From contig ONQD01000017.1 of assembly GCA_900319865.1 (NCBI GenBank), positions 1 through 43,399 on the forward strand: a DNA stretch of 43,399 nt, read 5' to 3'. How positions within the stretch are numbered: the stretch's first letter is position 1; each line of letters begins with the position of its first letter. The translations under genes and the position numbers were made by a program. Below are positions 1 through 43,399 of the stretch, one piece after another. The notes under the pieces are model-generated. The model was given only the letters and a program-made list of their open reading frames with translations, was not told the origin of the DNA and made no database searches. Origin of the DNA: an uncultured Bacteroidales bacterium. Lineage in GTDB: Bacteria > Bacteroidota > Bacteroidia > Bacteroidales > P3.

Positions 1-173
1 CCTTCCGTAAGTCTTTGCGAGGTGTCCATGACCTCTGTTTCTTTTTCTTCCGACTAACTAGAATCTACGCCTAAACACAGAGGTTTGCAGGTGAACCGGA
101 TAAACCCTAATGCCCTATTGGGGATAAATGATTTGATGGGCAGAGAAGCGTGCTTGCCCTTATTCGTAGAAGG
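1..173 (+). ncRNA. Rod-like structured RNA, candidate 6S RNA
   Basis: No reading frame is apparent here, but the sequence folds on itself over its full length. CCTTC at 1-5 pairs with GAAGG at 169-173, and CGTAAG at 6-11 pairs with 159-166 around a TT bulge. TCTTTGC at 12-18 pairs with 140-146 with one G-U, and ACCTCTG at 31-37 pairs exactly with 78-84. A small CCC/GGG hairpin lies near 113-123. A closing stem around 170 nt with an internal bubble resembles 6S RNA, which mimics an open promoter and binds RNA polymerase. The assignment rests on architecture only. The strand is inferred, and the 5' end may lie outside the window. Confidence 0.38.
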
Positions 174-243
174 AGGTAATCGGTGGAAGTTCAAAAAAAC
201 GTTAAAAGCAGCAGTGACCCATCGTGGTTAGGGGAAAAAGTTG

Positions 244-251
244 TACTTTTG
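244..251 (+). promoter_or_regulatory. -7 box for lipoate ligase
   Basis: TACTTTTG matches the Bacteroidetes -7 consensus TAnnTTTG and lies 70 bp before the lipoate ligase start codon. No clear TTTG -33 box is visible upstream, so support comes from the -7 box alone. Confidence 0.4.
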
Positions 252-320
252 CAATTGAAATAACAGCGTGCGTTTGCAGGCTTTGTCCCATGCAACGTCG
301 CGCCCAATCAAAATTCTGCT

Positions 321-1289
321 ATGCAACGTATTGTTATCAGCCCCCAGTCCAACCCCTACCTGAACATTGCCGTTGAAAACTATCTGTTGTCGCAGCCTGA
401 CAACGATGAAGTGGTGATGTATCTGTGGCAGAACCGCCGCACCGTGGTGATAGGCCACAACCAGAACCCCTTTGCCGAATGCGATGTTGAACGGCTGGAG
501 GCCGACGGCGGTTTCCTCATGCGCCGCGAAACGGGTGGCGGCGCGGTTTATCATGACTTGGGAAACCTCAACTTCTCCTTTGTCGCCCCCTATCACCTCT
601 ACGACCTTCAGCGCCACTATGCCGTCCTGCAAAGGGCTTTGGCTCACTACGGTCTGCAAACCGAAATCAGCGGCCGCAACGACCTCCTTTGCCAGGGACG
701 CAAGTTTTCGGGCAACGCTTTTTCCAAGGCCAAGTATCAACGCCTGCACCATGGCACCCTGCTCATCCGCACCAATGTGGACGACCTCCAGAAATACCTC
801 CGTGTAAAACCCTCCAAACTGCAAAAACACGGCGTGGCCTCGGTACAGTCGCGTGTGGTGAACCTCTCCGAACTGGTTCCCGAAATCACTGCCCAAAACA
901 TTATTCCCCTGCTGTGCCGCAGCTTTGAAGAGGAATACCGCTCCACCGTCGAAACCATCCCGTTCGAGTCGCTTGCCGCCCTGCCCCAGGTGCAGACCCT
1001 GCAAAACCACTTTGCCAGCGCCGAGTGGAAATACGGCAACTGGCGCTACTTCCAAGCCCAGCGTTCCGCCTCTTTCGACTGGGGCGAAGTGGAACTGTCG
1101 GTTTCGGCCGACCACGCCGCAGGCAACATCACCCACGTGCAGATAGCCACCGACAGCCTTTTCCCCGACCTCGTCGGGCAGGTGTGCCGCCGCCTCGAGG
1201 GTGCCTCCACCACCACTCCGCCCCCTCCGCCCTCCGACAGCCCTGAACTTCAACCCATCTGGAACGACATCTGCTCTTTAATCTACTAA
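321..1289 (+). CDS. lplA: Lipoate-protein ligase A
   Basis: This 322-residue protein joins lipoate to the conserved lysine of lipoyl domains (2-oxoacid dehydrogenase E2, GcvH) through a lipoyl-AMP intermediate, in the cytoplasm. The family motif RRETGGGAVYHDLGN at about 68-82 is the ligase signature, and GRKFSGNAF at about 127-135 carries the lysine that contacts lipoyl-AMP. The length fits the LplA form that has a C-terminal accessory domain. The ATG at 321 directly precedes the conserved N terminus, and a -7 box lies 70 bp upstream. Codons favour C at third positions, unlike most of the window but like the dipeptidase gene at the far end. It appears to be a single-gene transcription unit. 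Confidence 0.9.
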   Translation: MQRIVISPQSNPYLNIAVENYLLSQPDNDEVVMYLWQNRRTVVIGHNQNPFAECDVERLEADGGFLMRRETGGGAVYHDLGNLNFSFVAPYHLYDLQRHYAVLQRALAHYGLQTEISGRNDLLCQGRKFSGNAFSKAKYQRLHHGTLLIRTNVDDLQKYLRVKPSKLQKHGVASVQSRVVNLSELVPEITAQNIIPLLCRSFEEEYRSTVETIPFESLAALPQVQTLQNHFASAEWKYGNWRYFQAQRSASFDWGEVELSVSADHAAGNITHVQIATDSLFPDLVGQVCRRLEGASTTTPPPPPSDSPELQPIWNDICSLIY

Positions 1290-1522
1290 CCATGTCACTT
1301 CTTCCGCACCATTCCCTCGCCCCGTCGCATCTTCGCTTACTTACCACTTCTTATTAAGCTCTTCTTCTGCATGTGTTAACCTCAGGGGTTGGGAAGTTTT
1401 TAGGAGCGAGTGATTTACGGCTGGAAGGGAAATGAACCGGCATGGGAATTGGGAGGCTTGGCGAAGGAAAAGGGGATGGGCTGAAAGGGGAAAGGGGAGG
1501 ATTGCCGACGGAGATCGATTTG
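1290..1522. other. Gene-free purine-rich spacer
   Basis: Between the ligase stop and the tandem repeats there is no convincing frame on either strand. The stretch from about 1380 to 1500 is strongly G/A-rich on the plus strand. I see no clear terminator hairpin or TAnnTTTG box. Confidence 0.5.
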
Positions 1523-1632
1523 ACTGAAAAAATGATTTGATGAGATTGGAAAAATGATTTGATGAGATTGAAGAAATGATTTGATGAGATTGAAAAAATG
1601 ATTTGATGAGAATGAAAAAAGTATTTGAAAAG
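1523..1632 (+). repeat. 22-bp tandem repeat, about five copies
   Basis: The unit has the form ATTG followed by 18 bases ending in GATTTGATGAG. Copies start at 1523, 1545, 1567, 1589 and 1611. The first four differ at one or two positions and the fifth is more diverged. Each intact copy offers an ATG in another frame followed at once by TGA (ATGATTTGA). The array runs into the 5' end of the next gene, so copy-number change would alter its leader or start region. Confidence 0.85.
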
Positions 1633-1644
1633 ACTGGCAAAACT

Positions 1645-2037
1645 ATGATAGAACCGAGAAAAGGAAGAACTTGCTGTTGGCTGGGAATGCTGGCGGCGAT
1701 GGCAATGATGTGCGTGGCGGTGACGCTGGGTGCACAGACACAGGCCGACGGGGCACCCGAGGAGGTCCGCTCGCTGGTCAGGAGTTTCGAGAAGTTGATA
1801 CCCTACACCGATACGGTGCATCACTATACGCTGACACACGTATTCTTGAACGAGGAGTATCGGTATTTGAAGCTGACCATCAGTCAGGACACAGGTACAA
1901 CTATTGCGGAAACATACATGTATGATGTGTTTGATTATTTGGTTTCGCAGGAGGGATGGACGCTGAAACCCCTTGTGGACAATGGCTTTGAATTGCGGCT
2001 GAACTTGTGGTCGAGGAATGGGGCTGTTTCCGCCTAA
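1645..2037 (+). CDS. Secreted repeat protein, N-terminal part, ends at in-frame TAA
   Basis: I do not recognise a named family. The ATG at 1645 gives a 130-residue product with a basic N terminus, a hydrophobic core and an AQTQA-type cleavage region, so it is probably exported. In-frame ATGs at 1606 and 1612 inside the last tandem repeat would add 11-13 residues ahead of the signal peptide. The frame ends at TAA 2035-2037, continues open in the same frame, and the similarity pattern also continues. The end of this segment (GFELRLNL, then YRYSAEDM beyond the stop) aligns with GVTLVFQY...FAFSPEDI at the end of the next segment. It is therefore the first of three related repeats, interrupted by a stop. 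Confidence 0.6.
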   Translation: MIEPRKGRTCCWLGMLAAMAMMCVAVTLGAQTQADGAPEEVRSLVRSFEKLIPYTDTVHHYTLTHVFLNEEYRYLKLTISQDTGTTIAETYMYDVFDYLVSQEGWTLKPLVDNGFELRLNLWSRNGAVSA

Positions 2038-2058
2038 TACAGATATTCAGCCGAGGAT

Positions 2059-2841
2059 ATGAAGCAGATGCTCCCGATGTCGCCCGAAGAGTGGTTTGTG
2101 CAGCTGGCCGTAGAGATGCAGAAACTGCTGCCACGCGAGACGGTGAAAGGTATGGAGGTGCTGAAAAATGCATGGTATAGTAGTGATAGCGACCTTTTTG
2201 TGATTGAATATGAGTTTCCGGACCAAGTGTGGGCGGGCAAGGTGAAACGAACTGTGGGCAACACCGATTCGATGAGGTTGGAACGGATGAAGTCACTAAT
2301 AGCCGACCCGGACAGGGTAGATGTGGTGGAACAGGCCATGAGGGGTAAGGTGACGTTGCAGTATCAATACTACAACCAGTCGCATACGGACACGGTGAAG
2401 ATAGATATCAAGCCTATGGATTGGGAACTGTTCATTGAAATGTACAGGCCGGAACAGGCTGGCGAGGAGGGTGGTAATGCGCAGAGCCTGATATACCAGT
2501 TTAAGATTGGGTTTGACCAGTTGAACAGCCAATGTCCCAAGCAGGTGGACGACGTGACGGTGATGGACAGTTGTGTGTTCGACACGGCAATGAGGGTGGT
2601 GACATACTATTATAGCGTTTCGGAGCTGGCGATGCTGAATTTGGAGCACAACGCAGAGATGCAGCAGGTGCTGCGCGGCAATATAGCGTCGACGTTTGTT
2701 GGAGAGAATTCGAAGGAATATATGGCTTTGCTGGCCGACGAGGGAGTGACGCTGGTGTTTCAGTATGCCTCGCCGAGGGCGGGGAAACCGGTGATTTTTG
2801 CTTTCAGTCCGGAGGATATAAGGGAAATATTGAAACAATAG
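2059..2841 (+). CDS. Repeat protein, downstream part of the same interrupted frame
   Basis: This 260-residue segment has no signal peptide and lies in the same frame as the preceding one, 21 bp after its TAA, so it is probably the continuation of that gene. It holds two related domains. One runs from about residue 11 to 125 (LTLQYQYY-like strand, then IDIKPMDW). The other runs from about 145 to 260 (GVTLVFQY, then FAFSPEDI). Each has a helix, a strand pair, a helix and a closing PxDI/W motif. The ATG at 2059 may allow internal initiation, but a cytoplasmic product of an exported family would be odd. Function is unknown. The alternatives are a pseudogene, a sequencing error or readthrough. Confidence 0.55.
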   Translation: MKQMLPMSPEEWFVQLAVEMQKLLPRETVKGMEVLKNAWYSSDSDLFVIEYEFPDQVWAGKVKRTVGNTDSMRLERMKSLIADPDRVDVVEQAMRGKVTLQYQYYNQSHTDTVKIDIKPMDWELFIEMYRPEQAGEEGGNAQSLIYQFKIGFDQLNSQCPKQVDDVTVMDSCVFDTAMRVVTYYYSVSELAMLNLEHNAEMQQVLRGNIASTFVGENSKEYMALLADEGVTLVFQYASPRAGKPVIFAFSPEDIREILKQ

Positions 2842-2849
2842 AATTATTT

Positions 2850-2882
2850 TTTGTAACGGATTGAAAAAAAATCGTATCTTTG
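2850..2882 (+). promoter_or_regulatory. Canonical Bacteroidetes promoter for PPi-PFK
   Basis: TTTG at 2850-2853 and TATCTTTG at 2875-2882 are separated by 21 bp, the spacing expected of the -33/-7 promoters of this phylum. Transcription should start near 2887, giving a leader of about 180 nt before the phosphofructokinase ATG at 3069. Confidence 0.8.
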
Positions 2883-2893
2883 CAAAAAATATT

Positions 2894-2952
2894 ATGAAGC
2901 AAACGAGCGGCGTTTTTTGTCTGTGAAAGACGGGGAGACGCACCCGTTTGCT
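2894..2952 (+). promoter_or_regulatory. Structured leader with a ten-codon upstream frame
   Basis: AGCAAACG at 2898-2905 pairs exactly with CGTTTGCT at 2945-2952. A GTCT/AGAC hairpin lies inside, around 2919-2931. A frame of ten codons plus stop, MKQTSGVFCL, runs from ATG 2894 to TGA 2926 and covers the left arm, so translating it would open the stem. A second possible pairing, ACAGCC near 3001 with GGCTGT near 3040, lies downstream. This could be a regulatory leader, but no known riboswitch class was recognised. Confidence 0.35.
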
Positions 2953-3068
2953 GTAGATAAAAATATAAACAAAAAACACAGAATAATAATCCACACGGCA
3001 ACAGCCATCGTGCCCGACTCCAAATGGTGCAGGTGAGGGGCTGTGACCGCAGACAAAAACATGACGAC

Positions 3069-4301
3069 ATGAAAAGTATTGCAATCCTGACCGGTGGCGG
3101 TCCTGCCCCGGGAATGAACACAGTGGTGGCCTCGGTGGCCAAGACATTTCTTCGTGACGGTTATAGAGTGATAGGGCTGCATGGCGGCTACAGCTCGCTG
3201 TTTACCGAGAACCCACGTATGCAGGATATCGATTTCCTGGTGGCCGACGAGATTTTCAATAAGGGCGGCAGCATTCTAAAGATGAGCCGCTTTAAACCCA
3301 CTGACGAGGATTTCGAGAAACGTTTCAACTTGAACCTCTTCAAGGACAACGATATTAAGTTGCTGGTTACCGTGGGAGGCGACGACACTGCATCGACCGC
3401 CAACCGCATTGCCAAGTTCTTGGCCGACAAGCACTATCCTATTGCCAATATCCATGTGCCCAAGACCATTGACAACGACTTGCCGCTGCCCGACAGTTCG
3501 CCCACTTTCGGATACAACAGTGCCAAGGCACAGGGTACGGTGATTTGCTCCGCCGTGATGGAGGATGCACGCACATCGGAGAACTGGTTTGTGGTTTCGG
3601 CCATGGGCCGCTCGGCCGGCCATCTGGCATTGGGCATTGCCGGTGCCTGCCACTACCCGATGGTGGTGATACCCGAGTTTTTCAACAAGACGGAGATTAC
3701 CGTGGAGAAGATTATCAACCTGGTGGTTTCGTGCATAGTGAAGCGCAAGCTGATGGGTATCAATTACGGCGCTGCCATGATTTCGGAGGGTGTGTTCCAC
3801 AGCCTTTCGGATGAAGAGATAAAGAATTCGGGTATCCATTTCAGCTATGACGAGCATGGACATCCGGAACTTGGCAAGGTGTCGAAAGCACATATATTCA
3901 ACGACCTGCTGGAGCGCAAGGTGAAACAGCTGGGACTGAAGGTGAAGAGCCGCCCGGTGGAGGTGGGCTACGAGATTCGTTGCCATACTCCCATCGCTTT
4001 CGATTTGACCTACTGCTCGCTGATGGGTATGGGCGTGCATACGCTCTACAACCAGGGCTGCACCGGATGTATGGTGTATTCCGACCATCAGGGCAATGTG
4101 AAGCCGCTGTATTTGAAAGACCTGCAAGACCCTGTGACCGGCAAGATCCCGCCCAGACTTGTGAATGTGAATTCGAACAAGGTCCAGTCGTATATCAACG
4201 ACATTATGGACTATATTACTCCGGCCGACTACGAGGCAGCGAAGAAGTATCTGCCCAATCCCGAAGAGTATGACTTCAAGCGTATTCTGAACTGGGAGTA
4301 G
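3069..4301 (+). CDS. pfp: Pyrophosphate-dependent 6-phosphofructokinase
   Basis: The 410-residue enzyme phosphorylates fructose 6-phosphate to fructose 1,6-bisphosphate, probably with PPi as phosphoryl donor, so the step is reversible. The N-terminal GGGPAPGMN at about 9-17 is the phosphate-binding loop. GGDDT at 103-107 has the second Asp that marks PPi-using enzymes, where ATP enzymes have Gly. PKTIDND at 131-137 holds the catalytic Asp region, and MGR at 179-181 binds substrate. The ATG at 3069 gives the standard N terminus. An upstream in-frame ATG at 3024 would add 15 residues without family similarity. The gene has its own promoter and a long leader, and a strong hairpin follows it. Confidence 0.9.
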   Translation: MKSIAILTGGGPAPGMNTVVASVAKTFLRDGYRVIGLHGGYSSLFTENPRMQDIDFLVADEIFNKGGSILKMSRFKPTDEDFEKRFNLNLFKDNDIKLLVTVGGDDTASTANRIAKFLADKHYPIANIHVPKTIDNDLPLPDSSPTFGYNSAKAQGTVICSAVMEDARTSENWFVVSAMGRSAGHLALGIAGACHYPMVVIPEFFNKTEITVEKIINLVVSCIVKRKLMGINYGAAMISEGVFHSLSDEEIKNSGIHFSYDEHGHPELGKVSKAHIFNDLLERKVKQLGLKVKSRPVEVGYEIRCHTPIAFDLTYCSLMGMGVHTLYNQGCTGCMVYSDHQGNVKPLYLKDLQDPVTGKIPPRLVNVNSNKVQSYINDIMDYITPADYEAAKKYLPNPEEYDFKRILNWE

Positions 4302-4317
4302 GAACTATGGATAAATG

Positions 4318-4375
4318 AATGTTGAAAAGTTGAAAGGTTGTTGCGTATGTGGCGGCTTTTCGACTTTTCAACATT
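4318..4375 (+). terminator. 18-bp hairpin after phosphofructokinase
   Basis: The left arm at 4318-4335 and right arm at 4358-4375 form an 18-bp stem with one G-U pair and a 22-nt loop, followed by GCTTTG. It begins 17 bp after the stop codon. It is A/T-rich, so it could be either a terminator or an mRNA-stabilising hairpin. Confidence 0.55.
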
Positions 4376-4492
4376 GCTTTGATAATGCAAGTATCAATGT
4401 CGGGGCACATGCCGGTTGAGGCGATGGGAGCTGCCGGGTGCCGCGAGTGGAAAAACACTGTGAGAACAAAAATTAAACATCTGTCTTTTGTC

Positions 4493-5713
4493 ATGTCGAC
4501 CAACAAACTGATTGCTTTTGTGCTGGTAGTGCTGTTTCTTGCTGCCCCTGCCTACGGACAGAACAAGAAGCAGATGGAGCGCGAGAAGGCAAAAATTGAG
4601 AAGGAAATAGCACGGCTCACATCCGAACTGAGCAAGGCTAAGAAGAATACAAAGAACTCAACTGCACAGATACAGTTGATAAAGAAACGTATAAACGAAC
4701 GCAACCGGCTGATTGATAATATCAACTGGCAGATGAACATGTTGGATCGCCAGATTGTGCGCACAGAGGATTCGATAAAAACGGTGCGCAGCCAGCTGGA
4801 CAGCATGAAGGCTGAGTATGCCCATATAGTGAATGTGTTGTATGGGCTGAGCTATAATGTCAATCCGTCGGCATTGCTGTACGACAGCGAGAACTACAAT
4901 ATCAGCTATCTGAAGCTGAAATACTTCAACGAGTATTCCCGCTACAGACGCCATCAGGCCACAATGATTCAGCGCAAGCAGCAACTGTTTGAAGACATGA
5001 CGTTGGACCTCCAGCGGCAGAAGAACGAGAAAAAATCGCTGTTGGCTCAGGAGAAGAAACAAAAAGACGCCCTGTCGCGCGAGCAGCAGAAACATCAATC
5101 AAATCTGAACAAGAGCCAGCAGGACGAAAAGCAACTGGCACAGCAAATCAAGAAAAAAGAGCAGCAGAGACGGCAACTGCAGCAGCAAATACAGCAGATG
5201 GTGAGTGCCGAGGTGGCGAAGAGCTCGGGCTCCTCCTCGTCGGGTAAAGGCAAGAGCAACGTTTCGGGAAGCACGGAAAAACCAGGCAAAGTGTATAGCG
5301 ACGCTGCGTCGGCCGACTTTGTGAAGAACAAGGGAAAACTGCCTTGGCCGGTGTATTATAAATCGGTGTCGCAAGAGTACGGCTTGGTGAGACGAGAGTC
5401 GGGCGGAGAGAACAGAAGTCTGGGTATATTCCTGAATTGCACGCCCGGGGCATCGGTGCGCGCAGTGTTTGACGGCACTGTGGTGGCAGTGAAGGCCTCG
5501 CCATACGGCAAAGGAAGTGTGATAATGGTGAAACATGGCTCATATCTTACCGTGTATGCCGGAGTTGACAATGTGACGGTGAAAAGCGGCAGCAAGGTGA
5601 CAGGTGGACAGACCATAGGCAAGGTGACTCAGGGCGAAGAGTCGACTTCCGAGTTTGCTTTCATGATATGGTGCAACCAAGTGTTTCAAAATCCGAGACA
5701 TTGGCTGAATTAA
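4493..5713 (+). CDS. EnvC-like coiled-coil protein with degenerate LytM (M23) domain
   Basis: The 406-residue exported protein has a signal peptide ending near AYGQ (residue 23). A long charged, Q/K/E-rich coiled coil follows from about residue 25 to 240, then a Ser/Gly-rich linker and a C-terminal LytM domain over the last 120 residues. In active M23 peptidases the zinc ligands sit in HxxxD and HxH. Here the first position reads LGIFLN and the last reads EFAFMIW, so the metal site looks lost. That is the EnvC/NlpD pattern, in which the protein activates cell-wall amidases in the periplasm rather than cutting peptidoglycan. The ATG at 4493 is chosen because the upstream extension from 4349 has no signal-like N terminus. 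It lies 61 bp before the GH3 gene. Confidence 0.75.
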   Translation: MSTNKLIAFVLVVLFLAAPAYGQNKKQMEREKAKIEKEIARLTSELSKAKKNTKNSTAQIQLIKKRINERNRLIDNINWQMNMLDRQIVRTEDSIKTVRSQLDSMKAEYAHIVNVLYGLSYNVNPSALLYDSENYNISYLKLKYFNEYSRYRRHQATMIQRKQQLFEDMTLDLQRQKNEKKSLLAQEKKQKDALSREQQKHQSNLNKSQQDEKQLAQQIKKKEQQRRQLQQQIQQMVSAEVAKSSGSSSSGKGKSNVSGSTEKPGKVYSDAASADFVKNKGKLPWPVYYKSVSQEYGLVRRESGGENRSLGIFLNCTPGASVRAVFDGTVVAVKASPYGKGSVIMVKHGSYLTVYAGVDNVTVKSGSKVTGGQTIGKVTQGEESTSEFAFMIWCNQVFQNPRHWLN

Positions 5714-5774
5714 AGAGACACTGGAAACAGTATAAATGAAAAGATAGTTGTAGAAAATCGATAGAGAGAGGAAT

Positions 5775-8141
5775 ATGAAGAAAAGTATATTGATAATAGG
5801 AATTCTGGTTGTGTTGACGGGAATGGGAGTGAGCTATGGCCAGGTGCGAGGGATGAAGAAATCGGCAAAGAAAATGCACGGTAAGATGATAACAATAAAG
5901 CATTCGAAACCAGCATTGGCCACCGCGTGGGTGGACTCGGTGATGAAGAATTTGGATCTGAAACAGCAGATAGCGCAGCTGATGGTGATACGGGTGCCGT
6001 TGGACATGGACAGCAAGGCACAGCGGAATTTCGAGCAGGTGCTTCGCGAGACCGAGGTAGGCGGGGTGTGCTTTTTTGTGGGTACGGCCGAGAAAACCCT
6101 GCCACAAATCAAGCGTTATCAGAGTTTGAGCAAGGTGCCGCTGCTGGTGTGTATCGATGCCGAGTGGGGCCTGGGGATGAGGCTGAAGGACTGCTATTCG
6201 TTTCCCTATAATGCGGATTTCGGCTTGCTTCCCAAAGAGATGGACACGCTGCTGTATGATGTGGGGAAGGAGATAGGAAGGCAGTGCCATAATATGGGAA
6301 TACATGTAAACTTTGCCCCTGTGGTGGATGTGAACAGCAATCCGAACAACCCGGTGATTGGGGTACGTTCGTTCAGTGAGGTGCCGCAGCGGGTGGCCGA
6401 CTTGGGCATACAATACATGAAAGGAGTGCAAAGTCAGGGCGTGATGGCGGTGGCCAAACACTTTCCCGGTCACGGCGATACGGAGACCGACAGCCATTTC
6501 GACCTTCCGGTGATAAACCATACCCGTGCCTATATGGACACGGTGGATTTGCTGCCGTTCCGCCGCCTGATAGAGGCAGGGGTGGAGGGCGTGATGACGG
6601 CACACCTGCAAGTGAATGCCCTTGAGAAGAGGCCCAATCATCCCACTTCGCTGTCGGAGAGTGTGGTGAACGACCTTTTGAGAAAGGAATTGGGTTTTAA
6701 GGGGATGGTGATTACAGACGGATTGGACATGAAGGGTGTGACAAAATATTATAGCGACGGCAACGAGTCGCTGGCGGCCTTGATGGCAGGCTCGGACATA
6801 CTGCTGCTGCCGCCCGATGTGCCCGCCGCCATACAGAAGATATATGAGGCTGCTATTCAGGACAAGGATTTGAGTGAGCTGATAGAGATGCGCTGCCGCC
6901 GGGTGTTGAGGGCGAAGTTCTATCACGGGTGTGCCGACTTGCAGCCACAGAAATGGCATGTGCCTACGGTAGAGGACAGCATCCGTTGCGGCCAGTTGAT
7001 GCGGGGATTGCGGTTGGTGATGGCCGGAAAGATAGACAGCATAGTGCAGGATGGCATTGAGAAACGGGCTTTCCCGGGATGTCAAGTCCTTGCCATGCAG
7101 AATGGTAAGATATTGTTCCGCAAGGCATACGGCAGACAGACCTACGATGCCAATTCGCCAAAGGTGGACATGAACACAATGTATGACATCGCTTCGGTGT
7201 CCAAAATGGTCTCCACTACGTTGGCATTGATGAAGCTGGTCGAGACCGGCAAGGTGAAACTGGATGACCCGTTGAGCCGCTATCTTCCATATCTGAAACG
7301 TACAGACAAAGAGTCAATTACCATCCGGCAGGCCATGAGCCACATGGCACGGTTGAAGGCTTTTGACTCGTACTGGATGACTGCCAAGGACAGCGACGAC
7401 CCCAAGGAGAGTGTGATAAAACAAATTGTTGCAACACCGTTGCTGACGAAGACAGAATATGTGTATAGCGACTTGGGATTCATACTGCTGGGCGAGCTGG
7501 TGCAGCAAGTGTCGGGACAGCGACTGGACATATTTGTGAAACGCCATTTCTATGAACCAATGGGATTGTGCCACACGCTGTATAACCCATTGGAACATGG
7601 CATTGACAGCAACAGCATAGCTCCCACGGAACTGGACAAGGTGTATCGCAACCGATTGCTGAGGGGTGTGGTTCATGACCAGAATGCCTATGCTCTGGGC
7701 GGAGTGTCGGGACATGCCGGAGTTTTCAGCACAGCCGACGATTTGGCCAAGATATTGCAGATGTTGCTCAATGGAGGGGAGCTGGATGGCCGACGCTATC
7801 TGAAAAAAGAGACCATTGAGCGTTTCAACCAACGCTACTATTCCAACCAGGGATGCCGCAGGGGATTGGGATTTGACAAGCCTTTGTTGCATGGAACTGG
7901 CGGAAGTGCCTGCGACGAAGCTACAAAGCAAAGCTATGGACATACTGGGTTTACGGGGACTATGGTTTGGGTGGATCCGGAGTACGATATGATATATGTG
8001 TTCCTGTCGAACAGGGTGTATCCAAACTCGTCACCTAACAGGTTGGCCCAAATGAATATCCGCACCCAGATACAGAGCGAGCTGTATAAATGTCAACCCG
8101 CTAAAGCTAATGGGGCAGGGGTGGCAAAATTCGGCAATTGA
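5775..8141 (+). CDS. GH3 N-acetylhexosaminidase fused to a serine beta-lactamase-type domain
   Basis: The 788-residue protein starts with a signal peptide or membrane anchor ending near YGQ (residue 23). Residues about 55-390 are a GH3 domain. KHFPGHGD plus TETDSH at 228-241 is the NagZ-type catalytic His loop, and ITDGLDM at 313-319 holds the nucleophile Asp315. Residues about 410-770 are a class C beta-lactamase/DD-peptidase-like domain with SVSK at 474-477, YSD at 564-566 and HTG at 723-725. This two-domain arrangement recurs in Bacteroidetes and is inferred to act on peptidoglycan fragments. The preceding EnvC-like gene fits a cell-wall role. A strong hairpin lies after the stop. Confidence 0.88.
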   Translation: MKKSILIIGILVVLTGMGVSYGQVRGMKKSAKKMHGKMITIKHSKPALATAWVDSVMKNLDLKQQIAQLMVIRVPLDMDSKAQRNFEQVLRETEVGGVCFFVGTAEKTLPQIKRYQSLSKVPLLVCIDAEWGLGMRLKDCYSFPYNADFGLLPKEMDTLLYDVGKEIGRQCHNMGIHVNFAPVVDVNSNPNNPVIGVRSFSEVPQRVADLGIQYMKGVQSQGVMAVAKHFPGHGDTETDSHFDLPVINHTRAYMDTVDLLPFRRLIEAGVEGVMTAHLQVNALEKRPNHPTSLSESVVNDLLRKELGFKGMVITDGLDMKGVTKYYSDGNESLAALMAGSDILLLPPDVPAAIQKIYEAAIQDKDLSELIEMRCRRVLRAKFYHGCADLQPQKWHVPTVEDSIRCGQLMRGLRLVMAGKIDSIVQDGIEKRAFPGCQVLAMQNGKILFRKAYGRQTYDANSPKVDMNTMYDIASVSKMVSTTLALMKLVETGKVKLDDPLSRYLPYLKRTDKESITIRQAMSHMARLKAFDSYWMTAKDSDDPKESVIKQIVATPLLTKTEYVYSDLGFILLGELVQQVSGQRLDIFVKRHFYEPMGLCHTLYNPLEHGIDSNSIAPTELDKVYRNRLLRGVVHDQNAYALGGVSGHAGVFSTADDLAKILQMLLNGGELDGRRYLKKETIERFNQRYYSNQGCRRGLGFDKPLLHGTGGSACDEATKQSYGHTGFTGTMVWVDPEYDMIYVFLSNRVYPNSSPNRLAQMNIRTQIQSELYKCQPAKANGAGVAKFGN

Positions 8142-8195
8142 TAAAGCTTGGAGGCACTTAGGAGGCAAGGATGCAGCATAGTGCCACAAGAGAGG

Positions 8196-8229
8196 ACCGC
8201 CCGCGGGATTATTTCATTCCGCGGGCGGT
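8196..8229. terminator. GC-rich bidirectional hairpin
   Basis: ACCGCCCGCGG at 8196-8206 pairs perfectly with 8219-8229 around a 12-nt loop. On the plus strand it is followed by TTTTGATTTG, a reasonable intrinsic terminator for the GH3 gene. The right arm encodes the last residues (TARG) of the convergent DnaJ-family gene, whose stop codon lies in the loop. Confidence 0.8.
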
Positions 8230-9072
8230 TTTGATTTGTTCGTATGCTTCGTTGATTTCGCGGAACTGTGCTTCGGCGTTTTTCTTTACCTCTTCACCGA
8301 GGCCTTCCACCTTGTCGGGATGATATTTCATGGCCAAACGGCGATAGGCTTTCTTGACTTCCTCGTCGGTGGCCGAACGCTCCAGACCCAAAACCTTGTA
8401 GGGGTCTTTCTTGGGTTCGGAATAGGATGACCTGCCGCCGCTGGAGTATCCGGAATAACTTGAATAGTCTGACTGGTAATTGTTGTAGCTGTTTCCGTTA
8501 TTTGTGTTGACATGACGGTAGAACATCGACACAAAGTCGTTCGTGTTGATGCCCAAACCACGGACTATGGCCTTGATAGCGTTGTTCTCAGCGTTGCTGT
8601 ACGAGCCGTCGGCCACAGCCAAACCAAAGAGGAAGTCCACCATGTGGTAGCGTGTGGTGTAGTCGGTGTTCTGCTTGATTTGGGAGCAAACACTGTTGAT
8701 GTCGATATTGGTAGTGGGTTTCACCATATCGCGCAGCAATAGCAGATAATTTTTGCCTTTCTCCTCGCCATAGTTGTTCAAGAGGAAACGCTTGACATAT
8801 TCAAGTTCGGAGCGGCGCACCTCACCGTCGGCTTTCATGGTGTAGGCAATCAGAATCAGCAGTGCCACATTGAGGTCTTCCTGAGTACCGGTGTTGTGGA
8901 AACGGCCACGGCGTGAACCATAGTCATCGCTGTCGTAATTGCCAGAACCGCTGCCAATGCTACCGGAGAAACCTTTCTCGATGGTGGCGCCCAGAATGTA
9001 TCCCAATATGCCACCGATGGGGCCCATAGTCGCCCAGCCAAGGCCGGTTATTATCCATTTTGTTAATCCCAT
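8209..9072 (-). CDS. TerB-like and C-terminal DnaJ domain protein (DjlA-like)
   Basis: The 287-residue protein begins with a Gly-rich hydrophobic stretch (residues 1-33) that may anchor it to the membrane. A helical TerB/DjlA-type domain follows from about 65 to 185, with acidic ADGEV and ADGSY motifs. Then comes a Ser/Tyr/Asn-rich linker and a J domain over the last 67 residues containing YHPDKV, whose HPD motif is needed to stimulate Hsp70. It is probably a co-chaperone of DnaK. The domain order matches DjlA. The client is unknown. It converges with the GH3 gene, shares the hairpin at its 3' end, and no clear promoter box was seen. Confidence 0.82.
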
Positions 9073-9114
9073 AGTTGTGTTAGTCTTTTAAGTTTTAGGA
9101 TTTTGTTTCGATTG

Positions 9115-12114
9115 TTATTCAACTGTCAGTTTTGTTGTGGTGGATTTGTTTTGCGAAGTGAAGGTGACATAGTAGACGCCTCCCGGCAGATTCTGAGTGT
9201 CGAAGAGTACCTTGCCAGTCGCACCGTCGGTGTGCCATACCTGTTTGCCCAGGGTATTGAATATCGCCACGCTATAGGGCTGGATGGGGTTGTCGGGTTC
9301 GATGGTGACCTGTCCATGTGCGGGATTGGGGTAGAGCGTGAATGCGCTCAAGCTGGTGGAGACGGGCTCAATCCCTTGATTCAGGAAACGCACGGAGAAT
9401 GTGCAGGTGTTCCCGTTCTCGCTTATATCGTATATCTCGAAAGAAGTTTCGGGAGTTCCGTCGGCCAGAAATGGATGGGGGTCGGAAGAGGGACCGAAAT
9501 ATGTCCTGCCAAACACATTGTTGAAAAAAGTGCCAAGATGCCCTTCCAAAGTGTCGATTCTGCTGTGTGAGCGGAAGGTGTAGTATGCGTTTGGACGGGT
9601 GAAAAAGTCGAACTCGGCGTTGCCTCCGAAGTGGTAATCAATTGGGACAGTGTCCATCCAACGGCCCATAAGCAGTGTTCTTGTGTTGATGATTTTTTCA
9701 AAGGGATCGTTGTAGTCGCGGTATTCGATAGTGAACCACTGGTTGCTGTCGATGGCTGATTTGATGTAGTACAGATTGTTGCTTTCCGAACTGCCCACGC
9801 TGTTGATGGTGTAGGTGCCGTCCTGGGCTATCTGACGCGGTGCATCGCATACATGCATGAACTTGTATTTATAGATGGCCGAATGCTGCATCATCGTTTT
9901 TCCCATAATGTCCCAAGGAACTGGTGTGTGCCCTGTCCAATTGTGGTAATGGTAGAGGTCGGGCAGCCCCAGCGAGTGTCCCATCTCGTGGCAGAAGGTT
10001 TGGACGCAGAAATAGTTAGGACCGGAGCCCTCAAACTCGAAGTTGAAGGCATCTAAGCGTTTGCCGTTGATTGTAACGATGTGTCCCACCGAGTCGTGGG
10101 GGAAGAATTCCATGTGTGGCCACAGCAACTCGCCCCATCCATCGAGGCCTCCTTTAATAATCAGCGACACGTTATCGATTTTCCCGTCGCCGTTGCCGTC
10201 TAAATTCACTGTGGAGTCCACAAGGTGGTGCTGGTCGACATAACGCATCACGCGGTCGATTAGTTCAGCCTCGCGCATGGAAATGCCTCTCTTTGGGTTG
10301 GGGATGGTGTACCCTATCGGGTTGTCCTCGCTATAAGGCCGGAAATAGTTTCTTGGCATTGTGTCTACATAAGAAACAATCCTGCTGTCATAGACCTGGT
10401 TGGCAAACACGGTGTTGAAATGGATATGACCATAGGATGAGGCTTCGAAGAATTTGGCCACACTGCCCTCCGAGGTGTTGAACATACTATCGATTCTGGG
10501 GAAAGAGTAGAAGATTTCATAGTCGTCGGCAAATCTCACAAATATCACAAGATTGGTCAGCGTTTGGTCTATAGGGCCTTCAACCACATCAAATGTTATG
10601 TATGAATTGTATGTCAAGTCATAATGCATCAATGAAATATCCTCGTCCATTCCGGCATATAGCGGCTGGTCGCTGTATTGCATCACGGCTTGGTAGCAAT
10701 CCGGTTGCAGTGATAGGGGATAAGAGAAGCGGCACACGGCAGTGTCACCGGGAAGGAGATGCAGGTGCCGTCCGTCCACACAACCCATGAATTGCCCCCT
10801 AAGGGTGTATATGTTCACACCCATATAGAGGTCGGCTACGCCATCGCCGATGTTGGTGACTTTGTAGGAACCCGACAAGCGCGAATCGGTTGTGAAGTAG
10901 GGAGCGGACATGCTAAGGTCCGAAGCCTGGGCTATTTCGCCGCGTGCATTGGTGTCGGGGTGCAGGTTCAGAATTGCCGAGTGGCTCTCGCAGAAGTTGA
11001 ATTGCGGTGTGGGCCTCAGTGCCGAAAGGCTGTAGTAGCCATTGCCTGTCCCGTTCCAGCCCCAATTGATGTGGAAGTAGTCTTCGTTGTTGTAGCCGTC
11101 GAGGATAAAGGCGTGCCCCCCTTCAACAATACCCTCTTCACCATGGGCAGCCGAAACTGCGGTGTAGAATATTGGGCGGCCTGCGGCAAGGTCGGTTTTA
11201 AGCATCTGTCTCCAGTTGCTTTCGCCTATGTATCGGGCAAAACCAATGGTGTAGTCGGTGTTGTAGTGGAAGAAGCGTTGCAAGCCGATGGCCGAGTTGG
11301 TGATTGTGGTGCCCGACGAGCCCTGACAATCAGAATTGTACTTCATCATGCTGGCCACTCCGCAGTGTGCTAACAGTTTGGCCACAGCGTCCACCTCCTG
11401 CTCCGTGCTGGAAGTGGACAGTTTATCGGGCATCAATGCATAGTTGTAGGTTGTGTTGGCAAAGTCGGCCGAGACGGTGCCGTAGTGCCAGCACTCCGAG
11501 CTTTGGCTGAGGTCGTAGTGGCTGGCGCCGTAGCCGTGTTGGGGAAACTGCCAGTAGCGCATTATCTGGCCCATAGCCAAAGCCGCGCAACCCACGGTGG
11601 GGTGGTTGTCGAACCTGGCCATAGTGCTGTCGTTGGCATAGGTGCTGTCGTAGGGCACTTGGCTGTTGTAGCCATAGCGGTATTGGTTCCATTCCGAAGT
11701 AATCAAGGCAGGCACCGAGTCGGGCAGTCCATCCTTGGGTTGCAGGGAGGTTTCGGGCAGAACGGTGACCCCCGATGCCTCGATTTCTTTCAGCTGCTCC
11801 TCATACAGGGCGAGCCAGTTTCTCAGGTTCGGCGGCATGTTGCCGGGGTCTACTGCTCCGGTGGTAGAATAGCCCAATATGGGCAAAGCCCTTGCGTCGC
11901 CGCTGGCAACAATGAAGCCACCTCCCGCGATGTTGTACACATAAAGGTGTTCCACATCGGGAATGGCAACAAGCTGCAAATGCGGATTCTGTTTATGGGC
12001 GATAATGGAGGCCTGTTCCAAGCTGTTTTGGTACACTTGCTGTTGGCTCAGAGTCTGGGCAGCAGAGGTGATAGCGACCATAATCATTGCTGCAGTCAGT
12101 AATATGTGTTTCAT
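9115..12114 (-). CDS. Secreted double protease: C10 cysteine peptidase plus M6 metallopeptidase, T9SS type A tail
   Basis: Starting from the ATG at 12114 the product has 999 residues and a signal peptide cleaved near TSAAQ (20). A C10 (streptopain-like) prodomain and peptidase fill about 20-400. The nucleophile Cys176 sits in TVGCAALAMGQ and His334 in EGGHAFILDGYN, followed by the usual HINWGWNG. From about 515 to 880 lies an M6/InhA-like metallopeptidase with HEMGHSLGLPD at 709-719 and a WDIMG Met-turn downstream. About 80 C-terminal residues form a T9SS type A sorting domain (LYPNPAHGQVTIE). The protein should be exported and attached to or released from the cell surface. Two unrelated intact active sites in one chain is unusual. 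Confidence 0.87.
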   Translation of the reverse strand: MKHILLTAAMIMVAITSAAQTLSQQQVYQNSLEQASIIAHKQNPHLQLVAIPDVEHLYVYNIAGGGFIVASGDARALPILGYSTTGAVDPGNMPPNLRNWLALYEEQLKEIEASGVTVLPETSLQPKDGLPDSVPALITSEWNQYRYGYNSQVPYDSTYANDSTMARFDNHPTVGCAALAMGQIMRYWQFPQHGYGASHYDLSQSSECWHYGTVSADFANTTYNYALMPDKLSTSSTEQEVDAVAKLLAHCGVASMMKYNSDCQGSSGTTITNSAIGLQRFFHYNTDYTIGFARYIGESNWRQMLKTDLAAGRPIFYTAVSAAHGEEGIVEGGHAFILDGYNNEDYFHINWGWNGTGNGYYSLSALRPTPQFNFCESHSAILNLHPDTNARGEIAQASDLSMSAPYFTTDSRLSGSYKVTNIGDGVADLYMGVNIYTLRGQFMGCVDGRHLHLLPGDTAVCRFSYPLSLQPDCYQAVMQYSDQPLYAGMDEDISLMHYDLTYNSYITFDVVEGPIDQTLTNLVIFVRFADDYEIFYSFPRIDSMFNTSEGSVAKFFEASSYGHIHFNTVFANQVYDSRIVSYVDTMPRNYFRPYSEDNPIGYTIPNPKRGISMREAELIDRVMRYVDQHHLVDSTVNLDGNGDGKIDNVSLIIKGGLDGWGELLWPHMEFFPHDSVGHIVTINGKRLDAFNFEFEGSGPNYFCVQTFCHEMGHSLGLPDLYHYHNWTGHTPVPWDIMGKTMMQHSAIYKYKFMHVCDAPRQIAQDGTYTINSVGSSESNNLYYIKSAIDSNQWFTIEYRDYNDPFEKIINTRTLLMGRWMDTVPIDYHFGGNAEFDFFTRPNAYYTFRSHSRIDTLEGHLGTFFNNVFGRTYFGPSSDPHPFLADGTPETSFEIYDISENGNTCTFSVRFLNQGIEPVSTSLSAFTLYPNPAHGQVTIEPDNPIQPYSVAIFNTLGKQVWHTDGATGKVLFDTQNLPGGVYYVTFTSQNKSTTTKLTVE

Positions 12115-12161
12115 GGTATTATTATTATGATTGTTGTACATTTGAAAGTGTTGCAGTGGGG

Positions 12162-14186
12162 CTATTCCTTATAGCGTGTGGCGACCACATAGCCCTCCTT
12201 CTTAACATCGCGGTTGGGCTGGGCGGTGGTAATCTCAATCTGCTTTTCGGGCACACCCAGTCCCACCAGATGGTGCTGCAGGATGTTGTTGTGGCGTTGG
12301 TGGCTCACAGAGTCTTTGGCGTTGCGCACTTGCAGCTCCATGCTGAGCACCAGGAACTCGTCGTTCTTGGCTATCTCGGCCAGCTGGTCGATTTGGTAGA
12401 GCTGCTCTGACGTGAAAGAGGGCTCTTCCATATCCACCTCTATAAATACTTCTCCGTTCTCGTTGACCGAGGCATCGCTGCCCAGCAGGCGTGCCGGCGA
12501 GGTTGCTACCTTAATTATCAGGTTGCCCAGCGTTTTCCACACCATCTTCATGTAGCTGAATTTGGGATTGTCCACGTTGCCGCTCACGGGCACAGAGAGG
12601 TTCACTTTCTCGTCCTTGTCCTTCAAGATATACAAAGCAGCGCGCACGGGCAGGTGGAGGCGGGGCTTCACGTCGGTGCGTTTCTCGCCAAACTCGGGTT
12701 TGTATATGTCTATCTCGTTCTTGCCGTTCAGTTGGCTGTGATTAATGGTATTGATGCTGCTGAAGCTGAACACGCCGTCGGCAAAGGGCATTCCGAAATA
12801 CTCCACCATATAGGGGCTGAGGTCTGTGATGTGCAGTCCCTTGATGTTGATGCTGAGGCGTTGCATCTCTTTCCAGTGGTTGATGTTGCCTGCCCATTTC
12901 ACCATTGTCACACCGCCGTTGGGCATTTTGGCAAACACGCGGGCGTTGTTGTTGCCTCTCGAACTGATGTCGTCGGCCTCAATCTTGATGTCGGTGATGG
13001 GGAACACAAAGTCGTCCTTCAAAGTGTGGTCGGCAAAAGTGAACGCCATATCGCGCAGGGCAAGGTGTCCTACACGAAGTTTCAATTCCGGCGCGGGGAC
13101 GGTGTCGGCCTCGGGAGCAGGAGCTTCTACGCTGTCGGTCTGCATGGAGGCAGAGTCGGTGGCGGAGGTACTTGGTGCCAGCAACCTCGAAAAAGTGTTG
13201 GTGCTGTCGTCGAAGAGCTCATAGCGAGTCTTCAAGCCATTTATTTCAATGCTGTTGATGTCGTAGAGATTCTGTGCGGGCACTATCTTTTTGACGTCTA
13301 CGGCAAAGTGGTTCATGCTGGCCACCGACATGTGACTGAGGTCGCGGATGTCCACATTGTCGAGATTCACTTTGGCGGCGATGGCCGCGTTGGCAAAGTC
13401 GGCAAGATTGCCTTTCGCATTGGCATTCAGTTTCAAGTGTCCTTGCAGCCGGTCAATGTAGGCCACATTGACAATATAGGGCTTTATCTGGTCCAGTTCG
13501 AAATGGTCCAGTCCCACCGAGATGTCGAAATCGCTTGTACGGCCGTCAATAAATGCCTGGGCTTGCAGAACGCCTCCGTTTTCAAACTCCAGCGTCAAAC
13601 CGGCATCGGTCTGTTCCGACCCGCCAATCGAGAAGTCGGGCACATGGAGATCCAAATCCTTGAAGCCCCAATTGCTGTTCCGTTGCACATCGTGGTAGTT
13701 CGCCCTCCCGTTCGAGAAACGGATATTGTGAAGGCTGATTACCCATGGGCTCGGAGTGGTGTCCTGCGGCTCTTCGGTTTCGGTGGTGTCGCTTTGGAGA
13801 AATTCCAGCATGCTGCTGAAATTGAACCGCGAGCCGTTTTGCAGCACCCGTACATCCAGACCCGACAGGGTGATATGGCGCAGATAAACCGTCTGGCCAA
13901 GCAGACGCAGCAGCGAAATGTCAACATCCAATGTGTCGAAGCCGGCAAACTTGTCGGTGCCGTTGTCCTCGTATATGGCCAAGCCGTTCACTGCCACATG
14001 TCCGGTGAAAAGATTCATGCCCACATGCTCCACACTTCCGCGACGTCCCAGGATGTCTTCGGTGTGGTTGTTGACATAGTTTTTGGCGACGCATCCTCCG
14101 AACAGCGTTCCGAACAATAGAACCAATAATATAAACCCAATCAGACTGGATAAAACAATCAGGCTGATTTTTAACCATTTATTCAT
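12162..14186 (-). CDS. DUF748/AsmA-like membrane-anchored protein
   Basis: The 674-residue protein starts at ATG 14186 with one transmembrane segment at about 5-30. A long periplasmic beta-rich region with AsmA/DUF748 character follows (GHVAVNGLAIY, LYILKDKDEKVNLSVPVSGNVDNPKF). Proteins of this type are thought to sit in the envelope, and AsmA relatives are linked to phospholipid or outer-membrane homeostasis. Its exact role here is not shown by sequence. A low-complexity Ala/Pro/Thr/Asp insert lies near residues 345-375. The upstream extension to 14213 lacks a signal-anchor start and would run back into the -7 box. It lies 47 bp upstream of the double protease gene, so the two may be cotranscribed. 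Confidence 0.75.
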   Translation of the reverse strand: MNKWLKISLIVLSSLIGFILLVLLFGTLFGGCVAKNYVNNHTEDILGRRGSVEHVGMNLFTGHVAVNGLAIYEDNGTDKFAGFDTLDVDISLLRLLGQTVYLRHITLSGLDVRVLQNGSRFNFSSMLEFLQSDTTETEEPQDTTPSPWVISLHNIRFSNGRANYHDVQRNSNWGFKDLDLHVPDFSIGGSEQTDAGLTLEFENGGVLQAQAFIDGRTSDFDISVGLDHFELDQIKPYIVNVAYIDRLQGHLKLNANAKGNLADFANAAIAAKVNLDNVDIRDLSHMSVASMNHFAVDVKKIVPAQNLYDINSIEINGLKTRYELFDDSTNTFSRLLAPSTSATDSASMQTDSVEAPAPEADTVPAPELKLRVGHLALRDMAFTFADHTLKDDFVFPITDIKIEADDISSRGNNNARVFAKMPNGGVTMVKWAGNINHWKEMQRLSINIKGLHITDLSPYMVEYFGMPFADGVFSFSSINTINHSQLNGKNEIDIYKPEFGEKRTDVKPRLHLPVRAALYILKDKDEKVNLSVPVSGNVDNPKFSYMKMVWKTLGNLIIKVATSPARLLGSDASVNENGEVFIEVDMEEPSFTSEQLYQIDQLAEIAKNDEFLVLSMELQVRNAKDSVSHQRHNNILQHHLVGLGVPEKQIEITTAQPNRDVKKEGYVVATRYKE

Positions 14187-14210
14187 GTTGCGTACATATT
14201 TTAAGCATTG

Positions 14211-14218
14211 CAAAGATA
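14211..14218 (-). promoter_or_regulatory. -7 box for the DUF748 gene
   Basis: The minus strand reads TATCTTTG, a perfect TAnnTTTG box, 25 bp before the ATG at 14186. No clear -33 TTTG was found at the usual distance. Confidence 0.6.
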
Positions 14219-14372
14219 TGAAAAAAAAACTATTTCTCGACCCCTTTTTTTCGATGGTTCCTCTTTTTTGTGTTGTGATGGAACTAATGACCGCAATAGT
14301 GTATGTGTACCAAGCGTTTGCAGGAATGTCCCTGCCCCCTATGCCGTTACTTTTCTGTAGCTTTGTCTGTCC

Positions 14373-14570
14373 TGTACACTCAAATTGCTCCTTCGCTGTA
14401 GGTTCGCTGAAGGTTCTCTATTTCAACGCTACTTCAACGGCATTTCAACGCTTTTAGAGCGTGGAAATGGCGTTGAAGTAATGTGAAAGTAGTGACGGCA
14501 GAGCGAAGAAATGGCGGAGCCACAGCGAATTGGAATGTCACTTTCGTCCGATTTGGGATAATCGTGTACA
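14373..14570. repeat. Imperfect inverted repeat of about 200 bp
   Basis: The core arms 14431-14452 and 14458-14480 pair over about 20 bp with few mismatches around a 5-nt loop. Farther out, TTCGCTGT near 14392-14399 is mirrored by ACAGCGAA at 14522-14529, and TGTACA occurs at 14373-14378 and 14565-14570. No reading frame lies inside. It could be a miniature mobile element or an intergenic repeat, but no target-site duplication was identified. Confidence 0.45.
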
Positions 14571-14819
14571 ATGCCACTTTGGTTTCTTTCTATTCTATCC
14601 CTGATTCATGCATTGGTGAGGCGGTAATGTAATGCTGTTCGGGATTAGGGTTGGTGCGGGTGGGGTAGGGGACTGTTGTTGTTATTACTGGGTCATAACA
14701 GTGAAGGGCTAACGAAATGGAGGGCGTGGGTTGGATTTGTAGCTGCTTTGAGGTGAATGGATTGGGAGGATTGTGGGGGTGAAATGTGAAAGAAAAACGT
14801 CTAATTTAAAAAAAAAACG

Positions 14820-14827
14820 TATTTTTG
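14820..14827 (+). promoter_or_regulatory. -7 box for small membrane protein
   Basis: TATTTTTG matches TAnnTTTG and lies 28 bp before the ATG at 14856. The -33 region is A-rich with no TTTG. Confidence 0.6.
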
Positions 14828-14855
14828 CATTTTAAATGCATAAATTGATTCTATT

Positions 14856-15365
14856 ATGAATACTACCGCTGTTAAAACTCAATCCCTTTGGCGCACTGCG
14901 CTTATTGATGTTGTATTGATTACTGTTGCCTGCTTGGTGCCTACATTGTCACACCTGGCTGCTGTGCCTCTCTATCAGCTTAATCCTATGCTGATTGTGC
15001 TTATGACTGGCATGCTGCTGGTGAACGACCGCCGCAACGCTTTTCTGCTTGCGGTGCTTCTACCTTTGGTGTCGATGCTGGCTGTGGGTATGCCCACACC
15101 GGCCAAAGCCCTTTGTATGGGGGCGGAATTGCTGACGTTGGTATCGGTATTTACACTGATGCAGAGCCGTTGGGGATTTGCATCGGCTAGTGTGGCCGGA
15201 CGTTTCACGGCTGTGGTTGCAGCCATGCTGTGCGGCAAGATGGTCTATTATGCACTGAAGGCTGTTATTATTGCTCCCGCAGTATTGATATCTACCCCAT
15301 GGACTATTCAGCTGCTGGTGATGATTGGGGTTGCATTGCTGTTTGCGTTGTTGCAGCGCAAATAA
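14856..15365 (+). CDS. Small integral membrane protein, possibly ECF transporter S component-like
   Basis: The 169-residue protein has about five hydrophobic segments, near residues 15-35, 43-56, 60-76, 85-100 and 110-165. Charged residues are confined to loops (NDRRNA, QSRWGF). Its size, the short loops and the GMPTPAKALCMGAELLTL stretch recall substrate-binding S components of energy-coupling factor vitamin transporters. I cannot assign the family or a substrate with confidence, and no ATPase or T component lies nearby. The start at 14856 follows a good -7 box by 28 bp. The next gene begins 46 bp after the stop, so the two could be cotranscribed. Confidence 0.6.
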   Translation: MNTTAVKTQSLWRTALIDVVLITVACLVPTLSHLAAVPLYQLNPMLIVLMTGMLLVNDRRNAFLLAVLLPLVSMLAVGMPTPAKALCMGAELLTLVSVFTLMQSRWGFASASVAGRFTAVVAAMLCGKMVYYALKAVIIAPAVLISTPWTIQLLVMIGVALLFALLQRK

Positions 15366-15411
15366 AATGGTAGGCTCAAGGCTGTTATTGTTATTCCAAA
15401 TACAAACGACG

Positions 15412-16215
15412 ATGAAAAAACTCTTTGTAATGCTTTTTGTCGCGGCATCGGTTGGACTGATGGCTCAAGCTGCTCCTGCCGACAGCAACGCCAAGGGCAA
15501 GGGACTCTTTTCGGTAGGTCCGCAGCGTCAGGTGCGTTTCTCGCCCGGCAATCTTCAGTATCAACCCACAACTCACCTTTGGCGGTTTGCGCCGCAGCAG
15601 AATCAGGTGCAGGGTTGGGAACCCTATTTTGCCAACGGACGATATAAAGGCTGGATAGACCTGTTTGGTTGGGGAACGGCACTCAGCCCGGAGAATTATT
15701 CTGAGTCGGCCTCGGACTACTCTTTTGTGGATTGGGGCACCTTTTGTGGGTTGCCAACCGATGGGGGACTGCGTTGGCGCACTATGTCGCTCGACGAATG
15801 GACCTACCTTTTGAGCAAACGCCCGCATGCCCGCAGGCTTTACGCTTTGGCCTATGTGGAAGGCAAGTACGGCCTTATATTGCTGCCCGACAATTGGAAA
15901 AGTCCCAAGGGGGTGTATCTGAAAACCGGTCCCAAGGAGGATTATGTGAATGTGTGCAACGAAGAGAAGTGGGCAAAACTGGAGGCTGCCGGGGCCATAT
16001 TCCTGCCCTCGGAGGTGAAACGCCTGGGCACGGAGTCGCAGGGCGGCGCATCGATATGCCATTATTGGATGACCTCGTCGAACAGCAAGAAGACTGGCGA
16101 GTCGCTCTATTTGTTGGTCGACTCGTATTTGCCGCAGGTCAAGTCGGCCTCGCGCGCCAACGGATTCTCGGTGCGTTTGGTGCAGGATGTTGAGACTGCG
16201 GAACCCGAGCAGTGA
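15412..16215 (+). CDS. Secreted FISUMP-like protein of Bacteroidetes
   Basis: The 267-residue protein starts at ATG 15412 with a signal peptide ending near LMAQAAPA. The mature part has the pattern FSVGPQRQVRFSPGNLQYQ, LWRFAPQQN, GWIDLFGWGT and later YGLILLPDNW, LEAAGAIFLPS and NGFSVRLVQ. I associate this pattern with abundant secreted or lipoprotein families of Bacteroidales related to the Fibrobacter paralogous FISUMP/sulfatase-modifying-factor-like fold. Biochemical function is unknown. The longer frame from 15325 overlaps the upstream gene and lacks a signal peptide at its start. No sorting domain or lipobox is evident. Confidence 0.7.
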   Translation: MKKLFVMLFVAASVGLMAQAAPADSNAKGKGLFSVGPQRQVRFSPGNLQYQPTTHLWRFAPQQNQVQGWEPYFANGRYKGWIDLFGWGTALSPENYSESASDYSFVDWGTFCGLPTDGGLRWRTMSLDEWTYLLSKRPHARRLYALAYVEGKYGLILLPDNWKSPKGVYLKTGPKEDYVNVCNEEKWAKLEAAGAIFLPSEVKRLGTESQGGASICHYWMTSSNSKKTGESLYLLVDSYLPQVKSASRANGFSVRLVQDVETAEPEQ

Positions 16216-16263
16216 TGTGACTGGGAGTAGTTATTGACAAAAGAGATACTGTATTTTTCAACT

Positions 16264-16953
16264 ATGAATATTGCTGTTGTTTTGGCCGGTGGGACCGGTA
16301 CAAGGGTAGGAGGTGATATACCCAAGCAGTTTGTCGAGATAGATGGTCGCAGCGTTATAGAGCGTTGCATCGACGCTTTTGATTGTGCGGAAATGATTGA
16401 TGAGGTTGCCGTAGTGGTGCATCCCGACTGGATGGAACACATGCGGCAGATAGTGTTGAAAAATAAGTGGAAGCGGGTGACGAAACTGATTGACGGAGGA
16501 AGCGAGCGGTATATGTCGAGCCTGAATGCTATAGATGCTTATATTGATTACCCCGACGACACCAACTTGTTGCTTCATGACGCGGCACGCCCGTGGGTGT
16601 CGCAGAAGGTGATAGGAAGAGTGGTGGAGGCTTTGAACCATTTCGAGGCGGTGGGGGTTGCTATTCCTTCAACCGACACGGTGTGGGAGGTGTTTCAAAC
16701 CTTTGACTCGCAGCTTTCGAAGATTGTGACTCGGATACCGGAACGCAACACTATGTGGCGTGCCCAGACCCCACAGGCATTCCGCCTGCCGTTGATAAGG
16801 GATGCCTACCAATGTGCGCTGCAAGACCCAAATTTCCGGGCAACCGACGACTGCGGTGTGGTAAAAAGATACATGCCCACAGTGAAAATCCACATCGTGG
16901 AAGGAGAAGAACAAAACCGCAAGATAACTTTTAAGGAAGACCTGCACTCGTGA
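16264..16953 (+). CDS. IspD/TarI-like cytidylyltransferase
   Basis: The 229-residue protein begins VLAGGTGTRVGGDIPKQF, the CTP-binding loop of the IspD/TarI group, and contains LLLHDAARPWVS and AQTPQAFRLPLI, both typical of that group. IspD makes CDP-methylerythritol for isoprenoids, while TarI relatives activate ribitol 5-phosphate for surface polymers. Sequence inspection alone does not separate them. A true IspD is plausible, but the phosphonate/LicD operon 2.4 kb downstream makes a role in activating a surface-polymer precursor possible too. ATG 16264 is chosen because it directly precedes the Rossmann strand. The longer frame from 16234 starts at a TTG. The gene is followed convergently by the IgGFc-binding protein. 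Confidence 0.8.
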   Translation: MNIAVVLAGGTGTRVGGDIPKQFVEIDGRSVIERCIDAFDCAEMIDEVAVVVHPDWMEHMRQIVLKNKWKRVTKLIDGGSERYMSSLNAIDAYIDYPDDTNLLLHDAARPWVSQKVIGRVVEALNHFEAVGVAIPSTDTVWEVFQTFDSQLSKIVTRIPERNTMWRAQTPQAFRLPLIRDAYQCALQDPNFRATDDCGVVKRYMPTVKIHIVEGEEQNRKITFKEDLHS

Positions 16954-17002
16954 ACTTTTTCCTGATGGGCGTTATTTCAGTCAGGATATGAATGATTGAC
17001 AA

Positions 17003-19237
17003 TTAACGTATCAGTGTTACTGAACCAAAGAGATAGAATGTTTCTTTGGGTGAAGAGGTTGTCTTGTATCGTATTTTGTACACATAAGTTCCGCTGGGGC
17101 AGTCTTTTCCATTGTGTGTGCCGTCCCAAAATTGTGTGAGTCCATCAAATCGTGTTAGAAAAACACCCATACGATGATATATCACAACGTCCGCTTCCAA
17201 AATATTATTGGTGTGAAAGATGCGGAATACTTGATTGCTGTTTTGATTGGGAGTGAAGACGTTGGGTGCCCAAATATTGACTGTGTCGAAATGAGGCTCG
17301 GGAGGAAGAACTGGGGTTCGGGGGCAATGATAGGTTGAAAGAGTGTAGACAATTGAGCTGTCTGCACCATGAACGTCGGTATTAAGTTGAGTGATTGAGC
17401 TGTCGTAAGAGAAGATGAAGCCATTCCACAGGAAAGGAAGCAGGGTGTCGCATATAGTCGTGTCGTAGTGAGTTTCAGAATTCGGCCAAACCTTTAAGTG
17501 ATAATAAATAGTGCTGTCGCATCCCTTTGTGCTGATAAAATGGAATTGAACCCCATCAACATCGTTGAAAAAGGAACTGTCGCCAAAGTGAATGGGTGTT
17601 TGGTTTTGGACACAGGTGTCATAAACATTTGTAGTGTAGTTGGGATGGATGTGAACCGTAGTGCAAAGGGTGTCGGTGAAGCTTGTTTGGTCTGTTTCAT
17701 TGGCTCGGTAGTTGACTATTGCACAAAGAGTATAATCTCCAATGGTATTGAATGTATAGATAAAGGGATTGGTTGTCTGGGAGAATCCGTCGGAGACGGA
17801 CCATCTGACACTGTCGATTGTTCCATCGCAATTGATCTGGAAGGTGGACGAGTTACCTTCACAGAGATTCATCCCGTTGGGGAAATCTGTGCTGGGGAAA
17901 TTGTTGATGGTTAATTGAACTTCGGGAATGATGGGAGTGATGATTCTGTTGGAATAGCCCAATGTGTAGCCATAGCTGACACGATTACCATAACCGTAAA
18001 TGCAGGCAATAAAACCGGAAGTGTCGGTTGAATAAATGGAGTGAGGTCCAGGAATAAGGGGTTGCCGGAGATGAGCGTAATTCGGGGCGTTAGGTAAGGG
18101 AGTAAAAGTGGCATAGTTTCCATCTATGCGGATATGGGAGGTGGCAGAGGTTGGGCAGATGATGTTGGCAGAGTGACTTGAGATGTTGGATGTGTTGATG
18201 ATTGGGAAATTGATACCTTTAATGCTCTGCTCGATAGGAGGGATTGTGGTCATAGATGGGTCGCCGTTGCCTGCACCATTGGTGCTCGGGAAATAGATGT
18301 AAACCATAGCTGGTTCGCTTGTTTCGATGTAGTCGATGTTGTTGGACATAACATACTCGTATGTCTCAGTCTGATTGATTGTTGTTATATTATTGCCGTT
18401 GATAGAGATAACGCAGTTGTCGTTGAGTGCTGTGATTCGAACATAATCGGAAAAAGAGATGTCGGAACTGGGTACAATGAATTTAGTTCCCCAGTATTCG
18501 GTTGGAACAGCCTGTTCGACTACATGATCACAACTGGGGCGAATGTTGGTATTGGGAATATAAATGCAGGCATCGCCATTGAAGACGGCTATTTTTTTGC
18601 CATTTTGGGCTGTGACAATAGTTCCTGACAAGTCGCCCGGGGTTGTGCTTTGAACCTGATAGGCTTGGCCGGCGTGTGCTATAGTCACATTGTATGTTTG
18701 GCCATCGTGATGTCCATCAATAGAGTTGCCATGTTGTTGAATGGTCACGGTTACATTGTCTTCTGCGGCAACAATGACAAATTCGCTATAGTAGTGTGCG
18801 GAGGGATAGGTTTGAATAATATAGTTGGAGCGCAGCATGGAGGTAGGGATAATGTTTGTGTAGTCCAGATTTGGATATCCCTGTATGATTGCAAAAAGCG
18901 AGATGGTGTCGGTAGAGGTTACATGTAGACCAGTGTTTTGTATTCTGCCTGAGTTGGTATTGAAGGCCTGGGATGTGGGAATGTATAGACGATTGGTGCC
19001 AGTTGGGTTAATAGTCATCGAACTGCTCCATCCGGTATTAGGATTGGTGATGTTGAGAGTGCAAGGATTTATGGAATTGGCAAAAATACTAAGGGTTTGA
19101 GGCCCTGGAGTTGTATCGATATTATCCATGAAAGTGAGCCAAAAATCAGTACCAGTAGTGTTTTGTGTTTGTGCAAAAGAATTATTTATGCTGCTGATAC
19201 ACAATATAGTCAATATGAGTAATAATGGTTTCTTCAT
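17003..19237 (-). CDS. IgGFc-binding-domain surface protein, T9SS type B sorting tail
   Basis: The 744-residue protein starts at ATG 19237 with a signal peptide ending near NSFAQ. The mature N terminus, GTDFWLTFMDN, and the following beta-rich 400 residues match the IgGFc-binding domain found in many Bacteroidetes surface proteins. A PKD-like stretch follows (LCEGNSSTFQINCDG...). The C-terminal 90 residues (WAPNVFTPNQN, FWDGTHNGKDCPSGTYVYKI) are a CHU_C/gliding-associated type B sorting domain, so it should be exported by T9SS to the cell surface. Ligand is unknown, and the domain name does not prove IgG binding. The gene is A/T-richer than its neighbours. The -7 box ends four bases before the ATG. 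Confidence 0.85.
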   Translation of the reverse strand: MKKPLLLILTILCISSINNSFAQTQNTTGTDFWLTFMDNIDTTPGPQTLSIFANSINPCTLNITNPNTGWSSSMTINPTGTNRLYIPTSQAFNTNSGRIQNTGLHVTSTDTISLFAIIQGYPNLDYTNIIPTSMLRSNYIIQTYPSAHYYSEFVIVAAEDNVTVTIQQHGNSIDGHHDGQTYNVTIAHAGQAYQVQSTTPGDLSGTIVTAQNGKKIAVFNGDACIYIPNTNIRPSCDHVVEQAVPTEYWGTKFIVPSSDISFSDYVRITALNDNCVISINGNNITTINQTETYEYVMSNNIDYIETSEPAMVYIYFPSTNGAGNGDPSMTTIPPIEQSIKGINFPIINTSNISSHSANIICPTSATSHIRIDGNYATFTPLPNAPNYAHLRQPLIPGPHSIYSTDTSGFIACIYGYGNRVSYGYTLGYSNRIITPIIPEVQLTINNFPSTDFPNGMNLCEGNSSTFQINCDGTIDSVRWSVSDGFSQTTNPFIYTFNTIGDYTLCAIVNYRANETDQTSFTDTLCTTVHIHPNYTTNVYDTCVQNQTPIHFGDSSFFNDVDGVQFHFISTKGCDSTIYYHLKVWPNSETHYDTTICDTLLPFLWNGFIFSYDSSITQLNTDVHGADSSIVYTLSTYHCPRTPVLPPEPHFDTVNIWAPNVFTPNQNSNQVFRIFHTNNILEADVVIYHRMGVFLTRFDGLTQFWDGTHNGKDCPSGTYVYKIRYKTTSSPKETFYLFGSVTLIR

Positions 19238-19241
19238 AATG

Positions 19242-19249
19242 CAAAGATA
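19242..19249 (-). promoter_or_regulatory. -7 box four bases before the IgGFc gene start
   Basis: The minus strand reads TATCTTTG at 19249-19242, and the ATG begins at 19237. Transcription would start at or within a base or two of the A of ATG, which implies a leaderless or nearly leaderless mRNA. The -33 box is weak. Confidence 0.6.
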
Positions 19250-19290
19250 GTAAATTAATTTTAAAAAGTGATTAATTGAAAAAAAAAATG

Positions 19291-19298
19291 TACCTTTG
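19291..19298 (+). promoter_or_regulatory. -7 box of the phosphonate operon
   Basis: TACCTTTG matches TAnnTTTG and lies 38 bp before the first ATG of the operon. No TTTG box at 19-21 bp was seen upstream, only an A-rich tract. It lies back to back with the IgGFc gene promoter, about 41 bp away. Confidence 0.65.
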
Positions 19299-19336
19299 CA
19301 TTTGTAAAAGAATAACATCTGAATGTATAACGAAAA

Positions 19337-20659
19337 ATGAATAATACTATGGAGAGGAAAAAGGTATATGTCGGTATGAGTGCTGATATGATACATCCAG
19401 GACATCTCAATATTATCAAGGAAGCCTGCAAATTGGGGTCAGTGACTGTAGGAGTGCTTACAGATGCTGCCATAGCCAGCTACAAGAGGTTGCCTTATCT
19501 GAACTATGAACAACGGGCGGAAATAGTGTCGAACATAAAGGGCGTGGACAGAGTGGTTCCCCAGACTACACTAGACTATGTGCCTAATTTGCTGGAACTG
19601 AAACCCGACTATGTGGTACACGGGGACGATTGGAAAGAAGGTGTGCAACAAAAGACCCGTCAACGTATTATAGAAACAATGGCTCAGTGGGGAGGAAAGG
19701 TGATAGATATACCCTATACCCAAGGGATATCGTCTACGGCGATGAATCAGAGGTTGAAGGAAATCGGTACAACACCAGAGATAAGGATGAAACGTTTGCG
19801 CAGACTGATTAATGCGAAAAAGATTGTCCGCATTATGGAATCGCACAACGGTCTTACGGGACTCATCATTGAGAATACTTTTGTAGAGGTGAACGGAGTA
19901 AAACAGGAGTTTGACGGAATGTGGGCAAGCTCGTTGACCGATTCGACCAGCAAAGGCAAGCCCGACATCGAAGCTGTGGATGTTACAACCCGACTGCATG
20001 ACTTAAATGATGCATTGGAGGTGACGACAAAACCTGTTATTTTTGATGGAGACACAGGTGGAAAGATTGAGCATTTTGTGTTTACGGTTAGGACATTGGA
20101 ACGATTGGGTATTTCGGCAGTTATCATAGAAGACAAGGTGGGTTTGAAACAGAATTCACTGTTCGGTACAGATGCTGTGCAGACACAGGACACAATTGAA
20201 GGGTTTTGTGCAAAAATCAGGGCTGGGAAAAATGCTCAGGTGACGGATGACTTTATGATAATAGCAAGAATTGAATCACTGATAGCAGGTAAGCCAGTAT
20301 CGGATGCATTGGAACGTGCACAGGCGTATGTGGCTGCTGGAGCTGACGGGATAATGATTCATAGCAAAAATAAAGATGGTATGGATATCAAGGAATTCTG
20401 TACAAAATTCCGCGAAAAAGATATGTCCACACCTATTGTTGCAGTTCCGACCACATACAATCAGTATACCGAAGATGAGCTTGCATCGTGGGGTATTAAT
20501 GTGGTGATTTATGCCAATCACTTGTTGAGAAGTGCATATCCCGCAATGGTTAATTGTGCAAAATCGATATTGACTCACGGGAGGAGTTTGGAAGCCTCAG
20601 AGAACTATTGCATGTCGATTAAAGATATACTCACTTTAATACCTGGTACAAAGAAATGA
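19337..20659 (+). CDS. Cytidylyltransferase-PEP phosphomutase fusion
   Basis: The 440-residue protein has two domains. Residues 8-145 form an HxGH nucleotidyltransferase (HPGH at 20-23, GISSTAM at 130-136), most like glycerol-3-phosphate cytidylyltransferases. Residues about 155-430 are a PEP phosphomutase with the diagnostic [10 protein letters not shown] at 265-274, DGDTGG at 237-242 and an ARIES motif. The mutase converts PEP to 3-phosphonopyruvate, the first C-P bond step. The attached transferase probably activates a phosphonate as its CMP ester. Fusion of the two functions is known in phosphonate clusters. The start could also be ATG 19349. The stop overlaps the next ATG (ATGA at 20656). 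Confidence 0.9.
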
Positions 20660-21798
20660 TTACTGCTCAGTTTTTTGTGGAGACGTTGCGAGGTGAGGGA
20701 GTGGATTTTTATACGGGAGTGCCCGACTCTCTTCTGAAATATGTGTGTGCATATATAACTGATAATGTGGATGCCAAGCACCACATTATTGCTGCCAATG
20801 AGGGTGGAGCGGTAGGACTGGCTGCAGGTTACCATTTATCGACAGGGAAAGTGGGATGTGTATATATGCAGAATTCGGGCGAGGGGAATGCGGTAAATCC
20901 GCTGGCTTCGCTTATAGACAAGGAGGTGTATCACATTCCATTGCTGTTGTTGATAGGTTGGAGAGGCCGCCCAGGGGTACACGATGAGCCACAGCATGTA
21001 AAACAGGGAAAGATAACAACCGGATTGCTGAATGTGCTAGGAGTGAATTATGAGGTGTTGAGCAAAGAAGAAAGTGTAGCCGGTCAACAGATAAAGAAGG
21101 CAATGTCCAGTATACGAGAAACAGGTGAGCCTTTCGCATTGGTTATTGAGAAAGATACCTTTGAATCGTATGAGTTGAAAAATAAAGTAGATTATGGCTT
21201 TACAGTATCGCGTGAGGATGCTATTAAAACAGTGACAGGGTATCTTCCAGATGATGCTGTGATAGTTAGTACTACTGGTATGATAAGTCGGGAACTATTT
21301 GAGTACCGCACCTCCATGGGACAGGGACATCATCGTGATTTTCTCACCGTGGGTTCTATGGGGCACGCATCGATGATAGCTCTTGGCATTGCAATTAACC
21401 AGCCAGAAAGGAGAGTATACTGTTTTGATGGCGACGGTGCCACTTTGATGCATATGGGCAATTTGCCTATAGTGGCAAGTGCAGAACCACGTAATTTTGT
21501 TCATGTGGTATTCAATAACGGTGCTCACGACTCGGTGGGTGGACAACCTACGGTGGCTGTGAGGATTGACTTGGCTGGTGTTGCACGGTCGGCCGGTTAT
21601 CGCCATGTGGTTACTGTAGATTCGATTGAGAGTTTTAACTCATGCAAAGATTTATTGACACAAGATGGTCCGGTATTGATAGAGTTTCGTGTTAAAAAAG
21701 GTAATCGAAAGGATCTTGGCCGACCCACGACAACTCCTGTTGAAAATAAGAAAGCACTGATGAGATTTCTACAATCAGATGACTTGAAGAAAGATTGA
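20656..21798 (+). CDS. Phosphonopyruvate decarboxylase
   Basis: The 380-residue ThDP enzyme decarboxylates 3-phosphonopyruvate to phosphonoacetaldehyde, the irreversible step that pulls the unfavourable mutase reaction forward. Glu49 in [11 protein letters not shown] is the cofactor-activating residue. [12 protein letters not shown] at 259-270 followed by NN at 287-288 is the Mg-ThDP binding motif. The length matches single-chain bacterial Ppd. Its ATG overlaps the mutase stop by 4 bp, and its TGA overlaps the region of the next start, so expression is probably coupled within one operon. Confidence 0.92.
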
Positions 21799-21800
21799 GA

Positions 21801-22895
21801 ATGCAACGTATTTTATTTGGAATAGACAATCTAAAAAACGTCATTGGGACGCTTAAGGTAAAGAAGGTTCTCCTAGTGGCTGATTCATCGTTTGGATTTT
21901 TAAATATTAGGGATTCAATCGAAAGTCAATTGGAAAAGTATGTCTTTTTTGACCATTTCGATTCAAATCCACAATATGATAGTGTTTGCGAAGGAGTTAG
22001 TGTGTTTAATGACAATTGTTGTGACGCGATTGTGGCTGTTGGAGGAGGAAGCAGTATGGATGTGGCAAAGTGTATAAAGCTTTACTGCCGAATGGATAGT
22101 GGCCGAAACTATTTGGAGCAAGATTGTATTGATACGGGCATACCAATTGTTGCGATTCCCACTACTGCGGGTACTGGAAGTGAATCCACACGGTTTGCAG
22201 TGATTTACTACCAGGGAGCCAAACAATCGGTAAATCATATTAGTATTATTCCTGACTATGCTATTTTGGAACCGAAAGTGTTGAAGACTTTGCCCGACTA
22301 TCAAAAACGTTGCACATTGATGGATGCTTTGTGTCAGGGTATTGAGTCGTGGTGGTCTGTTAACTCTACTCCACAATCGCAGGCGATATCTAAAAAGGCG
22401 GTGGAAATGCTTTATGATAATCTGCGTGCCTATCTTCAAGGAGATGAAGAGTCTTCTGCTCGTGTGATGGAGGGAGCTAATTTGGCTGGACAGGCTATCA
22501 ATATCACCCAGACCACAGCTCCGCATGCTTTTAGCTATAAACTAACATCTATGTATAAATTGCCACACGGACATGCAGTGGCATTGTGCATGAGGGAAAT
22601 ATGGCCCTACATGCTAAAACATTTGAACAAATGTGTTGACAAAAGAGGGACAGCACATCTGGAAAACGTGTTGGATGAAATAGCTAATACGTTACATTGC
22701 AAGAGTAGGGAAGAGTCTGTGGAGATGTTCAGTTCGTTGGTTGATTCACTTATGTTACAAAGACCACAATCTCTTTCAAGAGAAGCGGATTTGGTAATAT
22801 TATCACAGTCGGTTAATCCGGTAAGACTGAAGAATCATCCCATCGAATTGAATGAATTGGATGCTCGTAATATTTATGAAAGGATAGTACAATGA
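21801..22895 (+). CDS. Iron-type alcohol dehydrogenase, probable phosphonoacetaldehyde reductase
   Basis: The 364-residue protein belongs to the group III (iron-containing) alcohol dehydrogenases: GGGSSMD at 81-87 and PTTAGTGSEST near 120-130 bind the dinucleotide, and LPHGHA carries a metal-ligand His. In this operon it should reduce phosphonoacetaldehyde to 2-hydroxyethylphosphonate, replacing the aminotransferase that would give aminoethylphosphonate. The motif that normally reads DALxHAIE is DALCQGIE, so one expected metal-ligand His is Gln. I cannot tell whether this is typical of the subfamily. The start is either ATG 21801, or TTG 21795 overlapping the upstream stop; ATG was preferred. 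The stop overlaps licD by 4 bp. Confidence 0.85.
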   Translation: MQRILFGIDNLKNVIGTLKVKKVLLVADSSFGFLNIRDSIESQLEKYVFFDHFDSNPQYDSVCEGVSVFNDNCCDAIVAVGGGSSMDVAKCIKLYCRMDSGRNYLEQDCIDTGIPIVAIPTTAGTGSESTRFAVIYYQGAKQSVNHISIIPDYAILEPKVLKTLPDYQKRCTLMDALCQGIESWWSVNSTPQSQAISKKAVEMLYDNLRAYLQGDEESSARVMEGANLAGQAINITQTTAPHAFSYKLTSMYKLPHGHAVALCMREIWPYMLKHLNKCVDKRGTAHLENVLDEIANTLHCKSREESVEMFSSLVDSLMLQRPQSLSREADLVILSQSVNPVRLKNHPIELNELDARNIYERIVQ

Positions 22896-23587
22896 GGGAA
22901 TTATTGGTAAAAATCGCCATAAAGTTGGGTGTGTACCAACAGATGATGAAGGTTGACAACCACATCCAGATGAAAAAACAAAACAAGGCATTCGCCCAAT
23001 ATGGATTGCAGACATTGGACGAAGCCATGAAAGCGGCCAAAGAAGCAGGGACAGAGCTTTTTTTGGCTTTCGGTACCCTATTGGGTGCATATAGGGAAAA
23101 GGGGTTTATTCCATACGATTGCGACCTAGACACAGGCATGCTGGGAGACCAACAATCGCAGCAATTTTTGGATGCTATGCAGCGTCATGGTTTACGACAT
23201 ATTCGAAGGTATTATGTGAAAGAAACAGGCAGGATATGTGAGGATAAATTTGAATATATGGGAGTTCATATTGATGTACACTATTTTTACAAGGATGAAA
23301 ATGGGGAGTTGTTCTGCGACTTATGCCTTCCCCACGAAACAAAAGACTGGCGTACGGCAAATGCATCTGATGGATTCCCGTCCATTGTTAGAACTGTTCC
23401 ATACAGCACGTTTGAGGAGAAGGATTTTATGGGTATTAAATGTTTTATGCCTGAAAAAGTTGTGGACTGGTTGAAAACTCTGTATGGGGAACATTTTATG
23501 ACACCAGACCCCAAGTGGTCTATGGGTGATCACAAACGCAGGGCCCAGAGTCGGGGTGAGCGTTTGTATAGGGTGGAATTGAATTAA
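22892..23587 (+). CDS. LicD family phospho/phosphonotransferase
   Basis: The 231-residue protein has the LicD nucleotidyltransferase-fold core: FGTLLGAYREKGFIPYD, then CDLD near residues 60-78, and a later acidic motif, GVHIDVHYF. LicD proteins move phosphocholine or similar groups from a CDP carrier to glycans. At the end of a phosphonate operon it most likely transfers 2-hydroxyethylphosphonate from a CMP-activated donor to a surface glycan or lipid, on the cytoplasmic side. The ATG overlaps the upstream stop (22892-22895), making all four genes one transcription and translation unit. It is A/T-richer than the flanking housekeeping genes. Acceptor unknown. Confidence 0.85.
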   Translation: MRELLVKIAIKLGVYQQMMKVDNHIQMKKQNKAFAQYGLQTLDEAMKAAKEAGTELFLAFGTLLGAYREKGFIPYDCDLDTGMLGDQQSQQFLDAMQRHGLRHIRRYYVKETGRICEDKFEYMGVHIDVHYFYKDENGELFCDLCLPHETKDWRTANASDGFPSIVRTVPYSTFEEKDFMGIKCFMPEKVVDWLKTLYGEHFMTPDPKWSMGDHKRRAQSRGERLYRVELN

Positions 23588-23784
23588 AACAGGCCACTAT
23601 GCTGGCTTCTTTTACCTCATGTGGGGCTATCTATAGATGAGTTGTTTCTAATGTTTAGAATCAATTGGGTCTAAGTCAAACTTCAAGCGAATCAGATTTC
23701 TTAAGGAATTGACCTCTACCTGAGTTCGGAGTCGGACAGGATTACTGAGTTATTGAATAACCGAATGGCATGTTGGGCAATACT

Positions 23785-24687
23785 TTATTTGCCGAGTAAC
23801 CCTCGTGTGACATTTCTACGGAAAGCCACCAGCTTGTTTCCTTTGGTGCATTCTCCACGAATGGCGAATCCGCACCACAGTGCTATCGTGCCTCCCCATT
23901 TTACAGCCTCTTTGCACAGGCGGTTTAGGTATTTTTTGCGCGAGATTTGTTGTGTACGGTAACGCTCGCTAACGCCAATACTATAGGTGAGACGGTCGAA
24001 GTAATCCTGGGTGAGCTTGTGGGGTGGGATGATGTGGTAGAGTATTGCATTGGGAAGATAGTAGAAATGCATGCCGTGTGTGGTCATTTTGTCGAAGAGG
24101 TCTTTTTCCTCTGCTCCGATGAGGCTGTTGCCTTTGCGCCCCAGTTCCACATTGAATAGTCCAACGGTGTCGAAAACACTTTTTCGGTAGCATGCATTGC
24201 CGCCACCAGGGAAAGCTCCACGCGGAAATTCACGTTTGTTATTTCCTAGAAAGAGTTTGCCGGTAATGAGTTGTCGGGTGTAGTGGGTCATCCATTCGGG
24301 CTCCTCGGTTTCGTAAACGGGAAGGATGGGACCACCGGCGGCGACTGCTTCGGGATGGTGTGTGAAGAAATCGGAATATGTTCTAAGGTATTCCGGGTTG
24401 ACTGTGGCATCGTCGTCTACATAGGCCAAAAGGTCGCCTTGAGCATTTCGAATGCCACAGTTGCGGGCGTATGAGAGTCCTTGGTTTGTTTCGAGGAAAT
24501 AGCGGAAACGGATGTCGGGATAGTCGGCTTGAAACCGACGGCACTCATTCTCGGTGCCGTCGGTGCTGTTATTGTTCACCAGCACAACTTCGTACTGGTC
24601 GTGAGGATAGTCGTTTTCGGCAACGCTCTTCAGAACGTTGTATATGTACTTGTCGCGATTGTATGTACAGAGGATAACTGAAATCAT
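23785..24687 (-). CDS. Glycosyltransferase family 2
   Basis: The 300-residue GT-A fold enzyme begins ISVILCTYNRDKYI and has the nucleotide-sugar motifs VVLVNNNSTDGT and LLAYVDDDA (DDD near residue 92, Mn-binding). GPILPVYETEEPEWM and GAEEKDL lie farther on, resembling the catalytic ED region. It probably adds a sugar to a cell-surface glycan. Donor and acceptor cannot be read from sequence. Its ATG overlaps the stop of the YfhO-family gene by 4 bp, so the two are coupled. It converges with licD across about 200 bp that has no clear gene or terminator. Confidence 0.85.
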   Translation of the reverse strand: MISVILCTYNRDKYIYNVLKSVAENDYPHDQYEVVLVNNNSTDGTENECRRFQADYPDIRFRYFLETNQGLSYARNCGIRNAQGDLLAYVDDDATVNPEYLRTYSDFFTHHPEAVAAGGPILPVYETEEPEWMTHYTRQLITGKLFLGNNKREFPRGAFPGGGNACYRKSVFDTVGLFNVELGRKGNSLIGAEEKDLFDKMTTHGMHFYYLPNAILYHIIPPHKLTQDYFDRLTYSIGVSERYRTQQISRKKYLNRLCKEAVKWGGTIALWCGFAIRGECTKGNKLVAFRRNVTRGLLGK

Positions 24688-27227
24688 GCTTCTTTGACGT
24701 TTTTAGACTTGCGCTTGCGGTAATAGATAAACAGTGTGGCACCGATAATAAGCACTGTGGCTATGGAGCAGATGAGAGTGATGTGGTCCAGACGGTGCAT
24801 GGTGGGAGCTTCATTGCGGAACTCAATGACGTGATCGCCTTCGGGGATAACCATTGCACGGAGAATGTAGTTGGCACGGAGATATTCGGCAGGTTGGCCA
24901 TCGATGTATGCTTTCCAGTCGGGAGCATAGTATATCTCGCTAAAGACGGCAAGCATAGGTGTGCCGCAATGGCTGTGGTAAGTGAGTGTATTCAGGTTGG
25001 TGGGATGTTTATGTTCCATCTCTATAGTGGCGTTGCTGTCCCAAGCCAGCGCGTTCAGCCCTTTGATGCATGGTTCTGGCAGCCCGGTCAGTTTGCCGCC
25101 CATCTCAGGAATGTTGACGATAGCATCTGTGGCGGGATTAAACTCGTTCAGTTTTGTTATCTCGTCGTTGGCAGTCTCCACGGGTCGAATATTTTGTACG
25201 AACCAGCAGTTGCCCAGAGCGTCTGGATTGCGTTGCACCTGTCCGTTGTTGGCTACAATGTAACGGGTGTTAAGCATGTTCAGAATATTCGGGTTAATCT
25301 GATAACTGATGTAAAAGTCGATGATGTCTTGATAACGACGCAGTTTTGCAGCACTGTATCCGCCCACCTGGTTGTGGAAGGCAGAGGGCTTGGAGTCGTT
25401 GAAGGTGTTGACGGCAAGGTTCAGGACGCGGTAGTCTTGGTCGTTAAATTGGGCGGCTATAGCATCTATGTCGCGGTCGTACTGGGCGGGTTGCATTTCG
25501 AGCAAACGGGCATTGCGAACATAGTTCTCGCTATTGAGGTAGCGGCTGTTGACTCCTTGAAGGTCGATGACTATGAGCAGGGCCAGAACTACTGCAAGTA
25601 TAGGAGCGGATTTGGGTTTGGATGAGAAGTGTTTGATATATGCCCAAAGTGCTGCAGCAGCCAATAGGATGAAAATAATGCTGCGCCAAGAATCGCTCAC
25701 AAATAAGGCCTTTCGGTCTTTTATAAAGATGCTTTGAATTGTGGGCCATTGGTTGCCGTATTGTCTTGCCATTTCGGTGTCGGCACTACCGCTATAACTG
25801 AATCCTCCGCAAATCAAGAGGCCAATTAAAATGGTTCCAAGAGTGACTCCTGCTGAGATGTATAGACCGCGGAGCAAGCGTTTGGTGTCGTCCGGGCCTT
25901 GAGCTTTGGTTGCCTCTTTCAGTCCCAGAATGGCCATTAGAACAGCCAGTACGTTGGCCAATACCAAACTCATAGAGGGGGTGCGGAATTTATTGTACAG
26001 CGGCAGATGGTTGAATAACCACTCATTGAGGGGCATGAAGTTGCGTCCCCACGAGAGCAGTATGGCCAGAATGGTTGCTATGAGAATCCACCAACGTTCG
26101 GGTCCTCTCACTACTATCAGGGCAAAGATGAAGAGGAAGACTATAATGGCACCGAAGTAGACAGGGCCGCTGGTAAAGGGTTGGTCGCCCCAATAGAGAG
26201 GCATTTTGTCTTGATGGAAATTGGAGTAAGAGGCACTACTCTTGTCCACAGGTTCTATGCTGCCACCGCCACGGGAACCGGGAACCAGTAGTGTGTATGT
26301 TTCCCCTATGCCATAGCTCCAGCTGAATGCATAGTTGATGTCGAGACCTTTGTCGTTTGAGTTGTTGTTGCGGGGGTATTCCTGTCCATAGAGATCTTGC
26401 GGAGTTACGGTAATCTCGCTACCACCACGCATGGTGTATGCCATGTATTCTTGATTGACAAACAGGTGACGAGTGTTGCAGGCAAGAGCCAACAGAACTC
26501 CCACCACCAGAATTCCAATCGAGGCGAGTAATTGGGGAAGGTGTTTCTGTTTGATGGCATAGATGATATAAACCGCACCCATTATCACGCCAGCAATTGC
26601 GGTGTAGAATGTAATCTGAATGTGGTTGAGGGCAATCTGCAGTCCTAGTGCAAGGGTGAATAGGATTCCGCCCCACACCCAAGAGTGGATGGCTCTCTTG
26701 CGGTCTGTCCGTATTAGTCCGGCACCTTTCAGACACAGCAGTTCGGCTGCCAACACAGGAGCCATCATGGCCATTGCCCATGCTTTGGTGATATGTCCGG
26801 CCTCAATGATAATGATGTTATAGCTTCCAAGTCCAAATGCCAGCCCACCAAGTAATGCCAGCCAGGGACTGACTCCCAATGCCAGCAGGGCCACATAGAA
26901 GCCCAGCAGATATAGGAAAAGTACCCCCATATCATTCTGTCTGTTGAAGGGCTGCAAAGTGAGCAGGCTTTTGACTGGAGTGAATACCGATTGTTGAGGA
27001 CTGTTTGTAATCTGATATCCAGGCATTCCGCCAAACATGCTGGGGCACCATGTGGAATAATCGCCAGTGGCTTGATGATAGTCTTTTTGTGCTTTGGCCA
27101 TTCCCTCATATTTCTGTAGGTCGCCTTGTGGAAGGGCTTTGCCTTGCAGCAGAGGCATGAAATAGATGGCCGAAATGGCAAGGATAACTGCAATAAAGGC
27201 AGCGTGGGTAAATATGCTTTTTTTCAT
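24684..27227 (-). CDS. YfhO family polytopic membrane protein
   Basis: The 847-residue protein has an N-terminal membrane segment, a periplasmic loop (GDLQKYEGMAKAQ, then MFGGMPGYQ), about ten more membrane segments to residue 540, a large soluble region, and a last membrane segment near 815-835 before a basic tail. This layout and the GGMPGYQ motif fit YfhO, a GT-C-fold family. In Gram-positive bacteria YfhO takes part in glycosylating lipoteichoic acid. In Bacteroidetes the substrate is unknown. Coupling to a GT2 gene supports a role in modifying a surface polymer with a lipid-linked sugar. Confidence 0.82.
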   Translation of the reverse strand: MKKSIFTHAAFIAVILAISAIYFMPLLQGKALPQGDLQKYEGMAKAQKDYHQATGDYSTWCPSMFGGMPGYQITNSPQQSVFTPVKSLLTLQPFNRQNDMGVLFLYLLGFYVALLALGVSPWLALLGGLAFGLGSYNIIIIEAGHITKAWAMAMMAPVLAAELLCLKGAGLIRTDRKRAIHSWVWGGILFTLALGLQIALNHIQITFYTAIAGVIMGAVYIIYAIKQKHLPQLLASIGILVVGVLLALACNTRHLFVNQEYMAYTMRGGSEITVTPQDLYGQEYPRNNNSNDKGLDINYAFSWSYGIGETYTLLVPGSRGGGSIEPVDKSSASYSNFHQDKMPLYWGDQPFTSGPVYFGAIIVFLFIFALIVVRGPERWWILIATILAILLSWGRNFMPLNEWLFNHLPLYNKFRTPSMSLVLANVLAVLMAILGLKEATKAQGPDDTKRLLRGLYISAGVTLGTILIGLLICGGFSYSGSADTEMARQYGNQWPTIQSIFIKDRKALFVSDSWRSIIFILLAAAALWAYIKHFSSKPKSAPILAVVLALLIVIDLQGVNSRYLNSENYVRNARLLEMQPAQYDRDIDAIAAQFNDQDYRVLNLAVNTFNDSKPSAFHNQVGGYSAAKLRRYQDIIDFYISYQINPNILNMLNTRYIVANNGQVQRNPDALGNCWFVQNIRPVETANDEITKLNEFNPATDAIVNIPEMGGKLTGLPEPCIKGLNALAWDSNATIEMEHKHPTNLNTLTYHSHCGTPMLAVFSEIYYAPDWKAYIDGQPAEYLRANYILRAMVIPEGDHVIEFRNEAPTMHRLDHITLICSIATVLIIGATLFIYYRKRKSKNVKEA

Positions 27228-27266
27228 TGTGGTATTATGTTATCGATATGGGTTTTATAATGAAGT

Positions 27267-29279
27267 TTAGCGTTCTTGTTTGGGCTCTTGTTTGGTGACG
27301 GGGTAAGCAATTCGCGCATGATATATGCTCAGCATTTTGGATTTGAGTATCTGCCGTATGCGGGTAATGTCGCCAAAGGTGAGGTCGCAATTCTGTAGTT
27401 GGTGCTGATTGATTTTGCTGTCTATCACGTTGTCAACCAGTTTGTCTATAGCTTCCTTGCTATGGTTGTTGAGACTTTTGCAGGCGGCCTCAACGCTGTC
27501 CACGATCATCACTACTGCAGTTTCACGAGAGAAGGGCATGGGACCGGGATATTGGAAGTCAATAAGGTTGACGGGTTGGTCTGGGTGTTCGTTCACCTGT
27601 TTGGCATAGAAGTAACCAGTAACCGTGGTGCCGTGGTGTGTGCGTATAAAGTCTTGCACAGCAGACGGGAGGTGATACTTTTTGGCCAGACTGAGACCGT
27701 CTCTCACGTGCTGTATTATGATTCTTGCGCTTTCGGTATTGTCCAGTTCGTTGTGTGGATTGAAGTCGTTGTTTTGATTTTCGGTAAAATAGAGGGGAGC
27801 CTCCACTTTCCCTATATCATGATACAGGGCTCCAACTTTGGCGAGCAGGGCGTTTCCTCCAATCTCGTTAATAAGGTCTTCGCTGATGTTGGCAACCTGC
27901 ATGGCGTGCTGGAAGGTTCCGGGTGCGTTGCGTGACAGTTCGCGCAGGGCTGGGGTGTTGGTCGACGAGAGTTCGAGGAGTGTGAGGTTGGTGGTCAGTC
28001 CGAACATCTTCTCAAAGATGTAAATGAGGGGATAGGCCAGCAGGAAGAGTAGGGCATTGAGGAAGAACACCAGGTAGCGGCTCAAATTGAGGCCGTCCAG
28101 GGTACTCTCCTGGCTCAGCACACCAAATGTGAAAATCAGAGAGTAGGTGAGGAATATGACAATGCTGACAACAAAGAATTTGCTACGGCTTTCGAAGTTG
28201 CGCACGGTGACTATCGACATCATGCCGGCGATGAGTTGGTAGAATATGAATTCGAAGGGGTTGGGCACCATGTTGGCCAAAATGATAATGGTGGTAACAT
28301 GCACATAGAGGGCCACACGCATATCGAAGAAGATTCTCATGATAACAGGCACAATACACAATGGCACAATCAATATCAGCTCGGGATTCCAATACGATAC
28401 CAGTGCAGTGGAAGCAGACATCAGCAATATGAGAATCATTACAAATGTGACCTTTGTGTTGTCTTCCAAGATAGGGTGATGTGTATTTTTCAGGAACATG
28501 TACAAGGCCAGAAATGCAAAAATACACAACATGAATTGACCCACAAACCTCCCAAATGGGCTGTAGTGTTCTTGAAATCTCTGGCTGTTTTCTTCCTCTA
28601 ACGATGATATGATTAATGCTTGTTCTTTTGTTACAGTCTGTCCTTGAGAAATAATAAGTTGCCCCTGTTTCACCATTCCCGAGGTGGTTGTGAGTTGAGA
28701 GATACGCGAGTTGAGCTCCAGTTGTGTGCGGTTGGCATCATATACGATATTGGGTATCATTACGCTGTCGCGCAATAGGTTGTCGGTAATATCGAATTCT
28801 GTAATATACTCTTCGGGCGAGTGCTCCGAACCGATATTACCATCCAGTATTATCAGTTCGTGGGTCTTGAAATCGGGCATTTCCGAAGGAGTTTGGATGT
28901 ATCCTATTGCATAAACGCTGTCAAGAGTCTTTCGCAGTTGTTTCAGGTTGACGTATGGATGTGTGGCAGTGAGTGCGTTCAGCCGTTCCACAGCTTGGGC
29001 GTATGCCTCTTTGTTGTAGTTGAAATATAAAGTCTGTTTGGCCTTTGCGGCATTGGTTTCCTGCTCTATCTCGCTTGGCGATTTCTTTACTGCAAAATCA
29101 AAGGGTGCTACCAAGTCGTTGTCTCTCCATATACTACCTTCTACATAGTCATATTGCTCTCCCGAATAAGTGTTGGGGAACATCAGCGGAATCAAAGCCG
29201 CCGATACCAGCATCAGCAATACTTTGGTCAGTATGGGCAGATGCTTGACGGTGGCGAAAATGATATTCTTTATTTGCAT
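27267..29279 (-). CDS. 7TM receptor-type HD phosphohydrolase (PgpH-like)
   Basis: The 670-residue protein has an N-terminal membrane segment at about 14-34, an extracytoplasmic 7TMR-HDED domain to about 265, seven membrane segments at about 270-455, and a cytoplasmic HD domain. The HD domain holds ALYHDIGK near residue 485 and later HHGTTVT. PgpH-type enzymes of this layout hydrolyse cyclic di-AMP, which is the most likely role. The substrate in Bacteroidetes is less certain. It lies 39 bp upstream of the YfhO gene on the same strand, so the three minus-strand genes are a probable operon, with a -7 box at 29343-29350. Confidence 0.85.
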   Translation of the reverse strand: MQIKNIIFATVKHLPILTKVLLMLVSAALIPLMFPNTYSGEQYDYVEGSIWRDNDLVAPFDFAVKKSPSEIEQETNAAKAKQTLYFNYNKEAYAQAVERLNALTATHPYVNLKQLRKTLDSVYAIGYIQTPSEMPDFKTHELIILDGNIGSEHSPEEYITEFDITDNLLRDSVMIPNIVYDANRTQLELNSRISQLTTTSGMVKQGQLIISQGQTVTKEQALIISSLEEENSQRFQEHYSPFGRFVGQFMLCIFAFLALYMFLKNTHHPILEDNTKVTFVMILILLMSASTALVSYWNPELILIVPLCIVPVIMRIFFDMRVALYVHVTTIIILANMVPNPFEFIFYQLIAGMMSIVTVRNFESRSKFFVVSIVIFLTYSLIFTFGVLSQESTLDGLNLSRYLVFFLNALLFLLAYPLIYIFEKMFGLTTNLTLLELSSTNTPALRELSRNAPGTFQHAMQVANISEDLINEIGGNALLAKVGALYHDIGKVEAPLYFTENQNNDFNPHNELDNTESARIIIQHVRDGLSLAKKYHLPSAVQDFIRTHHGTTVTGYFYAKQVNEHPDQPVNLIDFQYPGPMPFSRETAVVMIVDSVEAACKSLNNHSKEAIDKLVDNVIDSKINQHQLQNCDLTFGDITRIRQILKSKMLSIYHARIAYPVTKQEPKQER

Positions 29280-29342
29280 AACTAGTTGTCTTTGTTAATG
29301 AAATGGACAATGCAAGGATAGTATGTCTTCCCATTCAAAATG

Positions 29343-29350
29343 CAAAGGTA
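29343..29350 (-). promoter_or_regulatory. -7 box for the 7TM-HD/YfhO/GT2 group
   Basis: The minus strand reads TACCTTTG, a TAnnTTTG match, 64 bp before the ATG at 29279. No good -33 box was seen. Confidence 0.55.
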
Positions 29351-29566
29351 CGAAAAAAAAACGACTTAACTCCTTTACTGTATTGTTTTTTGATTTTTCG
29401 ATACAGCAAGACGGACTTGTGCGGCGTTGCCGTCGGAGTCGTAACCCAAGGTGTTGAGCTTGGGGGCGAATAGGGAACCTTTTGAGCCTGTCCGCCAATT
29501 CGACCTTATTTTGTATTGATATATAGAGTAATTAACCCGATTTATTAACCCTAAATTCAAAACAAA

Positions 29567-29776
29567 ATGTCAGGTTACATTTTCAAGTACCAGTTGGCGA
29601 TGGCCTACTTCCCCGAGGTTAAGCCCGAAACGGCCAGCAAACTCCTCTCCAAGGAGATTACCCGCAATGCGTCCTTGATGGCGGCTCTCCAAGCCACAGG
29701 CTACGACCACCGCACCGCACACCGCTTCTCTCCAAAGCAGCAGCAGATTCTGATTCAATTTCTCGATGAGCCGTAA
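29567..29776 (+). CDS. DUF4248 family small protein
   Basis: The 69-residue protein reads FKYQLAMAYFPEVKPETASKLL, then ASLMAALQATGYDHR and FSPKQQQILIQFLDEP. This is the pattern of DUF4248, a short helical family common in Bacteroidetes and often next to HU-like DNA-binding proteins. Function is unknown. It is isolated here: 240 bp from a divergent gene upstream and followed by a hairpin. The codons are GC-rich compared with the RHS locus beside it. Confidence 0.7.
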   Translation: MSGYIFKYQLAMAYFPEVKPETASKLLSKEITRNASLMAALQATGYDHRTAHRFSPKQQQILIQFLDEP

Positions 29777-29787
29777 CCACAGACATC

Positions 29788-29821
29788 GCAGCCGTGAGGT
29801 TGTACCCAGCCCCACGGCTGC
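29788..29821 (+). terminator. 9-bp hairpin after DUF4248 gene
   Basis: GCAGCCGTG at 29788-29796 pairs exactly with 29813-29821 around a 16-nt loop and starts 12 bp after the stop codon. No run of T follows, so termination is only probable. The remaining 100 bp up to 29922 hold no clear gene. Confidence 0.45.
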
Positions 29822-29922
29822 AACTTTCAGCAAAGGATTGTTGGCAACCTCTTCACCGCCTTGGCCTTGGTCTTGTTCAGCAGGTCAGCACAAACAATAA
29901 TAAAAAGCGGGACGCCTATGGT

Positions 29923-30480
29923 TTAGAAGCCAACGTGTTGTTGTAGGAGGTAGTATTCTCTCACTTCACTGGGAGAACCCTTCCCATTTAATACAGCCAA
30001 CATCAACTCGTATAGTTTCAAATGTTCCTTGATAAACAATGTCCTTGGATTTACTTTGTCTAACACGCTCCTTGCATAATTGTACTTATCGATATGTTCC
30101 AGCATGATTATTGTGAGGGCAATCTGCATTTCCGGCATGTCGTATTTACTGGTACTGGCATTGTTGTATGTAAGCACCTGTTCAAAATGAAACAATGCCG
30201 CATCATATTCTCCGATAGAACGATAGTATTTCCCCAAACAAGAATGACCCGCCATGGTGGCGAGATGTTCTTCTGGAAATAACTTAATCATCTTCTCCAT
30301 CAAAACTGCCCCTTTTTTTCGTTGAGACTCTTCATCATCATGCATCAACTCATATGCCTCTTTTTTTATATACTGCGCTTTTTGGTAGTTTCCGTGTATG
30401 CGATTGACTTTCCGTTCCAACTTGAGTAATTCATCTTCAGACCAAAGCTCAATTTCAAATAATCGTTTATCTTCATTCAT
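29923..30480 (-). CDS. Hypothetical protein with TPR-like helical repeats
   Basis: I do not recognise a named family. The 185-residue product has no signal peptide and is predicted helical throughout. Segments around residues 28-70 (NYQKAQYIKKEAYELM), 72-110 (MAGHSCLGKYYRSIGEYDAALFHFEQ) and 125-150 recall tetratricopeptide repeats. It is the last gene of the RHS toxin locus, 28 bp after the lipoprotein gene, so an immunity or accessory role is plausible by position only. Like the rest of that locus it is A/T-rich. Confidence 0.6.
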   Translation of the reverse strand: MNEDKRLFEIELWSEDELLKLERKVNRIHGNYQKAQYIKKEAYELMHDDEESQRKKGAVLMEKMIKLFPEEHLATMAGHSCLGKYYRSIGEYDAALFHFEQVLTYNNASTSKYDMPEMQIALTIIMLEHIDKYNYARSVLDKVNPRTLFIKEHLKLYELMLAVLNGKGSPSEVREYYLLQQHVGF

Positions 30481-30508
30481 AGCCCGAGTGTTCTTATTTC
30501 GTGTGGAA

Positions 30509-31003
30509 TTAATTGTTTGGGTGGCCTAAAGAATCGTATGTTCCATATGGCGGCCACATTTTTATATTCTGCATCTCGGAGGAAGGAGGAAATTGCAAGC
30601 GCCAACTTAAAAGCTGCAAGTCAATCAAGCTCAAGTCATAACGTTGTGCAATCAAATAATGCTCTTTGACGTATTCCCACCCGTACAACGCCAAAGTGTC
30701 AGCATTGAACACGAACACGATTAGGGTGTCATGTGTGTTCAAATCAACCTCATATGCATCCGTATTGACGAGTTCTTCATTATTTACAGAATGCGATTTC
30801 ACCTCGCAAAACCAACCTGGTGTCGTTACATCTTGGACATACAAAAGGGTTGTGTCTGAATGGTTATGGCCTCTGCATATATAAATGTCAGAGGCAGAAG
30901 CGTTGTAAAACGAGATATGGTGATGTTGAGTGTCACTATCCTTTGTGCAAGTCATGGCTGTAAATAACAGACCCCCACAACATATCAGAACTATTTTTTT
31001 CAT
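30509..31003 (-). CDS. Small lipoprotein-like protein, candidate immunity protein
   Basis: The ATG at 31003 gives 164 residues. The N terminus, MKKIVLICCGGLLFTAMTC, is a short signal peptide ending in a Cys, like a lipobox, although Thr before the Cys is not ideal. The mature part is acidic with several aromatic beta segments and matches no family I know. It lies 11 bp downstream of the orphan RHS tip. If that tip is a metallopeptidase acting outside the cytoplasm, an envelope lipoprotein would be a sensible antidote. That is inference from position. The longer frame from 31048 would hide the signal peptide. Confidence 0.6.
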   Translation of the reverse strand: MKKIVLICCGGLLFTAMTCTKDSDTQHHHISFYNASASDIYICRGHNHSDTTLLYVQDVTTPGWFCEVKSHSVNNEELVNTDAYEVDLNTHDTLIVFVFNADTLALYGWEYVKEHYLIAQRYDLSLIDLQLLSWRLQFPPSSEMQNIKMWPPYGTYDSLGHPNN

Positions 31004-31014
31004 AGGTTTTATTA

Positions 31015-32064
31015 TTAATGTTCCTCGTAGTTTTCTAATGAAAGCCAATTGATAAATCCAGTAATGAGGATCTCCCCAGGGAAAATATAATTATACCATG
31101 CAGGGCGAAGTAAGCCATTGTTCAAAACTGCCTGGTTTTGCGAATCGTCATATGGCAGACTATTGTCATAACCCCCAATAGGGTTAACCCCGAATTTCCA
31201 TCCCGTGTAATTATCAATATACTTGTTGAAATATTTGAATGCCCTAATATTCGCATCCTGCTTCGCAGGATGATATTTATGTTTTTTATGGCCCATACAA
31301 TTGAGTCCGCTGGGTATACCATAACGTGACAGATAAGATATTCCAAAATTTTGGCTTTGAATATAATGTCCGTATTCGTGCTGGAATAAGTAGTTATTCG
31401 GATCGGCTTTAAGATTATTGTCTCCATTGATATAACTGCCGAGGGTTACAGCTCCCCAACCTCCCACGTTATAAGTGACAACGGTGGCTCCATACAAATA
31501 ATCTATAGACTGAATGCCTCCATTCGTGAAGCCTATCCACTCGGACGCATTGGCAAATTGCGACAATGTAAAACCAGCTAATGTCTGAGGGGCTTGCCAT
31601 GTAAACCGGGATACTATTTCCCAAACCTGGCCGAAAAATGATTTGTTTGGGTCGGTAATAAATAATCCGCCCCATAACTTCAGGTCATTGCTGGCAATAC
31701 GATTGGCAGTGTTCCACGCTGCCTCCCATCGATTATTTCCAGTGCTGAAAAATCCATGGATAAATCCTAAAATCCAGGAGTCGATAATAAAGAACTCCCC
31801 ATTTGGATCAGTATACATAACAGGGTTGTTTCCGCAGTAGGAGTAGCGGTTGAATCCCTGTGTGGAGAAGGGGTTCTGCACCTGTGGGTCAGGCGAGAAG
31901 AAACGACCCAGTACGGGGTCGTAGAGGCGGGCATTCATATTGATGATGCCGAAACGATCGTAGTGCTCGTGTCCAGTGAAGCCTCGGCGGAAGGCGAGGT
32001 TGCTGCCATCCTGCACCAAAGTCCAGTCGGAAGCACTCATGCGGTTCATTAAGAACCTAATCAC
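31015..32064 (-). CDS. Orphan RHS C-terminal tip with HEYGH zincin motif
   Basis: The 349-residue frame begins with the last 78 residues of the RHS core (NRMSASDW to GNNPVMY), nearly identical to the full-length RHS upstream. It then continues with DPNGEF and an unrelated C-terminal domain of about 260 residues. That domain contains LFQHEYGHYIQSQ, an HExxH zinc site, so a metallopeptidase-like toxin is likely. There is no signal peptide, so it cannot be exported by itself. The start is GTG at 32064, overlapping the TGA of the preceding immunity gene (GTGA), which suggests translational coupling. It looks like a stored toxin cassette that recombination through the 234-bp core could swap onto the full-length RHS. 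Confidence 0.75.
   Translation of the reverse strand: MIRFLMNRMSASDWTLVQDGSNLAFRRGFTGHEHYDRFGIINMNARLYDPVLGRFFSPDPQVQNPFSTQGFNRYSYCGNNPVMYTDPNGEFFIIDSWILGFIHGFFSTGNNRWEAAWNTANRIASNDLKLWGGLFITDPNKSFFGQVWEIVSRFTWQAPQTLAGFTLSQFANASEWIGFTNGGIQSIDYLYGATVVTYNVGGWGAVTLGSYINGDNNLKADPNNYLFQHEYGHYIQSQNFGISYLSRYGIPSGLNCMGHKKHKYHPAKQDANIRAFKYFNKYIDNYTGWKFGVNPIGGYDNSLPYDDSQNQAVLNNGLLRPAWYNYIFPGEILITGFINWLSLENYEEH
31813..32046 (-). repeat. RHS core duplication, orphan copy
   Basis: These 234 bp align without gaps to 33531-33764 and differ at scattered, mostly third-codon positions. Similarity stops sharply on both sides: at the toxin junction (NPVMY) and just before NRMSAS, where the orphan frame starts. 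Confidence 0.85.
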
Positions 32065-32693
32065 AACTTGGTTAATTGTAGGAAATTTTCTGTGAACCTA
32101 ATATAGTTTTCTCCGTCTAGACCTTCATATCGTTTACTGTCCCTAATTTGTGTCACGTATCGTATTGCCTCATTTTTTTTGTCGGAGAGATACAGTATTA
32201 TTGGATAGTATTCATCTCGTCTTATTTGAGTGTTAATCTCATTAGTCTCATATACATAATGGCAGAGCGATTCTAAGCTGTTACGACCTTCATAATAATG
32301 AAATGCATATTTTTTGATCGTGTCCACCATTTCATTTAATGTTTCTTCGGAATAGGTAAATTCGTTAAAGAACCACTCTTTATATCCTTTTTCTGGCATT
32401 AAATACCCAAGATTGCATCCCACGATAAACATGTCTTCTGATACATAGGGATTATTCTTTGGGAGATTGTTCAGCCGAAGAAATAATCTGTTTACAGATC
32501 GTATAGAGACTCCAACATGAACCGAAAGTATAATGACGTTTTTTTCAGAGGAACGGCGACTAGTTATATTGAGAGATAATGCTGAGTCCTGATTATTTGA
32601 AAAGACGTATATAATACCTTTCTTTTCGAACCCTATATCTTTTAATCGTGAGGTTATGTCAACATTTAGTCTTTTTTTGAACGGAGGAATCAT
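32061..32693 (-). CDS. Probable immunity protein for the RHS nuclease tip
   Basis: The 210-residue protein has no signal peptide. It begins IPPFKKRLNVDITSRLKDIGFEKKG, and this N-terminal pattern resembles DUF4304-type immunity proteins, though I am not sure of the family. It starts 3 bp after the stop of the full-length RHS gene, exactly where a cognate antidote is expected. A cytoplasmic location suits neutralising a nuclease. Base composition is A/T-rich like the toxin tip. Its stop overlaps the GTG of the orphan tip. Confidence 0.65.
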   Translation of the reverse strand: MIPPFKKRLNVDITSRLKDIGFEKKGIIYVFSNNQDSALSLNITSRRSSEKNVIILSVHVGVSIRSVNRLFLRLNNLPKNNPYVSEDMFIVGCNLGYLMPEKGYKEWFFNEFTYSEETLNEMVDTIKKYAFHYYEGRNSLESLCHYVYETNEINTQIRRDEYYPIILYLSDKKNEAIRYVTQIRDSKRYEGLDGENYIRFTENFLQLTKL

Positions 32694-32696
32694 CTT

Positions 32697-35600
32697 TTAA
32701 AACAATTTTATTATTATTATTGTGTAGTTTGTTGTAGGTTGTCCTACTTGTTCTAGACCCCAGACATTGGCTGCATTTTGGCCAAGAGGGACTATGGGGG
32801 CATGATCCAGCATCATTTGTGGATATACAATCTTCTGATTAGGCGTAAAATTTGCATATGGTCCATTTTTTACCTCAACCAAGGTTATCTCCATATTTGG
32901 ACTTTGAGTGGCGATATCAACACGTACTCTGACCCCATTGAGTTCAATGGTCACTTCTCTTTGCAGAGTAGTGTATCCTTCACTTTCAAGTTCTTGTATT
33001 ACATGTTCAACTCCGGCCTGTCCTTTTTGTTGAGGAGTCTGGTGGGTTGACATGTTTTCCGCTTGACATGGGGGCATCTCACTAGCTATACTTTTTCCTG
33101 TCCAAAAATTGTTTCCATTCATTTTTGCTGAAACACCTCCGGCGACACCACCCAAAAATGCACCTCCCGCTGCACCATATAGAAATCCATAGCCCATTTG
33201 GCTCATTGATTTTTCAAATGAATTGCCCGAGAGTAAAGACATACCAAGGCCATTCGTGACACCAGCAGCACCACCACTTGCAGCACCTGTAATGGCACCA
33301 CCAAAGGCACCACCAATGCCTAATGATCCACATACACCGCCAACGACAGCTGTGGCTCCAGCGCCTGCGACACCAGCAACTCCACCAAAAAAAGCTCCAC
33401 CAGCAATGTATCCAACCATATCCCATCCAGATGCTCCGTTATCTAAAGCCATATTGTAACCTTGAAACATTCCAATGGCAGCACCGATTATGGCAGGAAT
33501 TAGCCAAGCGAATTCCCCATTTTCATCCACATACATAACGGGGTTGTTCCCGCAATAGGAGTAGCGGTTGAAACCTTGTGTGGAGAATGGGTTCTGCACC
33601 TGTGGGTCAGGGGAGAAGAAGCGACCCAGCACGGGGTCATACAGACGGGCATTCATGTTGATGATGCCGAAGCGGTCGTAGTGCTCATGGCCGGTAAAGC
33701 CGCGGCGGAAAGCGAAGTTGCTGCCGTCTTGATTAACCGTCCAGTCGGAGGCACTCATGCGGTTGCCCCATGGGTCAAAATGGCTACTTTGCACCACCTG
33801 TTTATTGCCATTCACTACGCGATCCCAACTCCCGAGTAGGTCGGTCTGAATATAATAGATGCTGTCTGTATTGGCAGTAATGTTGTATACATGCAACGCT
33901 ACTATTCTCCCATCGGCATAAATATAGTCAATATAGCGGGAGCTTGAAGAACTTAACTCCAGTTCGCAGTCTTTTGATATAAAATATGTAGTATTGACAA
34001 TGCTATTGCCATTCTTCAAGATGGATTTCTCGCGTTGAAGACCACTGCCGTATGAGAGTTCCAATGACCACCCGTTTTCGCTGATGGTCGCTGGGCGGTT
34101 GCGGCTATTATATGTAACATCACACTGCGAGGAGGAAATTACCCCGTTGTCGTCAATAACTTCAACAACAGCGTGAGGTTTATCAGCATCGTAGACATAA
34201 TCGTAATTGCCAATTTTGCTGTTCTTGTTGATATTCCCATTATCTTCGTATGTATAATTGTACGATTGTGTCCCGTTGATTCCAACGGATGTCAGGCGGC
34301 CTAAGATGTCATAGGTATAATCTTCCTGCTGTCCAGTTTTTGTGTCCTTCTTGCGCGTGACATATCCATTCTCATTGTAAGAGTATTGGAGTGTAGAATA
34401 CTGGCTACCTACATAATAGGTAGGCCCGACAATTGGGACAATGGGCTCATCACCAGGATTAATGGGAACAATTATATCTCCACCTTGAATTTCATTGCCC
34501 TCAGTAGTGTTGGAAAGTGGGTCAATCCCGGGCCATATAATTTCGCGATACCCATATTTGACCTGAGTAGGCAGCCCCCATGCGTCATACGTGTATTCAA
34601 CGCCAGTGTTATTACCAAACCAACAGCGTTTCGGTTGTCCGAGTGTGTTGCGGGAATCGACAGTATATATGGCGGTGTTGGTGGTGTGGCTTTTCAAATA
34701 CTTAAGCTGTCTGTTGTCGTCGTATTCATGTCGTAGCACAAAGCCGCTTGGGTATTGTGTGGTGTAAAGTTGCCCATTGCTGTCGTATGTATAGGTGTGG
34801 GTGTAGGGACTGCCGCCGATGTATTTTGTAACATTCGAGACACGCCCTACAGCATCATAATTCAGCAGTTGATAAATGGCGTTGTTGTGGTGGACACGTG
34901 TGACTTTTCCTTTCGTCGGTGCTGCTGTCCCGTAGATGTACCTATATACGTCTATACTACCATTCAAAGAATATGTCTTCGAGGCAACTCGTCCTTGATT
35001 GTCGTATGTTATTGTTGTTATGTCGCCTTTGCCGTCAGTTTGGGACAGCAGACTGCCCCATGCATCGAATGTGCTGGTTGTCACCCCAGCATCGGGGTCT
35101 GTCAGCGAAAGGCGGTTGCCACGACTGTCGGTTAGGATAGTGGTAATTCCGCTTGTGGTGGTGATGCTTGTGCGGTCGTATATTTTACCACTATGCGACA
35201 CTCTGTCGTAAGCGTATGACACCACTCCTCCATTATCCTCAATCCTAACCACACGCCCGGCAGCATCGTAATACTTCGTCGACTCGGCCCCAAGCTTGTC
35301 TACAACACTTTCTTGATAGAGATGCCCTGAATCGCCGACACTGTAAGAATACGTGTTCTTTTTGTAATTTGACGAATCTTTTACAAGTCTGCCGAAAATG
35401 TCGTATTTGTAAGTTTCCCACTTTTTTGATGAGGTCGATGTTGAGGTATTGGTGTAAGGCACCAGGGTCTGCTTTATCACCTGCCCTAGTTTGTTGTACA
35501 CTATATCCATATAACCTTGACCAGCAACATAGGTGTGGGTTTTTCTGCCAAGGTAGTCATAGTAGGTACGGGTTTCGGGTTTGCCGTTCTCGGCTACGGT

Positions 35601-38600
35601 AGTGTAGCAACAAGCATTGCTCAATCCTCCAGAAGCACTGGTGTATGTTATCGTCTTTGCTGTTGAATCGGGGAATGTCGCCAACGTCATACGGCCAAAA
35701 TCGTCATACTGATATTGGGTAACAAGATTGTTGATGTCGGTTTCAGACAGACAAAGTCCAGTGGCGGGGTCAAACGTTTTTTGCGCAACATTACCAGCAT
35801 GGTCGGTTGTGCGGATTACAAAACGGTAGGTCGGGTCGTAGATGAATGTTTTGGAACGTGGGCTGTTATTCCCTCGTTGAGACGTTACAATTGATGTTGG
35901 GAGACCGTAGCTATTATATGTATAAGTTTCTGTCGTGGACAATCCACAGTTGTCAGACTGTGTCTTTGTCAGAGGATCTCCGTAAATTGAGTAAGAAAAC
36001 GATAAGGTATCACGCCGTGCAAGTGTGCTTGATGAGCTATTGTATTGCAGCGTAGTTATTCGACTTGGCTTGACAACAGACACACCATTGGTTAGAGAAT
36101 AGGAAGTGTATGTATAATTAGTGCGCAGACGAGACGTTAACTCAGTTGGGCTTGAAATGAAGCACCATGTTTTATTCTGTTGGGATGGCCGCCAATGGGT
36201 TGTATTTAGTGATGTCGAGATAACGATTTTGGTGTTTTTCAAATAATCATAGTTTGTTGAATTAGATACATACGGCAAGAAAGACACATTGCCAAAAACC
36301 GTTGTACGGTATTTGCTACTATTGACATTGATGGTTTTAGAAACAAGAATATCATCCGTAGGCTGAATGAGATGCGATTTTGCACTCCAATACCGGTTTT
36401 CTCCAACACTGACTTGATCAGGTGTAACATAATTAACAACACTATCTGGCATCAGCATAGCGAATGTCGCGTTTGTCCCTTTGGGCACACGGGAGAAAAA
36501 GGTCTCAGACACATTGCTATTGTTCTTCATGCCGAACTCCGCGAAACCTATAAATTGGCGTTTGGCTGCATCATATTGGGCATCACCATAGTAGAAACAT
36601 GTGGTGTCGAATCCATTCAACCCATTTGAAACGATAAGGTTTTTGACTAATGGCAGTGGCATCCAGTTCATACCCGTCCCAAAATAGCGAGTGGGCATAA
36701 GTGATATTGTGCTGTATTCCAGCTTGAGCTTCTTCCCGACATTATCTGTAATTTGACTTACAAAATATCCTGGAAAACTATCCTTGTGGAAATATTTTAT
36801 CGACCCCACCTGTTCGCCGCTATTAGGGTTGCTGAAAAGAATGTCAACAATTCCATTTCCATCAAAATCACCCATTGAATAATGCCCTTGCAAAAAAGCC
36901 TGTGCATTGGTGTGAGCGAATGTTCCTGTTTCTGAATATTGAAATACATCATTGTAGCATCCTTTAGATAGGATGTATTTTATTGTATTATTTGCCACAG
37001 GCTGGATGATGTCGCTTTTCCCATCACCGTCAATATCACATACGATAGGGGGGTACTTGGGTCTTTCACTGTTTGTCGTGTAATGTGAACCATCCAGTTC
37101 AGGGACTATTTGTAATGTCCAACTGTTTTCCCCTCTTCGGACTGCCATTTTCCATTGTGACTCATTGTTAGGAAGAAAAAGCAAATCGGACATTCCGTCA
37201 CCATTGAAATCACCGACAGCAAGGTATTGATATGCATTGGGAAATCCATCTGTCTCCATCAGTTCCCATGCACAAGATTTGATATTGTAGGTATATATGT
37301 GACTCTTCAGGCCGAATAGAAAAATCAAGTCGGATTTCCCGTCTCCGTTGAAATCTCCTGCATAGCAATAATCGTACGAGTTCTGAAGCGTGGCTACTGT
37401 GCTGGATGTACCTGCAAAGTGTCTAAAACTGATAAAATTGTCCCCTGACCTAAATGCGACAGGCTCGACTATACCATCACCATCGAAATCACCCCAAATC
37501 AAACCATTTGCTTGAGAGTAGAATATTGTGGAAGGGGAAGAGATTCCAGTACTGGAAATCTTTAGTGAAAAATAAGTGCCATCATTACGATTGCGATAAA
37601 TCACCTCATCAATGCCATCCCCATCTATGTCATACGCAGACAAATTATCAAATTTGTCGACAGGGAAATTGTATCCTGTGCCCAAAACAAAAGTCATTCC
37701 ATTTTCAGATTTCTTGATAAGATGTATTTTATTCTGATTATCAATGGATGCAATGTCGTATATTCTGTCGCTGTCAAAATTCCCTGCGGTTACCCTATAC
37801 CCCCCTGTGAGTAACGACACTGTCTCATCTGTAGTCATGCTTGACGAAAAAGTGTTCCAGTTGATACTAGTTGTGGAAAGAGTTTCGTTATTGGCATTAA
37901 GGATTTCTATCGAAGAAAGCCTGTCATAAGGTAATGCTGAGTTGTAAGAGAATACATATTTACGTACAGCGGCTCCTTGATACTTTGTGGCAATACTTTT
38001 AATTCTTTTGCTTTGACGAACCCTATACCCACTGACATATCCATCATTCGGATTAGGCATGGTTTCGTATTCAAAACAAACACTTGCGTATGCGGGTGAA
38101 CCATCAGAAAGAATAGTGTAATCAATATGGTTAATCCAGATTTCCCCGTCACTTTGTTGATAATAATATTTCATATAGTTGCCGGCAGGATCGGTTATTT
38201 TGCTTGCCATCCACGACAAACACTTTCCGCTGTTCACTATCAGCTGTGCATCAACACCTCTGCCATATTCGACAACTGTGCCGTCTTGCAAGGTTTGTGT
38301 GAAAAAAAAGTTATTGGATGTGCCAACCTTATTGACACGTGAAAAGTCTTCCACCTCAAAGCAATAAACCGCATTGGTGGCTTGATATGAGGTGCCCGAA
38401 AGTAGAAGCATCCTGTTTCCGTCAAGGGCAAAGCGATCGGTTGTGTCATATCCAACAGGGATAATGTTTCCATCGTAATACCTGTTTTGAGGAACGCGGG
38501 TTATGCTAGATATGCCTTGCAGTCCCCATTTCTGTCCGAAGACATTTAGCCCGGACATGCTGTTATAAACGACAGACAAGTTGGGCTGCAACCCATTTGT

Positions 38601-38747
38601 CCCAGGAACAACCTCAATAGGAATGGTATAAGTCGCCGCACCAATGGCGGAAACATCAACCGTGGCGGGTATCACAGCAGGTTGTGCGGAGGCATTTGCG
38701 GCGAGGACAACTGCCAAGACAAATAGAGTCGTCTTGATATACTTCAT
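32697..38747 (-). CDS. SpvB/FG-GAP/RHS polymorphic toxin with PD-(D/E)XK-like nuclease tip
   Basis: The 2016-residue protein has a signal peptide ending near ANASAQ (22). An SpvB-type domain follows (PIEVVPGTNGLQPNLSVVYNS) to about 330. At least six FG-GAP repeats (GDFDGDG, GDFNGDGKSD) lie at about 340-680, and a TcC/RHS shell of YD repeats at about 950-1750. The core ends in RRGFTGHEHYDRFG, ARLYDPVLGRFFSPDP and NRYSYCGNNPVMYVDENGEF. A Gly/Ala-rich hydrophobic segment follows, then a tip of about 120 residues. VDIATQSPNMEITLVEVKNG in the tip fits the D...ExK site of PD-(D/E)XK nucleases. The protein itself has no T9SS tail. Immunity gene follows at 3 bp. Confidence 0.88.
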   Translation of the reverse strand: MKYIKTTLFVLAVVLAANASAQPAVIPATVDVSAIGAATYTIPIEVVPGTNGLQPNLSVVYNSMSGLNVFGQKWGLQGISSITRVPQNRYYDGNIIPVGYDTTDRFALDGNRMLLLSGTSYQATNAVYCFEVEDFSRVNKVGTSNNFFFTQTLQDGTVVEYGRGVDAQLIVNSGKCLSWMASKITDPAGNYMKYYYQQSDGEIWINHIDYTILSDGSPAYASVCFEYETMPNPNDGYVSGYRVRQSKRIKSIATKYQGAAVRKYVFSYNSALPYDRLSSIEILNANNETLSTTSINWNTFSSSMTTDETVSLLTGGYRVTAGNFDSDRIYDIASIDNQNKIHLIKKSENGMTFVLGTGYNFPVDKFDNLSAYDIDGDGIDEVIYRNRNDGTYFSLKISSTGISSPSTIFYSQANGLIWGDFDGDGIVEPVAFRSGDNFISFRHFAGTSSTVATLQNSYDYCYAGDFNGDGKSDLIFLFGLKSHIYTYNIKSCAWELMETDGFPNAYQYLAVGDFNGDGMSDLLFLPNNESQWKMAVRRGENSWTLQIVPELDGSHYTTNSERPKYPPIVCDIDGDGKSDIIQPVANNTIKYILSKGCYNDVFQYSETGTFAHTNAQAFLQGHYSMGDFDGNGIVDILFSNPNSGEQVGSIKYFHKDSFPGYFVSQITDNVGKKLKLEYSTISLMPTRYFGTGMNWMPLPLVKNLIVSNGLNGFDTTCFYYGDAQYDAAKRQFIGFAEFGMKNNSNVSETFFSRVPKGTNATFAMLMPDSVVNYVTPDQVSVGENRYWSAKSHLIQPTDDILVSKTINVNSSKYRTTVFGNVSFLPYVSNSTNYDYLKNTKIVISTSLNTTHWRPSQQNKTWCFISSPTELTSRLRTNYTYTSYSLTNGVSVVKPSRITTLQYNSSSSTLARRDTLSFSYSIYGDPLTKTQSDNCGLSTTETYTYNSYGLPTSIVTSQRGNNSPRSKTFIYDPTYRFVIRTTDHAGNVAQKTFDPATGLCLSETDINNLVTQYQYDDFGRMTLATFPDSTAKTITYTSASGGLSNACCYTTVAENGKPETRTYYDYLGRKTHTYVAGQGYMDIVYNKLGQVIKQTLVPYTNTSTSTSSKKWETYKYDIFGRLVKDSSNYKKNTYSYSVGDSGHLYQESVVDKLGAESTKYYDAAGRVVRIEDNGGVVSYAYDRVSHSGKIYDRTSITTTSGITTILTDSRGNRLSLTDPDAGVTTSTFDAWGSLLSQTDGKGDITTITYDNQGRVASKTYSLNGSIDVYRYIYGTAAPTKGKVTRVHHNNAIYQLLNYDAVGRVSNVTKYIGGSPYTHTYTYDSNGQLYTTQYPSGFVLRHEYDDNRQLKYLKSHTTNTAIYTVDSRNTLGQPKRCWFGNNTGVEYTYDAWGLPTQVKYGYREIIWPGIDPLSNTTEGNEIQGGDIIVPINPGDEPIVPIVGPTYYVGSQYSTLQYSYNENGYVTRKKDTKTGQQEDYTYDILGRLTSVGINGTQSYNYTYEDNGNINKNSKIGNYDYVYDADKPHAVVEVIDDNGVISSSQCDVTYNSRNRPATISENGWSLELSYGSGLQREKSILKNGNSIVNTTYFISKDCELELSSSSSRYIDYIYADGRIVALHVYNITANTDSIYYIQTDLLGSWDRVVNGNKQVVQSSHFDPWGNRMSASDWTVNQDGSNFAFRRGFTGHEHYDRFGIINMNARLYDPVLGRFFSPDPQVQNPFSTQGFNRYSYCGNNPVMYVDENGEFAWLIPAIIGAAIGMFQGYNMALDNGASGWDMVGYIAGGAFFGGVAGVAGAGATAVVGGVCGSLGIGGAFGGAITGAASGGAAGVTNGLGMSLLSGNSFEKSMSQMGYGFLYGAAGGAFLGGVAGGVSAKMNGNNFWTGKSIASEMPPCQAENMSTHQTPQQKGQAGVEHVIQELESEGYTTLQREVTIELNGVRVRVDIATQSPNMEITLVEVKNGPYANFTPNQKIVYPQMMLDHAPIVPLGQNAANVWGLEQVGQPTTNYTIIIIKLF
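33531..33764 (-). repeat. RHS core duplication, copy in full-length gene
   Basis: This is the partner of 31813-32046, encoding the last 78 residues of the RHS core before the toxin tip. It would provide homology for a tip exchange. Confidence 0.85.
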
Positions 38748-38758
38748 AATTATGTTCC

Positions 38759-39190
38759 TTATTTTTTAATTATTTTCCATATAGTATGTTCCTCATTCAC
38801 ATAAAGGTCAATAATGTAGTACCCTGTTGGATATGTGGATAAATCCAATTCGACGGCATACCCATCACCTTCTTGCTCGTGAATAAGTCGGCCATGGCTG
38901 TCAAACAAACGGATCTTGCTGTTGCCTATCTCGTCTCCACCCTGCATTTCTACGTATACTTTGCCCTGTGTGGGATTGGGGTATACTTTCATTAGAACTG
39001 ACTGCATCTGATCAATGTAATAAGTCGAATCAGAGTAGCTTCCACCCTTTGCCATCATGGAGACCTGCAACACCTTACGTGTTATCCTGTTCCCAGCTGC
39101 ATCATAAGATATTTCAATGGGCAGAGGGTTCTGGGCATAAGAGAAAGGTGCGATTGCCACCAAAGACATAAATATAAATATTTTTCTCAT
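38759..39190 (-). CDS. Small exported protein with one YD-like motif and T9SS type A tail
   Basis: The 143-residue protein has a signal peptide ending near PFSYAQ (20). One short motif, ISYDAAGNRITRKVL at about 27-41, has the consensus of an RHS/YD repeat. The C-terminal 75 residues are a type A sorting domain (KVYPNPTQGKVYVEM, LIHEQEGDGYAVELDLSTYPTGYYIIDLY). It is the first gene of the RHS operon, 11 bp upstream of the large toxin gene, which lacks its own sorting domain. It might be an escort or anchor for export of the RHS shell, or a remnant of an RHS protein that lost its middle. Neither can be decided here. Confidence 0.75.
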   Translation of the reverse strand: MRKIFIFMSLVAIAPFSYAQNPLPIEISYDAAGNRITRKVLQVSMMAKGGSYSDSTYYIDQMQSVLMKVYPNPTQGKVYVEMQGGDEIGNSKIRLFDSHGRLIHEQEGDGYAVELDLSTYPTGYYIIDLYVNEEHTIWKIIKK

Positions 39191-39322
39191 AATCTGTGTT
39201 ATTAACTCTTGTTGGTGTTATGTATGGGTTCATTATTACGTGCGCCAATGATACTTCATTATGACACTAATAATTTAAATGTTAAGTTCTTGCACATATA
39301 TTTTTTGTTTGATAAGTTCTTA

Positions 39323-39353
39323 CAAAGATACAAATTATTTCCGAACTATCAAA
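39323..39353 (-). promoter_or_regulatory. Promoter of the RHS toxin operon
   Basis: The minus strand has TTTG at 39353-39350 and TATCTTTG at 39330-39323, spaced 19 bp, a full Bacteroidetes promoter. The start near 39317 leaves a 5' leader of about 125 nt before the ATG at 39190. Confidence 0.75.
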
Positions 39354-39649
39354 TTATATATTTGAAAGCGAGAAAACTCCAACTGAATATCCCGCACTTA
39401 TCCCGCACGAATACGGTATGAATCCACCACGTATCCGCCACGAAAGCGGACATATCCCGATTCCGTTTTTTGCCACTACCGTACTTTTGCACCGTCTTTC
39501 AAAGCTAAGCCTCGCAGGTGCACATGCCGAGTTAAGCCAAGAGGACAGCCAACAAAAGTTTAACATTAAAAACAGAAAGGAATTACCGAAGGATGTAATT
39601 GCCCTAAACAAACTTGAAGATAACAGCTGTTGCCTCATGGGAATGGATG
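39354..39649. other. Gene-free spacer upstream of the RHS promoter
   Basis: The plus strand has a -7-like box, TACTTTTG, at 39482-39489. The plus frame 39418-39711 (97 codons) overlaps the 3' end of the next minus-strand gene and lacks family features. The text between 39460 and 39600 looks like a leader or gene remnant, but I cannot name a source. Confidence 0.35.
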
Positions 39650-40255
39650 TTACATGGAGTAGTCTTCAAAATCAACCACGTAGCTCTGTATTTGTTCAAA
39701 TAGGATTGTGAGATATTTTTTCAGGTTTTTGATATAAGTCTCGGTCCGTGCAGGCATTTTGTCCGGGGCGCCCTGATACAGCGATGTTTCCGGTCCATTT
39801 GGGGAGTTAAACCTGATTGTGGCCATATCGAATATGCCGCCCGTGAAATAATGCAGTTGGTTCCACATGCGGTGCTCATATATGTCGTCGCTGTTTGGCT
39901 CGGATATGTTGTTGAGAAATGCGTCGTACAGTTGTTTTTGAATATCCCACGCATCGCGTCCGCGAATCAGGAGCATTTTCTCGTATGGACCAAATGTCGG
40001 GTCCGAATCGCCGAAAGGTGAACGTTCTATAAGCACAAATGCCAACCGGGTTTCGTCATCGTAGCAACTAAAGCATGGATAGACAGCGTCTTCAATCGGA
40101 ATGTCGTCTATTCGTGTGAGCTTCAACTGAAGGGCGTCATTCAATTTGGCCGCGAATTCATGGTTCATCATGTTAGTGTTGAACATGACAATGGCTGTAT
40201 CATCAAAACTGAATATTGGGTCTGGAATGAACTGGGGCGATTTTGTGCGTGCCAT
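39650..40255 (-). CDS. IPExxxVDY-like hypothetical protein
   Basis: The 201-residue cytoplasmic protein has the layout of the Bacteroidetes IPExxxVDY family: an acidic N terminus, EFAAKLNDALQLKLTRIDDI near 32-51, a PCFSCYDDETRLAFVLIERS strand pair near 59-78, and KMLLIRGRDAWDIQKQL near 93-109. The extended C-terminal part and the absence of an obvious IPE...VDY box make the call tentative. Function is unknown. It lies 103 bp downstream of the radical SAM gene on the same strand and precedes the RHS locus without belonging to it in base composition. Confidence 0.55.
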   Translation of the reverse strand: MARTKSPQFIPDPIFSFDDTAIVMFNTNMMNHEFAAKLNDALQLKLTRIDDIPIEDAVYPCFSCYDDETRLAFVLIERSPFGDSDPTFGPYEKMLLIRGRDAWDIQKQLYDAFLNNISEPNSDDIYEHRMWNQLHYFTGGIFDMATIRFNSPNGPETSLYQGAPDKMPARTETYIKNLKKYLTILFEQIQSYVVDFEDYSM

Positions 40256-40317
40256 AAAGCTCTATTTTTTATTGGTTTTCATGTCTTTTCTTTTGATATA
40301 AATTATTTTCGCATTGT

Positions 40318-41214
40318 CTATCTGAAAGCGTTCTTTTGGGTAAAATCAGGTCGGTAACAATGCTGCGAATCAAGCTCCTGCACCCATCCCTTGTGCAGGC
40401 CTATGTTGTAGAAATGGTCAGTCACTTTCTGGTATTCCTCTTCCGTCAGCGTGCGGTTCAGTGGTTCAGGTAAACCGTCAAAAGGCGGGTAGTATTGCGC
40501 CATAAGTGCCACATGCAGGTTTGTGGATATGTCTGCAATTGCATCGAGAACATCAATGCTGTTCTGAATGTGTCCGGGCAGTACAAGATGTCTTATAATG
40601 ATGCCTCTGTATGCCAAGTCGTTGTCGTCGGTTGGCAGAGCCGACCCTTTTTGGTTGTACATCTCTTTCAGAGCCTTCAGTGCCACCTCGGGATAATTCT
40701 CGGCATGACTGTATTTCTTTGCAAGTGACGGGTCCATGTATTTGAAGTCGGGCAGATAAATGTCTATGTATGGCGCCAGCTTCCGCAGTGTCTCGATTGA
40801 GTCATATCCGCTTGTGTTGTATACTGTGGTCGGAAACAACCCACGTTTGTGCAATGCTTCAACTATGTCCGGAATGCAGTGGGCGTAATGGCTTGGGGTC
40901 ACAAATCCCACCATGTTTTCTGTCTCTTTAAGCACCTTTTCCACTTGGTCCACAATTGCCTCAATGCCCACAAAGGGCAGGGTTGTGCCTGGCTCCAGTG
41001 TAGCTCCGCTGATGGCGTGATTCTGGCAGAATATGCATTGCAGGTTGCAATGGGCAAAGAATATGTTGCAAATGCCCTTTTGCCCGCTCAATGGTGGCTC
41101 CTCGCCCAAGTGTGCACAAATGGTGGCCGCCTCGGGTTGGGGCTTAGCGTTGCAAAAACCAAGACTTACAGCGCGCTCGGCGTTGCATTTTCGGGGACAG
41201 ATGTTGCATTTCAT
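40318..41214 (-). CDS. Radical SAM protein, PflA/PflX-type
   Basis: The 298-residue protein starts at ATG 41214, MKCNICPRKC, with Cys pairs near the N terminus. HCNLQCIFCQNHAIS near residues 49-63 holds the CxxxCxxC cluster ligands and the QN signature of the COG1313 (PflX) group. Other conserved parts are PSHYAH, YNTSGYDS, YLPDFKYMD and HLVLPGH. It should bind a 4Fe-4S cluster and cleave SAM. The substrate of this subgroup is not established, and a glycyl-radical enzyme is only a guess since none lies nearby. The upstream extension to 41382 crosses the promoter and is rejected. The -7 box ends four bases before the ATG. Confidence 0.85.
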   Translation of the reverse strand: MKCNICPRKCNAERAVSLGFCNAKPQPEAATICAHLGEEPPLSGQKGICNIFFAHCNLQCIFCQNHAISGATLEPGTTLPFVGIEAIVDQVEKVLKETENMVGFVTPSHYAHCIPDIVEALHKRGLFPTTVYNTSGYDSIETLRKLAPYIDIYLPDFKYMDPSLAKKYSHAENYPEVALKALKEMYNQKGSALPTDDNDLAYRGIIIRHLVLPGHIQNSIDVLDAIADISTNLHVALMAQYYPPFDGLPEPLNRTLTEEEYQKVTDHFYNIGLHKGWVQELDSQHCYRPDFTQKNAFR

Positions 41215-41218
41215 GTTG

Positions 41219-41226
41219 CAAAAATA
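41219..41226 (-). promoter_or_regulatory. -7 box four bases before radical SAM gene
   Basis: The minus strand reads TATTTTTG at 41226-41219 with the ATG at 41214, the same geometry as in the IgGFc gene. The mRNA would be leaderless or nearly so. The -33 box is unclear. Confidence 0.5.
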
Positions 41227-41702
41227 CATTTTTTTTCGCAAAAAACGTTTGTTGTTGTGAAAAAAAATGTGCTTTTGCATTGTTGATAATCCATGCCCTT
41301 GATGGGTAATCGGGTGGGCGACAGGATATAATAAATACGTCGTTGAGCGAAATGTTTTATCTGTGGCACACGAATCTAGCAAATTCTAATCTGCCGTACG
41401 ATGAAAGCAGTTTCCGTTGTCCAGTGTTCAGTTATACATTGTTTTTATGGAAAGTCATCGGCGTGGGCATTGGCATTGGCATTGCTTATCCTCGGAAGAT
41501 GGGCGTGCTAAAGCCCCCGTGTGAGGAATAAGCGATGAATATGATACCCGCATCTCTTTTTTTATGATTCCCTTGATTAACAAACTTATTTTGATTCGGT
41601 AGAAATAGGTTGTTTGCGGGTGTTGTATATGCCACCCTCTTTTGTGTTTCATGGCATAGCACGTGACATGGATGAGTTGCGAAGCTATGGGATTTTTATG
41701 GG
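41227..41702. other. Gene-free region with short GGCATT repeat
   Basis: No frame here has coding character. Three tandem GGCATT units lie around 41466-41483, followed by A/T-rich sequence. The nearest plus-strand frame (41343-41531) has no recognisable features. Confidence 0.5.
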
Positions 41703-41751
41703 ATAATCGAAAATTCTTATATGTTTTTTTTATTATAATCGAAAATTCTTA
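41703..41751 (+). repeat. 17-bp direct repeat next to a -7 box
   Basis: The same 17 bases occur at 41703-41719 and 41735-41751, 32 bp apart start to start. The second copy abuts TATCTTTG at 41753. A spacing of about three helical turns upstream of a promoter could suit a dimeric activator or repressor, but no binding protein is known. Confidence 0.6.
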
Positions 41752-41752
41752 G

Positions 41753-41760
41753 TATCTTTG
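41753..41760 (+). promoter_or_regulatory. -7 box without an adjacent intact gene
   Basis: TATCTTTG is a perfect TAnnTTTG box. The nearest intact start codon is 300 bp away (42059). The box may drive a long leader of the dipeptidase gene, a small RNA, or the gene remnant just downstream. Confidence 0.5.
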
Positions 41761-41787
41761 CAGTCGGTATTTAAACAGAATAATTGA

Positions 41788-41868
41788 TTCGCCAAGAACT
41801 ACCCCGACCACACATTTGAGGTGGTCAGTCCTGACAATTATCAGGATTTTGTCAAAGGGGTGATTTGA
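41788..41868 (+). pseudogene. Possible 3' remnant of a gene
   Basis: The frame from 41788 reads FAKNYPDHTFEVVSPDNYQ, then DFVKGVI and a stop at 41866. It has protein-like composition and good codons but is preceded at once by a TGA. The same bases also form two hairpins (GACCAC/GGTGGTC and TCCTGA/TCAGGA) inside a CCCC/GGGG closing pair, so a structured RNA is the alternative. Source gene not recognised. Confidence 0.3.
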
Positions 41869-41992
41869 TTGTAGGTGAAACTGTCGTCAAGTTTGTGTGT
41901 ATGTGTACTGTAGACATACGTATTTGTCCCTTTTGCGGGAATCCAATAGGACTATTTAATGTTAAACATTGAACAATATTTTCCCCTTTTAA

Positions 41993-42014
41993 CGAATAAT
42001 TCAAAAATTATTCG
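41993..42014 (+). promoter_or_regulatory. Perfect palindrome abutting the dipeptidase promoter
   Basis: CGAATAATT at 41993-42001 and its exact complement at 42006-42014 flank a 4-nt spacer. The palindrome touches TATCTTCG at 42015-42022, a one-mismatch -7 box 36 bp before the dipeptidase ATG. It fills the space between the -33 and -7 regions, so it looks like an operator. Confidence 0.5.
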
Positions 42015-42058
42015 TATCTTCGCAGATAACATGAAATGTATCATTAAATATTAATATT

Positions 42059-43399
42059 ATGACTATAAAAGATTTAGAGCCAAAAGAATTGTGGGGTAAT
42101 TTCTATCACCTCACTCGTTGTCCCCGTCCGTCCAAACATGAAGAGGCTGTTCGCGACTTCCTCGTGAAATGGGCAAAAGAACGCAAAATCGAATGCCGTG
42201 TTGACAAAGTGGGTAATATTATAATGTCCAAACCTGCCACCCCCGGCATGGAGGACCGCTGCCCCGTAGTTCTGCAGGCCCACATGGATATGGTGCCTCA
42301 GAAACGTGCCGGCAAGGAACACGATTTCCTCAAAGACCCCATCGAGACCAAGATTGTTGATGGCTGGGTGTACGCTTGCGATACTACCCTTGGTGCCGAC
42401 GACGGCCTCGGCGTGGCTGCAGCCATGGCTGTGCTCGAGAGCAAGACCATCAAGCATGGCCCCATCGAAGCTCTCATCACCACCGACGAGGAAACCGGCA
42501 TGACCGGTGCTTTCGGACTGAAACGCGGTGAGCTGAAAGGCAAATACCTCCTCAATCTCGACAGCGAGACCGAGGGCGAGCTTTATGTAGGTTGCGCCGG
42601 CGGCATCGATGCCACCATGTCCATCCCCTACACCACAGAGAAAGCCCCCAAGGATTATTGCGCCGTCCGCCTCACCATTGGCGGTCTCAAGGGTGGCCAC
42701 AGCGGTATGGAAATCAACTCTGGCCGTGCCAACGCCAACAAAATTATGTTCCGTCATCTGCGCTGGGTTGCCGAATGCGGCATCCGCCTCATCAGCGTCG
42801 AGGGTGGCAGCCTCCGCAACGCCATTCCCCGCGATGCCACATGTGTTATCGCTATGCCTAAAGCCCACAAGGATTGCATCCTCGCCGAGTTCGACAAGGT
42901 GGCTGGCTGGGTCAAGAAGGAGTTGGCCAAACCCGAACCCGATTTCTTCATGAAGTACGAGCCCGTCCGCATGAATCCCACCGTTATCACCGAGGCCGAT
43001 ACACAGAAAATCATCAATGCCGTCATGATTGCTCCCAACGGCGTTATCCGCATGAGCAAGGATATGGAAGGCTTGGTCGAAACCTCCCTCAACCTCGCCA
43101 AGATGCACACCAACGGCAAGAAATTCATCATCCAGGCACTGCTCCGCAGTTCGGTCGACACCGCCAAAGAGGCTCTCGCCGAACGCCTCGTTTGCCTTGC
43201 CGAGCTTGTTGGCGGCACTTGCCAACTCACCGGTGCCTATCCCGGTTGGAAACCCAACATGGAAAGCGGACTGCTGAAGACCATGAAGGATACCTACAAG
43301 AAACTTTATGGCAAGGAGCCCGCCGTGGTGGCTATCCACGCCGGTCTGGAATGCGGCCTGCTGGGCGGCAAATACCCCGACATGGAGATGATCAGTTTC
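42059..43399 (+). CDS. pepD: Aminoacyl-histidine dipeptidase (M20, PepD-type), 3' end outside window
   Basis: The frame is open from ATG 42059 to the window end (447 codons), so the C terminus is missing; the family is about 485 residues long. It hydrolyses Xaa-His and other dipeptides in the cytoplasm with two metal ions. QAHMDMV near 80-86, LGADDGLG near 120-127 with the bridging Asp, TDEETGMTGA near 142-151 with the catalytic and metal Glu, and GGHSG near 215-219 are the M20 landmarks. Third codon positions favour C, as in lplA, suggesting high expression. A palindrome and a -7-like box lie just upstream. Confidence 0.9.
   Translation, partial: MTIKDLEPKELWGNFYHLTRCPRPSKHEEAVRDFLVKWAKERKIECRVDKVGNIIMSKPATPGMEDRCPVVLQAHMDMVPQKRAGKEHDFLKDPIETKIVDGWVYACDTTLGADDGLGVAAAMAVLESKTIKHGPIEALITTDEETGMTGAFGLKRGELKGKYLLNLDSETEGELYVGCAGGIDATMSIPYTTEKAPKDYCAVRLTIGGLKGGHSGMEINSGRANANKIMFRHLRWVAECGIRLISVEGGSLRNAIPRDATCVIAMPKAHKDCILAEFDKVAGWVKKELAKPEPDFFMKYEPVRMNPTVITEADTQKIINAVMIAPNGVIRMSKDMEGLVETSLNLAKMHTNGKKFIIQALLRSSVDTAKEALAERLVCLAELVGGTCQLTGAYPGWKPNMESGLLKTMKDTYKKLYGKEPAVVAIHAGLECGLLGGKYPDMEMISF

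Follow-up and report, generated by a model that had tools for sequence, protein, structure and literature searches.

A compact Bacteroidales operon predicted to make, activate and transfer 2-hydroxyethylphosphonate

Which phosphonate is made by a four-gene operon of an uncultured, gut-type Bacteroidales bacterium, and to what is it attached? The operon lies within the window, that is, the whole stretch of 43,399 nucleotides that was analysed. We consider it probable that it is a self-contained tailoring cassette, in which 2-hydroxyethylphosphonate (HEP), a rare compound with a carbon-phosphorus bond, is made, activated with CMP and attached by a LicD protein to a surface molecule. The operon comprises the following features:

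19291..19298, + strand: candidate operon promoter TACCTTTG
19337..20659, + strand: Fom1-type fusion of an N-terminal CTP:HEP cytidylyltransferase-like domain and PEP mutase, 440 aa
20656..21798, + strand: phosphonopyruvate decarboxylase (ThDP enzyme), 380 aa
21795..22895, + strand: iron-type alcohol dehydrogenase (Fe-ADH), predicted phosphonoacetaldehyde reductase, 366 aa
22892..23587, + strand: LicD-family nucleotidyltransferase-fold phosphotransferase, predicted CMP-HEP:acceptor transferase, 231 aa

All four reading frames that a sequence-only reading had placed here were located, together with the overlaps it had described, each of the three junctions being a 4-bp overlap (ATGA, TTGA and ATGA). 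The second of these depends on taking TTG at 21795 as the start of the dehydrogenase gene; if the gene began at the ATG at 21801, which is also in frame, 2 bases would separate it from the decarboxylase gene. The candidate promoter fits TAnnTTTG, the Bacteroidetes -7 consensus, and ends 38 bases upstream of the first ATG of the fusion; scans for promoters and terminators gave 17 against 17.1 and 7 against 5.1 in shuffles, respectively, with no clear excess. Scores of the operon genes against NCBIfam and Pfam profiles lie far beyond chance, confirming the four enzyme families that had been named. The match to PDB 5x3d, the wide distribution and the cassette context are additions to that reading.

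In the fusion, an N-terminal PF01467 domain (residues about 8–143; 57.9 bits, cut-off 21) and a PEP mutase domain containing its 10-residue motif (residues about 154–438; TIGR02320, 412 bits, cut-off 319.55) share a single chain, as in Fom1-type fusions. The N-terminal domain carries the HxGH motif as HPGH at residues 20–23 and closely matches the solved domain PDB 5x3d (201.5 bits; 86 of 140 residues identical, 61%), which we take to be the cytidylyltransferase domain of Fom1, of known HEP specificity. From this identity we infer that HEP is the substrate of the fused domain. The mutase domain would convert PEP to phosphonopyruvate, and the Fom1-like domain would join HEP to a CMP moiety, yielding CMP-HEP.

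The steps in between would be supplied by the second and third genes. The decarboxylase (TIGR03297, phosphonopyruvate decarboxylase, 513 bits, cut-off 312.5) would convert phosphonopyruvate to phosphonoacetaldehyde, from which the dehydrogenase would produce HEP. The latter belongs to the Fe-ADH family (PF00465, 125 bits, cut-off 31.3; PF25137 also above its cut-off), and an ADH gene lies near both pepM and the decarboxylase gene in 24 of 26 same-class relatives. None of the curated NCBIfam equivalogs was reached by the dehydrogenase, the best being ErcA (154 of 550 bits), and the PsrA model TIGR03405 gave 144.4 of 423.7 bits. Its ligand-type residues D177, Q181, H244 and H258 presumably occupy the metal-ligand positions; Fe-ADHs usually have a metal-binding His where this enzyme has Gln. 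Among 69 operon ADHs compared, D177, H244 and H258 are present in all, and position 181 is Gln in 59 and His in 10. Family and gene company suggest phosphonoacetaldehyde as the substrate.

The LicD product matches PF04991 with 38.3 bits (cut-off 22.6), a partial match confined to residues 50–86. Its structure was predicted with confidence as a nucleotidyltransferase fold with the conserved acidic triad D76, D78 and D80, the closest fold match being FKRP; lower neighbours (antibiotic nucleotidyltransferases, MenT1 and others) were set aside as reflecting only the common nucleotidyltransferase fold. LicD uses CDP-choline and FKRP, which acts on a glycan, uses CDP-ribitol. By analogy with these two, LicD is predicted to take HEP from CMP-HEP, its likely donor, and attach it to a hydroxyl group on a surface glycan or lipid intermediate. 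A lipid rather than a glycan acceptor, with HEP made and activated in the same way, is a sub-case of the preferred explanation that we regard as unlikely but credible: the sole curated NCBIfam model matched by LicD is diacylglycerol cholinephosphotransferase (46.2 bits, short of the cut-off of 225) and no operon gene points to a glycan, whereas the resemblance to a glycan-acting enzyme and the glycosyltransferase gene adjoining the slot of the operon lean the other way, neither being decisive. What the sequence itself shows are the enzyme families with their active-site motifs, the overlap of the genes, their conservation and the predicted LicD fold.

An NCBIfam scan of 27 window proteins revealed no AEP transaminase and no phosphonatase. 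In the bacterium's own genome (84 contigs, 92% complete, so that absences are not absolute), a transaminase query from a relative returned only a 26-bit fragment, which is not convincing, and the phosphonatase model TIGR01422, with a cut-off of 220 bits, scored no higher than 33.4; the earlier claim that neither enzyme is visible was borne out. AEP decoration would require that an unlinked transaminase makes AEP and that the fused domain activates it, with the dehydrogenase as a side enzyme. Such a scheme can draw on the incompleteness of the genome, on AEP-type operons in the same genus with a 74% identical fusion (transaminase TIGR03301, 449 bits) and on the view of AEP as the typical tailoring phosphonate in Rice et al. 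(PMC6697681), but we judge it very improbable, both from the transaminase fragment and from a comparison across loci.

The first set in this comparison comprised 113 distinct loci after removal of seven duplicates (L078, L080, L082, L088, L102, L123 and L127), 97 of them with a fate enzyme, either dehydrogenase or transaminase; the 16 without one in reach (3 HPGH, 13 HPGL) were excluded from the combined set of 117 (85 dehydrogenase and 32 transaminase loci). From the hold-out, L195 and L203 (seen earlier) and L209 (no fate enzyme) were removed, leaving 20 scored fusions, all distinct, with pairwise identities of at most 94.2% and several close kin. The HxxH motif is intact in 85/85 dehydrogenase loci, and its last His is lost in 28/32 transaminase loci. 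Within 6.5 kb on the same strand, a LicC-type gene occurs at none of the 85 dehydrogenase loci and at 26 of the 32 transaminase loci, and a transaminase of the AEP family at none of the 85. A rule equating intact HxGH with HEP had no exception in the 97 loci and was then broken by four of the 20 hold-outs: L191–L194 combine HHGH with a transaminase, with no LicC-type gene in reach, so that an intact motif alone is no proof of HEP. These four favour the AEP scheme in combining the two features, but they have Gly at position 15 and Lys at 48, whereas the window's fusion has Ser15 and Ser48, like the dehydrogenase loci and 5x3d. The intact motif together with Ser15/Ser48 goes with a dehydrogenase in 85 loci, a clean separation that is partly post hoc, as the two positions were chosen from 18 pre-listed ones after L191–L194, which are related to one another, were known.

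The associations between motif and partner genes rest on few evolutionary events. The motif change forms a single split on the N-domain tree; the mutase-domain tree shows four changes, two of them forced, and does not reject a single clade (p 0.224), leaving little for independent origins, which we did not retain. Among 40 HPGL-variant fused domains, Leu23 is found in 39 and Trp79 in all. Judged by titles and abstract openings, no paper returned by literature searches largely outside subscription journals has the HPGH/HPGL contrast as its subject, and the string HXGH is absent from PMC6697681.

The same loci bear on the fate of HEP. LicD occurs at 46 of the 85 dehydrogenase loci, a TagF-like transferase at 20 (13 of these called by similarity alone to seven Pfam-checked seeds from the same set), both at none and neither at 19, of which some end at a contig edge and nine have more than 5.9 kb downstream of the fusion. 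LicD is not specific to HEP, as it is also found at 10 of the 32 transaminase loci. The early fosfomycin route consists of a PEP mutase fusion, a decarboxylase and an Fe-ADH. This likeness, together with the 5x3d match, would also suit a diffusible phosphonate small molecule, with LicD as a bystander or tailoring enzyme. We consider this highly unlikely: the operon holds no further biosynthetic gene, the genes for the dehydrogenase and LicD overlap, LicD is replaced at other dehydrogenase loci by a second family of CDP-donor transferases, and the corresponding slot in relatives carries teichoic-acid-like and LicD cassettes. The proposed route from PEP through CMP-HEP to a transferase is supported, as an inference, by the 5x3d match, the 85-locus association, the lack of a convincing AEP transaminase, the likeness of LicD to FKRP and the alternation of transferase families.

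The operon occupies a chromosomal slot with these neighbours:

16234..16953, + strand: IspD homologue, syntenic marker (TIGR00453, 174.3 bits, just below the cut-off of 181.3)
17003..19237, − strand: T9SS type B protein with an IgGFc-binding-like domain, between ispD and the operon
23785..24687, − strand: family-2 glycosyltransferase (GT2; PF00535), far slot border, convergent with the operon
24684..27227, − strand: membrane protein that we take to be YfhO-like, slot border; no NCBIfam match

In 21 of 26 same-class relatives, an ispD gene precedes the fusion gene in the same orientation. Since no other PF01128 match in the genome is close to full length, the IspD homologue is most likely a housekeeping MEP enzyme and probably dispensable for the HEP pathway; a role as its second enzyme was rejected as the default. 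YfhO and GT2 were likewise dropped as pathway partners, YfhO being core and not operon-linked, with homologues in 166/190 family genomes. The T9SS type B gene is at the same place in loci L050, L054, L057, L060 and L061, and T9SS sorting domains are found in window proteins. In relatives, the slot is often occupied by other nucleotidyltransferase cassettes.

A broader reading is possible, which we hold tentatively and place short of probable: a few residues of the fused domain encode the displayed phosphonate (Ser15, Ser48 and intact HxxH for HEP), AEP loci mostly use a separate LicC-type enzyme for activation, the strongly conserved HPGL domain takes a new, non-cytidylyltransferase role, and HEP is one of several CMP/CDP-linked decorations swapped at the ispD–yfhO slot in this lineage. 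The operon offers a compact four-gene candidate for a full HEP tailoring pathway, testable in E. coli, and the locus comparison yields sequence-based rules for telling HEP from AEP in a genome, which may prove predictive despite known exceptions. The slot appears to be one where related gut bacteria exchange such decorations, which, speculatively, could bear on surface variation against phage, host and grazers.

The individual parts of the pathway are already known; the novelty lies in the HEP version that they form together. In the fosfomycin route of Streptomyces wedmorensis, the Fom1 fusion is presumably followed by a decarboxylase and an Fe-ADH, as in the window's operon. Unlike that route, the operon has no methyltransferase or epoxidase gene and terminates in LicD; CMP-HEP is therefore the predicted transfer donor and not a methylation substrate. 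According to PMC6697681, Fom1 has its domains in the same order, with PEP mutase following the PF01467 cytidylyltransferase, and PF01467 fusions make up 23.6% of 1485 (Rice et al. 2019); the same source describes bacterial phosphonate capacity as mostly serving cell surfaces, with enigmatic tailoring steps. The Pnt clusters proposed there likewise pair PEP mutase and decarboxylase with a cytidylyl activation step and a LicD-like transfer to a surface polymer, and our operon links PEP mutase to a cytidylyltransferase and a LicD-like gene. In contrast to their characterised PntC, which is LicC-type (PF12804) and AEP-specific, the operon has a PF01467 domain and a dehydrogenase, and both a LicC-type PntC and an AEP transaminase are absent from it. 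In Bacteroides fragilis strain S82, which belongs to the same phylum, an AEP-type locus (L128) has a homologous fusion and decarboxylase but differs in its transaminase, two LicC-type genes and HPGL-variant domain. The pepM-aepY-phpC neighbourhoods share the three enzymatic steps, with nearby glycosyltransferase and choline-phosphotransferase genes and Arenimonas donghaensis (our L153) as a named carrier (Lockwood et al. 2022, PMC9381506); the available passages of that paper do not discuss the motif of the fused cytidylyltransferase, an alternation of LicD with TagF or a Bacteroidales slot. Among Actinobacteria, the phosphonoglycans of Glycomyces and Stackebrandtia, in which Yu et al. in 2014 are said to have found HEP, would be an earlier case of a bacterial polysaccharide that bears it.

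The sequence-only reading had a fusion, a decarboxylase, an iron-type alcohol dehydrogenase (ADH) and a LicD gene as members of one operon, and family models bear out all four:

19337-20659, + strand, PEP mutase with N-terminal PF01467 domain
20656-21798, + strand, phosphonopyruvate decarboxylase
21795-22895, + strand, Fe-ADH
22892-23587, + strand, LicD

The coordinates give a 4-bp overlap at every junction; that between decarboxylase and ADH follows from taking TTG as the ADH start, and an in-frame ATG lies two codons inside the ORF, downstream of the TTG. A candidate promoter element, TACCTTTG (19291-19298), ends 38 bases 5' of the first ATG and fits the Bacteroidetes -7 element. The G+C content of the operon is 43.0%, compared with 51.2% for 1-16233, 48.3% for 23785-29279 and 44.2% for the remainder rightwards. 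At 31015-39190, genes for RHS-repeat proteins, one of them 2016 aa long, adjoin a gene for a small T9SS-tailed protein.

Judging from curated families, it is near certain that the operon encodes the steps to phosphonoacetaldehyde, as had been claimed for the fusion and decarboxylase. 2-Hydroxyethylphosphonate (HEP) and CMP-HEP are very probably its products, and LicD is likely to be the transferase to a surface molecule, be it glycan or lipid. The best solved relative of the fused CYTIDYLYLTRANSFERASE domain is 5x3d (201.5 bits, residues 4-143, 86 of 140 residues identical), an entry named phosphoenolpyruvate phosphomutase, which we take to be the Fom1 domain. According to Rice et al. (PMC6697681), Fom1 cytidylylates HEP, PF01467 is fused to 23.6% of 1485 PEP mutases, and 42 PEP mutases are triple fusions with PF12804; the PF01467-PEP mutase architecture was therefore already known.

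We infer the function of the operon ADHs, whose identity to the window's enzyme goes down to 23%, from their context. The ligand-type residues D177, H244 and H258 are invariant in all 69 operon ADHs compared, while at the fourth such position (181) 59 of them have Gln and 10 have His. Gln181 stands where iron alcohol dehydrogenases usually have the second metal-binding His; since most operon ADHs share it, it is a family trait, not damage.

Within family P3, the fusion occurs in 38 of 190 genomes, in 40 copies (E up to 1e-30), and the 39 copies beyond the window's own form three main classes plus one further locus (L037: fusion 65% identical, HPGL, starting inside a short contig). Class A comprises 26 loci whose fusions are 82-93% identical to the window's; the decarboxylase is present in 26, ADH in 24 and LicD in 20, and ispD lies upstream in 21. 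One genome of this class, G036 (L167, L168), has the mutase together with the decarboxylase on one contig and the ADH and LicD matches on another. All 8 loci of class B (fusion 74% identical) carry an aminoethylphosphonate (AEP) transaminase, a separate LicC-type nucleotidyltransferase and HPGL instead of the window's HPGH, and 7 of the 8 also have a CDP-alcohol transferase; the one transaminase scored reached 449 bits with TIGR03301 (cut-off 360.8). Class C (4 loci, about 55% identity) consists of triple fusions, in which a LicC-type domain is added, together with ADH.

A wider survey added 80 named loci, the best 80 of 571 relatives across 84,980 species genomes scanned, and these consequently lean to close kin. 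Among the 113 distinct fusions left after removal of seven duplicates, the best 80 of 571 included, HxxH was found in 70/70 dehydrogenase loci and HPGL or HPGI in 27/27 transaminase loci, while loci with neither enzyme comprised 3 HPGH and 13 HPGL. In the same set, again including the best 80 of 571, a same-strand LicC-type gene within 6.5 kb was found at 0/70 dehydrogenase loci and at 24/27 transaminase loci (25/27 if the LicC-type domain fused to the transaminase of L154 counts), and a LicC-type domain lies inside the fusion itself, as a triple fusion, in 4/70 dehydrogenase loci. One dehydrogenase locus, L156, has a LicC-type gene on the opposite strand. At seven HPGL loci (L103, L105-L108, L111, L136) neither dehydrogenase nor transaminase was recognised, and a divergent nucleotidyltransferase-like gene is present.

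As a hold-out, 395 phylum and 393 order genomes were searched, yielding 23 further places, of which 20 were scored (two had already been seen and one was without a fate enzyme). HxxH recurred in 15/15 dehydrogenase loci; the five transaminase loci had one HPGI and four HHGH, the latter (L191-L194) all from one family and contradicting the simple rule that intact HxGH means HEP. No LicC-type gene was found across 15 kb at L191-L194; these loci thus agree with the idea of a fused domain that is kept intact as long as no other cytidylyltransferase is present, and they may hold an AEP-activating form of the Fom1-type domain. Triple fusions, having kept both domains, do not agree with a strict form of this idea, and at two HPGL loci (L104, L109) no LicC-type gene was found in same-strand reach. 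The triple fusions L038-L041 and L211 join a LicC-type domain, an HxxH domain and PEP mutase in a single ORF of 669-689 aa with a dehydrogenase nearby, an HEP-type enzyme with two cytidylyltransferase domains.

Ser15 and Ser48, picked partly post hoc, were each present in 84/85 dehydrogenase loci (the exceptions being one gap and one Thr) and each in 0/32 transaminase loci, counting both sets and including the best 80 of 571. Going by glycerol-3-phosphate cytidylyltransferase, both presumably lie near the active site. In the N-domain tree, with motif columns left out, all variant domains fall on one side of one branch; the mutase-domain tree calls for four changes to explain them, two forced by well-supported branches, and the hypothesis of one clade could not be rejected (p 0.224). 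The association between motif and fate enzyme is therefore broad yet built on few events. Simple decay of the HPGL domain is at variance with its Leu23 (39/40) and Trp79 (40/40). Strongly conserved new residues Leu23, His49 and Trp79 are seen across HPGL-variant fusions (L032-L036, L068-L070, L097, L098, L100-L118 and others), and their conservation suggests a new role for the domain rather than decay.

The window operon has ispD on one side and a convergent glycosyltransferase-YfhO pair on the other, and YfhO is also downstream in 13/26 class A loci. The border of this slot is not fixed, as YfhO lies about 38-49 kb off on the same contig in five close relatives (G052, G081, G082, G101, G122). 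Among 23 further loci of the genus, chosen at that place (L163-L165, L169-L188; L187 belongs to a genome that has an AEP-type fusion at another place), one or more nucleotidyltransferase-like genes, not counting orthologues of the window's ispD, lie near the slot borders in 16, and none was recognised there in 7. Between ispD and GT2/YfhO, related genomes carry differing nucleotidyltransferase-plus-transferase cassettes. Family models identify, in individual slots:

L164, IspD-like, SDR and PF04464-like (20.9 bits, just below the cut-off of 22.1)
L185, IspD-like and PF04464
L163, glycerol-3-phosphate cytidylyltransferase-like and LicD
L178, LicC-type-aminotransferase fusion and LicD
L172, KdsB-like
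L176, PseF-like

L159-L162 come from species with an 80% identical YfhO; when they were compared with the window proteins alone, neither a pathway gene nor ispD or LicD was detected beside YfhO. These observations suggest that the slot (16234-23587 in the window) may serve for the exchange of CMP/CDP-linked decorations.

Precedents exist for the parts of the predicted HEP operon, among them pepM-aepY-phpC neighbourhoods with choline-phosphotransferase genes, as described in PMC9381506. As far as the literature searched shows, the HEP version as assembled in Bacteroidales is new, and so are the pattern linking motif, fate enzyme and partner, exceptions included, and the slot between ispD and GT2/YfhO.
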